A stretch of DNA of 64,000 bases from assembly GCA_036396535.1 (NCBI GenBank), contig DASWKR010000002.1, positions 21,827 through 85,826 on the forward strand. Direction: 5' to 3'. The stretch comes from Acidimicrobiia bacterium (GTDB lineage: Bacteria; Actinomycetota; Acidimicrobiia; Spongiisociales; UBA5794). Made by a program: the position numbers and the translations under genes. Shown here in pieces: positions 1 to 64,000 of this stretch; positions within the stretch are counted from its first letter, which is position 1; every line of letters begins with the position of its first letter. The notes below the pieces were generated by a model, which was given only the letters and a program-made list of their open reading frames with translations, did no database searches and was not told the origin of the DNA.

Positions 1-898
1 GAAGTCCGTGCTCGCCAGCACGTACCGCACCCAGGGCAGGGGTGGCCGAGGGGTGCGGGGAGCGGCGCTGCGCGAGGACGACGTCATCACGCACGTGCTC
101 CACACGAGTGCCCACTCCTACCTCCTGTTCTTCTCGAATCGGGGCAAGGTGTACCGGATCAGAGCCCACCAGCTACCTCGCAAGGAGCGAACCGCCAAGG
201 GCACGCTCGTCCAGTCGGTGCTCCCCATGGAGCCCGACGAACGGGTCGAGGCGATCATCGACACCAGGGACTACGAGTCCTTCCGCTACCTGGTCGCCTT
301 CACGAAGCTGGGGCTCGTCAAGAAGACCAAATTCTCCGACTACGACAGCCGCAACTCGGTGCTCGTCGCCATCAAGCTCCAGGAAGGCGACGAGGTGATG
401 ACGGTCCGGCCGACCACCGGGGACTACGACCTGCTGATGTTCACGACGAAGGGCCAAGGCATCCGCTTCTCGGAGACCGAGGTGCGCCCCATGGGTCGCG
501 ACACCCAAGGTGTCAGAGGCGTCAAGCTGCGTCAGGGCGACGCAGTCGTGGCGGGCGCCACCGCCGCCGAGGGCGACGACGTGCTGCTCCTGAGCAGCGG
601 CGGCTACGGCAAGCGCACGAGGATGGGCGAGTTCCCGAAGCAGAAGCGGGGCGGCATCGGGGTCAAGGCGATGAAGTTGACTCGGGTGCGAGGCACTCTG
701 ATCACCGCGCGGGCCGTCGCCCAAGGCGACGACATCGTCATCACATCGAGCGACGGGATCGTCATCAGGCAGGGCGTAGACGAGATCAGCAGGCAGAAGC
801 GCGACGCCACAGGGGTGCGCGTCATGAACCTCGACGACGGGGCGCAGCTCACCGCCGTCGCCCTGGTGCCGCGTGAGCAGGACGAGTCGGAGGACTGA
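1..898 (+). CDS. gyrA: DNA gyrase subunit A, C-terminal part (5' truncated by window)
   Basis: This is the C-terminal beta-propeller of the GyrA subunit of DNA gyrase, which wraps DNA so that the enzyme can introduce negative supercoils. The frame is open from the window edge, so the N-terminal winged-helix and tower domains lie outside. The GyrA-box-like stretch QGRGGRGV sits near residue 10 of the visible part, and repeated blade motifs follow (for example FTTKGQGIRFSETEVRPMGR, SSGGYGKRTRMGEFP, SSDGIVIRQGVDEIS). The protein ends in an acidic tail (REQDESED), as is common for GyrA. The DUF3566 gene starts 74 bp downstream, the usual actinobacterial arrangement. ParC has a similar fold, but the GyrA box and the neighbour favour GyrA. 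Confidence 0.95.
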   Translation, partial: KSVLASTYRTQGRGGRGVRGAALREDDVITHVLHTSAHSYLLFFSNRGKVYRIRAHQLPRKERTAKGTLVQSVLPMEPDERVEAIIDTRDYESFRYLVAFTKLGLVKKTKFSDYDSRNSVLVAIKLQEGDEVMTVRPTTGDYDLLMFTTKGQGIRFSETEVRPMGRDTQGVRGVKLRQGDAVVAGATAAEGDDVLLLSSGGYGKRTRMGEFPKQKRGGIGVKAMKLTRVRGTLITARAVAQGDDIVITSSDGIVIRQGVDEISRQKRDATGVRVMNLDDGAQLTAVALVPREQDESED

Positions 899-972
899 CC
901 GCTCCACCGCGTGCCGTCGGGTAGCGATCGACGCCGGGTACACTCGTCGCATCCCAAAGGAGCCCTAGCTTC

Positions 973-1428
973 ATGGCCGTTCGTCGAGTCCGCAGGGTCA
1001 TACGCAGGATCGACCCGTGGACGGTCCTCAAGGTGTCGATCGTCTTCAACGCGATCTCCTCTCTCATGTTCGTCCTCGGGACGTGGGTGATCTGGTCGCT
1101 GGCTCTGCAGCGCGGCATACCGGAGCGGATAGTCGAGATCTTCGAGCGTGTCAGCCTCACGCTCACCATCGACGGCGAGTTGTATTTCAGGGTGATCGTC
1201 TTTCTCGCCGTCGTCGGGGCGATCATGGCCACCGGCTTCATGACGCTGGGAGCAGTCCTCTACAACCTGATCGCAGACGTTGTCGGAGGAGTCGAATTGG
1301 CGGTGCTCGAGGAGACGTACAACGTCGCTCCGATCACGACGACCCAGGCGAGGAGCCGCCCCGGTCAGACGCAGGGCAACGGGCACGCCACCACCCAGCA
1401 GCGGGCCCGCCCCCCCGCCCGGACCTGA
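973..1428 (+). CDS. DUF3566 family membrane protein
   Basis: A 151-residue membrane protein with a basic N-terminus (VRRVRRVIRRIDPWTVLKVS) and two hydrophobic segments at about residues 22-45 and 73-103. The second is followed by LIADVVGGVELAVLEE, typical of DUF3566. The family is found almost only in Actinomycetota and usually sits directly after gyrA; its function is unknown. A ribosome-binding site (AAAGGAG) lies about 11 bp before the ATG. The C-terminal 25 residues are low-complexity and polar. In many actinobacteria tRNA-Ile and tRNA-Ala genes follow this gene; here none does, and the next gene converges after 15 bp. Confidence 0.85.
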   Translation: MAVRRVRRVIRRIDPWTVLKVSIVFNAISSLMFVLGTWVIWSLALQRGIPERIVEIFERVSLTLTIDGELYFRVIVFLAVVGAIMATGFMTLGAVLYNLIADVVGGVELAVLEETYNVAPITTTQARSRPGQTQGNGHATTQQRARPPART

Positions 1429-1443
1429 CTGTTCCGTCGCGCC

Positions 1444-2199
1444 TCAGGCCGCCGCCGTGTGGGCGGCGACGTCGAGTCCGGCGCCGAGCGCAGCCATCAG
1501 ATAGCGCTCGGCCGATGCTTCCGGCAGGTGAGCACCACTGGCGTACGAGTCGATGGCGATGGCGGCGCTCGCCAGCGCCAGCGCCTGGAGATGAGCGGAC
1601 AGATCGGCGACTCCGACGACCCTCGAGACGACCCCCCCGTCGACCACCGACGTGACCGCCGCCGTGGCGGCAGCCCAATCGCCCTCGACCGGTGCGACGA
1701 GGTCGTGCTTGTCGCGACCGCGCCGCCGCTTCGCCCAGAGGGCGCCGACCGGGTCGGGGAAGGCGACCGGCTCACCGCGCCGCAGCCGCGACCCGGGCTC
1801 GGTCCAGGCACACGTCACACCGAGAACCTCCCCGCCGCGTGCCGTCTCGTGCGCCGCCAGGCACCTTGCGATGCCGGTCGCCAGGTTGGCGCCCACGATC
1901 AGCGTCCTCCCGATCGAATCGAACTCGCTTCCGTAACGCTCACCGATATCGGGCCCTCCGGCGAAGAGCACACACCCGATGCCGGCTTCGAGCGCCTCTT
2001 CGACGAGGCCGTCCATGTCTCGGTGGGCGTCGGTCACGAGCACGTCGTATCCGGCGAGGTCGTCGACTCTCTCGATGCGGGGGTCGTGCGTCGTCGGATC
2101 GCGCTCGAGGAGCCCGAGGACCGTCAAGTCGCGTTCTGCCAGCAGGACCTGGCCCGCTCTGACGGCAACGGACGACTCATCGTGCAGCGCGACTCGCAT
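1444..2199 (-). CDS. hypothetical protein with Rossmann-like N-terminus
   Basis: A 251-residue protein that I cannot assign. The N-terminal half alternates beta strands and helices (residues 1-10, then DVLVTDAHRD, GIGCVLFAGG, RTLIVGANLATGIARCLAAH), resembling the nucleotide-binding fold of DapB-like or saccharopine-type reductases. No classic GxGxxG loop is visible. The C-terminal half is Ala-rich and helical. The ATG follows the stop of the small gene at 2201-2335 by one base, so the two are probably translationally coupled. It converges on the DUF3566 gene. Confidence 0.6.
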   Translation of the reverse strand: MRVALHDESSVAVRAGQVLLAERDLTVLGLLERDPTTHDPRIERVDDLAGYDVLVTDAHRDMDGLVEEALEAGIGCVLFAGGPDIGERYGSEFDSIGRTLIVGANLATGIARCLAAHETARGGEVLGVTCAWTEPGSRLRRGEPVAFPDPVGALWAKRRRGRDKHDLVAPVEGDWAAATAAVTSVVDGGVVSRVVGVADLSAHLQALALASAAIAIDSYASGAHLPEASAERYLMAALGAGLDVAAHTAAA

Positions 2200-2200
2200 C

Positions 2201-2335
2201 TCAGCGGGGAGCCCGCTCCTGGTCGGCAGGGTGCCACGTACCCTTGGTCTCGGGGGGTCGAACCGGGCGCCTGGCGTAGACCGCAGCCGCGAGGGCAGCG
2301 GCCGCGATCAAGACGAACTTGAGGCGCGGTTTCAC
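2201..2335 (-). CDS. small single-span membrane protein
   Basis: A 44-residue gene beginning with GTG: a short basic start (VKPRLKF), one hydrophobic helix (VLIAAAALAAAVY), then a basic Pro-rich tail ending QERAPR. The stop codon lies one base from the ATG of the next gene, which suggests a two-gene operon. The longer frame that runs upstream across the neighbouring transporter is antisense to it and is not used. The function is unknown; size and topology suggest a small inner-membrane accessory protein. Confidence 0.5.
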   Translation of the reverse strand: MKPRLKFVLIAAAALAAAVYARRPVRPPETKGTWHPADQERAPR

Positions 2336-2376
2336 GCAACGAAGCGTAATCCGCTCTCGGGCTCGAGCAGGCGAGA

Positions 2377-3114
2377 TCACCCGATGGAGGTATCGAACCC
2401 GAGACCGATGACGTACGCCACTAACCCGCCGACGCCTGCGATGACGAGGTTTTGTGCCCCGGAAGCGATCGGGTTCGTCCCTGTGACCCTCGTCTTCATG
2501 GCGCCGACCGCGAAGAGGCCAACCGCCGTGAGGCCGCCGGCGATCGTGAATCCGGTGCTGACGCTGTCTGCGATGAGGAAGGCCAGCACGGACGGAACGG
2601 ATCCGACGAGAAACCAGATGCCGGACATGACCATGGCGAGATACGGAGAGCGGCGTTCCGAGTCGACGATCCCGAACTCGAGCACCTTCATGGCGTTCAA
2701 CAAGACTTCCTCGTCCCTCGAGAAGGCGGCGATCGTGGCGTCGAGGTCCTCGGCATGCACCCCAAGGTCGATGAACATGCCGCGCAACTGGTCGATCTCC
2801 ATGTCGGTGTGGTTGCGGATGTGCTCTCGCTCGAGGGCGATCTCCCGGTCGAAGACCTCCTCCTGCGAGCGGGTCGCCAGGAACTCTCCGGCCGCCATCG
2901 AGATGGCGCCGGCGACCGCTCCGGCGATGGCGGTCAGCAGCACCTGGCTGGCGTCGAGGCCGCCACCGACGACGCCGGCAACCAGCAGGAACACGGAGAC
3001 GAGCCCGTCGTTGACCCCGAGGATGATGTCCCGCCAGTACTGCCGCGTGTACCCGACGTGAGGCTCGTAGTCGTGGTGCCCCGAGAGGGCTGCGGCGGTC
3101 GTCTCCTGGTCCAT
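2377..3114 (-). CDS. VIT1/CCC1-family membrane transporter (Fe2+/Mn2+)
   Basis: A 245-residue membrane protein of the VIT family, which exports ferrous iron or manganese from the cytosol in other organisms. The first transmembrane helix carries IILGVNDGLVSVFLLVAGV, the family signature with the metal-contacting Asn-Asp. The second carries GAISMAAGEFLATRSQEE. A cytosolic acidic/helical domain follows (REHIRNHTDMEIDQLRGMF), then three more helices at about 165-185, 190-210 and 222-240. Length and order match bacterial VIT proteins. Substrate choice cannot be read from the sequence. It is divergent from the cNMP-binding gene. Confidence 0.88.
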   Translation of the reverse strand: MDQETTAAALSGHHDYEPHVGYTRQYWRDIILGVNDGLVSVFLLVAGVVGGGLDASQVLLTAIAGAVAGAISMAAGEFLATRSQEEVFDREIALEREHIRNHTDMEIDQLRGMFIDLGVHAEDLDATIAAFSRDEEVLLNAMKVLEFGIVDSERRSPYLAMVMSGIWFLVGSVPSVLAFLIADSVSTGFTIAGGLTAVGLFAVGAMKTRVTGTNPIASGAQNLVIAGVGGLVAYVIGLGFDTSIG

Positions 3115-3155
3115 TCGGCGAGTGTACGCCTGGAGGCCCGGGGTAGATTGACGGC

Positions 3156-3629
3156 GTGACCGACGAGCACCGAGACGAGTCGAGCGTCGTGCGCCAGTAC
3201 GTTGCGGCCCATCCCTTCGTGAAGGGCATGGCCGACTCGGACGTCGCCATGCTCCAGGACCTGGGCCGGCTCGCCGAACACAACACGGGGGAGCGGATCT
3301 TCGAGGCCGGCGCTCCGGCAGATCGTTTCTTCCTCATCCGCACCGGGGTCGTCTCGCTGCAGCTCAGCTCGCCTGCGGGCGGGACTCCACGCCAGGTGCA
3401 GGCCGTCAAGGAGGGGAGTGCCCTCGGCTGGTCGTGGCTGTTCGAGCCGTACGTGTGGCAGTTCGACGCGGTGGCGGAGACGCCTGTACGGGCGATCGTG
3501 TACGACGCCTCCGAGCTGCGCAGCCGGCTCGAGGCCGACAAGGAGTGCGGCTACCGGGTCGTCATGCGGGTGGCCGAGGTCATGGCCGAGCGCCTCCACG
3601 CCACGAGGCTCGGCATGCTGTCGCGCTGA
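3156..3629 (+). CDS. cyclic nucleotide-binding domain protein
   Basis: A 157-residue protein made almost entirely of one cNMP-binding beta-roll: LAEHNTGERIFEAGAPADRF near residues 38-57, then FLIRTGVVSLQL and EGSALGWSWLF at the position of the phosphate-binding cassette. The cassette lacks the usual R-S-A/T residues, so ligand binding is doubtful. There is no DNA-binding domain after the last helix (VMRVAEVMAERLHATRLGML), unlike Crp/Fnr regulators. The start is GTG. It converges on the S33 peptidase gene with a 3-bp gap. It is probably a sensor or protein-interaction module; the partner is unknown. Confidence 0.8.
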   Translation: MTDEHRDESSVVRQYVAAHPFVKGMADSDVAMLQDLGRLAEHNTGERIFEAGAPADRFFLIRTGVVSLQLSSPAGGTPRQVQAVKEGSALGWSWLFEPYVWQFDAVAETPVRAIVYDASELRSRLEADKECGYRVVMRVAEVMAERLHATRLGMLSR

Positions 3630-3632
3630 GAG

Positions 3633-5654
3633 TCAGCGGGTCTCGAACGCCTCGAGGGCAGGGACGAATACCTCTTCGAGGAGAGCGCTCCGCTCGGCGT
3701 CGTCGGACACGAGCATGACCACGGCGACGGTGCCGTCGACGTCGGCCGCCCCGATGTCGATCGGGAATCCGTCGATCGTGGCGGTGAACAGCTGCCAGGT
3801 GCGGCCGCCTGCTTCGAGGGTCCCAGCCGCCTCAGGTGACGAGTCGAACCCCATCTGCTGGCTGAAGAGGTCGACGACGAGCGACGGGTCTCCGAGACCG
3901 GGGATCGCCTGCTGCACGATGGCGGTCTGGTCGATGCCGGAGTCGCCCCGAATCCACGCTCCGGGTCCGATCTCGTCCCAGCCGTCGGGCCGGACGCCGG
4001 AGAAGCCGAACCCGAGGATGTCGACGTCGAATGCGACCAGCTCGACCTGGTCTCCCACCTGGCCCGGCACCTTGAAGGCGGGGGGGCCCATATCAGACAT
4101 GCACCCCACGTCGGGAGTCGACGGCGGATCATCGAGGAACCCGAACATGATCTGTCGCGGGCAGTCCGCAGAGACGGTGACCCCGTGCCCGACGCCCGGG
4201 AAGAGGAGGAACGTCGCCTCGGCGAGTTGGTCGGCTGCCAGTCTGCCCCAAGCGGGCGGCGTGATCGGGTCGTATTCACCGGACAGGACGAGCGTCGGGA
4301 TGGTGCTGGACACCGGCTCGTTCTCGATCGGGTCGGCATTCCCGGCCTGCCACACGTCACACAGGGCGAAGATCGGAGGACCGATGTTCGATGCGCCTTC
4401 GAAGAACTCGCCGTACCGTGGAAAGGCGTCGTCAGCCGCCTCGACGTCGGCCTTCGTCGAGAAAGGCACCTCCTCGTTGCACTGCACCGACAAGTGCATC
4501 CCGAGGCTGAAGAATGCGCCGTTGGCCAGGTCGTTCGTCACGAGGAGCCCGGCCGTCCTGGTGTCGCCACGCTCCAACTCGTCGATCATCTGCGGCAGGA
4601 TCGGGATGACCTCGGCCGAGTAGAGACCCTGGAAGACCGTGCCGAGCAAGGCATAGCCGTCGAAGACGGCGTCGTAGCGTGCTTGGGTGAAGACGTCCCT
4701 GACGTCGAGTTGCAGAGGGGCGGCATTGAGGGCATCGACGAGGGAGAAGAGTCGGTTCTCGAGGTCCGGGTACGCCGCGGCGCAGTCCTGGCTGCCGGCG
4801 CACCCGTCGAGGAGTGTCTTGATCGCACGGTCCAGGTTCTCCGGCGCACCGGTGAGGAGGCTGACGTCCGGCGTGTACACCGAGTCGAGGATCACCGACC
4901 GGACGCCCTCCGGGTGATCGCGCATGATGGTCTGTGCGAGCCGGGTTCCGTATGAGATGCCGAAGAGGTTCCACTCGTCATAGCCGAGCGCCTTCATGAG
5001 GTCGGCAACGTCGGCTGCGTTCTCCTTGCTGTTGTAGGCGGAGAGGTCGACGCGCCGCTCCGCGAGGCGCTGGCGACACCGGGTGACCGCCTCCCTTTCA
5101 CGGGCCGAGTATTCGGCGGCATCGAGGTCGTCGTCGAGCAACTCGAAGGTGAGTTGGCGGTCCTCCTCACACTCGAGCGACGGCATCGAGTAGCCCGTGC
5201 CCCGCTGGTCGAACATGACGAGGTCCCGGGGACCGATGAACGGCTCCCAGACGGTCGAGAAGGTGAACTCGAGCGGTTCGAGGCTGAAGCCTCCCGGGCC
5301 TCCGTCGAGGTAGACGATCGGATCCGCCGCCGGGCTCGGGTCGGTGGCGGCGAAGACGGCGGCGTGGATCTCGACGGTCCTCCCGTTGTCGACGTCCTCC
5401 CTGCTCTCGGGGACTCGCAGGAACCCGCAGGTGACGTCGACGCCGATGGGCTCCTGGAACTCACAGTCCGCCTCGATGAACGATGCCTCGTAGCCGGCCG
5501 GCGCATCCGTCGTCGTCTGAGCCGACGTCGTGGTGGTCGCCGCCTGCACAGCCGACGTCGTCGTGGCCGTCGGGGAGTCTCCAAGGAGGCGGAATGCGAC
5601 GTAGCCGCCGCCGGCGACGAAGGCCACGGCGAGCAACAGGGAGATCTTCTTCAC
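3633..5654 (-). CDS. membrane-anchored alpha/beta-hydrolase, peptidase S33 family (TAP-like)
   Basis: A 673-residue exported hydrolase related to tripeptidyl/prolyl aminopeptidases. A GTG start at 5654, preceded by AGGA, gives a proper signal-anchor (VKKISLLLAVAFVAGG); longer in-frame starts would place this inside. A Thr-rich linker (TATTTSAVQAATTTT) follows. Catalytic features are present: oxyanion segment YLDGGPGGF, nucleophile elbow GISYGTRL, acid in LSGEYDPITPP, and His in GVGHGV. After the hydrolase fold (about residue 500) there is an extra C-terminal domain of about 170 residues beginning near DMGPPAF. Family members usually end soon after the His. It probably acts on peptides outside the membrane. 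Confidence 0.85.
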   Translation of the reverse strand: MKKISLLLAVAFVAGGGYVAFRLLGDSPTATTTSAVQAATTTTSAQTTTDAPAGYEASFIEADCEFQEPIGVDVTCGFLRVPESREDVDNGRTVEIHAAVFAATDPSPAADPIVYLDGGPGGFSLEPLEFTFSTVWEPFIGPRDLVMFDQRGTGYSMPSLECEEDRQLTFELLDDDLDAAEYSAREREAVTRCRQRLAERRVDLSAYNSKENAADVADLMKALGYDEWNLFGISYGTRLAQTIMRDHPEGVRSVILDSVYTPDVSLLTGAPENLDRAIKTLLDGCAGSQDCAAAYPDLENRLFSLVDALNAAPLQLDVRDVFTQARYDAVFDGYALLGTVFQGLYSAEVIPILPQMIDELERGDTRTAGLLVTNDLANGAFFSLGMHLSVQCNEEVPFSTKADVEAADDAFPRYGEFFEGASNIGPPIFALCDVWQAGNADPIENEPVSSTIPTLVLSGEYDPITPPAWGRLAADQLAEATFLLFPGVGHGVTVSADCPRQIMFGFLDDPPSTPDVGCMSDMGPPAFKVPGQVGDQVELVAFDVDILGFGFSGVRPDGWDEIGPGAWIRGDSGIDQTAIVQQAIPGLGDPSLVVDLFSQQMGFDSSPEAAGTLEAGGRTWQLFTATIDGFPIDIGAADVDGTVAVVMLVSDDAERSALLEEVFVPALEAFETR

Positions 5655-5755
5655 GTGAATCCTGGAGGGTCGGGTCCCGAAGGGTAAGACCCCTTCAGTC
5701 GTATGGGGCCTGACTGCAGGGATCGGCAGCTTCGGGTCTCGACCTGAGCGGCGGG

Positions 5756-6724
5756 TCAGGGGATGAGGAGCACCTTGCCTGTCGTGCGCCTGGCTGCCAG
5801 ATCCTCCTGGGCCCGCCCCGCCTCCGAGAGAGGGTATCTGGCGGATATCGTCACCTCGAGGGCTCCCGTGGCGCACATGCCGAGGACCGCCTCTGCTCGC
5901 GACTCCAGCTCCTGGCGGGTCGCGATGTAGTCGCCGAGCGTCGGGCGGGTCAGGAACACGGAACCGTTCCGGGACAGGACGAGAGGGCTGATCGGCTCGA
6001 CTGGGCCTCCCGCGTTGCCGAACGTGACCATCGTCCCGCGGCGCCGCAGCAGCGCCAGGCCGTCGTGGAACGTCGGCTGGCCGATACCGTCGTAGACCAC
6101 GGCGAGGGGCCGCGGCCCGGCGATCGCTTCTATCGCCTCCCTGAACGGCGTCTCGTCGTAGCGGATGACGTGGTCAGCGCCCGCGCTCCGGGCCAGGCGG
6201 GCCTTCTCCTCATTCCCCGCAGTTCCGAAGACGACGGCTCCCTTGGCCTTGGCCATCTGAACGAGCAGCAGCCCGACTCCGCCCGCCGCAGCATGCACCA
6301 GGCACGTCTCGCCTGCTGCCAGCCGATGGGTGTCGTTCACGAGATAGTGGGCGGTGAGACCCTGCAGCATCATCGCCGCCGCCGTCTCGGCGGGCACCTC
6401 GTGGGGCACGACGACGGCGGCGGACGCCGGGACGACCACCCTGCTCGCATAGCTGCCGGCAACCTGGGCCCATGCGACGACGTCGCCGGTCGAGATTCCG
6501 GAGACGCCCTGCCCAGTGGCGCGGACGGTGCCTGCTCCCTCGACCCCGAGGACCCGCGGCAGGTCGACCTCGTACAGCCCCGTCCTGTGGTAGACGTCGA
6601 TGAAGTTGACCCCGGCAGCGGCGACATCGACGAGGACTTCGCCGTTGCCCGGCTCTGCGTCCGGCAGCTCGACGAGCCGCAGCACATCGGGGCCGCCATG
6701 TTCCGAGATCTGGATCGCCTGCAA
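5756..6724 (-). CDS. NAD(P)H:quinone oxidoreductase / zeta-crystallin-like MDR
   Basis: A 322-residue medium-chain reductase without zinc ligands. The N-terminus (QAIQISEHGGPDVLRLVE) matches QOR proteins, and Tyr/Asn positions typical of the group appear in AAGVNFIDVYHRTGLY. The nucleotide loop is AAAGGVGLLLVQMAKAKG. I choose the TTG at 6724: GGAGGTG lies 6 bases before it and the first residues then align with the family. The GTG three codons upstream overlaps that ribosome-binding site. It likely reduces quinones or alpha,beta-unsaturated carbonyls with NADPH. It is divergent from the PPOX gene, about 70 bp apart. Confidence 0.88.
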   Translation of the reverse strand: MQAIQISEHGGPDVLRLVELPDAEPGNGEVLVDVAAAGVNFIDVYHRTGLYEVDLPRVLGVEGAGTVRATGQGVSGISTGDVVAWAQVAGSYASRVVVPASAAVVVPHEVPAETAAAMMLQGLTAHYLVNDTHRLAAGETCLVHAAAGGVGLLLVQMAKAKGAVVFGTAGNEEKARLARSAGADHVIRYDETPFREAIEAIAGPRPLAVVYDGIGQPTFHDGLALLRRRGTMVTFGNAGGPVEPISPLVLSRNGSVFLTRPTLGDYIATRQELESRAEAVLGMCATGALEVTISARYPLSEAGRAQEDLAARRTTGKVLLIP

Positions 6725-6794
6725 CCCGTGCACCTCCGGCGCTGCAATCTCGCAGCACGCGGGGCTTCCGGCAAGGTCAGGTAGCGTGGCGGTC

Positions 6795-7220
6795 GTGCGC
6801 GAGATGAGCCGCCAGGAGGCGTACGAGTTCATGGCTGCCGGCGCCAGGACCGGCAAGCTCGCTGTCTCGAGAGAGGACGGCTCGCCCCACGTGACGCCGG
6901 TGTGGTTCATCGTCGACGGTGATGACCTCGTGTTCACGACGTGGCACGAGTCGGTGAAGTTCACGGCGATCGGCCGCGATCCCCGGGTGGCCCTCCTGGT
7001 CGAGGACGAGCGGCCGCCGTATGCGTTCGTGCTCGTCTCCGGAACGGTCTCCGTCTCGTCCGGTCTGGGAGAGCTCGTCGAGTACGCCACCCGGATCGGG
7101 GGGCGCTACATGGGAGAGAGCCTCGCTGAGGAGTTCGGGGCTCGCAACGGCGTCCCCGGCGAGCACCTCGTCAGGCTCTCACCGAGTCGGATCGTTGCCA
7201 GAGAGCGCATCGCCGAATGA
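6795..7220 (+). CDS. PPOX-class F420/FMN-dependent oxidoreductase
   Basis: A protein of about 140 residues with the split-barrel fold of pyridoxamine-phosphate-oxidase-like enzymes. The signature is RTGKLAVSREDGSPHVTPVW followed by FIVDGDDLVFTTWHESVKF, characteristic of the TIGR03618-type F420-binding group. The family reduces diverse substrates with F420H2 or FMN. Three starts are possible (GTG 6786, GTG 6795, ATG 6804); the ribosome-binding AGGT at 6779 is best spaced for 6795. It is divergent from the quinone oxidoreductase gene and may share regulation with it. Confidence 0.8.
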   Translation: MREMSRQEAYEFMAAGARTGKLAVSREDGSPHVTPVWFIVDGDDLVFTTWHESVKFTAIGRDPRVALLVEDERPPYAFVLVSGTVSVSSGLGELVEYATRIGGRYMGESLAEEFGARNGVPGEHLVRLSPSRIVARERIAE

Positions 7221-7280
7221 CGATGTCCGTGTCATGGAGCGGGGGGCGCTCGAACGCCCGCCGGCTCATCCCGCCGTTCG

Positions 7281-7439
7281 TCAGCTGCCGCTGCGGCCGA
7301 ACGAGAGGTTGCGCAGGCGACGCTCGACCACCACCGGGTCGGACTCGCTGTGCGTCTTGGCGGCGCCGATCTGGCGGAGCCGCTCGCTCACGCGGCTCGT
7401 CTCTTCCGCCGCTTCTTTGGACCTACGGTTGCGCATCAT
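7281..7439 (-). CDS. small basic helical protein (52 aa), hypothetical
   Basis: A short open frame in an otherwise empty stretch. It starts with tandem ATG codons (7439 and 7436) preceded by AGGAACGAGAG and ends with TGA at 7281. The peptide (MMRNRRSKEAAEETSRVSER, then LRQIGAAKTHSESDP and VVVERRLRNLSFGRSGS) is charged and helical. It has a believable third-position GC bias (for example GCGGCGGAAGAGACG), unlike the opposite-strand frame. No family is recognised. It may be a small regulatory or RNA-binding protein; it could also be chance. Confidence 0.45.
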   Translation of the reverse strand: MMRNRRSKEAAEETSRVSERLRQIGAAKTHSESDPVVVERRLRNLSFGRSGS

Positions 7440-7591
7440 CTCTCGTTCCTGCCTGGTCGCTTCCTACCCAGCCCTATCTCGTCACCCGAACCGTCTCCCC
7501 CGATGGTCGCCCTATGACCAACCGTGAGTGATATCGGCAGAGGATGGCACATTCCGCAGTAGTCCGTCGTGGGGTTTTCCCTGTTCGCGCC

Positions 7592-7603
7592 GTGACTAGT
7601 CAC
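7592..7603. promoter_or_regulatory. 12-bp perfect palindrome, possible operator
   Basis: GTGACTAGTCAC is a perfect inverted repeat, directly followed by CTAGTCA, which repeats its right half. It lies in the 215-bp gap between the small gene and the end of the ABC ATPase gene. It is not close upstream of any start, so a role is uncertain. Confidence 0.3.
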
Positions 7604-7654
7604 CTAGTCATGCCGGGCCGCGCCGCATGTTCGGTACGCTCGCACCGGCAGGGC

Positions 7655-8452
7655 TCACGGGCTCCAGGCATGGAACCGTGAGTCCTCGCGCCGCATCTCG
7701 AGCCTGATGCCGAAAGCGTCGGAGAGCGCCTCCGTCGTGAGCGTCTCGTCGAGCGGCCCCGCCGAGACCACGGCTCCCGACGAGATGATGGCGACGTGTG
7801 AGAAGCCGGGAGGGATCTCTTCGACGTGGTGTGTCACCAGCACGCACGCCGGGCTCGCCTGGTCGCTGGCCATTGCGCCGAGCGACGCGACGAGGTGTTC
7901 CCTGGCTCCCAGGTCGAGGCCCGTGGTCGCTTCATCGAGAAGCAGGAGCTCCGGCTTCGTCATGAGGCTCCTGGCGATGAGTACGCGTTGCTTCTCGCCG
8001 GCTGAGAGGGTCCCGAACGTCCTGTCGGCGAGGTGCCCCGCCTCGAGCCGGTCCAGGTTCGCCCGCGCGCTGTCCCAATCGTCCGGCCGGTACTCGTGCC
8101 AGCGGGTGTCGACGAAGGCGGCGTGCTTGCCGGTGATGACGATCTCGATGGCGGGGAGCGTCACCCGTACCAGGGCGGCCGGGCCGGCCCCCGAGTACCC
8201 GACCCTCCTTCGAAGCTCACGAACATCGAAGGCGCCCCGCGCCTTCCCGAGCAGGCGAACGGTGCCCCGCGTCGGCGCCAGGTACATCGAGGCGACCTGC
8301 AGCATCGTCGTCTTGCCTGCGCCGTTCGGTCCGAGCACCACCCACCGATCGTGCGCCGCCACCCTCCAGTCGACATCGCGCAACAGGTGCCTGCCCTCGC
8401 GCACCACCGAGACGCCTTCGAGGGCGATGATCTCGGCGGGGTCATCCGGCAT
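7655..8452 (-). CDS. ABC transporter ATP-binding protein, stand-alone
   Basis: A 265-residue single ATPase domain. Walker A is GPNGAGKTT (about residues 40-48), the signature is LSAGEKQR, Walker B is LLLLDEATTGLD, and the switch His is in LVTHHVEEIP. The sequence around GHxAFVDTRW and the late HVEEIPPGFSH segment resemble the YlmA/ModF-like group of ATPases encoded without a permease. No permease is adjacent, so the transported substrate, or whether it transports at all, is unknown. The ATG at 8452 has no clear ribosome-binding site. It is divergent from the redoxin gene by 45 bp. Confidence 0.82.
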   Translation of the reverse strand: MPDDPAEIIALEGVSVVREGRHLLRDVDWRVAAHDRWVVLGPNGAGKTTMLQVASMYLAPTRGTVRLLGKARGAFDVRELRRRVGYSGAGPAALVRVTLPAIEIVITGKHAAFVDTRWHEYRPDDWDSARANLDRLEAGHLADRTFGTLSAGEKQRVLIARSLMTKPELLLLDEATTGLDLGAREHLVASLGAMASDQASPACVLVTHHVEEIPPGFSHVAIISSGAVVSAGPLDETLTTEALSDAFGIRLEMRREDSRFHAWSP

Positions 8453-8497
8453 GGGGCAGAAAGCTACTCGACTGGCCGGAGAGGCCATACTGTCCGC

Positions 8498-9025
8498 ATG
8501 ACCCGCTTCACGTCCCCGATCCGTCCCGAGCCGCTGGCGGTCGGCGACCTCGCTCCTGATTGGCACCTGCGCCACACGTTCGACGACTCGGTGTCGCTGG
8601 AACGGCTGTGCGAGAGCGGCCCCGTCGTTCTCGCCTTCTACGTCTTCGACTTCGGCGAGATATGAAGCCACGAGCTGTCCCAGTTGGGGGCACTCGCACC
8701 TGAGATCCGCGCCGCCGGGGCAGACATCGCTGCCATCGCCGTGACCGCGACGTTCTCACAGATGGCGTTCGCCAAGACGCTCCCGCTCGATTTCCCGCTG
8801 CTCTCCGACTGGGACGGCGAGGTGTGTGGCGCATACGGCGTGCGATACGAGATCTGGAAGGGCCACCGCGGCCTGGCGAAGCGATCTCTGTTCGTCGTGG
8901 ACGAGGACCGGGTGGTTCGCTACGTCTGGTCGGAGGAGAACGCGCTCGAATTGCCCGACTTCGGGCCCGTCGTCGAGGCAGTCTCGTCGTTGCAGAAGGG
9001 CGACTCCCGGTCGTCGTCCTCGTGA
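8498..9025 (+). CDS. redoxin / peroxiredoxin-like selenoprotein (in-frame TGA read as Sec at codon 56)
   Basis: Reading from ATG 8498 through the TGA at 8663-8665 gives a 175-residue thioredoxin-fold peroxidase-like protein. Upstream of the TGA are APDWHLRHTF and VVLAFYVFDFGEI. Downstream are SHELSQLGALAPEIRAAGAD, FPLLSDWDGEVCGAYGV and LAKRSLFVVDEDRVVRYVW. Aligned with AhpE/AhpC-type proteins (FFPLAFTGICQGEL), the TGA falls exactly on the peroxidatic Cys, so the residue would be selenocysteine: FGEI-U-SHEL. The usual Pro and Thr of the PxxxTxxC motif are Val and Gly, so it is a divergent redoxin. A SECIS-like hairpin follows the TGA at the right distance. The alternative is a pseudogene or base error, but both halves are intact and in one frame. 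Confidence 0.75.
8671..8696 (+). promoter_or_regulatory. bacterial SECIS-like hairpin of the redoxin gene
   Basis: Just after the TGA, CGAG (8671-8674) pairs with CTCG (8693-8696). Beyond a bulged C, TGTCCC (8676-8681) pairs with GGGGCA (8687-8692), leaving the loop AGTTG. The loop begins 16 nt after the TGA and has G as its second base. Known bacterial SECIS elements place the loop roughly 16-37 nt from the UGA with a G in the first two loop positions. It would recruit SelB to insert selenocysteine. Confidence 0.6.
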
Positions 9026-9049
9026 CGGCTCCCCGGTAGATTCCCCAGG

Positions 9050-11014
9050 ATGCCGATCGAGCCGAAACGCGACGACCCAGTGTTCGACGTCGCAGACATG
9101 GATCTCACGACGAGCCCGGGCGACGACTTCTACCGGTACGCCAACGGCGGATGGATGGCCGCCAACCCCGTCCCATCGGACCACTCTCGGTGGGCGGCGT
9201 TCGACGAGGTCCGCAAGGCGAACGAGGACATGCTCCACGAGTTGCTGCAAGCGGCCGCCGCCGGCGACGAGCCGTCCATCGATGGGCGCGTTGCGGCCTA
9301 CTACCGGGCCGGGATGGACACTGAGCAGATCGAGCGCCACGGGCTGGCGCCGCTCGCCGAGCACTTGGCCGCCATCGATGCCATCGAGGACGTCGCCGGT
9401 CTGCGCTCGGTCGCCGCCCGGCTGGCCGAGGTCGGCGTGAGTCTGCCCATCGACGCCGGCGTGCTGCCGGACTTCGACGACAGCACCACCCACCTCCTCT
9501 ACCTCGACCAGGGCGGCCTCGGCCTTCCGGAGCGGGACTACTACTTCAGGGAGGACGAGCAGTCCTCCCTGCTGCGCAAGCAATACGTCCAGCACGTCGC
9601 GGCCATGCTCGAGCTCGGCGGGCACCCCGACCCGGGAGACTCCGCCGCGGCGATCCTCGACCTCGAGACGGCGCTCGCCGAGCCTTCGTACACGAACACC
9701 CAGCAACGCAACATGGATCTCGTCCTCAACCGGTTCGCAGCCACCGATCTCGAAGCGCTCATGCCGCGCTTTGGGCTCCCGGCGTTCCTCGACAGCGTCG
9801 GAGTCACCGGGATCGAGGCGGTCAACGTCGGCAACCCGGGGTTCTTCGGAGAGGTCGACGAGATCCTCACGAGCGCATCCGTCGAGACCCTGAGGGCCTA
9901 CGCCACCTGGCACCTGCTCTCGGCAGCGGCGTCCTCGCTTCCGAAACGCTTCGAGGACGAGTCGTTCGACTTCTACGGACGCATCCTCGGCGGCCAGCAG
10001 GAGCAAAAGGAGAGGTGGAAGAGGGTCCTGCGGGCCGCCACGGCCGAGATCGGCGAGCTGGTGGGCAAGGTGTACGTGGCACACGCCTTCGGTCCCGAAG
10101 CCAAGGAGAGAGCTCAGCAGATGGTCGCCAACATCATCGAGGCCATGGCGGGTGCCATCCGCTCCCTCGAGTGGATGGGGGACGAGACCAAGGTGGCGGC
10201 ACTCGCCAAGCTCGACGGATTCTCGGCGAAGCTCGGGTATCCCGACGTGTGGCGGGACTACACGGCCCTCTCCTTCTCCGGGGGGCCGTGGGTGACGCTT
10301 CGCCTCGACGCCAAGAGCTTCGAGTTCCGGAGGCGGCTCGGTCAACTCCACGAGCCGGTCGACCCGAACGAGTGGTCGATGGCCCCCCACGAGGTCAACG
10401 CCTACTACCACCCCCTGCGCAACGAGATCGTCTTCCCGGCAGGCATCCTCCAGCCACCCTTCTTCGACGCCACGGCAGACGATCCGATCAACTACGGCGG
10501 CATCGGGGCGGTGATCGGCCACGAGATCACCCACGGCTTCGACGACATGGGGAGCCGATTCGACGCCTCAGGCAACTTCGCCAACTGGTGGAGCGAGGAG
10601 GACAGGGCCGAGTTCGAGCGGCGAGCCGACGTGCTCGTCGACCAATACGACGGGTACCGCGTCGTCGGCGACCTGCCGGTCAACGGCCGCCTCACGCTGG
10701 GAGAGAACATCGCAGACCTCGGAGGCCTCACGATCGCCTTCGAAGCCCTGCGTGTGGCGATCGGCGACATGGTCGGCCCTCTCATCGGCCGGCTCACGCC
10801 CGCACAGCGGTTCTTCCTGTCGTTCGCCAGGGTGTGGCGCTCGAACGAGACGGACGAGTACCTACGACTCAACGTCCAAACCGATCCCCACTCACCGCCG
10901 ATGTTCCGATGCAACGGGGCGCTCGGGAACCTCGACGAGTTCGCCCGAGCCTTCGATCTGGACGACGACGACCCCATGATGCGGGCACCGAACGTGCGCG
11001 CCAAGGTCTGGTGA
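9050..11014 (+). CDS. M13-family zinc metallopeptidase (PepO/neprilysin-like)
   Basis: A 654-residue endopeptidase of the neprilysin family. The N-terminal domain begins with the typical DMDLTTSPGDDFYRYANGGW and DHSRWAAFDEVRKANE. The substrate-binding motif NAYYHPLRNEIVFPAGILQ comes near residue 445. The zinc motif HEITH follows in VIGHEITHGFDDMGSRFD, the third ligand Glu is in ENIADLGGL, and the C-terminus is RVWRSNETDEYLRLNVQTDP. There is no signal peptide, so it is probably cytosolic as in PepO, cleaving short peptides. Full length and all catalytic residues are present. Confidence 0.95.
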   Translation: MPIEPKRDDPVFDVADMDLTTSPGDDFYRYANGGWMAANPVPSDHSRWAAFDEVRKANEDMLHELLQAAAAGDEPSIDGRVAAYYRAGMDTEQIERHGLAPLAEHLAAIDAIEDVAGLRSVAARLAEVGVSLPIDAGVLPDFDDSTTHLLYLDQGGLGLPERDYYFREDEQSSLLRKQYVQHVAAMLELGGHPDPGDSAAAILDLETALAEPSYTNTQQRNMDLVLNRFAATDLEALMPRFGLPAFLDSVGVTGIEAVNVGNPGFFGEVDEILTSASVETLRAYATWHLLSAAASSLPKRFEDESFDFYGRILGGQQEQKERWKRVLRAATAEIGELVGKVYVAHAFGPEAKERAQQMVANIIEAMAGAIRSLEWMGDETKVAALAKLDGFSAKLGYPDVWRDYTALSFSGGPWVTLRLDAKSFEFRRRLGQLHEPVDPNEWSMAPHEVNAYYHPLRNEIVFPAGILQPPFFDATADDPINYGGIGAVIGHEITHGFDDMGSRFDASGNFANWWSEEDRAEFERRADVLVDQYDGYRVVGDLPVNGRLTLGENIADLGGLTIAFEALRVAIGDMVGPLIGRLTPAQRFFLSFARVWRSNETDEYLRLNVQTDPHSPPMFRCNGALGNLDEFARAFDLDDDDPMMRAPNVRAKVW

Positions 11015-11032
11015 GCGGCGCCGAAGCGCCGC
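11015..11032 (+). terminator. hairpin directly after the M13 gene
   Basis: GCGGCGC pairs perfectly with GCGCCGC around a CGAA tetraloop, starting at the base after the stop codon. No T-run follows, so it could be a Rho-independent-like terminator typical of GC-rich actinobacteria or an mRNA-stabilising hairpin. Confidence 0.45.
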
Positions 11033-11316
11033 GTCGAACAGGTAACCGGCCTCCCGCTCGTGTTCGAGCTCGCCGTCGCATGTGAACTTGTGCACCTCGG
11101 CACGGATGAGCCGCTCGTTGGGGGCAGCAGCTGGGGGTCGGGGAGTGAGCCGCCGCAGCAGGCAGAGCCGATCGCTACGGTTGGACTCGGGTACAGAGGC
11201 GATCTGAGGGAGGTGGCAGACGACGGTTCTGATGGAGCGACGCGGTGGTACATGGCCGCAAACCAACACAATGAGGAGTGCATAAACCGCATTCACCAAC
11301 CCAGGAGGAACAGAAT
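11033..11316. other. intergenic stretch, no gene recognised
   Basis: No convincing coding frame. A minus-strand frame here (containing EVHKFTCDGELEHEREAGYL) looks protein-like for about 30 residues but has no start and runs into the antisense of the M13 gene, so it may be a decayed fragment. The final 15 bases hold the ribosome-binding site AGGAGGAA of the next gene. Confidence 0.4.
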
Positions 11317-11952
11317 ATGAGACGCATCACCACTGTTCTCTCGGTGATTACCCTATTCCTGCTGGCGCTGCCACAGGCAGCACTCGCTGGCTCCAAGGAG
11401 AAGCAGCCGATAATCGAGTTCGCCACGGAACAAGAGGTCACGGGGTCCTTCTCCATGCTCGATCGGCAATCGGACGGGGTCGCCACAAAGATCCGCACTC
11501 GGGTAACCGGGGGAAATGCCTACACGGCTTGGTACGTCATTTTCAACAACCCTGATGATTGCAGCGGCGATTGCGGCGAGGACGACATATTCAACGCCGA
11601 CGGCAGTCCCAACTTCGAAACCATCAATGCAGCGCGCATCTCGGTGGTGTGGACCAAGACCGGTGGGGTGGCCAACCCCGCGGGACGGCTAGCACTCAAC
11701 GGAGGCCTCGGCGTTGGCGAAGTTCCAAACGGCGGCCCCGGGATCAAGGTAGTGATCGGCCTACCGTCCGACGGCGCACTGGTGCCCAGTCCGGTGACCG
11801 GACTCGAGACCACAGCAGCCGAGATCCATCTGGTCATCCAAGACCACGGACCCGCCCATTCGGATCCAGCCCTTCTCGAGCTGCAGACTACGTCCTTCAT
11901 GGGAGCGTGCAACCCGGACTGCGTCGACATCCAGTTCGCGGTCCACAAGTAA
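11317..11952 (+). CDS. secreted protein of unknown function
   Basis: A 211-residue exported protein. The start is the ATG at 11317, with AGGAGGAA seven bases upstream. A clear Sec signal peptide ends in LLALPQAALAGS, with cleavage expected after ALA. The mature part has four Cys in two pairs (DDCSGDCGEDD; GACNPDC). It also has the segment NAYTAWYVIFNNPDDC, which resembles a domain seen in uncharacterised secreted proteins of environmental bacteria. No enzyme motif is visible. Base composition is slightly lower in GC than the flanks, as for the next gene, so the pair may be acquired. Confidence 0.6.
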   Translation: MRRITTVLSVITLFLLALPQAALAGSKEKQPIIEFATEQEVTGSFSMLDRQSDGVATKIRTRVTGGNAYTAWYVIFNNPDDCSGDCGEDDIFNADGSPNFETINAARISVVWTKTGGVANPAGRLALNGGLGVGEVPNGGPGIKVVIGLPSDGALVPSPVTGLETTAAEIHLVIQDHGPAHSDPALLELQTTSFMGACNPDCVDIQFAVHK

Positions 11953-12361
11953 CGACCTCTAGGAGACAACCCGCATGTTCCGGGGAGCCGTGCCCCTGAC
12001 GGGCGGGCTCCCGGGACCGCGGAGCCTGCGCCGGTCGGTGGGTGGTGAGGGCCTGGGAGACGTTCGGCCCCTGCGCAGGGTGCCAGTAGTTGATCGGTTG
12101 GAAGCTCGGTGGGTATTCAGTGGGTGTGGAAGCCGGTCGTAGCACGCGACCGAGACGTTGCTTCGGGTCGGGGCGGCGGCGGCGCTATTCGCTGCGGCTC
12201 TGCTCATCGATGGTGTGCTTCGGCCCGGAACGAATCGATCCACGAACGCCGTGGTTGTGCGAGCGAAGTTCGAGTCCTTGACGTCGAACAATTTGCGTCT
12301 CGATGTAGCTTGTATGCGCGGCTTCGCAGGTTGATGGAGGTAGAGGACTCATGACCGCTGA
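11953..12361. other. 409-bp intergenic stretch with a weak hairpin
   Basis: No convincing gene. GGCTCC (12006-12011) can pair with GGAGCC (12021-12026), a possible terminator of the preceding gene but without a T-run. Near the right end, GGAGG/AGAGGA precedes an ATG at 12351 whose frame closes after about 40 codons. That frame is shifted relative to the lipoprotein gene starting at 12362. Confidence 0.4.
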
Positions 12362-13627
12362 GTGGTTGTGTTCGAGCGATGGAACGTACGGCCGTGGACG
12401 AGTGAAGTGGCAGCGGTGTTCCTTGGGCTGGTGTTCTCGATGCTGTCGGCGTGTGAGGAAGCGCCCATAGCCGACGGTGTGCCGACATCGGCCGCGGGCC
12501 CGACAGTTGGATCATCGGTGGCGGCGTCGACCTCGGCTGTGATCGACGCGCCGACGGTTTCAACGATCGTGGTCGAGCCTGACGCCAAAGTGGTGGCGCC
12601 GGTCGTGGCGCTGTTGCCGCTGGTGGAGGGGATGATCGACCACGGCGGCGCCGTACTCTCGGCAGTTCGTGGGGACGACGTGTTCGACCGTGAGGAGCAC
12701 CAGGCGTTCCGGTTCTATGCGTCGATCGAGATTCGAGATGTCGACGTTCTGTGGGCGCCGTCGCCTTCGGCACGGGCGGACGCTGAATCTCTCACTGAGC
12801 TACGAATGCTGCTGGACGATGCAACGGAGAACTGGCTGCTCAGCGATGCGAGCGGAACCGAGATCGTTGCCCTCTGGAACCCCTTAGGGCAGGGGACGTC
12901 ACTGGTGGCCCCCGTCGCCGACGACAGATCCGAGAACCCGGGAATGGTTGGTGTGCTCCACGACATGATGCGATCCCTTCCGTCCGCCGAGTTCGCAGTG
13001 TCGCTCGACGACGAGCAAAGCTGCGGGCCTGCCGGCAAACCTGACCCGGGGCTGACCGAGTTGGAGGCACTCCTCCTCCATGTCCGGGCCGCCGAGAAGT
13101 CGATCGTCGGCCGAGAGCATGGAGCATGGATCATCCGAACCGCCGAGCGTCTGACCGAGGAGCTCGCCATGGAGGATCTATTGACCGGGATACGGGTGAC
13201 GGCGGACATCAACGACATCGAGCGGCAGTTACAGAGCGGTGTCGCCGAGGGAGATGTGGTGGCATGGCCCGTCGTGCCGGCGCTGGTCGACACTCGGGCG
13301 TTCGACGGAGAACCGATGCAGACTTACCTGTTGGCCGAGGACGGAACGATCCTCGGTCACTTCCCGGTCTCTCGAGTCGACACGGAGTACATGATCTCGC
13401 TTCCGCTCCCACACGAGCCCGGACCGATCAGCGTCGTGTTCGCGCCAACCGGATTGCTCGCCTGTGAGCAGCTCCCCGACGACTTGATCGACGTCATGGC
13501 GCTGCCCTACGAAGCGGTCGGTGGCGACACGAGAGTCGTCATCGACTTCGGAACCGGCTCGTACACAGCGCTGAGCGGTCCCGAGTTCGTGGCGCTCATC
13601 GAAGCGCGCACAGCCATCGACCAATAG
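12362..13627 (+). CDS. putative lipoprotein, unknown function
   Basis: A 421-residue protein with a hydrophobic start and lipobox LSAC (Cys 31), then a Ser/Thr/Ala/Val-rich linker up to about residue 75 and a globular domain without recognised motifs (for example GEPMQTYLLAEDGTILGHFP, FAPTGLLACEQLPDDLIDVM). It is likely anchored on the outer face of the membrane. The GTG at 12362 directly follows an in-frame TGA and has a poorly spaced ribosome-binding site. The best-placed ATG (12351) is in another frame, so the true start or a small frameshift here is unsettled. Confidence 0.55.
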   Translation: MVVFERWNVRPWTSEVAAVFLGLVFSMLSACEEAPIADGVPTSAAGPTVGSSVAASTSAVIDAPTVSTIVVEPDAKVVAPVVALLPLVEGMIDHGGAVLSAVRGDDVFDREEHQAFRFYASIEIRDVDVLWAPSPSARADAESLTELRMLLDDATENWLLSDASGTEIVALWNPLGQGTSLVAPVADDRSENPGMVGVLHDMMRSLPSAEFAVSLDDEQSCGPAGKPDPGLTELEALLLHVRAAEKSIVGREHGAWIIRTAERLTEELAMEDLLTGIRVTADINDIERQLQSGVAEGDVVAWPVVPALVDTRAFDGEPMQTYLLAEDGTILGHFPVSRVDTEYMISLPLPHEPGPISVVFAPTGLLACEQLPDDLIDVMALPYEAVGGDTRVVIDFGTGSYTALSGPEFVALIEARTAIDQ

Positions 13628-13710
13628 CGATCGACGCGTCGCCGACCCCGAGCGAGAACACAAGCGGGCTCACCGTGATGGGTTTCGGAGAGGCGCCGAA
13701 GCGCTCGAGC

Positions 13711-14322
13711 TCACCGGCCTCGTAGGAACAGCTTTCCGAGCTCGAGGGTATGCTCGAGGTGGTCGCGGGTCACCTGCTCGGCGGTGGCGATGTCGCCCCT
13801 CTCGATGGCGTCGAGCAGTTGATCGTGCTCGGCGTTGCCTGCCTGGACTCGTTGCGGCGCCTCGTGGATCGAGGTCGCGACGTAGAGCGCCGAGAGGTTC
13901 CGGAGGTTCTCGAGGATCCGGGCGAGCCTGGGCCGCCGCGCCGCCTCAGCGAGGAGGCGGTGGAACTCGCCGTTGAGGGCGACCCAGCGCGCCGGGTCCG
14001 GCTCGGCCTTCATTGCCTCCGTCATCGCCCGTGCCTTCGCCAGGTCCTGCGGATCAGCGTTCCTGACGGTCGCCGCGGCGACCAGCGGCTCGAGTGCCAT
14101 GCGGATCTCGTAGAGCTGCTCCAGTTCGTCCATGGTCGCCGGGTGGACTTGGACGCCCCGGTGCGGGTCCCCGTCGAGCAGGCCCTCGGCGACCAGTTGG
14201 CGGAGCGCTTCTCTCACCGGAGTCGTCGAGGTCTCGAAGCGTTCGGCGATCTCGTTCTGTAGGAGCCGGGTCCCCGGCTCGTATGCGCCCCGAAGGATGT
14301 CCGAGCGCAGGCGCGCCGCCAC
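13711..14322 (-). CDS. GntR-family transcriptional regulator, FadR/FCD subfamily
   Basis: A 203-residue regulator. An N-terminal winged helix (ILRGAYEPGTRLLQNEIAER, then FETSTTPVREALRQLVAEGL) is followed by an FCD ligand-binding domain. That domain has its metal-site His residues in NGEFHRLLAEA, NAEHDQLLDAIE and DHLEHTLEL. FCD regulators bind small carboxylates or related metabolites. The GTG at 14322 is accepted, but homology-like sequence (EGDHIRHRTAQAA) continues upstream to a stop without a standard start, so initiation is uncertain. It is divergent from the first ABC importer and is the likely regulator of the palindromic sites at 14511, 20432 and 22041. Confidence 0.88.
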   Translation of the reverse strand: MAARLRSDILRGAYEPGTRLLQNEIAERFETSTTPVREALRQLVAEGLLDGDPHRGVQVHPATMDELEQLYEIRMALEPLVAAATVRNADPQDLAKARAMTEAMKAEPDPARWVALNGEFHRLLAEAARRPRLARILENLRNLSALYVATSIHEAPQRVQAGNAEHDQLLDAIERGDIATAEQVTRDHLEHTLELGKLFLRGR

Positions 14323-14731
14323 CGCCGCCTGTGCGGTTCGATGCCTGATGTGGTCGCCTTCGGTGATGAGGCACCCTCTCGGTCAGTGTGCAAAGTACAC
14401 GATCGCCACGGCCCTTTCTCGTCATGCGCGCCGCTCGCAGGCCACGGGCAGCTGGCCCGCGGGCGAATCCCCACAGCCACACGCCATTCACGAGCGGCCC
14501 GGCTCCGTACTGTATACAATCGATTGTGGAGGGTCATTGAAGGACCATCACGACGGCGGGGCAACCGGCAATACCAGCTGCTGCGCCGCGGCCCGCACTG
14601 TTCCGAGGTAGTGATCGCGAGCCGCACCTGCGGTCCGTTCGGCGGTCGGCGGGCAACCCGCCGCTGCCGGGCAACGCAGCAGGCATCGGCTCACGACCAC
14701 TCGACGAGGGAGAAAAACGAGGAGGAAGGGC
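14323..14731. other. divergent control region of GntR gene and ABC operon 1
   Basis: A 409-bp region without genes. It holds an imperfect inverted repeat GTGT...ACAC near 14387-14400 close to the regulator start, the palindromic operator at 14511-14527, and a 7-bp hairpin CGGCGGG/CCCGCCG with a CAA loop at 14647-14663 in the presumed leader. The ribosome-binding site GAGGAAGGG precedes the ATG at 14732. No known riboswitch pattern is recognised. Confidence 0.5.
14511..14527. promoter_or_regulatory. double palindromic operator, probable GntR site
   Basis: TGTATACA (14511-14518) overlaps ACAATCGATTGT (14516-14527); both are perfect inverted repeats. FCD/FadR-type GntR proteins commonly bind sites of the type TTGTATACAA. 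It lies between the regulator gene and the first importer operon. Confidence 0.55.
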
Positions 14732-15790
14732 ATGACACGACGATGGATGTCCTTGCTGGCCATTTTCGCGGCGTTCGCGTTGTTCGCGGCGGCGTGTGGT
14801 GGTGACAGCTCGGATGGCGGGGACGACGGCTCGGACGGCGAGCCGTCTACTGGCCCGGCCAACATCATTCGCTTCACGTTCGCACCGGATCCGGTGTGGG
14901 ACTTCATCAACGACAGCGGACTCAAGGAGGCGATGGAGGAAGAGTCCGGCGTGAGGATCCTCTCCCAGGTGACCTGGGACGAGTTCGGAATCTATGCCGG
15001 CGGCTTCGCCGACATCGTCTCCGTCGGCTCGTTCGAGGTGCCCGGCCTCGAGAAGGAAGCCAACCAGGACTCGGTGATCTTCGGCAAGTACAACATCGAC
15101 CGGTCCGTCATCGCCGTCCCGTCTTCCGACACCACGAGCCAGACGCTCGAGGACCTCGTCGGCCAGCGGATCGCAGTGTGGGACTCGGTGTCGTCGACCC
15201 TCATCTGGGGCGTGATCGCCAAGCAGCTCCATGATCTCGACTTCCGGACGGGAGGAGGCGACTTCGAGCTCGTCCAGGTGGACATCACGAACACCGGACC
15301 CGTGACGGCGTCGGGCGACACCGAAGGCGGGATCGTGCTTCCCGACTTCGCGGTGCCGCAGCTCATGAACGGCGAGCTGCGGGTGCTGTACGACGGCCGC
15401 ACGTCGGCCGAGATCTACGTGAACGACATCGCCAACACGCCCGACCACGAGGGACCGATGATCAACATCTTCCTCGCCAGGGGCGACTGGTACGACGAAC
15501 ACTTGACCGAGGTGGGGTTCTTCCTCGAGCTGTGGCAGGCAGGCATCGACGAGTGGCAGGCGAACAAGGCCGAGATCATCTCGTCGTACCCCCAGCACTT
15601 CGCGGTTTCGAACGACGAAGAGCTGGCATTCATGCAGGACTGGCTGCAGCAGCACGACTGGTTCGTCGAGACGGTTTACATCGACGACGCCTGGATCGAG
15701 GTCGAGAGCAATCTGTTCGACACGATGCGCGAGTCCGAGTTCCTCGGTGAGGACGAGGAGGATCCACGGTTCGAGACGCCTGCTCCGTGA
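14732..15790 (+). CDS. ABC importer substrate-binding lipoprotein (NMT1/THI5-like), operon 1
   Basis: A 352-residue lipoprotein with a signal peptide ending in FAAACGG (lipobox Cys 22), an acidic Asp/Gly/Ser linker and a periplasmic-binding domain of the NMT1/THI5 type (APDPVWDFINDSGLKEAMEE, GGFADIVSVGSFE). This group captures taurine, sulfonates, pyrimidines or similar small molecules. It is closely paralogous to the protein at 22115: both share RFxFAPDPxWD, the ESGxRIL core and a GGxADxVSxGS loop. It is the first gene of a four-gene operon, 6 bp before the permease. The substrate is probably a cyclic amide or heterocycle given the neighbouring hydrolases (inference). Confidence 0.85.
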   Translation: MTRRWMSLLAIFAAFALFAAACGGDSSDGGDDGSDGEPSTGPANIIRFTFAPDPVWDFINDSGLKEAMEEESGVRILSQVTWDEFGIYAGGFADIVSVGSFEVPGLEKEANQDSVIFGKYNIDRSVIAVPSSDTTSQTLEDLVGQRIAVWDSVSSTLIWGVIAKQLHDLDFRTGGGDFELVQVDITNTGPVTASGDTEGGIVLPDFAVPQLMNGELRVLYDGRTSAEIYVNDIANTPDHEGPMINIFLARGDWYDEHLTEVGFFLELWQAGIDEWQANKAEIISSYPQHFAVSNDEELAFMQDWLQQHDWFVETVYIDDAWIEVESNLFDTMRESEFLGEDEEDPRFETPAP

Positions 15791-15796
15791 GCTGAG

Positions 15797-16624
15797 GTGG
15801 CGCGAACCGTCGTAGAGGAGACCCTCGAAGAGAGGGTGCTCGGTATCGCCGCCGGCGCGCGCCGGCGGCGATACCTCGCCGTGGTGGTCGGCTGGGCCGG
15901 CTTCCTCGTCCTGTGGTACCTCGTCTCCGAGTTCCTCCTCAACTCGGTGCGGCTGCCGCAGCCTCAGAGGGTGGCTCGGGAGGCGTGGAACATCATCCGG
16001 GGCGTGGACGGCGCCTTCTTCCCCGAGTTCTGGGCGAGCATCGTTCGGGTGTTCGCCGGGTTCATCGCCGCCGCTTTGATCGGCACGCCGCTCGGCTTCC
16101 TCATGGGGCGCAGCGAGTACTGGCGGAACTTCTTCCAGGCACCGGTCGTCGTGGCAGGCTCGGTCCCGGGCATCACCTACGCCGTGATGTCGCTCGTCAT
16201 CTTCGGCATCTCGTTCTTCGGGCCCGTGCTGGCCGTCGGCCTCATCTCGATGCCGTACGTGGCGCTCAACGTGTCACAGGGGGTGGCGGGCGTCGACCGG
16301 CAGCTCGTGGCGATGAGCGTCGCCTACGGGCGCTCGGAGCGGCAGATCTTCCGAAACGTCCTGCTCCCTTCGGTGCTGCCGTTCATCTTCGCCGGTGTCC
16401 GACTGTCGTTCTCCCTGGCGTGGAAGGTCGGTCAACTCACTGAGGTGTTCGGGGCATCTCGCGGGATCGGATTCCAGATAAGGCGCAACTTCCAGCTGTT
16501 CCGGATGGCGGAGTTGCTGGCGTGGGTGTTCCTGTTCATCGCGTTCATGCTCGTGCTCGAGCGGCAGGTGCTGGTGCGGATCGAGCGCCGACTCTTCCGA
16601 TGGCGTCAGTGGGACACACCGTGA
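15797..16624 (+). CDS. ABC importer permease, operon 1 (first)
   Basis: A 275-residue SsuC/TauC-type permease with about six membrane helices. The cytoplasmic EAA-type loop reads AYGRSERQIFRNVLLPSVLP, and the typical start of the transport domain is AALIGTPLGFLMGRS. Translation starts at GTG 15797. The stop overlaps the next permease start in the form GTGA, showing translational coupling. It would form a heterodimeric channel with the next gene product. Confidence 0.88.
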   Translation: MARTVVEETLEERVLGIAAGARRRRYLAVVVGWAGFLVLWYLVSEFLLNSVRLPQPQRVAREAWNIIRGVDGAFFPEFWASIVRVFAGFIAAALIGTPLGFLMGRSEYWRNFFQAPVVVAGSVPGITYAVMSLVIFGISFFGPVLAVGLISMPYVALNVSQGVAGVDRQLVAMSVAYGRSERQIFRNVLLPSVLPFIFAGVRLSFSLAWKVGQLTEVFGASRGIGFQIRRNFQLFRMAELLAWVFLFIAFMLVLERQVLVRIERRLFRWRQWDTP

Positions 16625-17469
16625 CGGCAACCGTCGCCGGCCCATCCCGCGTCGTTAAGAGGCTTCGCTCTCCGATGGCGGCCCGCTGGACGTCAGCGAT
16701 CGCCTTCCTGCTCGGGTGGCAGCTCGTCACGCTGGTCTCCACGAGGGTGCCCTCTCCCGTGCGGGTCCTCGAATTCCTGTGGCTCGAGGTCTCGGGGGGG
16801 AGCCACGGCGGCGTCGTGCGCGGCGAGTTCATCGAGCACTTCCTCGGCACGCTGGGTCGCTACACGATCGGGCTGGTCATCGGCTTCACGGCCGGGCTGC
16901 TCATCGGGGTCCTCATCGGTTCGTCGAGCCTGGCGCGCGCCCTCGCCAGCGACTCGATCCTGGTCCTGCTCGCCCTTCCTGCGATCGTGTGGGCCTTCCT
17001 CACGACGATGTGGTTCGGCATCGACGTCAAGGCGCCGATCGTCACGGTCGCCCTCTCCGCCTTCCCGTTCGTCGTCGTCAACGTCGCCCAAGGTGTGCGC
17101 AGCATCACGCCGGATCTGAGGAGGATGACCGCTGCGTTCGGCGTCGAGCGGTGGAAACAGTTCCGATACCTGACACTCGGCGCCATCAGCGGCTACGTGT
17201 TCGCCGGGTTGAGGTTCGCGGTCATCATCGGCTGGAACGGGGTCCTGCTCTGGGAGTGGTTCGCCGGGCAGAACGGCGTCGGGTTCCGGACTCGCTACTG
17301 GTACGACGCCAACCGCTACCAGGGGTTCGTCGGTTGGGTCGTGGCGTTCATCGTCTTCATCGTCCTGCTCGACCGGTTCGTCTTCGCCCGCCTGGAGCGG
17401 AGGGCGTTCCGCTGGCGCGACCGGGCAACGGATGTGGAGATCATCGAAGAGACGACCATGGGGCTCTGA
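16621..17469 (+). CDS. ABC importer permease, operon 1 (second)
   Basis: A 282-residue permease of the same family. The start is the GTG at 16621, which overlaps the upstream TGA (GTGA); the longer frame upstream is antisense-like noise. Key segments are LVIGFTAGLLIGVLIGSSS and the EAA-like loop AFGVERWKQFRYLTLGAISG. It has about six helices. It pairs with the preceding permease and is followed 14 bp later by the ATPase. Confidence 0.88.
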   Translation: MTATVAGPSRVVKRLRSPMAARWTSAIAFLLGWQLVTLVSTRVPSPVRVLEFLWLEVSGGSHGGVVRGEFIEHFLGTLGRYTIGLVIGFTAGLLIGVLIGSSSLARALASDSILVLLALPAIVWAFLTTMWFGIDVKAPIVTVALSAFPFVVVNVAQGVRSITPDLRRMTAAFGVERWKQFRYLTLGAISGYVFAGLRFAVIIGWNGVLLWEWFAGQNGVGFRTRYWYDANRYQGFVGWVVAFIVFIVLLDRFVFARLERRAFRWRDRATDVEIIEETTMGL

Positions 17470-17483
17470 GGAGGAACGATCGG

Positions 17484-18239
17484 ATGGCGACCCTCGAGGT
17501 GAAGGACCTCATCAAGATCTTCCCCGGCCCGTCCGCCGGGGCGCCGCCCGTTCGGGCCCTCAACGGCATCAGCTTCGACGTCTCCGGCAACGTCTTCGTC
17601 TCGATCGTCGGCCCGTCCGGGTGCGGCAAGAGCACGCTGCTCAACATCATCTCGGGGGTGGACAGCGCGACGGCCGGGGAGATCAGGCTCACCGAGGACG
17701 GCAAGCGGGCCCGCCTCGGCTACGTCTTCCAGGACCCCCGGCTCCTGCCATGGCGGACGGTCATGGACAACATGCTGTACGTCCGGGACGACGACTCCGA
17801 GACGGAAGCGGCCAGGTACCTCGACATGGTGGGCCTGGGCCACACGGTCGAGATGTTCCCGGGCCAGCTCTCCGGGGGCATGCAGCAGCGAGTCGGCATC
17901 GCCAGGGCGTTCTCGGTGGAACCCGACCTGCTGCTCATGGACGAGCCGTTCAGCCACCTCGATGCCATCACGGCTCGCTCGCTGCGTGACCACCTCCAAG
18001 AGATCTGGGCGAGGACCCGTAAGACGGTGGTGTTCGTGACCCACGACGTCATGGAGGCCGTCCAACTGTCGGACAGGATCATCGTGCTGGCGGCGGGAGG
18101 CGTGATATTCGAGGACATCCCGATCGAGCTCCCGCACCCGCGCCGGTCCTCAGACCCCGCCGTCGCCACGCTCCAGGCGGAGATCCTCGGCCGGTTCGAG
18201 GTGATGGAGGCCGAGATGGCGAAGCGGCGGAGCGGCTGA
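17484..18239 (+). CDS. ABC importer ATP-binding protein, operon 1
   Basis: A 251-residue ATPase of the SsuB/TauB/NrtD type. Walker A is GPSGCGKST, the Q-loop is VFQDPRLLPWR, the signature is LSGGMQQRVGIARA, Walker B is LLLMDEPFSHLD, and the switch His is in FVTHDVMEAVQL. The ATG at 17484 follows a strong GAGGAGGA site. It is very similar to the ATPase at 24941 throughout, including the late segment SDPAVATLQAEIL. It powers uptake by the two preceding permeases. Confidence 0.92.
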   Translation: MATLEVKDLIKIFPGPSAGAPPVRALNGISFDVSGNVFVSIVGPSGCGKSTLLNIISGVDSATAGEIRLTEDGKRARLGYVFQDPRLLPWRTVMDNMLYVRDDDSETEAARYLDMVGLGHTVEMFPGQLSGGMQQRVGIARAFSVEPDLLLMDEPFSHLDAITARSLRDHLQEIWARTRKTVVFVTHDVMEAVQLSDRIIVLAAGGVIFEDIPIELPHPRRSSDPAVATLQAEILGRFEVMEAEMAKRRSG

Positions 18240-18253
18240 GGCTCCGGTCGGTC

Positions 18254-19177
18254 GTGATCCCCCCCGCTCCTGAGGCGGTCCCGGCGAACCTCGGCGAAGC
18301 ACAGCGCCCGCCGTGGCTGCTGCCGCTCCTGGCGGTGATGATCCTGGCGCTCGGCTTCAACTGGCCGCTCATCTCGCTCGGTGTCGATGCGATCGACCCG
18401 GTGTGGCTCGGAGCGCTGCGAGTGCTCGTGGCGGCGGTGCTCTCGCTCTTCTTCGGTGTGGCGACGGGCCGTCTGGGCCGTCCCCACAGGGGCGACTCGT
18501 CGATAATCCTCGGGGTTGCCGTTTTCCGGATCGCCCTGACGATCGCCATCGTCTTCACCGCCGTCCAGTTCGTCCCTGCCGGGCGCTCGTCGGTGCTCGT
18601 CTGGACCGCCAGCCTGTGGACGGTGCCGATGGCGGCGATCTTCGTGGGGGAGAGGATGACTCCCCTTCGCTGGCTGGGCCTGGCAATCGGCATCGCCGGG
18701 ATCGTCTCGATCGTCGAACCATGGCGCCTCGACTGGACGGACGGCGGTGTCGTCGTCGGGCACGCCATGCTCCTGTTCGTCGCCCTGTTCACTGCAGGCG
18801 TGACGGTGCAGCTGCGGGGCCACCAGTGGGCGACGACCCCTCTCGACGTCCTGCCGCACCAACTCGGGCTGGCGGCGGCGCTGCTCGTCGGGTGCGCCTT
18901 GGCGGTGCACGGCTTCCCGCACATCGACTGGACGTGGGGGCTCGGCCTCAACGTCTTGTACCAGGGCGCCGCGGCGTCGATGTTCGCGACGTGGGCGCAG
19001 TCGACGGTCCTGCGGCACTACCCGGCGATCTCGACGCAGCTCGCCATGATGGCGGTGCCCGTCGTCGGGCTCTTCTCATCGGTGGCGATCCTCGACGAGG
19101 CGCTCACGTTGGCAGCCGTGGTGGGCGTCGCATGCATCGTCGCCGGCGTCGCGCTCGGGCTGTGGGACGGCGAGTGA
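18254..19177 (+). CDS. EamA/DMT-superfamily transporter
   Basis: A 307-residue protein with about ten hydrophobic segments in two EamA halves (first half containing LGFNWPLISLGVDAIDPVWL, second GHAMLLFVALFTAGVTVQLR), ending in IVAGVALGLWDGE. DMT family members are mostly exporters of metabolites, amino acids or drugs. It follows the ABC operon by 14 bp with a GTG start, so it may be co-transcribed and export a product of the pathway; the substrate is unknown. It converges on the M24 gene. Confidence 0.82.
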   Translation: MIPPAPEAVPANLGEAQRPPWLLPLLAVMILALGFNWPLISLGVDAIDPVWLGALRVLVAAVLSLFFGVATGRLGRPHRGDSSIILGVAVFRIALTIAIVFTAVQFVPAGRSSVLVWTASLWTVPMAAIFVGERMTPLRWLGLAIGIAGIVSIVEPWRLDWTDGGVVVGHAMLLFVALFTAGVTVQLRGHQWATTPLDVLPHQLGLAAALLVGCALAVHGFPHIDWTWGLGLNVLYQGAAASMFATWAQSTVLRHYPAISTQLAMMAVPVVGLFSSVAILDEALTLAAVVGVACIVAGVALGLWDGE

Positions 19178-19181
19178 CCCG

Positions 19182-20405
19182 TCAGATGAGCAGCTTGTCC
19201 TCGTACTCGACCCTCGAGAGGATCCGGGCGTCTCCCTCCGTGACCATGACCATGTCCTCGATGCGGACACCTCCACCTCCCGGCACGTCCGGCACCCAGA
19301 CGAGTGGCTCGACGGCGAAGACCATGTTCGGCACGAGCTCGAAGACTCCGGCACCCGGCAACGTCTCGCCGATGTAGGGCGGCTCGTTGGCTCCCATGCC
19401 GATTCCGTGCCCGATGAACAGGCTGAACAGCCTGTCGTCGAGGCCGTGGTCGGCGATCTTGGCGACGATGGCGTCGGAGACGTCGGCGTTCGTCTTTCCG
19501 GGCCGCATCGTTGCCACCCCGGCCATGAGGCCCTCGTACACCGCCGTGTAGATCTTCTGCTGGGTCTTGGTCGGCCTTCCGACGATGGTCGTCCGGCCGA
19601 TGTCGGCGAAGTAGCCGTTCCACATCGCCCCGATGTCGATGAAGCACAGGTCGCCGTTGCGAACGATCTTGTCGGAGCAGATACGGTGCGGAGGCGACAT
19701 GTGCTCACCGGTCGCCACGAACGGCGTGATGACGTGCGCCATCTCGCCCCCCAGCTGGTAGAGGGTCTGCATGGCGTCGCCGGCGATGTCCTGCTCGCGC
19801 CTCCCCGCCTTCGTCTCGTCGAGAGCCCGTTGCGTCACCGAATCGCCGATGGCGCAGCTCTCCTCGATGATGGCCAACTCTTCGTCGAGCTTCACCAGAC
19901 GGGCGGCCTGCATGACGGCATCACCGTCGACGATCTCGACGTCCGGGAGGTGTCGCTCGAGCGCCCTGATGAACGAGATGTTCGCCTGGTCCACCCCGAT
20001 CTTGCCCGAGGCGAGCCCGGCGTCGGACACGAGCCCGCGCAGCGTTCCAGCCACGAAAGCGTCCACGAGCTCGGGCTGTTCCATGATCGGGACGGCGTGG
20101 ATCGCCGAGAGCCACGGCATGCCGAAGCCCGCCTTGTCGACCTCGCCCCCTGATGCCAGCAGCACAGGATCGACGGAGCCGGTGACGAACACCCCGTTCA
20201 GTGAGGTGCTCTTTCCTGCGATGATCTGGGCGCGCAGCGACGTCAGGTAGCGGACGTTCTCGTTCTTCCACATCACGAGGCCGTCGACCTGCGCCTGCGC
20301 CAGGGCGTCGCGAACCGCCGCCAGCCTCTTCGCACGCAAGCCCGGGAAGTCGTAGCGCTCCTCCCAGTCGACGGCGAACGGTCCGAGGGCGTAGCGGGCG
20401 TGCAT
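19182..20405 (-). CDS. M24-family metallohydrolase (Xaa-Pro peptidase/creatinase fold)
   Basis: A 407-residue protein with an N-terminal creatinase-like domain and a C-terminal pita-bread domain. All five metal ligands are visible: Asp in CFIDIGAMW, Asp in YFADIGRTTIVG, His in FIGHGIGMG, Glu in AVEPLVW and Glu in RIEDMVMV. It should therefore be a metal-dependent hydrolase of a C-N bond (proline dipeptide or a small amidine/amide). The ATG at 20405 has AGGAG eight bases upstream. It is divergent from the hydantoinase across a shared palindromic operator. A paralogue at 38193 lacks a ligand. Confidence 0.88.
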   Translation of the reverse strand: MHARYALGPFAVDWEERYDFPGLRAKRLAAVRDALAQAQVDGLVMWKNENVRYLTSLRAQIIAGKSTSLNGVFVTGSVDPVLLASGGEVDKAGFGMPWLSAIHAVPIMEQPELVDAFVAGTLRGLVSDAGLASGKIGVDQANISFIRALERHLPDVEIVDGDAVMQAARLVKLDEELAIIEESCAIGDSVTQRALDETKAGRREQDIAGDAMQTLYQLGGEMAHVITPFVATGEHMSPPHRICSDKIVRNGDLCFIDIGAMWNGYFADIGRTTIVGRPTKTQQKIYTAVYEGLMAGVATMRPGKTNADVSDAIVAKIADHGLDDRLFSLFIGHGIGMGANEPPYIGETLPGAGVFELVPNMVFAVEPLVWVPDVPGGGGVRIEDMVMVTEGDARILSRVEYEDKLLI

Positions 20406-20431
20406 CTGTGGCTCTCCTGGTCGGGTCTGTT

Positions 20432-20441
20432 TTGTGCACAA
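20432..20441. promoter_or_regulatory. palindromic operator TTGTGCACAA
   Basis: A perfect 10-bp inverted repeat in the 95-bp gap between the divergent M24 and hydantoinase genes. It matches the core of the site upstream of the second ABC operon (22041) and resembles the TGTATACAA site at 14511. A GntR/FCD regulator is the likely binder. Confidence 0.55.
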
Positions 20442-20500
20442 TACGGGTCGGAGTGTCAGACGAACTGCGTCTCCGGCTCCCCGGCGTGAAAGGATCGAGT

Positions 20501-21988
20501 ATGCGCTTCGATGTCGTCGTCAGAGGTGGACGGCTGGTGGTGCCGTACCAGGGCATCGTCGAAGCCGACATCGGCATCGTCGGCGGGACCATCTCCGCCG
20601 TCGCCCAAGGACTCGAAGGTGGCGAGGTCATCGACGCCACCGGGATGACCGTGTTCCCTGGGTGCGTCGACACCCACACTCACTACGGGCACTTCAACGA
20701 GTTCTATTCGGAGATGCATGCCGAGTCGGCGAACATGGCGGCCCTCGGCATCACCACGTCGATCGTCCTGCTCGACCGGAGCGTCAAGAGCATGGACGGA
20801 TGGCTCCACCGCAGGGACGACCCGGAGCTCTTCGCACTGCCGGAGACCGGCGAGAAGGGGATCGCCCATGCCATGTTCCGGGGTTCGTATCACCTCGTGG
20901 TACCCGAGGCGATCGAGCGGTCTGCCGGGCATTCGTTCATGGACTACGGCTTCCACCTCGGCATGACGAATCTCGCCCAGGTCGGCGAGATCGTCGAGTA
21001 CGTCGCCGAGTACGGGATCACCTCGTTCAAGGCGTGGCCCGGGTTGTACCAGTGGGCGGCGCTGGCGGGAGAAGACCTGCGCTCGTTCCTCGTGGCGTGT
21101 CGCGACTCGGGGGCCCTGCCGTACGTGAACACCGTGAACTCCGCGCTGCAGCAGCAGATCGCCGCCGAGGTGTACGCCTCGGCGGGCGTCGATCCGAGCG
21201 CCTCCCCTCCTGCCCTCCTCCGGAGAGCGAACGGCCACCCGCTGGTCGAGACGTACGACATGCAGACGACCCTCTGGCTGGCGAGGTCCGTCGGCTCTCC
21301 CCGCATCTGCATCGTCCACGTGACCTCGGCGGATGGCGTCGAGGTCATCCGCTCGTACAAGGAGTCTCACGGACTCGACGTCGAGGGCGAAGTCGGTAGC
21401 GCATGGCTCGACCTGTCGTGGCCGGACGCCGAGCGCCTCGGACATCAGGCGACGTGCATCATCCCGCAGCTCGGCGACACCGTCGCGGTCGACGCCCTCT
21501 GGGACGGGATCCGGGCGGGCATCCTCACCGTGGCGGGAACCGACGGCGTCGTCTCGCCGACCCCGAGGTTCCCGGACGGCTCGCCGAACCCGATGTACGC
21601 GCCACCACCGACGAGGGAGCGCCGCGGGCTCGGCTTCCCGTGCCACATCGTGCATTTCCCGATCACGCTTGACAACGCCATGTCCCGGGGCCTCGGAGAA
21701 GTCGCCGTCGCCGAGTTGTGCGCCGCCAATCCCGCCCGACTGCTCGACCTCTATCCGAGGAAGGGGACGATCGCGGCCGGTTCGGACGCCGACCTCGTCG
21801 TGGTCGACGTGCGATCCCCGCACACGATCCGGTCGTCCGAGTTGGCGACCACGGCTCCCTTCAACCCATGGGAGGGCAGGGAAGTTCGAGGCTGGCCGGC
21901 TCTCACCATGCTTCGCGGGAGTGTGATCGCCCGGGATGGGCGCCCCGTCGGGGTGCCCACCGGCGAGTACCTGCGTCGGAGCGTGTGA
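20501..21988 (+). CDS. hydantoinase/dihydropyrimidinase-family cyclic amidohydrolase
   Basis: A 495-residue amidohydrolase with the metal HxH in DTHTHYGHFNE, the Lys that is usually carbamylated in SFKAWPGLYQW, His in CIVHVTSADG, and Asp in AGTDGVVSPTPRFP. The C-terminus (LYPRKGTIAAGSDADLVVVD) is classical for hydantoinases. Oddly, the segment that usually reads HAEN is replaced by YVNTVNS, so one metal ligand may be Asn. It opens cyclic imides or ureides such as hydantoins or dihydropyrimidines. ATG 20501 has AAAGGA before it. It leads into the second ABC importer. Confidence 0.87.
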   Translation: MRFDVVVRGGRLVVPYQGIVEADIGIVGGTISAVAQGLEGGEVIDATGMTVFPGCVDTHTHYGHFNEFYSEMHAESANMAALGITTSIVLLDRSVKSMDGWLHRRDDPELFALPETGEKGIAHAMFRGSYHLVVPEAIERSAGHSFMDYGFHLGMTNLAQVGEIVEYVAEYGITSFKAWPGLYQWAALAGEDLRSFLVACRDSGALPYVNTVNSALQQQIAAEVYASAGVDPSASPPALLRRANGHPLVETYDMQTTLWLARSVGSPRICIVHVTSADGVEVIRSYKESHGLDVEGEVGSAWLDLSWPDAERLGHQATCIIPQLGDTVAVDALWDGIRAGILTVAGTDGVVSPTPRFPDGSPNPMYAPPPTRERRGLGFPCHIVHFPITLDNAMSRGLGEVAVAELCAANPARLLDLYPRKGTIAAGSDADLVVVDVRSPHTIRSSELATTAPFNPWEGREVRGWPALTMLRGSVIARDGRPVGVPTGEYLRRSV

Positions 21989-22039
21989 CTCCCCGGCAGC
22001 GCGAGCCGTGCTTCGCTACAGTCCGCTAGGGAGAGTGCA

Positions 22040-22049
22040 TTGTGCACAC
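22040..22049. promoter_or_regulatory. palindromic operator core TGTGCACA upstream of ABC operon 2
   Basis: TTGTGCACAC contains the perfect 8-bp palindrome TGTGCACA (22041-22048), sharing nine of ten bases with the site at 20432. It lies 65 bp before the GTG of the second binding protein, in the 126-bp gap after the hydantoinase gene. Confidence 0.5.
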
Positions 22050-22114
22050 CCGTGCGCTCGGATTCGTGGGTCGTGTGTGCCCACAAACAGAGCGGCACCG
22101 AGGGAGGAGGGCTC

Positions 22115-23179
22115 GTGAAGAGTTTTCGCTATGCCAAGGTCATCCTGTTGCTCGTCGCCCTGGCTGTCGTAGCCTCCGCGTGCGGAGGCGATGATGGGGG
22201 AGGTTCTGACGGCGGGGAGGAGGGGATCGTGAGGTTCGCCTTCGCTCCGGACCCGGCTTGGGACTGGATCGTCGACCAAGGCATCCTCGAGGCGATGGAG
22301 GCGGAGTCCGGTTTCCGCATCCTGCAGACGGTGACCTGGGACGAGATCGGGGTGTTCGCGGGCGGGCACGCGGATGTCGTCTCGATCGGTAGTTACGAGA
22401 CGCCGGTGATCGAGTCGGAGCAGGGCATCGACACCGTGACGATCGGCAAGTTCAACCTCGCCAAGGACGTCGTGATCGTCACGACAGACAAGGACTGGGA
22501 GACGTTCGCCGACCTGCCGGAAGGCTGCGTGATCGGTGTCGAGAGCTTCGTCGGCGGATCGACGGTCTGGCAGGCACTCGCTGACGACCTGGAAGGCCGC
22601 GAGATCGCCGAAGGCTCCAGCGACCTGCCGATGGCGACGGCGGACTATCAGGTGATGCCGGATCTCGTGATCTCCGGTGACTTCTGCGCCGGGATCATCG
22701 ACCCGACCCAGGCGATTCCCGAGTTCGCGACCGGCGCCATCAAGACCCTCTACGACGGCAAGTCGGGGTCGCAGATGTACGCCGACGTGTACCAGCCGGG
22801 ACACGCCGGCATGACGAGCAACAACTTCGTCACGCTCGAGAGTTGGTACGAGGACCACCCGGGCGAGGTCGCCTTCTTCCTGGAGGTGTGGCAGCGGGCA
22901 CTCGACGAGTGGGCAGCCCACCGTGAGGAGATCATCGACACGTACCCGGAGCACTTCGCGGCCGAGGACGAGTCGCAGGTCCAGTTCATGAAGGATTACT
23001 TCGTCGACACCTTCGACTGGTTCGTGACGTCGCCCTACCTCGACGAGGCATGGATCCAAGGTGAGGAGGAGATCACCGAGATACTGCGGCGAGCAGAGCT
23101 GATCTCCGACGACCTCGACATGCCGTTCCACGTGTGCATCGATCCGGCGAGCGGCGAGGAGACGTGCAAGCTGCCGTGA
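22115..23179 (+). CDS. ABC importer substrate-binding lipoprotein (NMT1/THI5-like), operon 2
   Basis: A 354-residue lipoprotein. GTG 22115 has a strong GGGAGGAGGG site. The lipobox is VASACGG, with a Gly/Asp/Ser linker, then RFAFAPDPAWDWIVDQGILE and GGHADVVSIGSYETP. It is a paralogue of the protein at 14732 with the same architecture but different central loops, so it probably binds a related but distinct ligand. It has a C-terminal Cys pair (HVCIDPASGEETC) absent in the paralogue. The stop overlaps the permease start (GTGA). Confidence 0.85.
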   Translation: MKSFRYAKVILLLVALAVVASACGGDDGGGSDGGEEGIVRFAFAPDPAWDWIVDQGILEAMEAESGFRILQTVTWDEIGVFAGGHADVVSIGSYETPVIESEQGIDTVTIGKFNLAKDVVIVTTDKDWETFADLPEGCVIGVESFVGGSTVWQALADDLEGREIAEGSSDLPMATADYQVMPDLVISGDFCAGIIDPTQAIPEFATGAIKTLYDGKSGSQMYADVYQPGHAGMTSNNFVTLESWYEDHPGEVAFFLEVWQRALDEWAAHREEIIDTYPEHFAAEDESQVQFMKDYFVDTFDWFVTSPYLDEAWIQGEEEITEILRRAELISDDLDMPFHVCIDPASGEETCKLP

Positions 23180-24060
23180 CGGAGACGCGAGACGAGACGA
23201 CGGCGCTTGCGGCCGGCTCGACACGGGAACGGGTTGCGCGCCAGGCGGCGAGTATCCGGCGGAAGGCCGTCGGGTACTCGCTGCTCGGCGCCCTCGCCTT
23301 TCTCGGGGTGTGGATGTTCGCCCACTTCGTCATCAGGTCTGAGGCGTTCGAATATGTGCCGAGCCCCTGGAAGGTCGGAGATCGGATGCTCGGGTTCATC
23401 TTCGGCGATCCCGACCGCAACGTCCCGGCGGGCAAGGTCTTCGAGAACTTCTGGGATACGCTCCGCAAGGTGCTGCTCGGTTGGGGAGGCGCTGTCGTGC
23501 TCGGCGTCCCGATCGGCGTGCTCATGGGGCGGTTCCGGTACGCCAGGGACTTCTTCTTCGACCTCGTCTACCTGGCCGCCAACGTGCCGCTCATCGTCTA
23601 CGCAGTGCTCTCACTGCTGCTGTTCGGCGTTGGAGATACCGGCCCTGCCGTGGTCGTCGCCGTCCTGGTGCTCCCGATCATCGCCATCAACGTCGCTGAA
23701 GGAGTCGAGAGCGTCGACCCGAACCTCCTCGCCATGAGCAGGGCATACCGGCTCCCACCGCGAGAGGCGTTGCGACACATCGTGTTCCCGTCGTTCTACC
23801 CGTTCCTGTTCGCAGGAGCACGAGTGTCGTTCGCCGACTCATGGAAGCTCGGAGCGCTCACCGAGACGTTCGGGGGGCAGACGGGCGTCGGCGTCCAACT
23901 CCGCAAGGCGTTCCAGATTTTCGCGGTTGCCGACCTGCTGGCGTGGATGATGTTCTTCGTGATCTTCGTACTGTTCATCGAACGGGTCGTGCTCATGCGC
24001 CTCGAGAGGTACGCCTTCCGCTACCGCCTCAAGCGAGGCGAGGACGTCCTGAGGTACTGA
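23176..24060 (+). CDS. ABC importer permease, operon 2 (first)
   Basis: A 294-residue SsuC/TauC-type permease. The start at GTG 23176 overlaps the upstream stop, mirroring the overlap in operon 1. Features are VVLGVPIGVLMGRFRYARDF and the EAA loop AYRLPPREALRHIVFPSFYP, with about six helices. It is paralogous to the permease at 15797 and forms the channel with the next gene product. Confidence 0.88.
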   Translation: MTETRDETTALAAGSTRERVARQAASIRRKAVGYSLLGALAFLGVWMFAHFVIRSEAFEYVPSPWKVGDRMLGFIFGDPDRNVPAGKVFENFWDTLRKVLLGWGGAVVLGVPIGVLMGRFRYARDFFFDLVYLAANVPLIVYAVLSLLLFGVGDTGPAVVVAVLVLPIIAINVAEGVESVDPNLLAMSRAYRLPPREALRHIVFPSFYPFLFAGARVSFADSWKLGALTETFGGQTGVGVQLRKAFQIFAVADLLAWMMFFVIFVLFIERVVLMRLERYAFRYRLKRGEDVLRY

Positions 24061-24061
24061 C

Positions 24062-24919
24062 GTGACGGCCGACACCACCACCGTCCAGCGGCCCGACTCC
24101 CTCGTCGGGTTCCTCACGGCGCCCAAGACGGCGAGGTGGACGTCGCGCATTCTCCTGATCCTCCTCTGGCAGGTCGCCGGGGGCGTTGGCACCAGAGTGC
24201 CGACACCGCTCGGCACACTGCAGTTCCTCGCCGATGAGTGGTCCCGGCCGTACGAGAGGGCGGACTGGAGCGTCCTCAACAACGAGCTCGTCGCCAACCT
24301 GCTGGAGAGCCTTCGCAGGGCAGGCGTGGCGTTCAGCGCAGTGCTCATCGTCGGTCTCGTCGTCGGGTACGCCATGGGTCGCTACTGGCGGGTCCAGGCG
24401 TTCTTGACCGATCTCGTGATCATCGGGATCGCCTTGCCGGCGTTCATCTGGGCGCTGCTGGCCGTCATGTGGTTCGGGTTCAGTTTCAGGGCTCCCGTGT
24501 TCGTCGGCTTCGTCTCGGCTACCCCGATGCTCATCGTCAATGTCTTCCAAGGCTCGCTTGCGGTGCCGCGCGAGTTGCGCGACATGTCGGACTCGTACGG
24601 CGTCCCGTTCCGCGACCAGCTCCGCCACCTGGTGCTTCCCTCGATGATGGGGTACGTCGTCGCCGGGTTCCGTGTCGCCGTCCTCGCCGGGTGGGGGGCG
24701 GTGTCGCTGGCGGAGTGGTTCGGTAACAACCAGGGCGCCGGGTACCGGGCCCACTATTGGTACGACACCGGGAACTTCGAGGGGCTGATGGGCTGGGGGA
24801 TCGTCATCCTGGCGGTCGTCATCACGGTCGACAGGACAGTTCTCGAGCGAATCGTCCGGGCCTCGTTCAAGTGGCGCTCGAACATCGGCGGACTCAGCGT
24901 CGCCGAGTCGCGCACGTGA
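24062..24919 (+). CDS. ABC importer permease, operon 2 (second)
   Basis: A 285-residue permease starting at GTG 24062, one base after the preceding stop. It has VLIVGLVVGYAMGRYWRVQ and the EAA-like loop SYGVPFRDQLRHLVLPSMMG. It ends with AEWFGNNQGAGYRAHYWYDT, closely like the equivalent part of the permease at 16621 (GVGFRTRYWYDANRYQG). The permease and ATPase pairs of the two operons are therefore true paralogues. Confidence 0.88.
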   Translation: MTADTTTVQRPDSLVGFLTAPKTARWTSRILLILLWQVAGGVGTRVPTPLGTLQFLADEWSRPYERADWSVLNNELVANLLESLRRAGVAFSAVLIVGLVVGYAMGRYWRVQAFLTDLVIIGIALPAFIWALLAVMWFGFSFRAPVFVGFVSATPMLIVNVFQGSLAVPRELRDMSDSYGVPFRDQLRHLVLPSMMGYVVAGFRVAVLAGWGAVSLAEWFGNNQGAGYRAHYWYDTGNFEGLMGWGIVILAVVITVDRTVLERIVRASFKWRSNIGGLSVAESRT

Positions 24920-24940
24920 CGGCGCGAGAGGAGGAGTGAC

Positions 24941-25771
24941 GTGGCAGTGTTGACGGCGACCAAGGTCGTGAAGGACTTCCCGCCGCCGACGAAGAACCAG
25001 CCGACGGTGCGCGCCCTCGACGGCATCGACTTCGACATGCGGGGCCAGACCTTCGTCTCCATGGTCGGGCCGTCGGGGTGCGGCAAGTCGACGTTCCTGA
25101 ACATCGTGTCCGGTATCGAAACGCCGACATCCGGTGCTGTTGCCGTCACCGCGGACGACGGCAGGCCGGCCAGGCTCGGCTACGTCTTCCAGGATCCGAG
25201 GCTCCTCCCATGGCGGACCGTGATCGACAACCTCATGTACGTCCACCTCGACAAGTCGGACGCCAACCGCAAGAGCATCGGCGAATTCATCGACCTGGTG
25301 GGCCTCAAGGGGTTCGAGCACATGTATCCCGCTCATCTCTCCGGAGGGATGCAGCAGCGGGTCGGCATCGCCCGGGCGTTCTCCGTCGAGCCCGATCTGC
25401 TTCTCATGGACGAGCCGTTCAGCCACCTCGACGCCATCACAGCCAGGTCGCTGCGGACCGAGCTGCAGCGGATCTGGGAGAAGACGAAAAAGACGGTGCT
25501 CTTCGTCACGCACGACGTGCTGGAAGCCGTGCAGCTCTCCGACCGGATCATCATCGTCGACTACGGCGGGAGGAACTTCGCCGACATCCCGATCGACCTG
25601 CCGTACCCGAGGCTCCAGACCGATCCGGCCGTGGCGACGATGCAGGCCGAGATCCTCGCCGTGTTCGAGGACATGGAGCAGCGCAGGGAGGAGCTCGACC
25701 CGAGGATCGCCGAAGAGGCGGAGGCGGACGTCGGCCGTCGAAGGCTGGGCAGCCGGGGCGAGTCGTCGTGA
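24941..25771 (+). CDS. ABC importer ATP-binding protein, operon 2
   Basis: A 276-residue ATPase. Walker A is GPSGCGKST, the Q-loop is VFQDPRLLPWR, the signature is LSGGMQQRVGIARA, Walker B is LLLMDEPFSHLD, and the switch is FVTHDVLEAVQLSD. It is nearly colinear with the ATPase at 17484 and has a charged C-terminal extension. GTG 24941 follows GAGAGGAGGAG. It is the last gene of the second importer operon; the Dabb gene follows after 59 bp. Confidence 0.92.
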   Translation: MAVLTATKVVKDFPPPTKNQPTVRALDGIDFDMRGQTFVSMVGPSGCGKSTFLNIVSGIETPTSGAVAVTADDGRPARLGYVFQDPRLLPWRTVIDNLMYVHLDKSDANRKSIGEFIDLVGLKGFEHMYPAHLSGGMQQRVGIARAFSVEPDLLLMDEPFSHLDAITARSLRTELQRIWEKTKKTVLFVTHDVLEAVQLSDRIIIVDYGGRNFADIPIDLPYPRLQTDPAVATMQAEILAVFEDMEQRREELDPRIAEEAEADVGRRRLGSRGESS

Positions 25772-25830
25772 CAGAGGTCGGGGTTCGACGACCCCGTCTA
25801 GCCCGATAGCGAGATACCCGAGGAGGTAGC

Positions 25831-26523
25831 GTGCTGCGACACACGGCACTGTTCATATGGCGTGATTCGACGACAGCCGAGCAGAAGCTCTTGACGAAGA
25901 AGGGCCTGGCGTACCTCAGCTACGGTTGCCCTTCCGTGCGGGCTGTCGACTTCGGCGTCGACCTCCTCGGGGGGAGCCAGCGGCTCCTCGACGTCAAGCC
26001 GTGGGAGAGGACGCCCATGTGGCGGGCCAGGACGGAGGGTCCGCCCACGAACTTCGACCTGTCACTCAACCTCGACTTCGACGACGAGCAGGGTCTCGAC
26101 GACTACAACCACGACGACGTCCATCACGAGGTCGGGGCCTGGGATGCCGCGGTGTGCCGGCCGGAGAGGACCGCCAGGGTCGACTGGTGGTACGACGGCC
26201 CTCCGAGGATCTCGAGGGGAGGCGTGCGCCACACCACCCTCTTCCTGTGGGACGAACAGGCAGCGGACTCGGCAAAGGCGGACGTGCGACAGGCCTTTCG
26301 CTCTCTGGACGGGGTTGGCGGGGTCGAATCGCTCCTGGTCGCAGACAACGTCGGCACGCTCAAGACGGACTATGACCTCATCGTCGACGTGATGCTCGAC
26401 GACGCCGAGTCGGCGAAGTCCTTCCTCGAGCACCCGGCTCACCTCGAGGCGGTCGGGCTGGCGGCAGGAGCGACGCTCTTCGAGTGGACTGCCAGGATCA
26501 CGCACACCATGGGCCTCGGATGA
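25831..26523 (+). CDS. tandem Dabb (stress-responsive A/B barrel) domain protein
   Basis: A 230-residue protein containing two ferredoxin-like Dabb repeats. The first begins LRHTALFIWRDSTTAEQKLL and ends DYNHDDVHHEV; the second begins VRHTTLFLWDEQAADSAKAD and ends SFLEHPAHLEAV. Dabb domains often form the barrel of small dimeric enzymes (for example polyketide cyclases) or ligand-binding proteins. A tandem fusion would make an internal pseudo-dimer. It is downstream of ABC operon 2 with GAGGAGG before the GTG, so it may act on the imported compound. No catalytic residue can be assigned. Confidence 0.7.
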   Translation: MLRHTALFIWRDSTTAEQKLLTKKGLAYLSYGCPSVRAVDFGVDLLGGSQRLLDVKPWERTPMWRARTEGPPTNFDLSLNLDFDDEQGLDDYNHDDVHHEVGAWDAAVCRPERTARVDWWYDGPPRISRGGVRHTTLFLWDEQAADSAKADVRQAFRSLDGVGGVESLLVADNVGTLKTDYDLIVDVMLDDAESAKSFLEHPAHLEAVGLAAGATLFEWTARITHTMGLG

Positions 26524-26567
26524 GGCGAGCTCTCCCAGGACGCCGTGTTTCGTCAGGGGGAGGTTGA

Positions 26568-27542
26568 ATGCGGGTCATCGACATCCATGCCCACGTCACC
26601 CCTCAGAGGTTCTCACGCGCCATTGCCGAGAAGGGATCCTGGCATGGCCTCGGGCCGGAGTTCGGTGAGTTGGAGAACCCCAAGAACCTCTGGGACCCGC
26701 AGAGACGCATCGCCGACATGGAGTCGCTGGGGGTGCACACCCAAGCCGTGTCGTCGACGGATTGCTTCTACCAATACGACAACGAGCTGCCTGCTGCCAT
26801 CGCCATCGCCAGGGACGCCAACGACGAGCTCGCCGAGATGCAGCGGAATCATCCGCAGAGCTTCACACCTCTCGGCACGGTGCCCATGCAGGACGTCCCG
26901 GCCGCGGTCGCCGAGCTGGAGCGGCTCATCGGCGAGCTCGGCCTCAAGGGCGTGATGATCAACGACCACGTCAACGGGAGGACATACGAGCACGACGAGT
27001 TCTTGCCGTTTTGGGAGGCGGTCGAGGGCCTCGGGGCGGTCGTGCTCTTCCACCAGTACACGCCCACGATCGTGATGTCGCGGACGACCAGGTGGTTCCT
27101 GCCGAACTCGATCGGGAACCTGGTCGATCGGGCGGTGACGTTCGGGACGCTCGTGTTCGGTGGTGTCATGGACCGGTTCCCCGACCTCGAGCTGGTGCTC
27201 GGCCATGCCGGTGGGTATACGGCGTTCGGCGTCGATCGCATGGACAAGGGGTGGGAGGCGGCGGCACTCGACTACATGCCGAGTGAGCCCAGGATGCACA
27301 TCCAGCGGCCCCCGAGCGAGTACCTGAGCCGTTTCTACTACGACAGCGTCACCTACAAGGAGACGTCGCTGCGATTCCTCATCGACAGGGTCGGCATCGA
27401 CCGGGTCGTGTTCGGCACGGACTATCCGGCGCCGATGGTCGTACCGGACGCGGTCAACTGGATCATGGGACTCGAGAGCCTCGGCGCCGACGAGAAGGAG
27501 GCGATCCTGTGGAAGAACCCGGAGCGCCTACTCGGCCTCTGA
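26568..27542 (+). CDS. amidohydrolase family 2 (ACMSD-like metal-dependent hydrolase/decarboxylase)
   Basis: A 324-residue TIM-barrel protein with HxH in DIHAHVTPQRF, His in VLFHQYTPT, His in LVLGHAGGYTAF, and Asp in VFGTDYPAPM. This residue pattern is that of amidohydrolase_2 enzymes, which decarboxylate aromatic or keto acids (ACMSD, gamma-resorcylate) or hydrolyse lactones. Nothing in the sequence selects the substrate. It follows the Dabb gene by 44 bp on the same strand and converges on the gene at 27554. Confidence 0.85.
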   Translation: MRVIDIHAHVTPQRFSRAIAEKGSWHGLGPEFGELENPKNLWDPQRRIADMESLGVHTQAVSSTDCFYQYDNELPAAIAIARDANDELAEMQRNHPQSFTPLGTVPMQDVPAAVAELERLIGELGLKGVMINDHVNGRTYEHDEFLPFWEAVEGLGAVVLFHQYTPTIVMSRTTRWFLPNSIGNLVDRAVTFGTLVFGGVMDRFPDLELVLGHAGGYTAFGVDRMDKGWEAAALDYMPSEPRMHIQRPPSEYLSRFYYDSVTYKETSLRFLIDRVGIDRVVFGTDYPAPMVVPDAVNWIMGLESLGADEKEAILWKNPERLLGL

Positions 27543-27553
27543 GCCCTGCCTGC

Positions 27554-28084
27554 TCACGTCGACAGCGCCCGTGCGACGTCGACGCAGTGCCGGACGACAG
27601 CGGCCACGTCTCCCGGTTCCGGCATGTCGAAGAGCGAGCGACGCTCCGATCCGTCGATCGTGCTGTCGGAGACGACGAGGTTCGGGAGCCTGCCGGTCAG
27701 ACCGACGATCGACTCCAGAGCCGCCAGGACGAGGGCCTCACCGTCCGCGTTGCCAGGTCGAGCCTTGGCGACCAGACGGCCCCTGACTGCGATCGTTGCT
27801 CGTCCCGGCGGCCAGACGTGGGCGGTGAGGACGGTCCTGCGACGGATGTCGAGCGCCATCCCGAGGTGCGGGAACACTGCACCGTATATCAGCACGACCG
27901 ACCGGCGCCCTCCGCTCACCCCCACCCGCACCGGAACCCCGTCGACACTGCCGGCGAGGCCCGCGGTCCACGACATGGCGGCTCCTCCGGTGATCGAGCC
28001 TCCGGCCTTCTCTAGTGGCCCGGCGACGTAGTCGATTCCGAGGAGGCGGGCCGCCTCCGGCATGGGGTTCAGCTCGGCATCCAT
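27554..28084 (-). CDS. hypothetical protein
   Basis: A 176-residue protein with no recognised family. The start is set at ATG 28084 (MDAELNPMPEAARLLG), since upstream in-frame sequence is Pro/Ala-rich and has no ribosome-binding site. The middle contains short beta-strand segments (VPVRVGVSGGRRSVVLIYGA) and the C-terminus is helical. A segment FDMPEPGDVAAVVRHCVDVA ends the protein. It is divergent from the secreted propeller protein with only 26 bp between starts. Confidence 0.5.
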   Translation of the reverse strand: MDAELNPMPEAARLLGIDYVAGPLEKAGGSITGGAAMSWTAGLAGSVDGVPVRVGVSGGRRSVVLIYGAVFPHLGMALDIRRRTVLTAHVWPPGRATIAVRGRLVAKARPGNADGEALVLAALESIVGLTGRLPNLVVSDSTIDGSERRSLFDMPEPGDVAAVVRHCVDVARALST

Positions 28085-28110
28085 CTCGATGGGATTGTCG
28101 TCATCGCCGG

Positions 28111-29214
28111 GTGGTGCCGCGGCGGTGCGCCCGGAGGAGGCGGTCCACGGTTCGAGGTCCCGCAGGTCTGCTTGCGGTCTTGGCACTCACCTCGCTCGGA
28201 TGGACCTCGGAGGAGGGAACCTTGGATCCGGGGTCTATCGTCGTCGGATCGCGTGGCGCCGAGCCGGGCGTCATTGTTTCGAGCGGCTCAGGCGAACCCC
28301 TGGCCAGCCACCGCTGCGACGTCTGTGTCTCGATCACCGATGTCGAGGCAGATCAGAGCGCCATCTACGTCTTGGCGGAGCTCGACGCGGCGGGTGGCGC
28401 GGATGCGGCCGTGCTCTCCCTCGATCCCGCCTCAGGAGCGTGGTCGACGCTGACCGATGATCTGGCCGACCCGTCGGGGCTCGCACTCGCGGGCGGCGGC
28501 TCGCTGGCGATCGCGGACAACACGCCCGGTGGGGTCGTCATCGAGTTCGTCCATGCGGCGACCGGAGCGAGGTCGCGCCTCGCCGCCGGGCAGTCGATCG
28601 CGCGGGCATTCGGGCTCGACACCCGGCGAGGGGAGTTCGTCGTCGCCGGGCTGCTCGAAGAGGGTGGCAGGGGAGCGGTGTTCGAGATCGACGCCTTCGG
28701 GGCGGTGACCGTGCTCGCAGAGGCCGGGGAGGAGAGGACTGCCCTTGCCTCTCCGGTCGACGTCGCCGGGTCGGGCGACGTGCTCTATGTGCTCGACATG
28801 AGGAGCCGGGGCGTCGGCGTCCAGGACGAGGGCCGCATCTTCATGATCGACGGCACCGGAGAGGTCAGCCTGCGAAGCGTCGGTGTCGAGGGCGTCGTTC
28901 GAGTCGCCGGGTCGGAGCCCTTCCTCGGGATCGATGTCTCGGCGGGGCTCGTCTACGTCGTCGACCTTGCCACCGGCAGCGATCGCGGCGGCATCAACGC
29001 CTTCGACCCGGAGACGGGTACGTTCACCAGCATCACGGACGAGTCGCTCATCGACGACCCGACGGGACTCGCCGCGGTCCCGGGCGCAGCCGACGGCGAC
29101 GTCGATCTGCGGGGCGAAGGCGGCCTCTCGTGGCGCCTGCTCGGCTTCCTGGGGCTCGCTTCGACCCTCATCGTGGCGGCGACGCTGCTCGGCGTGAGAC
29201 GGCTCGCTCGGTGA
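28111..29214 (+). CDS. secreted, C-terminally anchored repeat protein (propeller-like)
   Basis: A 367-residue exported protein starting at tandem GTG codons (28111, 28114). A twin-basic-rich N-terminus (RRCARRRRSTVRG) and hydrophobic core (LLAVLALTSLGW) form a signal peptide. The mature part has recurring strands typical of NHL/SMP-30-like beta-propellers (SIVVGSRGAEPGVIV, AVLSLDPASGAWSTL, VLYVLDMRSRG, GLVYVVDLATGSDRGG). It ends in one membrane helix (LLGFLGLASTLIVAATLLGV) plus RRLAR, an anchor. There are two Cys (HRCDVC). Function unknown; probably ligand binding or a scaffold on the cell surface. Confidence 0.6.
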   Translation: MVPRRCARRRRSTVRGPAGLLAVLALTSLGWTSEEGTLDPGSIVVGSRGAEPGVIVSSGSGEPLASHRCDVCVSITDVEADQSAIYVLAELDAAGGADAAVLSLDPASGAWSTLTDDLADPSGLALAGGGSLAIADNTPGGVVIEFVHAATGARSRLAAGQSIARAFGLDTRRGEFVVAGLLEEGGRGAVFEIDAFGAVTVLAEAGEERTALASPVDVAGSGDVLYVLDMRSRGVGVQDEGRIFMIDGTGEVSLRSVGVEGVVRVAGSEPFLGIDVSAGLVYVVDLATGSDRGGINAFDPETGTFTSITDESLIDDPTGLAAVPGAADGDVDLRGEGGLSWRLLGFLGLASTLIVAATLLGVRRLAR

Positions 29215-29221
29215 TTCCGCT

Positions 29222-29277
29222 CTTGCGTCCCTGCATCGCACTACCGCGACGGAGGGACGCAGGAACGGATTCCGTTC
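29222..29277. terminator. bidirectional terminator between convergent genes
   Basis: CTTGCGTCCCT (29222-29232) pairs with AGGGACGCAGG (29253-29263), 11 pairs with one wobble. It is followed by a second small hairpin GAACGG/CCGTTC with an ATT loop (29263-29277). It fills the 64 bp between two convergent genes, so it probably stops both. Confidence 0.65.
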
Positions 29278-29278
29278 G

Positions 29279-30238
29279 TCAGCCTGCCGCCATCAGAGAG
29301 ATGATCTCGAACGCGACGTTGGCGGCCGCGATCGACGTGATGTCTGCGTGGTCGTAGGCAGGGGCGACCTCGACGACGTCCGCTCCGACGAGATGGAGAC
29401 CGGCGAGGCCGCGCAGGATGCCGAGCAGCTCACGGCTGCTGAAGCCTCCCGCCTCCGGCGTCCCCGTCGCAGGGGCGAAGGCCGGGTCGAGCACGTCGAT
29501 GTCGATCGAGAGATACAGCGGCAGGTCGCCCACCCGGCTGCGGATCCGCTCGACGTACCCGTCGATCCCGATGGCTTCGATCTCCCACGTGCCGATGACC
29601 GAGAATCCGAAGCCGGCATCCTCCTGAAGGTCTTCCGGTCCGTACTTCGAGCCGCGGATGCCGACGTGTATCGAGTGTCCCGCCACGAACAGGCCCTCTT
29701 CGGCGGCGCGGCGGAACGGGGTCCCGTGGGTGTACGCAGCCCCCATGTACGTGTCGTACGTGTCGACGTGGGCGTCGAAGTGGACGAGAGCGACGGGTCC
29801 GTGGACACGGTGGACGGCTCGCAGGAGTGGGAAGGCGATCGTGTGATCCCCGCCGAGCGTGACGATGCGCCTCTCCCCGGACACGAGCTCGCCCGCCGCC
29901 GTTTCGATGGCCGCGATGGCGTCGTCGATCACGAACGTGCTGCAAGCGATGTCGCCGGCATCGACGACCTGCTGATCGCCGAAGGGTCGCAACTCGAGGT
30001 CAGGGTGCCAGTTGCGCAGCGTCCTCGCTCCGTTCCTGATCCCGATCGGGCCGAATCGAGCGCCCGGCCGGTAGCTCGTCCCGATGTCGAACGGGGCACC
30101 GACGATCGCCACGTCCCACTCCGGCGCCTCGTCGATCCTCGGGAGCCTCGCAAACGTGTGCGGCCCCATGAACCGCGGGAACTGCCGCCCATCTGGGGGA
30201 CCGAGCCTGCCGTTCTCGTCGGTGTACGAGATGTCCAT
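29279..30238 (-). CDS. ureohydrolase (agmatinase/guanidino hydrolase family)
   Basis: A 319-residue binuclear-manganese hydrolase. Metal motifs are LGGDHTIAFP, HFDAHVDTYD, and the C-terminal SIDIDVLDPAFAPATGTPEA. PFDIGTSYRPGARFGPIGIR at the start is typical of agmatinase-like members rather than arginase. These enzymes release urea from agmatine, guanidinobutyrate or other guanidino compounds. ATG 30238 is chosen because the family-typical sequence begins shortly after it. In this context of amide and ureide hydrolases a substituted guanidine is a plausible substrate. Confidence 0.9.
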   Translation of the reverse strand: MDISYTDENGRLGPPDGRQFPRFMGPHTFARLPRIDEAPEWDVAIVGAPFDIGTSYRPGARFGPIGIRNGARTLRNWHPDLELRPFGDQQVVDAGDIACSTFVIDDAIAAIETAAGELVSGERRIVTLGGDHTIAFPLLRAVHRVHGPVALVHFDAHVDTYDTYMGAAYTHGTPFRRAAEEGLFVAGHSIHVGIRGSKYGPEDLQEDAGFGFSVIGTWEIEAIGIDGYVERIRSRVGDLPLYLSIDIDVLDPAFAPATGTPEAGGFSSRELLGILRGLAGLHLVGADVVEVAPAYDHADITSIAAANVAFEIISLMAAG

Positions 30239-30400
30239 CGCAAGCGAGCCTAATGGGCGGCAGGTGTGGAATGGTGGGAGCCGGCGGCGGGGGCTACGCC
30301 CCGGAAGTGCGGCGTTAGGATCGGCGCCCGAGCCGAACATCCTGCGGCGGCCGTGCTCCTGCCGGGATTCGCTCGACCAGGTACCAGTTAGGAGGACTTC

Positions 30401-31396
30401 GTGGGTGATCCGGTACGCGTAGCGTCGATCGGACTCGGGTGGTGGGGCGGCAGGTTGGCTGCCGCGGCACCGGAAGCCGGTTTGGAGCTGACCTCCTGCT
30501 TCGCCCGCGACGCCGAAGCCAGGAAGGCATTCGCCGAATCCCACGGCTGTACCGCAGCAGAGTCGCTGGAGGCGCTTCTGGCGGATGATGCGGTCGAGGG
30601 GGTGCTGCTCGCTACACCGCACTCGACGCATGCGTCCCAGATCGAGCAAGCGGCCGCGGCGGGCAAGCACGTGTTCGTCGAGAAGCCGCTCGCCGTCTCG
30701 TACGCCGACGCAGCCAGGGCGGTCGCCGCCGCTCAACAGGCCGGGATCGTGCTGCAGGTCGGCCACAACCGGCGCCGCCAGCCCGCCAACCGGCGCATCA
30801 AGGAGCTGATCGACGACGGGACCCTCGGCCAGGTCCACTACTTGGAAGGAAACCTCTCCAACCCGCGCGGGCAGACTCCCCGCGTCGGCTGGCGTTCCGA
30901 GCCGAGCGAGAGTCCCCTCGGTGGCATGGCGGGCCTCGGGGTGCACATGATCGACACCCTGCAGTATTTCGCAGGCCCGATCGCCGGCGTGGCAGCCATG
31001 AGCAAGCAGCTCATGGCGCCCTCGTCGCTCGACGACGTGACGGCGATGATCTTCGAGTTCACCGACGGACCGATCGGCTGTCTCGGGACATCGATGGTGA
31101 TCCCGGACAAGGCGTTCGTCGGGGCGTGGGGAACCAAGGCAGCGGCACACAACGATCTCGACGGCGAACGGGTTCGCCGCCAGGAGACGGGCGACCGGGA
31201 CTGGAACGACGAGCCGGTGGCGGTCATCGACACCGTCGTCGACCAACTCGCCGAGTTCGGGCGCTGCATCCGTGACGGCGGCGTGCCCGAGACCGACGGG
31301 GAGGTCGGCCTCGGCGTGGTTGCAGTGCTCGAGGCCGCCATGGAGAGCGTTCGATCGCGCCGGACCGTCGATGTGGCCGAGCTCACCTCCGGCTGA
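30401..31396 (+). CDS. Gfo/Idh/MocA-family NAD(P)-dependent oxidoreductase
   Basis: A 331-residue dehydrogenase. The Rossmann loop GLGWWGGRLA starts at about residue 11, the conserved EKP is in VFVEKPLAVSY, and GGMAGLGVHMIDTLQYFAGP carries the family's catalytic His-Asp pair. Members oxidise sugars, inositol and related polyols, or reduce imines. A GTG start with TAGGAGG upstream opens a plus-strand run of seven genes up to 38120. Its substrate is unknown. Confidence 0.88.
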   Translation: MGDPVRVASIGLGWWGGRLAAAAPEAGLELTSCFARDAEARKAFAESHGCTAAESLEALLADDAVEGVLLATPHSTHASQIEQAAAAGKHVFVEKPLAVSYADAARAVAAAQQAGIVLQVGHNRRRQPANRRIKELIDDGTLGQVHYLEGNLSNPRGQTPRVGWRSEPSESPLGGMAGLGVHMIDTLQYFAGPIAGVAAMSKQLMAPSSLDDVTAMIFEFTDGPIGCLGTSMVIPDKAFVGAWGTKAAAHNDLDGERVRRQETGDRDWNDEPVAVIDTVVDQLAEFGRCIRDGGVPETDGEVGLGVVAVLEAAMESVRSRRTVDVAELTSG

Positions 31397-31406
31397 GCGG
31401 GTCGAC

Positions 31407-32399
31407 GTGGCCTGGCGGGCGCCTGACGCGCCGCGGCGACTGCTCGCAGTCCTGGCAGCATCGGCAGCTTTGCTCGGGGCGTGCGGAGGGAGCTCGGTGA
31501 TCGCTTCGGTGAACGGCCGCGAGCTGGAGGCGGTCGACGTCGAACAGCTCCACCCTTCGGGTTACGAACTCGATCCGGGCGAGACGGCCCGCAGCCTGAT
31601 GCTCATCATCGTGCACGACGAGTTCCTGGCCGGATCCCAAGCCCAATTCGGTATCGCGCCGAGCCCCGCCGCTGTCGCCGAGGCGTTCGACCGGCGCACC
31701 GCGGCCTTCGGCGACGAGATCGAGGAGCAGCTCGCCGCCATGGGCGTCACCACCACCAGGGTGATGTTCGAGTCGGAGCTCGACGTGCTGCGGACGCTCG
31801 TCGAGGCCGAACTGGTGCGCACCGAGTCCCCCGGCTTCGACATCGATCGGGCCTACCGGACGTACCTGATGAACCACGCAACGGTGTGCCTCAAGATCAT
31901 CAGGCTGGCGGAGCCGGATGACTTCGAGGAGGCGCAGGGTCGCATCGAGTCCGGGGAGGACTTCGCCGACGTGGCCGCCGAGATGTCGATCGACCCGAAC
32001 GTCACGCGCCCGGAGGGCGAGGTCGGCTCCGGCGGCGACTACGGCTGCGGTGCCCCGGCCGCCAACCTGCCGGAGATCGCAAACGCATCGCTCGACGCGT
32101 CACTCGGCAGGCCGACGGGACCATTCGAGACCGCTTCGGGCAGCCATCTGCTCCTCGTGTACGAACGGGAGGAGCCCCGGTTCGACGAGGTGCGAGACGA
32201 GGCCGTCGAGCTGGCCATCGTCGACCAGGGACCCGACCTGTTCACGCAGTGGGGAGCCCGGCTTCTCCAGGCCGCCGAGGTGGTGATCGACGAGAGTTAC
32301 GGTGTCTGGGGTTTCCTCCCCGAGTCCGGCGAGGTGCCCATGGTCGTGCCGACCGACCGCCAGCCGGTGGTGGTGCGCCAGCCCGTCGAGGAGGAGTGA
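31407..32399 (+). CDS. PpiC/SurA-type peptidyl-prolyl isomerase lipoprotein
   Basis: A 330-residue lipoprotein (lipobox LLGACGG). An N-terminal SurA-like helical chaperone region contains SVNGRELEAVDVEQL and RSLMLIIVHDEFL. A parvulin domain follows in the second half (FEEAQGRIESGEDFADVAAE, GGDYGCGAPAANLPEIANAS, LGRPTGPFETASGSHLLLVY). It helps exported proteins fold outside the membrane. GTG 31407 is used, 10 bp after the dehydrogenase stop. Two Cys (VCLKII, YGCGAP) might pair. Its presence in a catabolic run is unexpected; it may serve the exported lipoproteins. Confidence 0.82.
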   Translation: MAWRAPDAPRRLLAVLAASAALLGACGGSSVIASVNGRELEAVDVEQLHPSGYELDPGETARSLMLIIVHDEFLAGSQAQFGIAPSPAAVAEAFDRRTAAFGDEIEEQLAAMGVTTTRVMFESELDVLRTLVEAELVRTESPGFDIDRAYRTYLMNHATVCLKIIRLAEPDDFEEAQGRIESGEDFADVAAEMSIDPNVTRPEGEVGSGGDYGCGAPAANLPEIANASLDASLGRPTGPFETASGSHLLLVYEREEPRFDEVRDEAVELAIVDQGPDLFTQWGARLLQAAEVVIDESYGVWGFLPESGEVPMVVPTDRQPVVVRQPVEEE

Positions 32400-32407
32400 G
32401 CGAGACC

Positions 32408-33319
32408 ATGACGACGGTTGGGATGATCGGGCTCGGGATCATGGGCAGCGCCCTCACGTCCAACCTGATCGAGGACGGCTTCGACGTGATCGGCTTCGAC
32501 ATCGACGACGGTGCCGTCGAGGCGCTCGCCGCCCGAGGAGGGGGGGTTGCGCGGTCACCGGCCGATCTGGCTGCCGGTTGCGACGTCGTCCTCATCGCGA
32601 TTGCCACCCTCGGCGTTCTCGCCGACATCGTCGGTGGTCCGGACGGGGTGATCGCAGGGGCGAGCCCGGGGACCCCTGTCGCCGACCTCGGCACGCTGCC
32701 ACTCGAGGAGAAGCTGGCAGCGCGGGAGGTGTGTGCTGCGGCGGGCATCCCGTTCCTCGATTGCGCCATGAGCGGCACCGGTGCCCAGGCCGCCGACCGC
32801 GATCTGGTCTTCATGGCGAGCGGCGACCAGGACGCCATCGAGCGGATCCGGCCGGTCCTCGGGCGACTCGGCACCGCGGTGCACGATGTCGGCGACTTCG
32901 GCAACGCCACGAAGATGAAGCTCGTGGCGAATCTCCTGGTCGCCGTGCACAACGCAGCCGCCGCCGAGGCGCTGCTTCTCGCCGAGAAGGCAGGCATCGA
33001 TCCGCACCGGGCAATCGAGGTGTTGGCCGAGGGTGCCGGCGGGTCCCGCATGCTCGGAGTCCGCGGCCCCATGATCGCCGACCGTTCGTACCACGAGGCG
33101 CCGACCGCCCGGGTGAGCATGTTCATGAAGGACCTCGGCCTGATCGAGGACCTGGCGCGCCGGGTCGGGGCACCTACGCCGCTCCTCGACGTCACGCACC
33201 GCCTGTACGAGGAGACGGCGGCACTCGGGTACACGGCAAGCGACGCCGCCGCGGTCCATGCCGCCATAGAGGCTCGGGCGGGAGAGCCGAAGGAGCACGA
33301 GGCACAATGGGAGAGCTGA
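32408..33319 (+). CDS. beta-hydroxyacid dehydrogenase (3-hydroxyisobutyrate dehydrogenase family)
   Basis: A 303-residue NAD(P)-dependent dehydrogenase with the nucleotide motif GMIGLGIMGSALTSNL, the substrate-binding DCAMSGTGAQA (family DxPVSGG), and the catalytic Lys in GNATKMKLVANLL. It oxidises a 3-hydroxyacid or reduces a semialdehyde such as tartronate or methylmalonate semialdehyde. ATG 32408 is preferred over the overlapping GTG at 32396. It overlaps the next gene by 13 bp, indicating coupling. A second family member is at 42203. Confidence 0.88.
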   Translation: MTTVGMIGLGIMGSALTSNLIEDGFDVIGFDIDDGAVEALAARGGGVARSPADLAAGCDVVLIAIATLGVLADIVGGPDGVIAGASPGTPVADLGTLPLEEKLAAREVCAAAGIPFLDCAMSGTGAQAADRDLVFMASGDQDAIERIRPVLGRLGTAVHDVGDFGNATKMKLVANLLVAVHNAAAAEALLLAEKAGIDPHRAIEVLAEGAGGSRMLGVRGPMIADRSYHEAPTARVSMFMKDLGLIEDLARRVGAPTPLLDVTHRLYEETAALGYTASDAAAVHAAIEARAGEPKEHEAQWES

Positions 33320-33762
33320 CCCTCGACGCCGCCAACCGGATCATCGCCGCCACCTTCTCCGCAGGAAGGCGGATGGGGCTCGGGCGACTGACTGTCGCCG
33401 TGCTCGACTCCGGTGGCCACCTCGTCTCGCTGCAGCGCCAGGACGGATCGGAGTTCCTCAGGGCAGGTCTCGCAGTCGGGAAGGCATACGGGGCAATCGG
33501 CATGGGGCAGTCGAGCAGGAGCCTCCACGAGCGCTACCAGCGGGCGCCGGGCCTTTTTCAGCCGCTCTCCGACATGACGGGCGGCAAGGTCGTCCCGGTC
33601 CCGGGCGGCGTGCTGATCCGAGACGACGACGGCGCCATCCTCGGAGGCGTTGGCGTGTCGGGAGACACGGCGAGCAACGACGAGGCGGCCGCCACGGCAG
33701 GAATCGAGGCCGCTGGGCTGCTCGCAGACCACGGGCAACGGGAAGAGTGGCGCCGCACCTGA
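33307..33762 (+). CDS. GlcG/HbpS family protein
   Basis: A 151-residue protein of the GlcG/HbpS (DUF336) fold: LTLDAANRIIAATFSAGRRM, VAVLDSGGHLVSLQRQDG, GKVVPVPGGVLIRDDDGAIL, GGVGVSGDTASNDEAAA. Members bind heme or cob(II)yrinate-like ligands, or are found next to glycolate and hydroxyacid catabolic genes. Its overlap with the dehydrogenase gene suggests a role linked to that enzyme. Complete length. Confidence 0.85.
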   Translation: MGELTLDAANRIIAATFSAGRRMGLGRLTVAVLDSGGHLVSLQRQDGSEFLRAGLAVGKAYGAIGMGQSSRSLHERYQRAPGLFQPLSDMTGGKVVPVPGGVLIRDDDGAILGGVGVSGDTASNDEAAATAGIEAAGLLADHGQREEWRRT

Positions 33763-33775
33763 TCGGGGGTCGCAC

Positions 33776-35131
33776 GTGACGTTCGATGTCGCCGTTCGGG
33801 GCGCCACCGTGATCTCAGCGTCGGAACGGCGCAACGCGACGGTCTGCATCGCCGACGGCCGGGTGGCATCGGTCGTCGAGGACGACGGAGCCGATATCGA
33901 TGCGGTCACGGTGGTGGACGGCACCGGCTTGTGGCTCCTCCCTGGAATGGTCGACACCCATGTCCATCTCATGGACCCCGGGCCCACGGACCGCGAGGAC
34001 TTCCCGACGGGCACCCGCGCCGCCGCGGCGAGGGGAGTCACGACCATCGTCGAGCACACCCATGCGCGTCCGGTGCGCTCGGCCGCCGAACTGACCGAGA
34101 AGCGCCTGCACCTCGCGGGCCGGGCCAACGTCGACTACGGACTCGCCGCCCACGTCTGGCCGGACGACATCGAGAGGCTGGCGGACACGTGGCGGGCCGG
34201 CGTTGCCTTCTTCAAGATCTTCACCTGCACCACGCACGGAGTGCCAGCACTCGACGCCGCCCGGCTGCGCGGCGCCTTCGATGCCATCGCCCGGTTCGGC
34301 GGAGCGACACTCGTCCATTGCGAGGACGAGGAGCTCACGGCGTCGGCCGAGAGGGCGCTGCGTGCCGCCGGGCGTGATGACTTCGGCATCGTCATCGAGT
34401 GGCGGAACCGGCAGGCGGAGGCGGTGGCCGTCGCCGTCGCCGCCGCGCTGGCGCTCGAGACGGGTGTGCGGGCGACCATCGCCCACGTGAGCTCGCCAGA
34501 GATCGTCTCCATCATCGGCGCCGCCCGGGCGGCCGGCGCAGATGTCGCCGCCGAGGCCTGCCCGCAGTACCTCGTCCTTCGGGAGGCCGAGGTGCTCACG
34601 GAGGGCCCGATGCGCAAGTTCACGCCGCCGGCGAGGGCGCGCAGCGACGACGAGGAAGAGGCGATGTGGGGGGCGCTGCGGCGCGGCGACCTGACCCACG
34701 TCTCCACGGACCACGCCCCGTCGACGAGGAGGCAGAAGCTGGCCGGGTCGATCTGGGAGGCGCCATTCGGTCTGCCGGGCCTCGACACGACGCTGCCGAT
34801 CCTGCTCGACGCCGCCATCCGGGGAAGGATCCCACCCGAGGTCATCGTCCGAGCCTATGCCGAGATGCCGGCGCGTCGCTACGGGCTCCATCCCCGGAAG
34901 GGGAGCCTGATGGAGGGCGCAGACGGAGACTTCGTGCTCGTCGACCCAGCCGGGAGCTGGATCGTGACGGACGCCGAGGTGCTGTCGAAGGCCGGCTGGA
35001 GCCCGTACTCGGGACGGGCTCTGGGCGGTGCTCACGTGGCGACGTACCTGAGGGGCGTGATGGTTGCCGAGAACGGCGCTCCGTTGGACGAACGCACAGG
35101 GCGCTTCCTGCCGGGACCCGGAGCCCGATGA
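33776..35131 (+). CDS. dihydroorotase/allantoinase-like cyclic amidohydrolase
   Basis: A 451-residue amidohydrolase with an intact binuclear site: DTHVHLMDPG (HxH), Lys in FFKIFTCTTHG, His in LVHCEDEEL, His in TIAHVSSPEI, and Asp in VSTDHAPST. The profile is that of allantoinase/dihydroorotase/hydantoinase enzymes, which open cyclic ureides. The TDHAPS motif leans towards allantoinase or dihydroorotase. GTG 33776 starts 13 bp after the GlcG-like gene. Unlike the hydantoinase at 20501, all ligands are present. Confidence 0.87.
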   Translation: MTFDVAVRGATVISASERRNATVCIADGRVASVVEDDGADIDAVTVVDGTGLWLLPGMVDTHVHLMDPGPTDREDFPTGTRAAAARGVTTIVEHTHARPVRSAAELTEKRLHLAGRANVDYGLAAHVWPDDIERLADTWRAGVAFFKIFTCTTHGVPALDAARLRGAFDAIARFGGATLVHCEDEELTASAERALRAAGRDDFGIVIEWRNRQAEAVAVAVAAALALETGVRATIAHVSSPEIVSIIGAARAAGADVAAEACPQYLVLREAEVLTEGPMRKFTPPARARSDDEEEAMWGALRRGDLTHVSTDHAPSTRRQKLAGSIWEAPFGLPGLDTTLPILLDAAIRGRIPPEVIVRAYAEMPARRYGLHPRKGSLMEGADGDFVLVDPAGSWIVTDAEVLSKAGWSPYSGRALGGAHVATYLRGVMVAENGAPLDERTGRFLPGPGAR

Positions 35132-35135
35132 CGCC

Positions 35136-35149
35136 ATACAATGCACAAT
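35136..35149. promoter_or_regulatory. possible GntR half site (weak)
   Basis: ATACAATGCACAAT carries the half site TGCACAA of the operators at 20432 and 22041 preceded by ATACAA of the site at 14511, but is not itself symmetric. It lies in the 52-bp gap before the cyclase gene, the largest gap in this gene run. Confidence 0.3.
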
Positions 35150-35183
35150 CGAGCCCTGTGGGAGCAGCTAGAAGGAGCGGCGG

Positions 35184-35873
35184 ATGACTCGACTGATCGA
35201 CCTATCGCAGGAGATCTACACGGGGATGAAGGTCTATCCGGGCCATCTCAAGACGGTCGTCTTCCAGCACGCAACCCACAAGGAGACAGCCCCCCGGTTC
35301 GAGGGTGGCTTCTCGTTCCAAACCCTCGGCTTCATGCTCAACGACAACGGCCCGACCCACGTCGACTCGTTCAGCCACCTCGACCCCGATTCGGAGGCCG
35401 AGACGATCGACCAGATGCCACTCGACCTCTTCTTCGGCCCGGCGATCTGCCTCGACGTGTCCCACGTGCCGGTCCACACGGACATCACCGCCGAGCACCT
35501 CGACGATGCGCTCGCCTCCTCGGGCCTCGAGTTGGCGCCGGGCGACATGCTCTTCTTCTACACGGGCACCTACGACAAACACAAGGAAACCGACGAGTAC
35601 CTGACCGAGTTCGCCGGGCTCGGTGAGTCGGCGGCCCAGTGGATCGTCGACAAGGGCGTCAAGACGTTCGGGGTCGACTCGCCGACCCCGGACAACCCCA
35701 CGTCGCGGTCGTACCCGGTCCACATGATGTGCCGGGCGCAGCACATCACGCACTACGAGAACCTCGTCCTCACGGACGTCGTCGGCACGCGATTCACATT
35801 CGTCGGCTTCCCGTTGAAGGTAGTCGGTGCCCACGGGGGGCCGACGCGTGCGGTCGCCATCATCGACGGCTGA
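35184..35873 (+). CDS. cyclase-family metal-dependent hydrolase (kynurenine formamidase-like)
   Basis: A 229-residue protein of the cyclase/formamidase family. It begins with TRLIDLSQEIYTGMKVYPGH and has the metal motif region NDNGPTHVDSFSHLDPD. That region is a variant of HxGTHxDxPxH with the first His changed to Asn but the later H, D and H kept. A conserved GVKTFGVDSPTPDN follows, as in other members. They hydrolyse N-formyl or cyclic amides. AGAAGGAGCGG precedes ATG 35184. The next gene starts three bases after its stop. Confidence 0.83.
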   Translation: MTRLIDLSQEIYTGMKVYPGHLKTVVFQHATHKETAPRFEGGFSFQTLGFMLNDNGPTHVDSFSHLDPDSEAETIDQMPLDLFFGPAICLDVSHVPVHTDITAEHLDDALASSGLELAPGDMLFFYTGTYDKHKETDEYLTEFAGLGESAAQWIVDKGVKTFGVDSPTPDNPTSRSYPVHMMCRAQHITHYENLVLTDVVGTRFTFVGFPLKVVGAHGGPTRAVAIIDG

Positions 35874-35876
35874 GCG

Positions 35877-38120
35877 GTGCGACGCTTCGAAGACGAGCGC
35901 CTGATCACCGGCAACGGCCGGTATGTGGCCGACCTCGTGCCGGACGACGCTCTGCACCTCTGGTTCGTGCGCAGCCCCGTCGCCCACGGAGAGCTGCGAT
36001 CGATCGACTCGGGAGCCGCACTCTCGATGCCGGGTGTCGTTGCCGTCTACACGGCCGCCGACCTCGCCCTCGATCCCATCCCGGACAGATCGCCGCCGTG
36101 GTTCAAGTCGCACCAGATGCCGCGTCGGCCACTCGTCACCGACCGTGTCCGGTACGCCGGCGACCCGATTGCGGTCGTCGTGGCAGGGTCGTCCCGTCAG
36201 GCAGAGGACGCGGCGGAGATGGTCTGGCCGGAGATCGAGCAACTCCCCTCCGTGCTCACGTTCGACGACGCCGTGGCGGACGACGTCGTCCTCTTCCCGA
36301 ACGCCGGCTCGAACGTCGTCGCCCAGGCGTCTCTCGAGGCGGGCGAGGAACCGGACCTCGGAGACCTCGTCGAGGTGGTCGTCGACGTCGAGCATCCCCG
36401 TCTCGCCCCGTCTCCCATCGAAGCCCTGACGATCCTGGCGACCCCCGTTGGAGACGGCCTCCACGTCCACGTCGGCCATCAAGCTCCACACGAGATGAGG
36501 GACGACGTCGTCGAGGCACTCGGCTTGGTCCGGGACCAGGTACGAGTCACCGTTCCCGACGTCGGGGGCGCCTTCGGGATGAAGCGGCTCTACCCGGAGT
36601 ACCTCGTGGCGTGCAAGGTTGCGTTGCTGCAGCGTCGCCCAGTCGCATGGATCCAACCGCGCCGGGAGATCTTCGCCGGAGGGACTCACGGACGAGCGAT
36701 GCGCCACCGGGTGTCGCTCTGGGCGGATGAGGCGGGCCGGGTCCACAAGGCCCACATGCGTCTCCAGACGGAGGCGGGGGCGTACCCGCAGCTCGGTTCG
36801 CGTATCGCCCTCTTCACCCGTCTCGTCGCCGCCGGCCAGTACGACATCCCCAGGTTCGTGTTCGAGCTGACGAGTGTCGTCACGAACAAGGCGCCGATCG
36901 CGCCCTATCGGGGCGCCGGCAGGCCCGAGGCGGCACTCGCCATCGAGCGCGCCATGGACGCCGTCGCCAGGGCGCTCCACCTCGACCCGGTCGATGTGCG
37001 CCGCGTCAACTTCATCACGAAGCTTCCGCACGAGACCCCGACGGGGGCGACGTACGACTCAGGCGACTACCGCGCTGCCCTCGATCGCGCTCTCGAGTTG
37101 CTCGACTACGAGGGCACCAGGGCCGAGCAGGCGAGGCGGCGAGCAGCCGGGGAGACGCCCATCGGCATCGGGATCGCCTCCTTCATCGAGAGAGCGGGCG
37201 GGGCGATCGACTCCGGTGAGTACGCCTCGGCCGCCATCGCAGGCGACGGCACACTCGTCGTGAGGAGCGGCTCCGCCCCCTCCGGGCAGGGCCACGAGAC
37301 GCTGTGGAGGAGCATCGCCGCCGGCGTGTTCGGCGTGGATCCCGCCACCGTCGCCCTCCACATGGGGGACACGGCCGAGGTACCACAAGGCACCGGCACG
37401 TACGCCAGCCGCTCGGTGCAGCTCGCCGGATCCTCGATACTCCGGATGGCGCGTCTCGTGCGCGGCCGAGCGGTCGCCGTAGCGGCCCGCATGCTCGAGG
37501 CAGCCGAGGCTGACGTCGAAGTGGCGAGCGGCGAGTTCCGGGTGGCAGGCGTCCCCGGAGCCGCGGTCACCCTCGCCCAGGTCGCCGCAGCGGCGGCGGG
37601 CACCGGGGAGAGTCTCTTCTCAGAGGAGCTCTACGTTCCGGGCGCTCAGACGTTCCCGTACGGCGTGCATGCCGCCGTGGTGGAGGTCGACATCGAGACC
37701 GGGCTGGTGACGATCGATCGCATGGTGGCGGTCGACGACGTCGGCAACGTCCTCGACCCGATGTCGATCGAGGGCCAACTCGTCGGCTCGATCGTGCAGG
37801 GCGTCGGCGCCGCCCTCTTCGAGGAGATGCGCTACGACGAGTCAGGCCAGCCCCTCACAGTGACGTTCATGGACTACCTGATGCCTCAGGCCACTCTGCG
37901 GGTGGACGTCTCCTCTGATCGCATCGTCAGTCCGGCGCCTTCGAACGACCTCGGCGCCAAAGGAGCGGGTGAAGGCGGCTGCATCGGGATGCCGGCAGCC
38001 ATCGTCAACGCAGCCATCGACGCGCTGACACCGTACGGCGTGACGGATCTCCAGATCCCCTTGCAGCCGCAGCGGGTGTGGGCGGCGCTGCAGGCCGCGG
38101 TCGGGAAGGGCCCACCCTGA
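35877..38120 (+). CDS. xanthine dehydrogenase/CoxL-family molybdenum hydroxylase large subunit
   Basis: A 747-residue molybdopterin-binding subunit. RFEDERLITGNGRYVADL opens the protein as in CoxL-type subunits. VPDVGGAFGMKRLYPEY and APYRGAGRPEAALAIERAMD are the cofactor and form-II active-site motifs; there is no CO-dehydrogenase AYRCSFR. The catalytic Glu is in LGAKGAGEGGCIGMPAAIV. Such enzymes hydroxylate N-heterocycles or aldehydes. The FAD and 2Fe-2S partner subunits normally encoded next door are missing from the window, so it must pair with subunits made elsewhere. GTG start, coupled to the cyclase gene. Confidence 0.88.
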   Translation: MRRFEDERLITGNGRYVADLVPDDALHLWFVRSPVAHGELRSIDSGAALSMPGVVAVYTAADLALDPIPDRSPPWFKSHQMPRRPLVTDRVRYAGDPIAVVVAGSSRQAEDAAEMVWPEIEQLPSVLTFDDAVADDVVLFPNAGSNVVAQASLEAGEEPDLGDLVEVVVDVEHPRLAPSPIEALTILATPVGDGLHVHVGHQAPHEMRDDVVEALGLVRDQVRVTVPDVGGAFGMKRLYPEYLVACKVALLQRRPVAWIQPRREIFAGGTHGRAMRHRVSLWADEAGRVHKAHMRLQTEAGAYPQLGSRIALFTRLVAAGQYDIPRFVFELTSVVTNKAPIAPYRGAGRPEAALAIERAMDAVARALHLDPVDVRRVNFITKLPHETPTGATYDSGDYRAALDRALELLDYEGTRAEQARRRAAGETPIGIGIASFIERAGGAIDSGEYASAAIAGDGTLVVRSGSAPSGQGHETLWRSIAAGVFGVDPATVALHMGDTAEVPQGTGTYASRSVQLAGSSILRMARLVRGRAVAVAARMLEAAEADVEVASGEFRVAGVPGAAVTLAQVAAAAAGTGESLFSEELYVPGAQTFPYGVHAAVVEVDIETGLVTIDRMVAVDDVGNVLDPMSIEGQLVGSIVQGVGAALFEEMRYDESGQPLTVTFMDYLMPQATLRVDVSSDRIVSPAPSNDLGAKGAGEGGCIGMPAAIVNAAIDALTPYGVTDLQIPLQPQRVWAALQAAVGKGPP

Positions 38121-38160
38121 CGGTCGCCTCGGGAACGGGCACCCGACCACGACCACGGGC

Positions 38161-38188
38161 GTGTCACCCGCCGGCCGCCGCCTGACAC
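38161..38188. terminator. hairpin between convergent XDH and M24 genes
   Basis: GTGTCA (38161-38166) pairs with TGACAC (38183-38188) around a GC-rich 16-base loop that can fold further. No T-run follows. Its position between two converging genes suggests a terminator. Confidence 0.4.
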
Positions 38189-38192
38189 GACA

Positions 38193-39446
38193 TCAGTACT
38201 CGTTGGCGACGAGGAGCTCCTCGCACGGGAACAGGGTCGTGAGTTGAGGGCCGTCCTCGGTGACGATCATCATCTCCTCGATGCGGGCAGCCGACTTGCC
38301 GTCACCGGCAGGGGCGTACGTCTCGAGGGCGAAGTACATGCCCTCCTCGATCTCGATGGGGTCGTCCAGCGAATTGAGCCGGGAGATGATCGGCCGCTCG
38401 TGGAGGCCCACTCCGACACCGTGACCGAACTGCAGCCCGAAGGCGTCCATCTCGTCGACGAACCCGAACTCTTCCGCCCGCGGCCACACCTTGGCGATCA
38501 TGTCCGTCGTATTGCCCGGGCGCACGAGGTCGATGGCGGCGTCCATCCACTCGCGCGCCTGCTTGAAGGCATCTCGTTGCGAAATCGTCGCCCGGCCGAC
38601 GGCGAACGTCCGGTAGTAGCACGTCCGGTAACCGTTGAAGGCGTGGATGATGTCGAAGTACGCCTGATCGCCCGGGCGGATGAGACGATCGGAGAAGACG
38701 TGCGGGTGAGGTGAGCACCGCTCGCCTGCGATCGAGTTGATCGCTTCCACGAACTCCGACCCCAATTCGAACAGCCTGGCGTGCGCCAGCGCCACGATGT
38801 CCGACTCGCGGATGCCCGGCTTGAGTGCTTCGAAGATGTCCTGATAGACGCCGTCCACCATCGCCGACGCCTGGGAGAGGAGCACGACCTCGTCCGGCGA
38901 CTTGATCTCGCGGGCCCGCATCATCGCCTGCTGACCATCGACGACTTGGAGGCCTTCTGCCTGGAGCGCCAGGAACACGGAGGTCTCTGCCATGTCGACA
39001 CCCAGCGGCTCCGATGGGATTCCGGCATCGTGGAGGGCGGCCGCGATCTCCTTGGCGGCTCGCCCGTGGAGGCCCGCCTCGGGCCCGATCGCCCCTTGGA
39101 GGCCAGTGTTCCCCCCGACGGAGTTCGTCTCGTCGAACAGGTGGGGGAGTTGCAGCCGATGAGCCTTGGCCGCGGAGCCGAAGTCCCACACCTTCGGTCG
39201 CCCATCCCTCGTGACGAGCGCCCACCTCTCACCCTTGTTGAATGCCCAGTAGCCGATCTGGGTCGCCGTGGCGTAGCGGATGTTCGAGGTCTCGAAGAGC
39301 AGCAGGGCGCCGAGCCCCGAGGCTTCGAGTTGCTCACGAATCCGTCCCAGACGGAACGTCCTGAGCCGCTCGAAGTCGACTCGGACCTCCCAATCGACCC
39401 CCATGACGCCAGGTGCCGGCGTCGTCGCCGTCGGAAACTCATCCAT
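38193..39446 (-). CDS. M24-family protein with altered metal site
   Basis: A 417-residue protein of the creatinase/Xaa-Pro peptidase fold. The first metal Asp is in YFDIIHAFNGY, His is in QFGHGVGVGLHERP, and the Glu residues are in FALETYAPA and RIEEMMIV. The second Asp, normally GYxxDxxRT, is absent: the segment reads GYRTCYYRTFAVG. The protein may use a single metal or none, like creatinase, which works without metal. ATG 39446 is selected. It is divergent from the aminohydrolase at 39643 across LacI-type palindromes. Confidence 0.82.
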   Translation of the reverse strand: MDEFPTATTPAPGVMGVDWEVRVDFERLRTFRLGRIREQLEASGLGALLLFETSNIRYATATQIGYWAFNKGERWALVTRDGRPKVWDFGSAAKAHRLQLPHLFDETNSVGGNTGLQGAIGPEAGLHGRAAKEIAAALHDAGIPSEPLGVDMAETSVFLALQAEGLQVVDGQQAMMRAREIKSPDEVVLLSQASAMVDGVYQDIFEALKPGIRESDIVALAHARLFELGSEFVEAINSIAGERCSPHPHVFSDRLIRPGDQAYFDIIHAFNGYRTCYYRTFAVGRATISQRDAFKQAREWMDAAIDLVRPGNTTDMIAKVWPRAEEFGFVDEMDAFGLQFGHGVGVGLHERPIISRLNSLDDPIEIEEGMYFALETYAPAGDGKSAARIEEMMIVTEDGPQLTTLFPCEELLVANEY

Positions 39447-39475
39447 GGTCCGGCCCTCCAGACTCTGATCTCTGG

Positions 39476-39487
39476 GCAAACGTTTGC
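39476..39487. promoter_or_regulatory. LacI-family operator GCAAACGTTTGC
   Basis: A perfect 12-bp palindrome with the central CG typical of LacI/GalR-family operators. It lies 29 bp upstream of the M24 start. LacI-type regulators are encoded at 40993 and 43227. The same core recurs at 44448 and as half sites at 49656, 49676, 56154 and 56174. Confidence 0.7.
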
Positions 39488-39584
39488 ACGATGGAACGGT
39501 CCCCCATCGTATCAAGCCTCCGCCGCCCTCCATCCGCCGCTGTTGCGTGGTCCACAGCCCGATCCTAGGGTTGTCGAGAAGAGT

Positions 39585-39596
39585 GCAATCGTTTGA
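39585..39596. promoter_or_regulatory. imperfect LacI-type operator
   Basis: GCAATCGTTTGA shares the CAAnCGTTTG core with the palindrome at 39476, with one mismatch in the left half. It lies 46 bp upstream of the aminohydrolase start, so each divergent gene has its own site. Confidence 0.5.
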
Positions 39597-39642
39597 AATG
39601 AGATTGCCGTTCGTCACGGAGCGTCACCACGGGAGGGAGCCG

Positions 39643-40989
39643 ATGGCAGAAGATCGAACGTTGCTGAAGGGTGGGACCGTCCTCAGCCTCGATCCCGAGG
39701 TTGGCAACTTCCGCAAGGGAGACGTGCTGATCGAAGGGTCGAAGCTCACCGCAGTCGCGCCGGAGATCGAGGCGGGCGACGCCGAGGTCATCGACGCCTC
39801 GAACACCATCGTGATGCCCGGGTTCGTGGACACGCACCGGCACATCTGGGAGGGCATCCTCAGGAACATCGGGACCGATGTCCCCCTCGAGGGCGACGTG
39901 AGCTACCTCGCCTTCATCCTCAACGTGCTCGCCCCGGTCTACAGGCCGGAGGACGCCTACGCCGGCGACCTGATCAGCGCCCTCGGCGCCATCGACGCCG
40001 GGATCACCACCTTGCTCGACTGGTCGCACATCCAGGCGACCCCCGACCACTCGGAAGCTGTCATCCAGGCGCTCAAGGACTCGGGCTTGCGGGCCGTGTT
40101 CGCCTACGGGAACCCATGGTGGAAGGCCCCGGACGAGGAGCAGGACAACTGGTTCAGAGCGATCGCGGCCAACCACTTCAGCTCGCAGGACCAGATGCTG
40201 ACCCTCGCATACGCCACGCCCGGGCCGGAGTTCATACCGTTCGAGATGGCCCAGAGCCATTGGGAGCTCGCCAGGGAAGTGGGAGCACGCATCACCGCGC
40301 ACGTCGGAGTCGGCTCCTTCGGCAAGTTCGACAAAGTCGGTGAGATGGGTCGGGCGGGGCTCCTCGGCCCAGACACGACGTACATCCACTGCACGACGCT
40401 CAACGACGACGAGGTGCAGATGATCGTCGACACGGGCGGGAGCGTCTCCCTGGCGTGCCCGGTCGAGATGATGATGGGTCATGGGATGCCGCCGACCCAA
40501 CGCTTCCTCGATCGCGGTCTCGAGCCGAGCCTGAGCGTCGACGTGGAGACCAACGTGCCCGCCGACTTCTTCACCCAGATGCGTTCGGTCATCTCGCTGC
40601 AGCACGCTCTCCTGTTCGACGCCAAGCTCGGAGGCGCCGAGCACGTGCCCGAGCAGGTGACGACCAGGGACGTCATCCGATGGGCGACGATCGAAGGCGC
40701 CAAGGCGAACGGGCTCGACCACAAGACGGGGACGCTCACACCGGGCAAGGAAGCGGACGTGATCATGCTGCGCACCGACCGTATCAACGTTCTCCCGGTC
40801 AATGACCCGATCGGAGCCGTGGTCTGGGGAATGGACACGAGCAACGTCGACTCAGTCTTCATCGCAGGCAAGGCCAAGAAGCGCGCCGGGGAGCTCGTCG
40901 GTGTCGACGTCGCCAAGGTCGCAGAGCTTGCGCACGCTTCGAGAGACTACGTCGTGTCGACGTCCGGCTTCAACCTCCCGGAGATCTGA
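39643..40989 (+). CDS. amidohydrolase-superfamily aminohydrolase (TrzN/AtzA/deaminase-like)
   Basis: A 448-residue metal-dependent deaminase or chlorohydrolase relative. It has HxH in DTHRHIWEGILRN, His in RITAHVGVGSFGK, His in YIHCTTLNDDE, and Asp in SLSVDVETNVPADFF, the mononuclear pattern of the cytosine deaminase/TrzN/AtzA/S-adenosylhomocysteine deaminase branch. The C-terminal KTGTLTPGKEADVIMLRTDR closes the composite beta-domain. ATG 39643 follows GGGAGGGA. Likely substrates are N-heterocycles; chlorinated triazines are known only for some relatives. Confidence 0.87.
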   Translation: MAEDRTLLKGGTVLSLDPEVGNFRKGDVLIEGSKLTAVAPEIEAGDAEVIDASNTIVMPGFVDTHRHIWEGILRNIGTDVPLEGDVSYLAFILNVLAPVYRPEDAYAGDLISALGAIDAGITTLLDWSHIQATPDHSEAVIQALKDSGLRAVFAYGNPWWKAPDEEQDNWFRAIAANHFSSQDQMLTLAYATPGPEFIPFEMAQSHWELAREVGARITAHVGVGSFGKFDKVGEMGRAGLLGPDTTYIHCTTLNDDEVQMIVDTGGSVSLACPVEMMMGHGMPPTQRFLDRGLEPSLSVDVETNVPADFFTQMRSVISLQHALLFDAKLGGAEHVPEQVTTRDVIRWATIEGAKANGLDHKTGTLTPGKEADVIMLRTDRINVLPVNDPIGAVVWGMDTSNVDSVFIAGKAKKRAGELVGVDVAKVAELAHASRDYVVSTSGFNLPEI

Positions 40990-40992
40990 TCG

Positions 40993-42078
40993 TCACGAGC
41001 CAGGACCCGCACCGGCCACTCGCGTGAGCGAAGCCGAGCCGACGCGGCGTGTCGATTCCCGGACGACGAACGTCGGGGGGATGATGATGTCCTCGGCATC
41101 GTGACCCGCCAGCAACTGCAAGACGACCTCGCCGACGCGCTGGCCGACTTCGAGGCTCGGGTAGCGGACGGTCGTCAGCGGGGGAGAAAGCAGCCCGACC
41201 ATCGGAAGGTCGTTGTAGCCGACGAGTGAGACGTCCCCCGGCACACGCAGGCCCGCCGAGCCGAAAACCGAGAGGGCCCCGATCGCCATCAGGTCGTTGT
41301 GGGCGAACACCGCCGTCGGGAGCTCGTCGACCCGGTCGACGAGCTGCTCCGTGAGGCGCTTGCCCTCCGAGATGATCGGCCGGCGGGCCTGGTCGCCCAG
41401 CTCGATCTCGTCGACCCCGTGAGCTCGGCACACTCGCGAGAAGCCCATGGCGCGGCGGGCGAAGTTCGCCACGTCGTCGGGTCCCCGCAGTTGCGCCACC
41501 CGGCGGTGCCCCAACTCGACGAGGTGCTCGGCCGCCGACTCGCCTCCCATCACGTCGTCCTGCACGACCTGGCGCAGGACGGTCTCGTCGAGCGGCCGCG
41601 CTGCGATGACCACGGGAATGATCCTGCCAGCAGACTCGAGGATCTCCTGGTCGTCGGCGCGGGCCGATATCGCGACAACCGCGTCGACCCTGCGGCTCAG
41701 CATGTGGTCGAGGATGTTCTTGAAGCGGGCGTGGTCGTCCAGGGTCTCCGCCACGATCGCCAGCATTCCCGCTCCTTCGATCGAGCCGGCGACGCCATGG
41801 ATGATCGGGGTGACGAAGGTGTTCCCCAGGTCGGCGACGACGATGCCCACCGTGGCCGTGCGCCCGCTCTGGAGCCATCTCGCAACCATGTGGGGTCGGT
41901 ATCCGAGGCGGCCGGCAACGTCGATGATGCGCTGCCGGGTCGACTCCTTGACCTTGAAGTCCCGGGCGGGGTCGAGTGCCCGAGAAACGGTCGACGCATG
42001 GACGCCGGCCTCTCGCGCCACGTCGTGCAACGTGACGGTGTCTTTCTTGCTGTGATCCTGTGACACGATCACCGCCAT
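40993..42078 (-). CDS. LacI-family transcriptional regulator (A)
   Basis: A 361-residue repressor. The helix-turn-helix VAREAGVHASTVSRAL is at residues 20-35, the hinge helix contains RLGYRPHMVARWLQSGRT, and the periplasmic-binding-like effector domain runs to the end (TVGIVVADLGNT, VFAHNDLMAIGAL, VSLVGYNDLPM). A sugar or a related small molecule would be the effector. It converges on the aminohydrolase with a 3-bp gap and is downstream of the dehydrogenase at 42203 and LacI B, probably one transcript. It is a candidate to bind the GCAAACGTTTGC sites. Confidence 0.92.
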   Translation of the reverse strand: MAVIVSQDHSKKDTVTLHDVAREAGVHASTVSRALDPARDFKVKESTRQRIIDVAGRLGYRPHMVARWLQSGRTATVGIVVADLGNTFVTPIIHGVAGSIEGAGMLAIVAETLDDHARFKNILDHMLSRRVDAVVAISARADDQEILESAGRIIPVVIAARPLDETVLRQVVQDDVMGGESAAEHLVELGHRRVAQLRGPDDVANFARRAMGFSRVCRAHGVDEIELGDQARRPIISEGKRLTEQLVDRVDELPTAVFAHNDLMAIGALSVFGSAGLRVPGDVSLVGYNDLPMVGLLSPPLTTVRYPSLEVGQRVGEVVLQLLAGHDAEDIIIPPTFVVRESTRRVGSASLTRVAGAGPGS

Positions 42079-42202
42079 ATGCTCGATCGCCGGTGAGTCC
42101 TCGCTCGTCGCCGGCTCTCCGGCTCAGCTGCGGCAGGAGTGACCTCGAGCCGCACGGACCGAAAGGCATCATAGGTGGCCCTCGTGGGCGTCCCCAGACC
42201 GC

Positions 42203-43081
42203 TCAACGCTCCGCTTCGATCCTCCGCATCGCCTCGATCACGAAGCCGAGGTCCTGGCCACCCCATCCTCGCGAGATCATGTCACCGAGGACTCGGCGCG
42301 TCGTCACCCCCTGCGGCATCGAGGTTCCGGCCTTCTCCGCCGCTTCGAGCACCAGATCGATGTCCTTGGCGGCCAGGTCGAGGGTGAACGTTATCGGGGT
42401 GTTCTCCGGGTCGAGGTACTGCGGTTTGCGGTAGCGGACCATCGGGGCGCCGGCCGCGCTCCGACCGACGATGTCGAGCACGGTCTCGGCAGGGACGCCG
42501 GACGCCTCGGCGAGGACGACCGCCTCGGCGAGTGCCTCGTTGAGGCCGTAGAGGATCGAGTTCACGGCGAGCTTCAACGTCGCCGCCGAGCCGGCGGGCC
42601 CGACGAGCTCCGGGCTGCCGATCGCCGCGAGGACGGGCGCGACTCGATCGAAGAGCTCGGGCGTACCGCCGACCATGATCAGGAGCGAGCCCTCGGCCGC
42701 GGCGGGCGTGCTCCCCGACACAGGCGCGTCGACGAGGTGGGCGCCCTTCTCCTCGACCCGGGGCCTGAGCCCGTTCACGACGGATGGCCCGGAGGTGCCC
42801 ATGTCCACCGCGACGGAATCGGGGCGCAGCCCTGCGAGCACACCGTCGTCGCCGTCGTAGGTGTCGAGGAGGGCATCGCCGTCTGCCAGCATGGAGATGA
42901 CGATGTCGCAGCGGTCTGCGAGATCGCGGGCAGTCGCCGCCATCTCGGATCCCTCGACGCGGCAGAACTCCTCCGCCACAGAACTGGTCCGGTTGAACAC
43001 GACCAGGTCGTGGCCGGCGCGCCCCACGTTGCGCGCCATGTTGCTCCCCATCCTCCCGAGGCCGATGAAGCCTACAGCCAC
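42203..43081 (-). CDS. NAD(P)-dependent beta-hydroxyacid dehydrogenase family protein
   Basis: A 292-residue dehydrogenase. The nucleotide loop is GFIGLGRMGSNMARNV, the substrate motif is DAPVSGSTPAA, and the catalytic Lys is in GSAATLKLAVNSILYG. The last Gly-rich part matches 3-hydroxyisobutyrate/2-hydroxy-3-oxopropionate reductases. GTG 43081 has AGGAG nine bases before it. It sits between two LacI genes on the same strand, which suggests control by them. It is only distantly similar to the paralogue at 32408. Confidence 0.9.
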   Translation of the reverse strand: MAVGFIGLGRMGSNMARNVGRAGHDLVVFNRTSSVAEEFCRVEGSEMAATARDLADRCDIVISMLADGDALLDTYDGDDGVLAGLRPDSVAVDMGTSGPSVVNGLRPRVEEKGAHLVDAPVSGSTPAAAEGSLLIMVGGTPELFDRVAPVLAAIGSPELVGPAGSAATLKLAVNSILYGLNEALAEAVVLAEASGVPAETVLDIVGRSAAGAPMVRYRKPQYLDPENTPITFTLDLAAKDIDLVLEAAEKAGTSMPQGVTTRRVLGDMISRGWGGQDLGFVIEAMRRIEAER

Positions 43082-43226
43082 GTCAATCTCCTTTCGATGT
43101 GCCGTGCCAACCGATCTGGCAGGTGTAGCGATTCGATCGGTGTGAGGGCCGCCAAACGCTGCAACCCCTGCACACCATTGCGGATCAGTGCATCCTCCCC
43201 GATGTAAGCCTCGTCCCCGATGGCGG

Positions 43227-44354
43227 TCAATCCTCCGGCGGGTAGCCGCCCACTGGGGCGGAGGAGCCCCGCACGACCAGGCTCGGTGACAGCGTCAGGT
43301 CGGTGACCTCGATCGTCTCGTCCTCGGAGAGCGACACGGCCATCTCCGCGGCGAAGCGACCGAGCTGATATCCGGGGAGGCGGACCGTCGTGAGTGGCGG
43401 TGACGTGAATTCGGTGAGCTGCAGGTCGTCGTATCCGACGATCGACATGTCCTCAGGGCATCGCACCCCGGAGTGGGAGAGGCGATCGAGCGCTCCGACC
43501 GCCATGAGGTCGTTCTCGGCGAAGAGAGCCGTGGGCCGCTCCTCGAGCAACAGTATGTGCCCGGCCAGCCGCCTGCCCTCCTGGATCGACGGGTCGGCGG
43601 CCTCGTCGTCCAGGTCCACGAGCTCGGCGCCCGCCGCCTCGATCGCCTCCCGGAACCCGTCCGTCCTTCGCTCGAAGGACGACACTCCGGAGGGTCCACG
43701 CAGCAATGCGATTCGGCGATGGCCGAGCTCGACGAGGTGGGCGGCCACGAGCCGGGCGCCGAGCACGTCGTCCGGCGCCACCGTCCTCAGGTCGGACCCG
43801 GGCAGCGACCGGTCGGCGAGCACCACCGGGACTCTCCGATATGCCTTGTTGAGCACCGCCTCGGTGCCGTTCCTCGCCGCGGTCGTGATGATGGCGTCGA
43901 CGCTCCGGCTGAACAAGTGGTTGAGGACTCGCCCCATACGATCGATGTCGTCCTGCGTCTCCGCGATGAGCGCCATGATTCCCCGACCCTCGAGGGCGTT
44001 CTCGATTCCTCGCACGATCTGGCCCGTGTAGGGATTGCCGAGGTCGGCAACGATCACGCCCATCGTCTGCGACCGTCCTTGCCGGAGGGTCCGGGCGGGG
44101 ATGCTCGGCTCGTACCCGAGCTCGGCCGCCTTGCGGACGACCCGCGCCCTCGTGGCGTCCGAGACCATGGCGGACTTCTCGTCACTGAGCGCTCGCGAAA
44201 CGGTCGCCGGGTGGACCCCGGCATGGGCTGCGATCTCGCGGAGGGTCACCCGCGGTGTGTAGCGGACGTCGTCGAGGAGATCTTCAGGCGGCTCACCGTT
44301 GTTCCCGTCCGTTGCCAGCTGGTCCTCCGTGACGCCCGGCGCTTCATCAGGCAT
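43227..44354 (-). CDS. LacI-family transcriptional regulator (B)
   Basis: A 375-residue repressor with an unusual acidic N-terminal extension of about 35 residues (MPDEAPGVTEDQLATDGNNG) before the helix-turn-helix (TLREIAAHAGVHPATVSRAL), then the effector domain (MGVIVADLGNPYTGQIVRGI, TALFAENDLMAVGALDRL, MSIVGYDDLQLTEF). ATG 44354 is chosen because upstream sequence overlaps the divergent control region. It shares many positions with LacI A and may recognise similar operators. The palindrome at 44448 lies about 92 bp upstream, allowing autoregulation. Confidence 0.9.
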   Translation of the reverse strand: MPDEAPGVTEDQLATDGNNGEPPEDLLDDVRYTPRVTLREIAAHAGVHPATVSRALSDEKSAMVSDATRARVVRKAAELGYEPSIPARTLRQGRSQTMGVIVADLGNPYTGQIVRGIENALEGRGIMALIAETQDDIDRMGRVLNHLFSRSVDAIITTAARNGTEAVLNKAYRRVPVVLADRSLPGSDLRTVAPDDVLGARLVAAHLVELGHRRIALLRGPSGVSSFERRTDGFREAIEAAGAELVDLDDEAADPSIQEGRRLAGHILLLEERPTALFAENDLMAVGALDRLSHSGVRCPEDMSIVGYDDLQLTEFTSPPLTTVRLPGYQLGRFAAEMAVSLSEDETIEVTDLTLSPSLVVRGSSAPVGGYPPED

Positions 44355-44445
44355 GTCGACCGATTCTAGGAAAGCATCTCGGGGCGTGTCGTCCCTTCCG
44401 GTGCAGGCGGTTTTGCCGGATTCGGCGGCGAGGATAAAGTTCGCC

Positions 44446-44459
44446 TTCAAACGTTTGCA
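44446..44459. promoter_or_regulatory. LacI-family operator with perfect core CAAACGTTTG
   Basis: A 10-bp perfect palindrome (44448-44457) between divergent LacI B and the zinc alcohol dehydrogenase (start 44518). It has the same core as the site at 39476. Confidence 0.65.
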
Positions 44460-44517
44460 TGCGGCGCGACGTCCCCTGTCGGACCGGGACGCCACAACGA
44501 CACCGAGAGGACACGAC

Positions 44518-45609
44518 ATGCGCGCCGCGGTGTATCACGGGCCTGGAGACATCAGGCTCGAAGAGCGGCCGGAGCCGGCCATAGGCGATGGTGAGCTGCT
44601 GATCGAGGTGCTGGCGGCGGGGATCTGCGGCACCGATGTCGGGGAGTACCGGCATGACCCGATGTTCTTCCCCGTCGAGGAGGGGCACCCCATCACCGGG
44701 CATCGAGGTCCGACCATCCCCGGCCACGAGTTCTCGGGACGGGTAGCCGGTGTCGCCGCCGACGTCGCCGGGTTCTCGGTCGGGGATCTCGTGACGTGTG
44801 GTGCGGGCGTCTCATGTGGCGAGTGCCCGCCGTGCCTCGCAGGCAGGACGAACATGTGCCTGCGCTACTGGACCGTCGGACTGCACAGGGACGGAGCCCT
44901 CGCCGAGTTGGTGGCGGTTCCGGCTGGGTGCTGCCTCAACCTGGTGGGGCGTTCGATCACCCCGGACGTCGCAGCACTGGCGCAGCCCCTGTCGATCGCG
45001 GTTCACGCCACTCGCCGCGGCGCTCTCGAGGCGGATGACGTTGCCGTCGTGCTCGGCGCCGGGGGGATCGGCACGTTCATAACACATGCGGCCGCCAGTC
45101 GAGGGGCCCGGGTCGTGGCGGTCGACCTCGACGCCGGCCGGCTCGAGACTGCCGCCGCAGTCGGGGCATCTGCGACGGTGCGCGCCGAGCGAGGCGCAGA
45201 CCTCGCCGCCCTCGTCGGCGACACCGTGCCGAAGCCGAGCATCGTGTTCGAGTGCACGGCGACCGAGCCGGTGCTCGCCGCCGCCCTCGAGCTCGTGGCC
45301 GACAACGGCAGAGTCGTCGTCGTCGGACACCAGCCACGACCGGCCACCTTGAACTTCAAGCTGCTCACGTTTGGTGAGAAGACCCTCATCGGGACGATGG
45401 CCCACGTGTTCTCGGCAGACTTCCCGACGGCCGTCGACTTGCTCGAGAGCGGCGGAGAGCAGTGGCGCAGTGTCGCTCCGACCGTCTACCCCCTCGATGA
45501 GCTTCTCACGTCCGGGATCGAGCCGATGGCATCGGGCACGCAGTCGCAGATCAAGACGCTCTTCTCGCCGCACACCCGAGCGGCACGCCCCCTCGAGGTC
45601 AGGGCGTGA
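44518..45609 (+). CDS. zinc-dependent medium-chain alcohol/polyol dehydrogenase
   Basis: A 363-residue enzyme similar to butanediol, sorbitol or threonine dehydrogenases. The catalytic zinc Cys is in AAGICGTDVGEYR, with His and Glu in IPGHEFSGRV. Structural zinc Cys residues are in CGAGVSCGECPPCLAGRTNM. The nucleotide loop is VVLGAGGIGTFITHAAASRG. ATG 44518 has GAGAGGA upstream. It is probably controlled by the LacI site just upstream. It converges on the next dehydrogenase. Confidence 0.88.
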   Translation: MRAAVYHGPGDIRLEERPEPAIGDGELLIEVLAAGICGTDVGEYRHDPMFFPVEEGHPITGHRGPTIPGHEFSGRVAGVAADVAGFSVGDLVTCGAGVSCGECPPCLAGRTNMCLRYWTVGLHRDGALAELVAVPAGCCLNLVGRSITPDVAALAQPLSIAVHATRRGALEADDVAVVLGAGGIGTFITHAAASRGARVVAVDLDAGRLETAAAVGASATVRAERGADLAALVGDTVPKPSIVFECTATEPVLAAALELVADNGRVVVVGHQPRPATLNFKLLTFGEKTLIGTMAHVFSADFPTAVDLLESGGEQWRSVAPTVYPLDELLTSGIEPMASGTQSQIKTLFSPHTRAARPLEVRA

Positions 45610-45728
45610 TCGACTGCCCGAAGGCGCCGGCCGGCGGCGGATCTCGCAGCATCGTGAGGACGGAGCACGGCACGCACCGTGAGTCGTTCGGAGCCGGGGG
45701 CAGTGCTCGCCTCCGGCGGAGCCTGAGC

Positions 45729-46832
45729 TCACATCGCGATGACGGCGCGACCCCGGATCTCTCCGTGTTCGAGGAGGTCGTATGCCTCGGCGGTCTGCTC
45801 CAGTGAGAAGGTCCTGGTGACCGTGGCGGCCGGCCTGATCCTGCCGAGCTCCGCCATCCTCACGACCTGCGGCATGTCCCGGCGAACCCTCCCGCCGTAC
45901 GAGCCCATCACCGTGATCGCTCTGCGGACGATCCGCGTGATCTCGATCGGAGCCTGGGCGCCCTTGGCCCCGATTCCGACTGCGACGAAGCGGCCGCCGT
46001 CCCGCACCATCTCGGTCCCCTGCACGAACGTCTGCGGGAGGCCGATGGCCTCGAACGCCACATCGACGCCCCCGTCCGAGAGCTCTCTGACGGCTTCCAC
46101 CGGGTCGGTCATGCTGGCGTCGACGGTGTCGCTCGCCCCGTTGTCCCTGGCGTGCGACAGTTTGTCGCTTGCGACGTCGACGGCGATCACCTGAGATGCT
46201 CCGAAGGCGGCGGCAAACTGGACGATCCCGGAGCCGACGCCGCCGGTCCCGATGACGGCGACCCGTTCGCCGGCGACGACCTGGCCGCGATGGCGGACGG
46301 CACCGTAGGCGGTGAAGAAGGCGCAGCCGAGGATGGCCGACTCGGTCGCCCCGGCGTCGGCGGCGCGTCGGAAAGCCGCCGTCGCAGGGGTCACCGCGTA
46401 CTCGGCGAGACCCGCCATCGAGTACATGGCCAGCTTCGACCCGTCGGGTCTCGTCAGCCGGCTCGTCCCGTCGTAGAGCGTCCCGTTCAATCGATTCATC
46501 GCGAAGAACGTCTCGCACAGATCGTCGCGGCCCTCGCCGCAGTACCGGCACGTGCCGCACGGCATGATGAAGCTGGTGACGATTCTGTCTCCCACCTCGA
46601 CCTGGCCGACGTCGTCTCCCAACTCCAAGACTTCCCCAGCCACCTCATGGCCGAGCACGCACGGCGTCGGGAACGCAACGTCACCCTTCATGACGTGCAG
46701 GTCGGTGTGACACACGCCACACGCCTCGACCCTGATGAGGATCTCTCCCCTCTTGGGCGAGGGGATCGGGATCTCTTCGATCTCGACGGGTCGTCCCGGC
46801 TCGGCGAGGACGGCGGCCCGCATCAGATCCAC
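45729..46832 (-). CDS. zinc-dependent alcohol dehydrogenase
   Basis: A 367-residue class of alcohol dehydrogenase with catalytic zinc in EACGVCHTDLHVMKG and LGHEVAGEV. Structural zinc is in FIMPCGTCRYCGEGRDDLCE, and the nucleotide loop is AVIGTGGVGSGIVQFAAAFG. The start is GTG 46832, four bases after the stop of selenoprotein A, so it belongs to the operon with that protein and its binding lipoprotein. It may oxidise an alcohol or reduce an aldehyde formed by the selenoprotein step (inference). An ATG nine bases later is an alternative start. Confidence 0.88.
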   Translation of the reverse strand: MDLMRAAVLAEPGRPVEIEEIPIPSPKRGEILIRVEACGVCHTDLHVMKGDVAFPTPCVLGHEVAGEVLELGDDVGQVEVGDRIVTSFIMPCGTCRYCGEGRDDLCETFFAMNRLNGTLYDGTSRLTRPDGSKLAMYSMAGLAEYAVTPATAAFRRAADAGATESAILGCAFFTAYGAVRHRGQVVAGERVAVIGTGGVGSGIVQFAAAFGASQVIAVDVASDKLSHARDNGASDTVDASMTDPVEAVRELSDGGVDVAFEAIGLPQTFVQGTEMVRDGGRFVAVGIGAKGAQAPIEITRIVRRAITVMGSYGGRVRRDMPQVVRMAELGRIRPAATVTRTFSLEQTAEAYDLLEHGEIRGRAVIAM

Positions 46833-46836
46833 CGCG

Positions 46837-48498
46837 TCATCTCCATTCGTCGACCGAGGCGATGTGCCTGTCGGTCGGCCTCCGGAAGCGAACGTCGAGC
46901 GGCTCGCCGTTGAACGAGCTCCACTGGCCGTTGCTCGATCCCCCCGTGACCACGATGGCGATCTGGTGGGGCTGGAAGGTTGGCAGCATCTCGTCGGGAG
47001 GCGCCGTCATGTACGAGGCGTACGGCTCGATGCCCAGCTCGGCCGCCTCGCGCGTGAACGTCTTCGCCGTGTAGCTGTCCCAGTACACGTCGGCTCGGAC
47101 GCGCACGTTCTCGTGGACCCAGTCGATGAGGTTCTCTTTCGTGTCGAAGCCGAGGCCTTTGAACTCGTTGGCGACGATCGGGTCCATGACGAGGATCGTT
47201 CCCAGGAACGGGTCCTGGCCACCGAGCATCGCCTTGATCTTGTCCTGCCAGGTGGCGCGCAGGCCCTCCGTCCAGTTGTTGCCCCAGACGTAGAAGGTGC
47301 TGACCGTGCTCTCGTCCGGGCGGAAGCCCTGCTGGACGTGATACGGCTCCCACGGGCTGGCCTCCTCGTTCTCGGCGAATGTGAGGCTGTTGTATGCGAA
47401 GTTGTTCCCCTGGGAACCCATGTAGGTCTCGCCGGGTACGGAGCCGCCCTGCAGGTTCTGCGACAGCAAGCTGTACGCCCTGCCGATCGTGGCGTTGGCC
47501 TGGTTGTACGGTCCCAGCGCGCCGAGGCCCATGTTCATGCCGATCTCGTGCCTGATGGGTCCGTTGACGACGACCATCGACGCAGACGACGACGTGGTGC
47601 TGTTCCTGGCCGAGATGCCGGTGGAGGCGAGTGCCAGGATGACGGGGAAGTACGACGGCTCTGCCCCTGCCATGACGGCGTTGACCGCCACCTTCTCCAC
47701 CGTGTACTCCCACAGCTCTCGATACGCAGTGGCGCGCAACTGGCCCACGACCTCGTCCCGCCGGCGGCTCGTGCCCGCCAGCATCGCCTCGACCCTCTCC
47801 TCGGTCGGGAGGACGACGGGCAGGTAGTCGGTCCAATGGCTCTCCCGGAACAACCGCTGCAGGTTGTCCTCCGTGGCCGGCTCCACGAGGCGCGGTATCG
47901 AGCGATCGAATCCGACTCCCCGCAACTCGTCGGCATCCAGCGGCTTGGTGAGCAGCTCGGCGAGCATGTCCGCGAACGGCCGCTTGCGAACGGGATCGTC
48001 GCCGTCGATGTACGTGCGCAGCTCTGCGGCGGACTTGTTGAGCACCGGGGTCGGGACGAACGCCCTTCTGGCGCCTGGCATGCCGTTCACCTTGACGACG
48101 GAGTCGACGAGGCGCGCGAACACGTCTGCGTGCACGCCGATGCTCGGGACCCCGTACTCCGTTTCCAGTGTCATCGTGTGGCCGGAGACCTCCGGCGCGC
48201 ACGTGCTTCAGAGGCCGACACCGAGGATGGCTGCGTCACCCTCCGTCCTGATCTGATCGGAGAGCTCGGGGTCGGGAAGGTGCTGGTTCCGCCACTTGGC
48301 GAGCTTCGTGCGAACGCCCGGGTGGCGCTCGCCGAACCACGACTGGAGCTGGACCATGAAGTTGTCCGAGTTCTCGAACCCGACGTCGACGAGGAAGATC
48401 GTCTTGCCGTCGAGCTCGTCGAGGGAGGGCGCCAGGCCCTTGGCGAGCACCTTCGGCGGATAGCCCTCGGGATTGAGCACTGTCAATTTGCCCGACAC
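46837..48498 (-). CDS. UGSC-like selenoprotein A (TGA read as Sec at residue 97, USTC motif)
   Basis: One frame from GTG 48498 (GGAGGAATCGA site) to 46837 gives 553 residues if the TGA at 48208-48210 is read as selenocysteine. The junction reads GDAAILGVGL-U-STCAPEVSGH, followed by GVPSIGVHADVFARLV, the pattern of UGSC-family (seleno)proteins. Without readthrough, the second part would need an ATG at 48174 that has no ribosome-binding site. The Cys three residues after Sec is the only Cys in the protein, so U97/C100 is the sole redox pair. The large C-terminal part (about residues 115-553) has no recognised fold. Conserved stretches include HEIGMNMGLGALGPYN and SSNGQWSSFNG. It is expressed after lipoprotein A and before an alcohol dehydrogenase. 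Probably a cytosolic reductase or eliminase. Confidence 0.8.
48175..48203 (-). promoter_or_regulatory. SECIS-like hairpin of selenoprotein A
   Basis: On the coding strand, GCCGGA pairs with TCCGGC around the loop GGTC. Beyond a bulge, CGTG pairs with CACG below. The loop begins 17 nt after the TGA and starts with GG, within the range known for bacterial SECIS; the E. coli fdhF loop also contains GGTCT (from memory). The same hairpin is found in paralogue B. Confidence 0.65.
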
Positions 48499-48537
48499 TC
48501 GATTCCTCCTACGTCGTCCGGGCGAACCCGGAGGGGA

Positions 48538-49593
48538 TCATCCCTCCGGGTCCTGCCAGATCAGCTGGTTCATGCTGGGCAGATACCCGAGCCAACCGTA
48601 GGCGAGCATGCTGTTGCCCATCGACGTCATCGACTCCTCGGGGATCTCGCCGGCGAACGTCGGCAGGGCGAGATCCGCCACTTGCTCGGCGGTCAGGGAC
48701 GTGATCTCCGGGACCTTGGCTCGAACGATGGCGTCGTTCGCCTGGGCGAACTCGCTCGCCTCTGCCATGGCGGCCCTGAAGCGCCGCATGGTCTCCGGCT
48801 CGTTCTCGGTCTGCTCGATCGACGAGATCCACACGCCTGCCGGAATCGCATAGCCGAGCTTGGCGTATGGGTTCCCGAGGGTGCGGAAGGCGAACTCAGC
48901 CTTGAACTGGCTCAGGAACGGCTCTTGGATCACGATGGCGTCGACTCGTCCGGAGTCGAGCAGGGCGCCGAGGTCGGGCTGCTGGCCTGGGATGGCTTCG
49001 ACCGTCATCCAGTCCCCGCCGTCGCTCTCCACGGCGCTGAGCGTCCCGAGGTGGAACAGTCCCTGCAATGCGACGGCGTTCACGGTCCTGCCGGCCAGGT
49101 CCCCGAACGTCTCGATGTCACTGTCCTCTCGCACGAGGATCTCGGTGTTCCCCTCGGTCGGGCTGATGGATCCTCCGGAGACGATCTTGATCGGCAAGCC
49201 GTTCGAGATCCCGGTCACCGCCTGGGTCGCAGACGTCGTGGCGATGTCGGCACTGCCGCTCGTGACCGCCGAGACGAGCCCCGGTGAGGAGAAGATCTCC
49301 TGCAGGGTCACGTTGAGGCCGTGCCTCTCGAATATCCCCTCGTCGAGCGCCACGTACATCGGGGCGAAGTCCAGGATCGGGATGAGCGCCACCGTGATGT
49401 CGATGGCCTCCATTGGTGCCTCGGTCGTGGTCGTGGTCTCGCCGGCCGCAGTCGTTGACGGTGCACCCGTCGTCGTCGTGGGAGCCGCGGTCGTCGACGA
49501 CGCAGCCGGCGCCGTCGTCGTCGTCTCGGCAGACCCGCCACACGCGCTCGCGATCAACATCGCGAGCACCAATCCGATAGCTCTCTTGGACAT
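48538..49593 (-). CDS. NitT/TauT-type substrate-binding lipoprotein A
   Basis: A 351-residue lipoprotein: lipobox IASACGG (Cys 18), a Thr-rich linker (about residues 22-58), then an NMT1-like binding domain (ALIPILDFAPMYVALDEGIF, GLNVTLQEIFSSPGLV, GRVDAIVIQEPFLSQFKAEF). ATG 49593 has GAGGAGGG upstream. It precedes selenoprotein A by 39 bp. No permease or ATPase is in this operon, so it may share the transporter at 49801-52235. Its promoter carries the 44-nt LacI-type element also found before lipoprotein B, its paralogue. Confidence 0.85.
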   Translation of the reverse strand: MSKRAIGLVLAMLIASACGGSAETTTTAPAASSTTAAPTTTTGAPSTTAAGETTTTTEAPMEAIDITVALIPILDFAPMYVALDEGIFERHGLNVTLQEIFSSPGLVSAVTSGSADIATTSATQAVTGISNGLPIKIVSGGSISPTEGNTEILVREDSDIETFGDLAGRTVNAVALQGLFHLGTLSAVESDGGDWMTVEAIPGQQPDLGALLDSGRVDAIVIQEPFLSQFKAEFAFRTLGNPYAKLGYAIPAGVWISSIEQTENEPETMRRFRAAMAEASEFAQANDAIVRAKVPEITSLTAEQVADLALPTFAGEIPEESMTSMGNSMLAYGWLGYLPSMNQLIWQDPEG

Positions 49594-49644
49594 GAGCCCT
49601 CCTCGCATGGCTGAGTCCCTTCGAAACGAACACACGTACGTTCC

Positions 49645-49688
49645 TGCAACGCTCCGCAAACCGTTGCGGCGCATTGCTAGCGTTTGCA
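49645..49688. promoter_or_regulatory. 44-nt duplicated control element (copy A) with LacI-type half sites
   Basis: Contains GCAAACCGTTGC (49656-49667) and GCTAGCGTTTGC (49676-49687), spaced 20 bases start to start. The whole 44-nt block matches 56143-56186 with two substitutions. It lies 52 bp upstream of the lipoprotein A start. Tandem sites on the same face of the helix suggest cooperative binding by a LacI-family dimer or tetramer. Confidence 0.65.
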
Positions 49689-49800
49689 TCGTAACCATGG
49701 CGAGTCGCCCCCGTCAACGGCTAACAGCCTGTGGCGGCGTGAGAGGCGACGATGGTTGGGTGGGTGGCTGCGCAGCGCACCGGCTGCCGGTTGCCAGCCG

Positions 49801-50583
49801 TCAGCTCGGTTCGGTCTCGGCGCGCTTGATGAGCCGGAAGACCTGGCCTCTGAGGTGGGCGAACTCCGGAAGCTCGCGGGTGGCTGCCTGGTCGCGAGGC
49901 CTCGGTAGCGAGACCGGCACGATCTCCCGGACGGTCGTCGGCCGCTTGTCGAGCACGACGATGCGGTCCGCGAGATACACGGACTCGTCGATGTCGTGGG
50001 TCACGAACACGACGGTGATCCCGAACCGGGCGTGCACGCTGAGGACCAGGTCCTCGAGGTCGCCCCTCGTCTGGGCGTCGACGGAGGCGAACGGCTCGTC
50101 CATGAGCAGGATGCGAGGCTGGTAGGCCAGCGCCCTGGCGATGGCGACGCGCTGCTGCATCCCGCCGGAGAGCTGCCATGGGTGGTGGTCTCTGAAGTCG
50201 GTCAGCCCGACGGCCTCGAGAGCTTCCGCAGCCCTCTCGGCGCGCGCCGGCTTGCCGACCCCATTGGCGAGCAGCGGCAGGGTGACGTTCTTCCAGACCG
50301 TCATCCATGGCAGGAGCGAGCGGCTGTAGTCCTGGAACACGAGAGAGAGAGCGTCCGGGGGCCCGACCACCTGCTCGCCTGCTAGGTACGCCGCTCCTGC
50401 CGTGGGCGCCATCAGACCGGAGAGGCACTTCAGCAGGGTCGTCTTGCCGCAGCCCGAGGGCCCGACGATGCACAAGAACTCGCCCGTCTCGACCTCGAAC
50501 GACATCTCCCTGATGGCGAGCACGGCGTCCGGGCCCGTCCCGTACGCCTTCTGCAGCGATCGAACCTCCAGCTCCGCGGTCAT
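49801..50583 (-). CDS. NitT/TauT-type ABC importer ATPase (selenoprotein operon B)
   Basis: A 260-residue ATPase. Walker A is GPSGCGKTT, the Q-loop is VFQDYSRSLLPW, the signature is LSGGMQQRVAIARA, Walker B is LLMDEPFASVD, and the switch is FVTHDIDESVYL. ATG 50583 is adjacent to the permease stop. It is the last gene of the operon SBP-selenoprotein-TrxR-permease-permease-ATPase. It is the only ATPase near the two selenoprotein loci, so it probably serves both binding proteins. Confidence 0.92.
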   Translation of the reverse strand: MTAELEVRSLQKAYGTGPDAVLAIREMSFEVETGEFLCIVGPSGCGKTTLLKCLSGLMAPTAGAAYLAGEQVVGPPDALSLVFQDYSRSLLPWMTVWKNVTLPLLANGVGKPARAERAAEALEAVGLTDFRDHHPWQLSGGMQQRVAIARALAYQPRILLMDEPFASVDAQTRGDLEDLVLSVHARFGITVVFVTHDIDESVYLADRIVVLDKRPTTVREIVPVSLPRPRDQAATRELPEFAHLRGQVFRLIKRAETEPS

Positions 50584-51372
50584 TCATTGACCTCCATGTG
50601 TCTCGAGCTCCGAGGCTCGCCACCCTCTGTGCCACCGCAGGATCCTGCGCTCGGTTGTCACGAAGATCAGGTTCACGGCGTATCCGAGCAGTCCGAGCAT
50701 GAACACCCCGGCGTACATCTCGGACGTGCGGTACGTGGCCTGGGCGAAGATGATGAAGAAGCCGAGCCCGTCGGTTCCGGCGAACATCTCGGAGAAGGCC
50801 ATGACGGCCAGGGCTACCGCCAGGCTGGTCCGCAGCCCCGCAAAGATCTGTGGTGTCGCCGCCGGGAGCGTGATGCGGAAGATCTCGTCGCGCCGGCGCA
50901 GTCTGTAGGCACGAGCCATCTCGAGTTGCTGCTGATCGACGCCGCGCACTCCATCGATGGTGTTGAGGAGCACCGGGAACGTCGACGCGAACGTGATGGC
51001 GACGATCTTCATCCCGTCCCCGAAACCGAGCAGGATGATCATCACGGAGATGATGGCGGGCGCCGGGATCGACCTGAGGAAGTCGATCGTCGGCGCCGTT
51101 GCCCTCCTCGCCGGGCGGTAGAGCCCGAGCACGACGCCGAGGGACGTGCCCACGATGGCGGCGAGGATGAAGCCGACCCCGAAGTTCAGCAAGCTCGGGA
51201 CCACATACTCGTTGATGTTCTCGACGGTCCAGGTCTCCTTGAACACCTGGACCAGATGCTTGAGGGGCGGAAAGAACGGCGACGTGGTGTCGAGGCTCAG
51301 GAACCACCAGGCGGCGAAGAGTGCGATCGGGGAGGCGATCTCCACGGCGAGCAAGGAGGACCGCCTGCTCAT
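50584..51372 (-). CDS. NitT/TauT-type ABC importer permease (selenoprotein operon B, second)
   Basis: A 262-residue SsuC-like permease with about six helices: FILAAIVGTSLGVVLGLYRP, and the EAA loop MARAYRLRRRDEIFRITLPA. ATG 51372 overlaps the preceding TGA as ATGA, so translation is coupled. It forms a channel with the next upstream permease. Confidence 0.9.
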   Translation of the reverse strand: MSRRSSLLAVEIASPIALFAAWWFLSLDTTSPFFPPLKHLVQVFKETWTVENINEYVVPSLLNFGVGFILAAIVGTSLGVVLGLYRPARRATAPTIDFLRSIPAPAIISVMIILLGFGDGMKIVAITFASTFPVLLNTIDGVRGVDQQQLEMARAYRLRRRDEIFRITLPAATPQIFAGLRTSLAVALAVMAFSEMFAGTDGLGFFIIFAQATYRTSEMYAGVFMLGLLGYAVNLIFVTTERRILRWHRGWRASELETHGGQ

Positions 51373-52235
51373 ACCGTCGCCTCCTTCACCTGGGACGGGT
51401 GCCACCGCAGCAGCCACCGCTCCATCCGCGAGAAGCTCCAGGCGATGGTGATGCCGAGGAGTCCGCTCATCACGATCATCGAGTACATGCGCGGCAGGTT
51501 GAGGGCGTATTGGGCCCTGATGATGTTGTTTCCGAGCCCCGGCAGTCCGACGACCATCTCGGTGCCGACGACGAGCAGCAGTGCGATCGAGGCCGACAGC
51601 CGCAGCCCGGTCGCGATGTACGGGGCGGAGCCCGGCAGCTTCACGAAGAAGAACGTGATCACCTTGCCGAGCCGGTATGCCCTGGCGGTGTCCCTGGCGA
51701 CCGGGTCGACGTCCTGCACGCCGTACATGGTTTGGAAGAACAGAGGTGAGAACGAAGCCAGCGTCGCGATGTAGACCTTCAGTGTGAACCCGATCCCGAA
51801 GACGAGCATGAAGACCGGGAGGATCGCGATCGACGGGATCGGCCTGATGAAGTCGACGATGAACCGAGTCGATCGGTAGACGTACACGTTCGAGCCGACG
51901 ATGATGCCCAGCGGCACGGCGAGCAGGATGGCGAGGCCCAAGCCGAGCGCCCAGCCCCTCAGGGTGTCGAAGACCGCGATCCAGAACTCGCTCGTGGTCA
52001 TCTCCTCGACGAGTGCCCGGAAGATCGTCGACGGAGCCGGGAGGAAGCCCGTCGAGATGATGCCGCCGCGCACCAGCAGCTCCGCCACCGTGACGATGCC
52101 GAGCGTCCCGAGGATCGGCAACGCCCACCCGCGGTCGCGCTCCGACGGCGCGGTTGCGGGCAGGGCTGCCTCGGCCTCTATCTGACCGATGTCATGGTCG
52201 ATCGCGGTGACCTGAGCGTGGTTCGTATCTGACAC
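51369..52235 (-). CDS. NitT/TauT-type ABC importer permease (selenoprotein operon B, first)
   Basis: A 288-residue permease: an N-terminal cytosolic stretch of about 35 residues, then about six helices with AILLAVPLGIIVGSNVYV and the EAA-like loop AYRLGKVITFFFVKLPGSAP. The start is GTG 52235 with GAGAGGA upstream, 10 bp after the thioredoxin reductase stop. Confidence 0.9.
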   Translation of the reverse strand: MSDTNHAQVTAIDHDIGQIEAEAALPATAPSERDRGWALPILGTLGIVTVAELLVRGGIISTGFLPAPSTIFRALVEEMTTSEFWIAVFDTLRGWALGLGLAILLAVPLGIIVGSNVYVYRSTRFIVDFIRPIPSIAILPVFMLVFGIGFTLKVYIATLASFSPLFFQTMYGVQDVDPVARDTARAYRLGKVITFFFVKLPGSAPYIATGLRLSASIALLLVVGTEMVVGLPGLGNNIIRAQYALNLPRMYSMIVMSGLLGITIAWSFSRMERWLLRWHPSQVKEATV

Positions 52236-52245
52236 GACCGTCCTC

Positions 52246-53184
52246 TCAGCCCAGGCTTCCCGGCCAGGGCTCGCCCGCCAGGTAGCGGTGGGCGGTCACG
52301 GCGGCCGTCGCCCCGTCGCCTGCGGCGGCAACCGCCTGGGCAGCGGACTCGCTGCGGATGTCGCCCGCTGCCAGCAGTCCGCCCAACGCCGTTCTCATCC
52401 GGGCGTCCGTCGGGATCCTCCCGTGGTGATCCAGGGCGAGCTCGGCCGGCAGGAAGGAGGAGTTCGGCTCGCTGCCGACGTACACGAACAGCCCGCCGAG
52501 CTTCACGTCCTCGGCATCGCCTCCTGATGTGGCGCGGCACCGCACGCCCTCGACGGCGGCCGCGCCGAGGATCTCGTCGACCACCGTGCTGAAGCGGACA
52601 ACGATCTTGCTGTTCCCGAGCACCCTCGTCTCGTACGTGCTCTGGCCGGAGAACGCCGGGCCGCGATGGAAGAGGACGACTTGGTCGACGTGCCCGGTCA
52701 ACTCGATGGCCTCTTGGAGCGCCGAGTCGCCTCCCCCGACCACCCCGACGACCTGGCCGCGGTAGAGCGGGCCGTCGCAGCTGGCGCAGTGGCTGATGCC
52801 ACGTCCCGTCAGCTCCTCCTCGCGGTCGAGTCCCAGGGTGCGGGGGCGCGATCCCGACGCCACGACCACGGCACCAGCCGACAGCTCTCCGGCCGGTGTG
52901 GTCATCGACCAGGCTCCTCCCGACTGGGAGAGGCTCGTCACGTCGGCCATCTCGAAAGCGGCGCCGGCACTCATCGCCTGATCCTGCACCGAGGGGCACA
53001 GATCGAATCCCGCTACGCCCTCCGGGAAGCCCGGGAAGTCCTCGATGGCGGAGATGTTGAGGAGCTGGCCTCCCGGCAACCCGCCGTTGAGGATCACGAC
53101 ATCTCTCCCGTTGCGTGCCGCGAAGAGACCGGCAGTGGCGCCGGCGACTCCGCCTCCGATGATGGCGATCTCTCTGTCGGGCAC
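52246..53184 (-). CDS. trxB: thioredoxin reductase (NADPH, CxxC flavoprotein)
   Basis: A 312-residue FAD enzyme. The FAD loop is IIGGGVAGATAGLFAARNG, the redox motif is SHCASCDGPLYRGQ, the NADPH loop is VGVVGGGDSALQEAIEL, and the C-terminal FAD contact is GLLAAGDIRSESAAQAVAAA. It moves electrons from NADPH to a dithiol or selenol-thiol partner. GTG 53184 is preferred because GGAG lies 6 bases before it; the TTG at 53190 is too close. Its place between selenoprotein B and the importer genes suggests that it reduces the Sec-Cys pair, directly or through a thioredoxin. No thioredoxin gene is adjacent. Confidence 0.9.
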   Translation of the reverse strand: MPDREIAIIGGGVAGATAGLFAARNGRDVVILNGGLPGGQLLNISAIEDFPGFPEGVAGFDLCPSVQDQAMSAGAAFEMADVTSLSQSGGAWSMTTPAGELSAGAVVVASGSRPRTLGLDREEELTGRGISHCASCDGPLYRGQVVGVVGGGDSALQEAIELTGHVDQVVLFHRGPAFSGQSTYETRVLGNSKIVVRFSTVVDEILGAAAVEGVRCRATSGGDAEDVKLGGLFVYVGSEPNSSFLPAELALDHHGRIPTDARMRTALGGLLAAGDIRSESAAQAVAAAGDGATAAVTAHRYLAGEPWPGSLG

Positions 53185-53262
53185 CGTCAACTCCCTCGTC
53201 TCGGCGGCGCCCTCTCCGGCAGGCGTCTCAACTGACCGGGGCGATGCCCCCGGCCGGCATCG

Positions 53263-54927
53263 TCAACGCCACGGCTCGATCGAAACCGTCACCGGGTCCG
53301 ACGGCTGGTTCCTGAACCTCGGGTCGAGTGGGCGGCCGTTGAACGAGCTCCACTGCCCGTTGCTCGAGCCGCCGACGACCACGACATTGATCCTGTCCTT
53401 CTCAAACGACGGTATGAGCTCTTCGGGGCCGGCAGCCAGGTAGGAGGCGTACGGCTCGACACCCTGTGCCGCGACCTCCTTCATGAGGTTGCGCATCGAG
53501 AAGGTCTCCCAGTAGCGCTTTGCCGGGATCCGGACGTTCTCGTGGATCCAGTCGATGAGCTCGTCCTTCGTGGCGAATCCGAGCTGGTGGAACTCCTTGG
53601 CGACGATCGGGTCCAGCACGAGGATGCAGCCGAGGTAGGGGTCCATGCTCCCCAGCATCGCCTTCACCTTCTCCTGCCACGTGCTGCGGAGCCCCTCGGT
53701 CCAGGTGTTCCCCCAGACGTAGAAGCTCGTCACGGTGCTCTCGTCCGGCGCGAAGCCATGTTGGACGTGGAGCGGGTCCCACGGACTGTTCTCCTCGTTC
53801 TCCGCGAACGTGACGCTGTTGTACGCGAAGCTGTTCCCCTGCGCTCCCATGTACGTCTCGCCGGGCACCGAGCCGCCCTGCACGTTCTGGGAGAGCAGCC
53901 CATACGCTCGGCCGATGGTGGCGTTGGCGTGGTTGTAGGGCCCGAGCGCGCCGAGACCCATGTTCATTCCGATCTCGTGCCTGATCGGGCCGTTCACCAC
54001 CACCATGTTCGCCATGGAGGACGTGCTGCTCTGGCGGGCGGTCAAGCCGGTCGATGCCAGGGCGAGGATCACGGGGAAGTACGCCGGGTCGCCGCCTGCC
54101 ATGACCGCGTTGACGGCCACTTTCTCCACCGTGTACTCCCAGAGCTCCCGGTACCCGGTGGGGCGCATCCGGCCGACGACCTCGTCGGGCCGCCGGCTCG
54201 TGCCGGCGAGCATGGCTTCGACGCGCTCCTCGGTCGGCAGCACGATGGGCAGGTAGTCCGTCCACCCTCGTTCCCGAAAGGCGCGGTGGAGGTCCTCCTC
54301 CATGTCCGGCTCCACGAGGCGGGCGGTCGAGCGATCGAAGGAGACGCCCCTGAGGTCCTCCATGGGGACCGGATCGGTGAGCGAGTCGATCACGACGGAC
54401 ATGAACGGCCGCTTGCGGTACGGGTCGTCTCCTTCGACGTACGCTCGCAACTCGCCCGGCGTCTTGTTGAGGACCGGGGTCGGGACGAATGCCCGCCTGG
54501 CGCCCGGCATGCCGTTCACCTTGACGACGGAGTCGACGAGACGAGCGAAGACGTCGGCGTGCACCGCAACCGTGGGCACCCCGTAGTCGGCTTCCAATCG
54601 GATCGCATGACCGGAGACCTCCGGCGCACACATGCTTCAGAGGCCGACGCCGAGGATGGCGGCGTCGCCCTCCGTGCGGATCTGATCGGACAGCTCGGGG
54701 TCCGGCTGATGCTGGTCACGCCACTTGACCACCCTCGTTTCGGTCTTGGGGAGGTGCTCCGAGAACCAGCCCTCGAGCTGGTGGGCGAACACGTCGCAGT
54801 TCTCCCAGCCGATGTCCACGAGGAAGACCGTCTTGTCGTCGAGCGAATCGAGCGCGGGCGCCAGACCCCTCGCCGTAATCGTCGGTGGGTATCCCGTTGG
54901 GTCGAGGACACTCAGCTTGCTCGACAA
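53263..54927 (-). CDS. UGSC-like selenoprotein B (TGA read as Sec at residue 97, USMC motif)
   Basis: A 554-residue paralogue of selenoprotein A, starting at TTG 54927 with AGGAGG upstream and reading through the TGA at 54637-54639. The junction is GDAAILGVGL-U-SMCAPEVSGH, followed by GVPTVAVHADVFARLV. Sec falls at residue 97 as in A, and Cys 100 is conserved, whereas the two other Cys (in ENCDVF and LGCILV) are not. Long blocks match A on both sides of the TGA (SDQIRTEGDAAILGVGL; GGSVPGETYMG; TEGLRSTWQEK). This makes a chance stop in both genes very unlikely. The operon context (binding protein upstream, thioredoxin reductase and importer downstream) points to reductive processing of an imported compound. 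The substrate is unknown. Confidence 0.82.
54605..54635 (-). promoter_or_regulatory. SECIS-like hairpin of selenoprotein B
   Basis: On the coding strand, GCCGGA pairs with TCCGGT (one G-T pair) around the loop GGTC. Outside a TGTGC bulge, GCATG pairs with CATGC. The loop starts 17 nt after the TGA, exactly as in paralogue A. The lower stem pairs in both genes although its sequence differs. Confidence 0.65.
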
Positions 54928-54968
54928 GGCAGGCCTCCTGGCGTCGGCTCAGTGGTTTCCGGCATGGC

Positions 54969-56027
54969 TCACAGGTCGGCGATGATCTGAGTCGGGCTCG
55001 GGATGTACGTCATCCAACCGTAGCCGAGCATCTTCTCCAACATGGCGAGCAGACCCTCCTCGTTGATCTCCGTCGCGTAGTCCGGCAACGTGATCGTGCC
55101 GAGCTGGTCCGGCTCGAGGTCGGTGTACGTCGGGATCACCCCGAGAAGCAGGTCCGGGTTCGCCAGCGCGTACTCCGTCGACTCGGCCAGAGCCTCCTTG
55201 AACCGGCGCAGCAGCTCCGGCTTCGCCTCGGCGGTCTCGATCGACGTCCAGAAGTTGCCGACCGGGAGCTGGAACTCGAATGCGCTGAACGGGTTGCCCA
55301 GCACCCTGAAGTCGTACTCGGCCTTCGTGAGCGCCAGGAACGGGTCCTGGATGACGATGGCGTCGACTCTGCCCGCCTCGAGCGCGGGAGGGGCGTCGGT
55401 GGGGCTGTTCGGCAGGGAGTTGACGCTGGCCGGATCGCCGCCCTCGGACTCCACTGCGAGCAGGACCCCGAGGTGAAAGAGGCCCTGCAGGTTGATCGAC
55501 ATGACGTCTGCGCCCTCGAGGTCGATCCAGTTCTCGATGGGGCTGTCCTGGCGCACGAGCACCTCGGTGTTGCCCTCGATCGGCTGGTTCGAAGCGAGGC
55601 TCACCAGCTTGAGGGGGAGCCCGTTCGTGATGGCGACCGCCCCGGACGTGAGCGAGTTCGTCGCCAGGTCCTTCGAGCCGCTCGTGATCGCCGAGAAGAG
55701 CCCGGTGCCGGTGAAGATGTGCTCCACGTTGACGTTGAGCCCGTGCTGCTCGAAGATCCCGGCCTCGAGGCCGACGTAGAACGCCGCGTAGTCGAGAGAC
55801 GGGAACAGCGCGATGTTGAGGTCCATCATCTCGATGGGCGCCGCCGTCGTGGTCGTTGTCTCACCGGCCGCCGTGGTCGTCGTCTCGCCGGCCGCCGTCG
55901 TGGTCGTTGCCGCCGGAGCCGTCGTGGTGACAGCCGCCGTAGTTGTCGTCGCATCGCCCGACCCGCCGCACGCGCTGGCGATGGCCAGCAGCGCGAGGGA
56001 GATGGCGATGATGCCCTTCCTCGACAT
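54969..56027 (-). CDS. NitT/TauT-type substrate-binding lipoprotein B
   Basis: A 352-residue lipoprotein: lipobox AIASACGG (Cys 20), a Thr/Ala-rich linker to about residue 64 that includes a duplicated AAGETTTT unit, and a binding domain (ALFPSLDYAAFYVGLEAGIF, GLNVNVEHIFTGTG, GRVDAIVIQDPFLALTKAEY). ATG 56027 has GAGGAGGG upstream. It is the first gene of a six-gene operon ending with the ATPase. It is a clear paralogue of lipoprotein A. Differences around the presumed ligand pocket suggest a different but related ligand. Confidence 0.87.
   Translation of the reverse strand: MSRKGIIAISLALLAIASACGGSGDATTTTAAVTTTAPAATTTTAAGETTTTAAGETTTTTAAPIEMMDLNIALFPSLDYAAFYVGLEAGIFEQHGLNVNVEHIFTGTGLFSAITSGSKDLATNSLTSGAVAITNGLPLKLVSLASNQPIEGNTEVLVRQDSPIENWIDLEGADVMSINLQGLFHLGVLLAVESEGGDPASVNSLPNSPTDAPPALEAGRVDAIVIQDPFLALTKAEYDFRVLGNPFSAFEFQLPVGNFWTSIETAEAKPELLRRFKEALAESTEYALANPDLLLGVIPTYTDLEPDQLGTITLPDYATEINEEGLLAMLEKMLGYGWMTYIPSPTQIIADL
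55848..55895. repeat. two 24-bp direct repeats in the lipoprotein B linker
   Basis: Two units of 24 bp differ at two positions, each encoding AAGETTTT in the linker of lipoprotein B. Such in-frame repeats change linker length by slippage and probably vary between strains. Confidence 0.75.
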
Positions 56028-56142
56028 GAGCCCTCCTCGGATGGCGTTGATCGCGCCCTCGTGTTGTCGCGAATCTGTCGTTCTCCCGGCGCCCCCGGCG
56101 GCGCCCCGCCTCTGGCGCCCGCGTCGGCGTCCGGTAGGCGGA

Positions 56143-56186
56143 TGCAACGCACCGCAAACCGTTGCGGAGCATTGCTAGCGTTTGCA
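56143..56186. promoter_or_regulatory. 44-nt duplicated control element (copy B) with LacI-type half sites
   Basis: Contains GCAAACCGTTGC (56154-56165) and GCTAGCGTTTGC (56174-56185) with the same 20-base spacing as copy A at 49645, differing at two of 44 positions. It lies between the divergent lipoprotein B (start 56027) and the luciferase-like gene (start 56260), so it could control both. Confidence 0.65.
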
Positions 56187-56259
56187 CTCTAAGGCTGACG
56201 GTATCAACGCGTCAACAGGTCCGGCGTGCGATGCTGCGGGAGTTCGAAGGAGGAACAGC

Positions 56260-57126
56260 TTGAGGTTCGGCGTCCTGACGTTCGCCGCCGACGGGGCGAT
56301 GGAAGCGGTGGCGATCGGGAGGGTGGTCGAAGACCTCGGATTCGAGTCCTTGTGGCTCTCCGAGCACAGCCACATCCCGACGAGCCGGCTCAGCCCGTTC
56401 GGTGGAAGGCCGGGGGCTCCGCCCCTGCCGGCCCACTACCGGAAGGGGTACGACGCGATGGTGGCACTGGCCGCCATCGCCTCGACGACGACGGGGTTGC
56501 GGCTCGGTACCGGGGTGTGTCTCGTCGCCCAGCACGACCCCTTCTGGCTCGCCAAGCAGGTCGCCTCCCTCGACGCCCTGTCCGGTGGGCGATTCCTGTT
56601 CGGGGTCGGGTACGGCTGGAACAAGGAGGAGATGCTCCACCACGGCGTCGAGTACTCGCAGCGGCGGGCGATCCTGCGCGAGAAGGTTCTGGCGATGAAG
56701 GCGCTCTGGACACAGGAAGAGGCGAGCTTCGAGGGCGAGCACGTTCGTTTCGAGCGCAGCTGGGCATGGCCGAAGCCCGTCCAGGAGCCCCACCCACCGA
56801 TCGTCGTCGGCGCCGGGCCCGGACCGAAGACGTATGCAGACATCGTCGAGTTGGCAGACGGGTGGATGCCGAACTACGGGCGCTACGAGCTGGAGCGAGG
56901 CATCACCGAGCTGCACGCCGCCGCGCTGACGGCGGGGCGTGACCCTGCGACGATCGAGCTGGCGATCACGAACGCACCCAAGGAGCCTGCCGAGCTCGAA
57001 CGACTCGCGGGCCTCGGGATCTCCCGTGCCCTCTTCAGCGTGAAGCCGGCCGACGAGCCGGTGATGACCCGGGCGCTCGAGGTGTGCGCCGATGTGGTTG
57101 TCGGTTATCGCCGAGCCGTCGGCTGA
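56260..57126 (+). CDS. luciferase-like (LLM) F420-dependent oxidoreductase
   Basis: A 288-residue TIM-barrel flavin/F420 enzyme. It has VVEDLGFESLWLSEHSHIPT, GTGVCLVAQHDPFWLAKQVA, LSGGRFLFGVGYGWNKEEM and PPIVVGAGPGPKTYADI, as in actinobacterial F420 members. The start is TTG 56260, chosen because AGGAGGAACAGC precedes it. It is divergent from selenoprotein operon B and shares its control element, so it may take part in the same pathway as a monooxygenase or reductase. Confidence 0.87.
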   Translation: MRFGVLTFAADGAMEAVAIGRVVEDLGFESLWLSEHSHIPTSRLSPFGGRPGAPPLPAHYRKGYDAMVALAAIASTTTGLRLGTGVCLVAQHDPFWLAKQVASLDALSGGRFLFGVGYGWNKEEMLHHGVEYSQRRAILREKVLAMKALWTQEEASFEGEHVRFERSWAWPKPVQEPHPPIVVGAGPGPKTYADIVELADGWMPNYGRYELERGITELHAAALTAGRDPATIELAITNAPKEPAELERLAGLGISRALFSVKPADEPVMTRALEVCADVVVGYRRAVG

Positions 57127-57205
57127 GTCGCGTGGCCCTTCACCACGACCCGGCCTCCTGCTGGTGGTTGGGGCGGCGTCGGCGTTGCGCGGCGTCGACG
57201 ACTGA

Positions 57206-58099
57206 TCACAGGCCGAGCGCCTCGGCCGCCAGGTCGAGCTGCTCGATGCCATAGCTCGTCCACACCGCCCCGGAGAAGTGCAGGATCACCTCGTCTGCGC
57301 CTGCCGACTCGATGCCCCACACGAGCTGTCGCAGGCCGTCGGCGCCGACGGCGACAGGTGAGGTAGGCGGTTGGTCTGCGAGCAGCCGATCCGCCTCGTC
57401 ACGATCGACCAGCAGAGCCGCCGCACCACAACTCGGCGTCACCGACCCCGCCGGGCGACCGGCAGCCACCTCGCCCGACCGGAGTGTCTCGAGCATCTCG
57501 GGCATCCGCTCGTACGAACCGGGAAGACTCCAGGCATCCGCCAGCCTGGCGGCGAGCGCCAGCATCCTGGGCCCCGAGCCTGCGACGAGAAGTCGCGGCC
57601 GGGAACCGCCGAGCACCTCGCCGCCGACCAACGTGTTGAAGCGACCGTCGTAGTCCACGGGGCCGCCCGCCAGCAGAGCGGCGACGATCTCGACGTACTC
57701 TTCGAACCGGGAGTACAAGCTGTCGAATCGGATCCCGAAGGCCTCGAACTCGGGGGCATGCCAGCCGGCTCCGAGGCCAAGGGTGAACCGCCCGCCGGAG
57801 AGCTCGTCGAGCGTGGTCGCCTCTCTCACGAGCTGACCGGGAGGTCTGAGCGGGGCGCACAGCACCATCGTCCCGAGCGCGATCGACTCGGTGGCGGCGG
57901 CCACGAACGACAGGGCCGTCATCGCTTCGGGCCCGACCCGCTGCCGCGGACCTCCGAAGTCGAGGAAGTAGTGGTCGCTGATCCACACCGAGTCGAATCC
58001 GAGGGCCTCGGCCCTCGTGGCGTAGTCGGTGGCCTCACGGTAGGTGTAGTTGCCCTGAGACGGCCAGCTGCGCTGTGGGATCGCCACGCCGAGCTTCAT
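57206..58099 (-). CDS. luciferase-like (LLM) F420-dependent oxidoreductase
   Basis: A 297-residue member of the same superfamily: RAEALGFDSVWISDHYFLDF, SIALGTMVLCAPLRPPGQLV, LSGGRFTLGLGAGWHAPEFE, RLLVAGSGPRMLALAARLAD. The last GSGP motif binds the cofactor phosphate in F420 members. ATG 58099 starts the typical MKLGVAIPQ. It converges on the LLM gene at 56260; the two are different subfamilies, not a recent duplication. Confidence 0.87.
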   Translation of the reverse strand: MKLGVAIPQRSWPSQGNYTYREATDYATRAEALGFDSVWISDHYFLDFGGPRQRVGPEAMTALSFVAAATESIALGTMVLCAPLRPPGQLVREATTLDELSGGRFTLGLGAGWHAPEFEAFGIRFDSLYSRFEEYVEIVAALLAGGPVDYDGRFNTLVGGEVLGGSRPRLLVAGSGPRMLALAARLADAWSLPGSYERMPEMLETLRSGEVAAGRPAGSVTPSCGAAALLVDRDEADRLLADQPPTSPVAVGADGLRQLVWGIESAGADEVILHFSGAVWTSYGIEQLDLAAEALGL

Positions 58100-58169
58100 C
58101 CGATGGGTTCCTCTCGATCGCTGGAGACCATTCTTGCAGCTACATGCTCACGTTTGCAGGCTTGAGACG

Positions 58170-58955
58170 TCAGTCTGCGAGGTCGACGATCAATGGAGCA
58201 TGGTCGGATGCCTTGGCGCCGGGCACCCGCTTGAGTTTGCGGAACTCCCGGTCGACCTTGGCGGCCCGCAGCCCTGCCGCGAGTGGCTCGGCGACGAGGG
58301 CGAGGTCGATGCGCAGCCCAAAGCCCTTGTGGAAGTGGCCGGCCCGATAGTCCCACCAGGTGAAACCCGGAGACCGAGAGTCGAGGTGGCGGAAGGCGTC
58401 GACGAAACCGCGCGCCATCACGGCGGCGAGGCGGGCGCGCTCGTCGGTCGTCACGTGCGTCCCACCGTGCACCGCGGCGGGGTCCCACACGTCGAGATCG
58501 GAGGGACAGACGTTCATGTCTCCCGCGACGAATGCCGGCACGGGCCCCGGCTGCGCCACCCTGGCTGCCATCGCTTCGAGGAACCGGAGCTTGGCCACGA
58601 ACTCGGGCGACCCCACCGTTCGGCCGTTCGGCACGTAGACGCTGGCGACCCGCACGCCGCCGACGGTTGCCTCGATCCACCGGGCCTGGGCGGGGTCGGG
58701 CTCTCCCGGCAGGCCGCAGGCGACGTCCTCGACGCCTACGTCGCTTCGGGCGAGGATGGCGACCCCGGCCCACCTTCCCGCCGAGTGGTCGGCAGCAACG
58801 TACCCTGCGGCCGCCAGCTCCGGATGCGGGAAGGCCGCCGCGGTCGACTTCGTCTCCTGGACGCACACGGCGTCGGGCTGGTACTCGGCGAGGATCTCGA
58901 CGAGCCGGGGGAGTCGCGGCCTGATCGAGTTGACGTTGTACGTGACGAAGCGCAT
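58170..58955 (-). CDS. xthA: exodeoxyribonuclease III (AP endonuclease)
   Basis: A 261-residue enzyme of base-excision repair. It has all family motifs: FVTYNVNSIRPRLPRLVEIL, CVQETKSTAAAFP, GVAILARSD, SVYVPNGRTVGSPEF, AGDMNVCPSDLDVWD, GFTWWDYRAGHFHKGFGLRI, and ASDHAPLIVDL. It cuts at abasic sites and degrades 3' ends. Complete, with ATG start. It is divergent from the AlkZ-like gene by 44 bp, possibly a small repair locus. Confidence 0.95.
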   Translation of the reverse strand: MRFVTYNVNSIRPRLPRLVEILAEYQPDAVCVQETKSTAAAFPHPELAAAGYVAADHSAGRWAGVAILARSDVGVEDVACGLPGEPDPAQARWIEATVGGVRVASVYVPNGRTVGSPEFVAKLRFLEAMAARVAQPGPVPAFVAGDMNVCPSDLDVWDPAAVHGGTHVTTDERARLAAVMARGFVDAFRHLDSRSPGFTWWDYRAGHFHKGFGLRIDLALVAEPLAAGLRAAKVDREFRKLKRVPGAKASDHAPLIVDLAD

Positions 58956-58999
58956 CGCCTCCAGTCAAGTCCTCGGCGGACCTCGGTAACGTCGCACCC

Positions 59000-60073
59000 T
59001 TGAACGCCTCGGACATCGTCAACCTGCGAATGCGCCGCCAGCGGCTCTGGGGTCCACCGGCGGGATCTCCCGAGGTGGTCGTCAAGGCGCTCGGGGCGAT
59101 GCAGGCCCAGGAGTTCGTCCCGGCCACGTGGTCGATCGGCCAGCGATGCGGCGCCGGCCAGGGTGTCGTGACCGAGGCGTTCTCCACCGGTGCCATTCTG
59201 CGGACCCACGTCCTCAGGCCAACCTGGCATTTCGCCCATCGCGACGACCTCCGCTGGCTCCTGTCCGCCACCGCGTCCCGCGTCGAGCGGCTCAACGCCC
59301 CGATGTACCGCCAGCTCGGCCTGGACGACGCCACGCTCGACGCCGGCAACGCCGTGCTGGCGCAGGCGCTGCGTGGCGGAAGGCACCTCACCCGTCGCGA
59401 GCTCGCCGACCGCCTCGCCGCCGCCGGGGTCGACGCCTCGGGGCTTCGCTTGGGCTATATCATGATGCGAGCCGAGCTCGACGCCGTCGTGTGTAGCGGA
59501 GCGCCGCGTGGCAAGCAGCAGACGTACGCCCTCTTCGACGAGCGCGTCCCGGATCGATCGACCCTGCCGTTCGAGGAGGCCGTCGCCGAGCTGGCGAGGC
59601 GCTTCTTCACGAGCAGGGGACCGGCCACCGTGAAGGACTGCGCCAAGTGGGCGAGCCTCACCCTCGCCCAGGTGCGGGTCGGGCTCGAGGCGATCGCCCC
59701 CGAGCTCGACACAATCAACGTCGATGGTCGCACGTACTGGCTCGCCTCCGATACAGGAGTCCCGCCACCGCCCTCGCCGCAGGTCGATCTCGTGCAGGGA
59801 TACGACGAGTGCGTCATGGGGTACGGCGAGAGCCGAGACGTCCTCCTCTCCAAGTTGGATCGAAGCCCCGCCGGGCAAGCCGCTCCGCTGCTGCTCCACG
59901 CCATCCTCATCGACGGCTTCCTCATCGGGCATTGGCGCTACGCCACGCGGGCCAACGTCGTCCGGGTCGAGACGCAGCTCCACCGCCGGCTCGGCCGAGC
60001 GGAGACCTCGGCGCTCGACGTCGCCGTCGAGCGGCTCGGGGCATTCTTCGGGATGCCCGCCTCGAGGGCGTGA
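59000..60073 (+). CDS. winged-helix DNA-binding protein, AlkZ/HTH_42 family
   Basis: A 357-residue protein of the HTH_42 family, whose characterised members AlkZ and YcaQ are DNA glycosylases that unhook alkylated or crosslinked bases. ALGAMQAQEFVPATWSIGQR carries a Q-A-Q at the position of the catalytic QxQ. RTHVLRPTWHFAHRDDLRWL follows, and a winged-helix part contains GPATVKDCAKWASLTLAQVR. TTG 59000 is the start. Its position beside exonuclease III supports a repair role; the function itself is inferred. Confidence 0.78.
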   Translation: MNASDIVNLRMRRQRLWGPPAGSPEVVVKALGAMQAQEFVPATWSIGQRCGAGQGVVTEAFSTGAILRTHVLRPTWHFAHRDDLRWLLSATASRVERLNAPMYRQLGLDDATLDAGNAVLAQALRGGRHLTRRELADRLAAAGVDASGLRLGYIMMRAELDAVVCSGAPRGKQQTYALFDERVPDRSTLPFEEAVAELARRFFTSRGPATVKDCAKWASLTLAQVRVGLEAIAPELDTINVDGRTYWLASDTGVPPPPSPQVDLVQGYDECVMGYGESRDVLLSKLDRSPAGQAAPLLLHAILIDGFLIGHWRYATRANVVRVETQLHRRLGRAETSALDVAVERLGAFFGMPASRA

Positions 60074-60076
60074 TGA

Positions 60077-60856
60077 TCAGGTCGTGCCGGTGGCGCACCA
60101 GGCTCGGGCGCTGAGGTGGATGGTGCCGTCCGGCGAGCGGGGCAGGGTCGTGTCGAGCCTCTGCCTGAGGTGATGGCGAGTCGCCTCGTCGAGCGATGCG
60201 ACGTAGCCCGGCGCCGGGCCCTGGCCGCTCAGGAGGGGGTTCCAATAGTCGGCGAAGTCGGCGAAGACGGTGGGTACCCGAACGGCGCTCGTCGCCACCT
60301 CGTTCAGTCCTCCGGCCTCGAACAGCGCACCGAGGGCGCCGGGCCGGCACAGCGGGAATCGCGTCGCCTCGTCGAGCGATGCCGCCTCCGGGTCGACGGC
60401 TGCGGCGGCGTCCCAGAACGTCCGCAGGTATTCCATCCCGTCGGCGTAGTCCCACACGAAGGCGGACACGGTTCCCAGCGGCGCCGCCACCCGGCGCATC
60501 TCGGTGAGCGCCGCCGCCGGGTCGGGGACGAAGTTGAGCACGAGGCCGCTCACGACGACGTCGAACGAGTCCGCCTCGAACGGGAGGTTGCCGGCCGAGC
60601 CGAGCCGCAGATCCGGGTCCTCACCGAGGCGACGCCTGGCCGCCTCGACGAAACCTGGCGAGGGATCGACCCCGGAGAGCCCTGCAGGGGCGGCGGCCCC
60701 GGCGATCGCTGCGAGGACGGCGCCGCTGCCGCAGCCGACGTCGAGCCACCTCGCCTGCTGAGGCGGATCGAGCCACGATATGAAGGCGCGCGCCGCCGGC
60801 AAGCTCCACCGACCCATGAAGGCGTCGTACGCGTTGTCGTCGTCCCAGCGGTCCAC
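60077..60856 (-). CDS. SAM-dependent methyltransferase (class I)
   Basis: A 259-residue methyltransferase with the SAM loop WLDVGCGSGAVLAAIAG, acidic residue in GLSGVDPSPGFVEAARRR, motif II LPFEADSFDVVVSGLVLNFV, and FVWDYADGMEYLRTFWDAAA. GTG 60856 (DRWDDDNAYDAFMGRWS) is preferred over the ATG far upstream, since family members begin at this point. The substrate is unknown. It converges on the AlkZ-like gene with a 3-bp gap. Confidence 0.85.
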   Translation of the reverse strand: MDRWDDDNAYDAFMGRWSLPAARAFISWLDPPQQARWLDVGCGSGAVLAAIAGAAAPAGLSGVDPSPGFVEAARRRLGEDPDLRLGSAGNLPFEADSFDVVVSGLVLNFVPDPAAALTEMRRVAAPLGTVSAFVWDYADGMEYLRTFWDAAAAVDPEAASLDEATRFPLCRPGALGALFEAGGLNEVATSAVRVPTVFADFADYWNPLLSGQGPAPGYVASLDEATRHHLRQRLDTTLPRSPDGTIHLSARAWCATGTT

Positions 60857-61063
60857 GTACCGAACGCTATCCGATGCGGGCGATGCGCCACGACGGGTCG
60901 CCGCCCTGACTGATCCGGGCGTCGGTGCCTCCGGCGCGTCGGGAAGTCGAGGGATGCGCATTGCCGTCAATCGCCGGCGCCTGGACCTGTAGGGGCTCCG
61001 TCGTTCGGAGTACGGTTTCCGACCTTAAGCCCTCGCCAATCCGCTCCCCTACCCTCAAGCCAG

Positions 61064-63787
61064 ATGGACGACGAGGGCGGCCAACAAGAGCCATCGCAGC
61101 CGAACCTATCGCGAGGTCCCGAGGCTGCGACCACGGCAGGCATTCCGCTCCAGCGACTGGCGATCGGTGGCCTGGTCGTCGCTGGAGTGCTGGGGATAGT
61201 CCTGTCACTCGCGGGTGGCGGGGACGACCAGCCGCCGGCGGCTCTTTCCACCTCGACAACGCTCCAGACCACACCAGTGGAAGAGGTCTCGACGGAGTCG
61301 GAACCCGGGGCCGGCCCGGAGGTCCCTCCCATCGATGCCTGCTCTCTGCTCACTTTCGACGAGGTGTACGAGGCGCTCTCGGGCCTCGGCGGTTTGCTCG
61401 CCGTGGGCCGGAGTGAGGGATGCGTATGGACAGCGGATCTGGGCGAGGGGCCAGTCGAGGGTCTGGCGGTGCTGATCGTCCCGGGCGTACCGGACGACCT
61501 CATGCCGGGCGCCCAGCTGGATGGCGTGACCGGCGTGGAGGTGGCAGATGTCGGCCAGGCGGCCGCCTGGTTCCCGGGCAGTGATGGTGGGGTGCTCAGC
61601 GTCGTGGAGGAGACGAGCCTGGGCTACCTCTTCGTGCGGCTTGGCATCGACCATCCCGATCTCGACGATGCGGCCCGGCTCGAGGCGGCGAAGTCTCTGG
61701 TCGCCAACGCCCTGTCCAGATTCCCGGGCGCAGATCCGGGGGAGCCGAAGCCGATCGCCGACCTGTGCGATCTGGTGACGGACGAGGAAGCCGACGACGT
61801 GCTCGATCCATACCGTGGCAGCCACCCGGCGACCCAGGACGAGATCTTCGTCACTGACAACTTCGCCGAGCCTGTGGACCTCAGCGAGCCGGGGAATGCC
61901 AGCTGTAAGAAGCTGATCCTCGCGGAGATCTACCTGGAGATCCAGCAGGGAGATCCGGCCGACTTCGAGGTCGGTGCCGAGATGGAGGGAGTGGTAGGCC
62001 AACCGGTGCCGGGGCTGGGTGACGAGGCGGTCTGGTTTGCCCGGGTGCCGCGCCAGGGTTCGTTTGCTGCACCACATGAGGCCGGCGTGCTCAGCGTCAG
62101 CCAGGGAGGTGGCTTGTTCCGGGTGCTTCTCGCCATCCCTGATGCCGGCGCCGGCGCTCAGGACATCGTGCAAGGGCTGGTAGCCAAGGCACTCAACAGA
62201 TTGCCGGGTGGGTCACCGACGGGGGTTCTCGTCGCCGGCGTCGAGCCGACCACCCTGCCCGGTTTCGGATACGTGGACGTCCTCGTTGCCGGAGAGGAGA
62301 GGGGAGAGTGGACGAGGGGGGAGGGCCTTGTGGCGATGCTCAGAGTCTTGGCCGGCGAGCTGGACGCTTCTGAGGTGCTCGGCGACAGCGAGATCGTCGA
62401 ACGCTCCGGCGCGGGGGTCATCGGTCTGGCGCGGCAATATCTCGCCGCACGCACCGATGACACGGCGAGCACCGAGATCGCCCGGCTCCTCGACCTCCTG
62501 TTCCTGACGTCCGAAGAGCTTGTCGGAATGATCAAGGCCGGTGAGCCCACCGCACTGCTCTCCACTCTGGTCCTGGACGTGCTGGCCCAGCAGGATGACC
62601 AGGATGAGTGTCAGATCCTCTACAACACCGCAAGCCCCTGCCTGGTCGAAGTCAGGTCACCCGAGCTGGAACAGCAATGGCCCGGCAAATACGTTCTGCT
62701 GCGGCCGATGAGCAAGGTGTCGACCGACTGGAAGCAGGAGGACGTCGATGCGGCACTGGTGGCCATGAAGGACTCCGCCGAGGTGTACGAGGCCCTCGGC
62801 AAAATGCCGCCGGTCGTGATGTACCTGACGGGTGAGGAGGATCCCGGGGCCACCACGAACGTGGATGTCGAAGACGGGTTCTGTTTGATCAGTGTTCATC
62901 AGACGATGCAGATCTTCGGAGAGGACTCGTTCCAGCAGTTCCTCGCCCGAGACATCGCATACTGTCTGATCGCACAGACGTTCCCTGAAACCGGAACGAC
63001 TTTGCGCTGGTGGGTTGACGGTCTGGCCACCTACCTCAGCGGTGTCGTCTACGAGGACGTCAACCTGGAACACAACAATCTGCCACAGCGCCTCGCGGCA
63101 GAGGAGCTCGAGACGTCATTGCTGAGCAGAACGTTCACCAACTGGGTGTTCTTCGAGTATCTCCACCCCAAGGTCGGCGGAGCGAAGGGTGTCCTCGGCA
63201 CGATCGGCAACCTGCCCGGATCGCTGAACACTGAGATAGCGGGGCAGTGGCATCCTTTCAATGAGGCACTGACCGACGTGAGCGTGCCCGACCTCGGTGA
63301 CGGGAACGTTCCCTACGCACCTCCTGATGCCGCCGGGGCACCACCGAAGGTCGATGTGGAGATCGCGGGCGCCGGGGAAGCTTCGTTCAATGTGCGGTCG
63401 TTGGGCGTGAACCGGCTGTATGTCCGGGTAACCGGTGGGCCGGTTGCATGTGTTGAGTACGACCAGGAGAACGAGGTCAAGACCTCGTGGCGGATGGGGC
63501 CGCCAGGCCAGGGGAGTGGGTGGAGCGGCGATCTCCCCGAGACGCTCGAGGGCGACTCCACGTTCCTGTTGACCGTGACCGGAGGGGAGGGGGCACTGCC
63601 GGAGGGGATCCTCACGATTCGGGTCAAGGACGTGGTGGACTCCGCAGACGAATGCGACGAGGAGGAAGAAGAGGAGCCAGCGGATCCGGGCGACCTGTGT
63701 TTGGAGATATGCGATCCGTCGTCGTACTACCGATTCGGCGACCAGCTTGCGGAATGGCTCCAGCGTCTTCTGGGCCTCCTGGGCTGA
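61064..63787 (+). CDS. large membrane-anchored protein with degenerate peptidase-like domain
   Basis: A 907-residue protein: a cytosolic tail of about 30 residues, one membrane helix (LAIGGLVVAGVLGIVLSLAG), then an extracellular part. Two related N-terminal domains begin IDACSLLTFDEVYEALSG and IADLCDLVTDEEADDVLDP, resembling actinobacterial DUF3558-like modules. The region near residues 625-670 (FLARDIAYCLIAQTF, RWWVDGLATYLSG) looks like a gluzincin HExxH...EG domain in which the zinc His and Glu are lost. A C-terminal beta-domain and an acidic EEEEEE tail follow. It ends in an amphipathic helix. It is likely a non-enzymatic surface protein; function unknown. Confidence 0.6.
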   Translation: MDDEGGQQEPSQPNLSRGPEAATTAGIPLQRLAIGGLVVAGVLGIVLSLAGGGDDQPPAALSTSTTLQTTPVEEVSTESEPGAGPEVPPIDACSLLTFDEVYEALSGLGGLLAVGRSEGCVWTADLGEGPVEGLAVLIVPGVPDDLMPGAQLDGVTGVEVADVGQAAAWFPGSDGGVLSVVEETSLGYLFVRLGIDHPDLDDAARLEAAKSLVANALSRFPGADPGEPKPIADLCDLVTDEEADDVLDPYRGSHPATQDEIFVTDNFAEPVDLSEPGNASCKKLILAEIYLEIQQGDPADFEVGAEMEGVVGQPVPGLGDEAVWFARVPRQGSFAAPHEAGVLSVSQGGGLFRVLLAIPDAGAGAQDIVQGLVAKALNRLPGGSPTGVLVAGVEPTTLPGFGYVDVLVAGEERGEWTRGEGLVAMLRVLAGELDASEVLGDSEIVERSGAGVIGLARQYLAARTDDTASTEIARLLDLLFLTSEELVGMIKAGEPTALLSTLVLDVLAQQDDQDECQILYNTASPCLVEVRSPELEQQWPGKYVLLRPMSKVSTDWKQEDVDAALVAMKDSAEVYEALGKMPPVVMYLTGEEDPGATTNVDVEDGFCLISVHQTMQIFGEDSFQQFLARDIAYCLIAQTFPETGTTLRWWVDGLATYLSGVVYEDVNLEHNNLPQRLAAEELETSLLSRTFTNWVFFEYLHPKVGGAKGVLGTIGNLPGSLNTEIAGQWHPFNEALTDVSVPDLGDGNVPYAPPDAAGAPPKVDVEIAGAGEASFNVRSLGVNRLYVRVTGGPVACVEYDQENEVKTSWRMGPPGQGSGWSGDLPETLEGDSTFLLTVTGGEGALPEGILTIRVKDVVDSADECDEEEEEEPADPGDLCLEICDPSSYYRFGDQLAEWLQRLLGLLG

Positions 63788-63847
63788 CACGTCACACGGT
63801 CAGAGTCGATCCCTGACTTCTCCCTGGTCAAGGGCGGTTTCCGGGTT

Positions 63848-64000
63848 TCAATCAGGTCGGTGATTTGTGGGCCCACGTGGACTTGAACCACGGACCTCAT
63901 CCTTATCAGGGATGCGCGCGACGCGCATAAGTAGCCTGTCTACCTGGGGTTTCGCGCTGCCATCTACAGCTTGTGTCACATTTGTGGCACACAGCAGGAA
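63848..64000 (-). other. open frame running off the right edge across the tRNA fragment
   Basis: A minus-strand frame is open from the edge for 50 codons to a TGA at 63848. Its last part is a translation of the tRNA fragment (PDKDEVRGSSPRGPTN), a pattern seen where an integrase or other gene reads into an att site. Another frame is also open, so I cannot say which, if either, is coding. Confidence 0.2.
63868..63914 (-). tRNA. 3' fragment of tRNA-Ile(GAT), probable attachment-site remnant
   Basis: On the minus strand: anticodon stem CATCC/GGATG around loop CTGATAA (anticodon GAT), variable AGGTC, T-arm CGTGG-TTCAAGT-CCACG, acceptor strand TGGGCCC and discriminator A. The matching 5' acceptor strand (GGGCCCA) and a D-arm are absent upstream, where unrelated sequence (GGTAGACAGGCTACTTATGC) stands instead. 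No CCA is encoded. A tRNA piece from anticodon to 3' end is what tyrosine-integrase elements leave at one end after insertion. Confidence 0.7.

Follow-up and report, generated by a model that had tools for sequence, protein, structure and literature searches.

A candidate uptake-and-reduction cluster with two predicted UGSC-type selenoproteins and a linked thioredoxin-reductase-like flavoprotein in an Acidimicrobiia bacterium

The window, that is the whole stretch of DNA analysed here, comprises 64,000 nt from an Acidimicrobiia bacterium (GCA_036396535.1, contig DASWKR010000002.1, forward strand, 21,827-85,826). It carries a run of minus-strand genes in the order lipoprotein-1 (SBP1), UGSC1, thioredoxin-reductase-like (TrxR-like) flavoprotein, permease, permease, ATPase, lipoprotein-2 (SBP2), UGSC2 and Zn-dependent alcohol dehydrogenase (Zn-ADH) (Table 1). 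A preliminary description had set out the first six as a tightly spaced group at 49801-56027; all six are present and their families are matched by profile search, but the run extends further, through SBP2, UGSC2 and the Zn-ADH. SBP1 and UGSC1 are separated by 41 nt, UGSC1 and the TrxR-like gene by 72 nt and the latter and the first permease by 10 nt, while the permeases overlap by 4 nt and the second abuts the ATPase gene with a gap of 0. The pair of lipoprotein and UGSC gene is present twice, duplicated as a unit, with 52% identity between the lipoproteins and 71% between the UGSC proteins; the open reading frame of SBP2 opens at 49698, and its likely start is read as 49593. The importer ATPase scores 214 bits against TIGR01184, which is below the cut-off of that model, and the best solved relatives of SBP1 are TauA (6ssy, E 3.8e-7), an HMP-binding protein (3ix1, 3.1e-5) and SsuA (2x26, 5.3e-4).

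Table 1. Genes, predicted selenocysteine codons and candidate regulatory sites of the cluster and its surroundings, in window positions.
Feature	Position	Strand	Remarks
Promoter-like box before SBP1	56186-56215	-	TTGACG, 18 nt, TAGAGT; consensus match only
LacI-type palindrome beside -10-like box of SBP1	56173-56186		
SBP1, lipoprotein, NMT1/THI5-like solute-binding protein of importer	54969-56027	-	PF09084 66.7 bits
UGSC1, predicted selenoprotein	53263-54927	-	UGSC domain + unclassified C-domain; U97-S-M-C100
UGSC1 in-frame TGA, predicted Sec codon	54637-54639	-	SECIS-like hairpin in next 30 nt
TrxR-like flavoprotein reductase	52246-53190	-	Pyr_redox_2 123 bits; active site CASCDGPLY
ABC importer permease 1	51369-52235	-	PF00528 (BPD_transp_1) 67 bits
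ABC importer permease 2, likely start 51372	50584-51372	-	PF00528 77 bits, scored on 50584-51399
ABC importer ATPase, nitrate/taurine type	49801-50583	-	PF00005 (ABC_tran) 118 bits
Promoter-like box before SBP2	49688-49717	-	TTGACG, 18 nt, TACGAT; consensus match only
LacI-type palindrome beside -10-like box of SBP2	49675-49688		Letters identical to SBP1 site
SBP2, second NMT1-like lipoprotein	48538-49593	-	PF09084 74.5 bits, scored on 48538-49698
UGSC2, second predicted selenoprotein	46837-48498	-	U97-S-T-C
UGSC2 in-frame TGA, predicted Sec codon	48208-48210	-	SECIS-like hairpin
Zn-dependent alcohol dehydrogenase	45729-46832	-	PF00107/PF08240; 4 nt after UGSC2
LacI-type palindrome	44446-44459		Divergent starts: LacI regulator (43227-44519, -), Zn-ADH (44299-45609, +)
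Two LacI regulators around 3-hydroxyisobutyrate-dehydrogenase-like gene (42203-43081)	40993-44519	-	40993-42078, 43227-44519
Two LacI-type palindromes (39475, 39584)	39475-39597		Divergent starts: M24-family gene (-), amidohydrolase (+)
LacI-type palindrome	58145-58158		Upstream of luciferase-like gene (57206-58099, -)

The same palindrome, which was chosen after inspection of the promoters, lies at both promoter-like boxes and at four other sites within 19 kb. Genome-wide there are 14 sites, of which six fall within 19 kb of the window; contig C57 has three in about 5 kb, and given these the palindrome may serve other LacI proteins too. It is likely that the two LacI proteins of the window regulate the set. 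The importer and the enzyme had been proposed to form a single operon, and they do appear as one unit here, but the promoter-like box and palindrome ahead of SBP2 suggest two co-regulated transcription units.

Selenocysteine in the UGSC proteins is well supported from sequence, by the exchange of TGA for Cys codons, by the hairpin and by the Sec machinery of the genome. The predicted UxxC selenoprotein stands, though its motif is U-S-M-C in UGSC1 and U-S-T-C in UGSC2 and not UGSC itself. The predicted Sec codon of UGSC1 aligns with Cys in all five of the Cys-form homologues aligned, and among 80 related loci the codon at this site is TGA in 52 and Cys in 27, with one not covered. The UGSC1 hairpin, with a GGUC apical loop, has a z of -1.1 and so is not striking alone; the weight rests on the comparison of Sec and Cys forms, in which the mean minimum free energy 3' of the codon is -15.5 for 54 TGA rows (the 52 loci and the two window genes) against -8.5 for 27 Cys rows (p 1e-9). 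A strict SECIS hairpin criterion selects 38 of the 54 TGA rows, including both window genes, and 3 of the 27 Cys rows. The genome itself encodes a tRNA-Sec (72.7 bits) and a SelB above its cut-off (293.6 bits), which SelA, identified by reading, adjoins. SelB-like genes occur within 4 kb of UGSC in seven loci and farther away in none.

UGSC1 joins a UGSC domain (PF24696, 81 bits, residues 7-165) to a C-terminal domain (about 196-555) that has no match in Pfam or NCBIfam. Both UGSC proteins score well above the PF24696 gathering cut-off of 25 bits (UGSC2, 70.6), while against the equivalog model NF041046 they reach 57.5 and 52.1 bits, short of its cut-off of 125. The AlphaFold model of UGSC1 (pLDDT 89.7, pTM 0.89) resembles receiver/B12-binding-type Rossmann-like domains. 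Across 38 sequences, Cys is invariant or nearly so at residues 97 and 100 alone, and none is conserved in the C-domain among 36 sequences. Of 7,998 candidates scored, 7,788 match the fusion protein. In other genomes, 6 of 18 fetched regions have a separate same-strand UGSC gene with TGA (LAD-TGA-GSC) after a C-domain gene, and those C-domain proteins of the class that were read over their whole length have an N-terminal part resembling thioredoxin. The cluster had been called undescribed, which has to be qualified: a UGSC/Unknown_1 fusion selenoprotein, in which UGSC is likewise joined to a conserved unnamed domain, was printed in 2008 with its function left open in the part devoted to it (Zhang and Gladyshev 2008, PMC2398784), and it is probably the same fusion. 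That part suggests a Trx-like fold, whereas our model resembles the receiver/B12-binding type, and it gives no operon partner or gene neighbourhood (PMC2398784). New here are the linkage to TrxR, the distinct TrxR group split by Sec or Cys partner, and the LacI-type palindrome.

The proposed coupling of the Sec enzyme to a TrxR-like reductase is borne out by the wider family, and enzyme and reductase do recur together in several bacterial phyla. The condition set beforehand for refuting the proposal, a lack of co-occurrence in other genomes, fails for this pair, and for the importer the picture is mixed. In 39 of the 80 loci UGSC has a TrxR-like gene no more than 3 kb away, and in 38 of these the strand is the same; by clustered families, TrxR is near in 37 loci and far in one (p 5.6e-12). 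The UGSC-linked TrxRs form one group against 30 ordinary TrxRs, with a support of 100/100, and within it 24 Sec-linked and 18 Cys-linked enzymes fall into separate clades, as do their partner UGSC proteins. The HRRxxxR motif is the NADPH motif of thioredoxin reductases. It is present in all 30 ordinary TrxRs and in none of the 40 scorable linked ones (three more were unscored), so the NADPH dependence assigned earlier to the reductase is doubtful. The window protein shares with bacterial TrxB the Pyr_redox_2 family and a CxxC, and TrxRs are its closest solved relatives, but it lacks HRRxxxR and scores 283 bits against the TIGR01292 equivalog, below the cut-off of 343.45. In place of the CATCDGFF of TrxB, the linked reductases mostly have CxxCD[GA]P. 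Elsewhere in the genome there is a separate TrxR with a thioredoxin gene next downstream (by reading), which makes the window protein an extra reductase. Taken from these sequence comparisons, the linked flavoprotein is likely to be a reductase dedicated to the UGSC enzyme.

The glycine, betaine, sarcosine and D-proline reductases (GrdB, GrdE, PrdA, PrdB) work by reductive cleavage, and like the cluster described here they use a UxxC Sec protein. UGSC1 had been named selenoprotein B, but it is not a GrdB by family search, PF07355 (GrdB) being absent from the matches listed for it up to E 10. The claim that the proteins are unrelated to glycine reductase holds for the C-domain, for which profile comparison shows no relation to GrdB, and is doubtful for the Sec segment, which aligns with GrdB in register over 46 columns (hhalign E 1.5e-4, probability 51%), a match that is suggestive only. 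In GrdE and PrdA a conserved Cys becomes a pyruvoyl group, whereas the C-domain has no conserved Cys for such a group; oxygen-using enzymes adjoin UGSC in some loci, unlike the anaerobic glycine-type reductases. In that type, substrate-specific subunits feed a common reductase (PMC10838667). The same paper describes farACEB of Cloacibacillus, an operon for fluoroacetate reductase that is considered a product of lateral transfer, as substrate-induced and as combining a transporter with GrdB-like substrate-specific components, much like the module predicted here; it differs in its MFS antiporter, radical-SAM protein, GrdB/GrdE parts and anaerobic host, and the four-gene operon as described there is without a TrxR (PMC10838667). 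The cluster is likely a module for uptake and Sec-based reduction, similar in its working to glycine and fluoroacetate reductase while belonging to neither.

Starting from what can be read in the sequence, namely the genes and their order, the duplicated pair, the TGA/Cys exchange, the hairpins, the repeated association with a distinct TrxR subgroup and the shared palindromes, we lean, by a little, towards a cluster that imports a small organic compound which the Sec of UGSC reduces or cleaves, the flavoprotein re-reducing the Sec-Cys pair. A single permease/ATPase set would serve both lipoproteins, each supplying its own UGSC partner, and the unclassified C-domain would bind the substrate. 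Sec97 could then attack a carbon or heteroatom with a good leaving group, and Cys100 would resolve the intermediate to a selenenylsulfide, which the TrxR-like flavoprotein may reduce directly. Free thioredoxin would probably play no part in this step, and the electron donor may be NADH instead of NADPH. A LacI repressor would control import, reduction and later steps jointly, the last possibly carried out by the alcohol dehydrogenases, the amidohydrolase, the M24-family hydrolase and the luciferase-like enzyme. Luciferase-like genes are not enriched near UGSC in the 80 loci. The catabolic neighbours vary by lineage (malonate, acyl-CoA, PhyH and others), and thus no single reaction is implied. 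Malonate derivatives (malonyl-CoA decarboxylase occurs in six loci, all Cys forms), sulfonium compounds (the M24 gene scores only 104 of 600 bits against the DMSP lyase DddP), pyrimidines and sulfonates were each considered as substrates and dropped for lack of evidence.

The importer is coupled to the Sec enzyme as one unit here, with its duplicated pair and shared palindrome, but its NMT1 type is found near UGSC in only two of the 80 loci: L011, where an NMT1 lipoprotein adjoins UGSC with no TrxR match, and L044, with an NMT1 match within 5 kb. The set of NMT1, TrxR and UGSC was not found elsewhere among the 80. Nor are ABC ATPases enriched as a class (near in 14 loci, far in 15), although other binding-protein families lie near UGSC in some loci, namely TctC in 14, FbpA-like in 11 and SBP_bac_1-type in two. 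Counted with NMT1 as four families, they have a member no more than 5 kb from UGSC in 26 of the 80 loci and farther away in 10 (p 0.03), a weak enrichment (FbpA-like p 0.009, TctC p 0.21) for which all four query sets include sequences from the loci themselves; the remaining 54, some with short flanks, have none within 5 kb. ABC sets stand beside L062 (by reading) and L136, where a Bmp-type set adjoins a split UGSC version. The other 49 genomes of the family yielded partial matches in three, some of these at contig ends, and a full-length fusion in none, so a comparison with the closest importer context is not possible; in a sample of the phylum, 2 of 396 genomes match at E 1e-80, the window's own and one other.

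This poor conservation of the NMT1 type would suit an enzyme and reductase of defence or repair, such as a peroxidase or a thiol-repair or organometal-cleaving system, beside which the importer lies only by local island assembly. Defence against peroxides and metals commonly relies on a Sec/Cys pair and a reductase. The Sao system (SaoX, SaoP, SaoA), attributed to Haft and Gwadz in 2023, is reportedly a selenium-linked ABC importer. Its resemblance to the importer components of the cluster (binding proteins, permeases, ATPase) is weak, Sec sits here in a fusion enzyme and not in the importer, and the best scores fall far below the cut-offs of its models NF040735, NF040733 and NF040729 (SaoX 32.5 of 300, SaoP 132.6 of 295 and SaoA 202.6 of 360 bits). 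A recent review, where it touches on the parts SaoX and SaoP, brings them up in connection with heavy metals (PMC13188914), which would also fit defence. Since the lipoprotein and UGSC genes were duplicated as a pair, they share the palindrome with catabolic genes, the enzyme-reductase pair elsewhere again has certain catabolic genes and binding proteins next to it, and the Sao models score so low, we regard defence or repair as unlikely.

Less probable again is a substrate-specific UGSC reductase fed by the general thioredoxin system, with the linked TrxR-like protein serving another partner. The thioredoxin-like part of some C-domain proteins would fit this, as would the 41 of 80 loci without a TrxR within 3 kb, which comprise 19 of the 25 loci where a flank is shorter than 4 kb and 22 of the 55 where both flanks reach 4 kb or more; the adjacency, the single linked TrxR group, its Sec/Cys split matching the partner and the changed active-site and HRRxxxR motifs argue against it. 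Import of an organic selenium or sulfur compound from which Sec chemistry frees the element for the cell is at least as improbable, for though the nearest solved structure to SBP1 is taurine-binding, a sulfonate-binding one is also matched, and in eight loci the enzyme gene has a SelA-, SelB- or SelD-like gene nearby, the 27 Cys forms among the 80 are accompanied by a TrxR of the same group, so that the enzyme does not need selenium, and the binding-protein family changes between lineages.

Under the import-and-reduction reading, environmental bacteria would have a further, Sec-based route of uptake and reduction, and the TrxR subgroup would differ from others in its partner and perhaps also in its cofactor. 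More tentatively, and with rather more doubt than belief, we speculate that UGSC/C-domain proteins are widespread modular Sec/Cys reductases of mostly aerobic bacteria, in which a core with its own reductase, bypassing thioredoxin and NADPH, is combined with interchangeable importers and catabolic genes for lineage-specific substrates, as an aerobic counterpart of the anaerobic amino-acid and fluoroacetate reductases. In the aquatic metagenomes of one study, UGSC proteins rank with the most abundant selenoproteins (PMC2398784), and a 2026 review, in its treatment of them, counts them among selenoproteins with largely uncharacterised functions (PMC13188914). That function is now directly testable, with a likely reductase partner, a second domain, two binding proteins and regulators with candidate operators in hand. 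Closer homologues, up to 86% identical, are present on metagenome contigs.

The nine minus-strand genes of the cluster (see the table) begin with the six that the preliminary description had read as an uptake-and-reduction operon, namely a lipoprotein, a selenoprotein, a thioredoxin reductase, two permeases and an ATPase, so that the six are recovered as the first part of a longer run. This run holds two predicted selenoproteins, UGSC1 and UGSC2, each a UGSC domain fused to an unclassified C-domain (71% identity to each other), and two NMT1-like binding lipoproteins, SBP1 and SBP2 (52% identity across 346 residues). Since each lipoprotein directly precedes its UGSC gene, with a gap of 41 nt (SBP1-UGSC1) or 39 nt (SBP2-UGSC2), the pair has very likely been duplicated as one unit, the permease/ATPase set and the reductase staying single. 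This is the strongest local argument for the inferred common substrate of importer and enzyme. Two or three copies or pieces of the long UGSC gene also lie close together at loci L012, L048, L069, L083 and L088 of other genomes.

Location and content of the features discussed
Feature	Coordinates	Strand	Content
Gene cluster	56027 to 45729	minus	In order: SBP1, UGSC1, TrxR-like, permease, permease, ATPase, SBP2, UGSC2, Zn-ADH
Genes near the cluster	35877-38120 and 38193-40989		Molybdenum hydroxylase large subunit, M24-family gene, PRK08204-type amidohydrolase
Six LacI-type palindromes (<=2 mismatches)	39475-58158		Before SBP1, SBP2, LacI gene/ADH pair, M24/amidohydrolase pair (two), luciferase-like gene
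Three further LacI-type palindromes (<=2 mismatches), same genome	contig C57, 21381-26458		Within about 5 kb

The UGSC domain spans residues 7-165 and is predicted to fold as a Rossmann-like a/b domain; the remainder of the protein has no sequence match of weight in Pfam, NCBIfam or PDB, and its predicted structure (pLDDT 85) gave no convincing structural relatives. A 'UGSC/Unknown_1' fusion, probably the same as the one described here, was noted in 2008, with no function given (PMC2398784). A search of the window's class (296 genomes) gave matches to the query A1 at E 1e-30 in 91, nearly all across the C-domain alone. Four long-enough C-domain proteins of the class carry, by eye, an N-terminal thioredoxin-like stretch with CxxC, and the thioredoxin model matched one of two such proteins scanned weakly (E 0.097). 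In 6 of 18 regions fetched from other genomes a C-domain gene is followed by a separate UGSC gene on the same strand, with the TGA in LAD-TGA-GSC. The fused arrangement in the window and the neighbouring genes elsewhere speak for a single two-part enzyme. In the thioredoxin/C-domain proteins of L140 and L143 an in-frame TGA (PG-TGA-GS) takes the place of the Cys found in the linker PGCGS of relatives, possibly a further selenoprotein type, and L080 has a Cys-form UGSC gene with a stop inside the C-domain, which is a frameshift, a pseudogene or an error.

Ahead of its stop codon each UGSC gene contains a single in-frame TGA, at residue 97, giving U-S-M-C in UGSC1 and U-S-T-C in UGSC2. A scan for relatives in one genome per species yielded at least 578 encoding stretches, of which the best 80 loci were kept; 52 of these carry TGA at residue 97 and 27 carry Cys, while the remaining 1 does not cover the position. 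The 39 nt 3' of the codon fold with a mean of -15.5 kcal/mol in the 54 TGA rows (52 loci and the two window genes) compared with -8.5 in the 27 Cys rows (p 1e-9). A hairpin at a fitting distance, with four or more stem pairs and G in the first two loop bases, occurs in 38/54 and 3/27, respectively. The window's own hairpins have modest single-sequence z-scores, -1.1 and -1.6. Its genome encodes tRNA-Sec (72.7 bits) and SelB (293.6 bits, cut-off 242), adjoined by a gene that was read as SelA. In 7 of the best 80 loci a SelB-like gene lies no more than 4 kb from UGSC, and in none is one found farther away; these were named by reading, unlike a fused SelD-like family, which was checked separately. 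UGSC has SelA-, SelB- or SelD-like neighbours at L012, L031, L032, L047, L054, L067, L071 and L078, so the Sec machinery of those eight genomes may serve mainly the UGSC enzyme.

Profile comparison with GrdB gave a local match to UGSC exactly at Sec (E 1.5e-4, probability 51%) and no match of weight to the C-domain. L150 and L153, in genomes of the window's phylum, encode GrdB-family proteins whose TGA stands in T-TGA-GTGTR; PF07355 has matches in 44 of 198, many to the C-terminal third only. The nearest working analogue is the fluoroacetate reductase operon, with a transporter and GrdB-like parts (PMC10838667).

The TrxR-like flavoprotein reductase of the window has a homologue within 3 kb of UGSC in 39 of the best 80 loci, on the same strand in 38 and at a gap below 220 nt in 32 of the 39; of the 55 loci whose flanks reach 4 kb or more on each side, 33 have one nearby. 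Matches beyond 3 kb occur at L069 and L083, each beside a second UGSC copy, and at L062, where an ABC set intervenes and the match is 4 kb downstream. When families were clustered, 37 loci had TrxR near UGSC and 1 had it far away (p 5.6e-12). L039, titled as a Klebsiella pneumoniae MAG, also has a UGSC gene with a TrxR match nearby, and the title looks wrong for the contig. Cultured carriers of the pair include, for example, Ramlibacter and Actinomadura strains.

In a tree of 72 TrxRs (L015 being too short to include), a branch with 100/100 support parts the 42 linked ones, drawn from those of 42 loci and the window, from 30 ordinary TrxRs of the class, among them the genome's own second TrxR, which by reading is followed by a thioredoxin gene. 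The linked TrxRs form two clades, 24 with Sec and 18 with Cys partners, and the UGSC tree likewise parts Sec from Cys. Distances in TrxR and partner correlate at 0.56 overall, 0.27 within Sec and 0.32 within Cys (permutation p 0.002, 0.024 and 0.008). Read as sequence trees, these show that UGSC and its linked TrxR have long been inherited jointly; physical contact does not follow from trees alone. The active-site motif is CxxCD[GA]P in 41 of 43 distinct linked TrxRs and CATCDGFF in 28 of 29 ordinary ones plus the genome's own, and HRRxxxR, the motif for the NADPH 2'-phosphate, is present in 0 of 40 scorable linked TrxRs vs 30 of 30 ordinary ones. In E. coli TrxR the two Phe after CATCDG contact thioredoxin, and the missing Phe pair fits a changed partner. 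Taken together, the linked TrxR-like protein is likely a reductase dedicated to UGSC, on which it may dock directly, perhaps with NADH as its electron donor. In the available parts of the literature we found no description of the pairing; two papers of possible relevance are Haft and Gwadz 2023 and Haft and Tolstoy 2025 ('Novel selenoprotein neighborhoods').

The importer type is not conserved. Within the best 80 loci, binding proteins of NMT1 type lie within 5 kb of UGSC only at L011 and L044. FbpA-like ones stand near UGSC in 11 loci and far from it in 1 (p 0.009), TctC ones near in 14 and far in 7 (p 0.21) and SBP_bac_1-type ones near in 2 and far in 1; any of the four families is near in 26 and far in 10 (p 0.03, allowing for how much sequence each class covers), all four query sets containing sequences from the same loci and so being biased toward 'near'. 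ABC ATPases as a class show no enrichment near UGSC in these loci (14 near, 15 far). In Pseudonocardia acaciae (L062) a single strand carries, in succession, genes for UGSC, an SBP_bac_1 lipoprotein, a MalK-type ATPase and TrxR; in Actinomadura chibensis (L069) genes of these kinds are spread over both strands of a 13-kb stretch. Permease frames there were misread by gene picking. At L136 a split system has behind it, on its own strand, two BPD_transp_2 permeases, a Bmp lipoprotein and an ATPase. This fits a constant enzyme and reductase with an exchangeable importer, the importer half being the weaker.

The full-length fusion was found in none of the other 49 genomes of the family, and of 396 in the phylum sample only the window's genome and one other match at E 1e-80. 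Record titles nonetheless place the fusion in Chloroflexi, Rokubacteria, Proteobacteria, Actinobacteria, Acidobacteria and Latescibacterota, which suggests lateral transfer.

A scan of the cluster gave two promoter-like boxes where 0.6 were expected, directly 5' of SBP1 and SBP2; no terminator-like site came up. The palindrome TGCAAACGTTTGCA, a candidate LacI-type operator picked after the promoters had been viewed, occurs with up to three mismatches 7 times in the window (0.53 expected), a count equalled in 0 of 100 shuffles. With up to two mismatches the genome has 14 sites, six of them in the cluster's surroundings; the reversed control pattern has 2 genome sites. Since the promoters had been viewed before the pattern was picked, the p-value for this clustering serves as a guide only. 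As these six precede importer, enzyme and catabolic genes, import, reduction and further catabolism would stand under joint LacI control. The sites on contig C57 may mark a second region on which this regulator, or one related to it, acts.

The M24-family gene near the cluster bears a weak likeness to the DMSP lyase DddP. At the Cys-form loci L037, L068, L075, L076, L079 and L084 a malonyl-CoA decarboxylase gene lies near UGSC, adjoined by a CoA ligase in all except L037, and malonate may be a product there.
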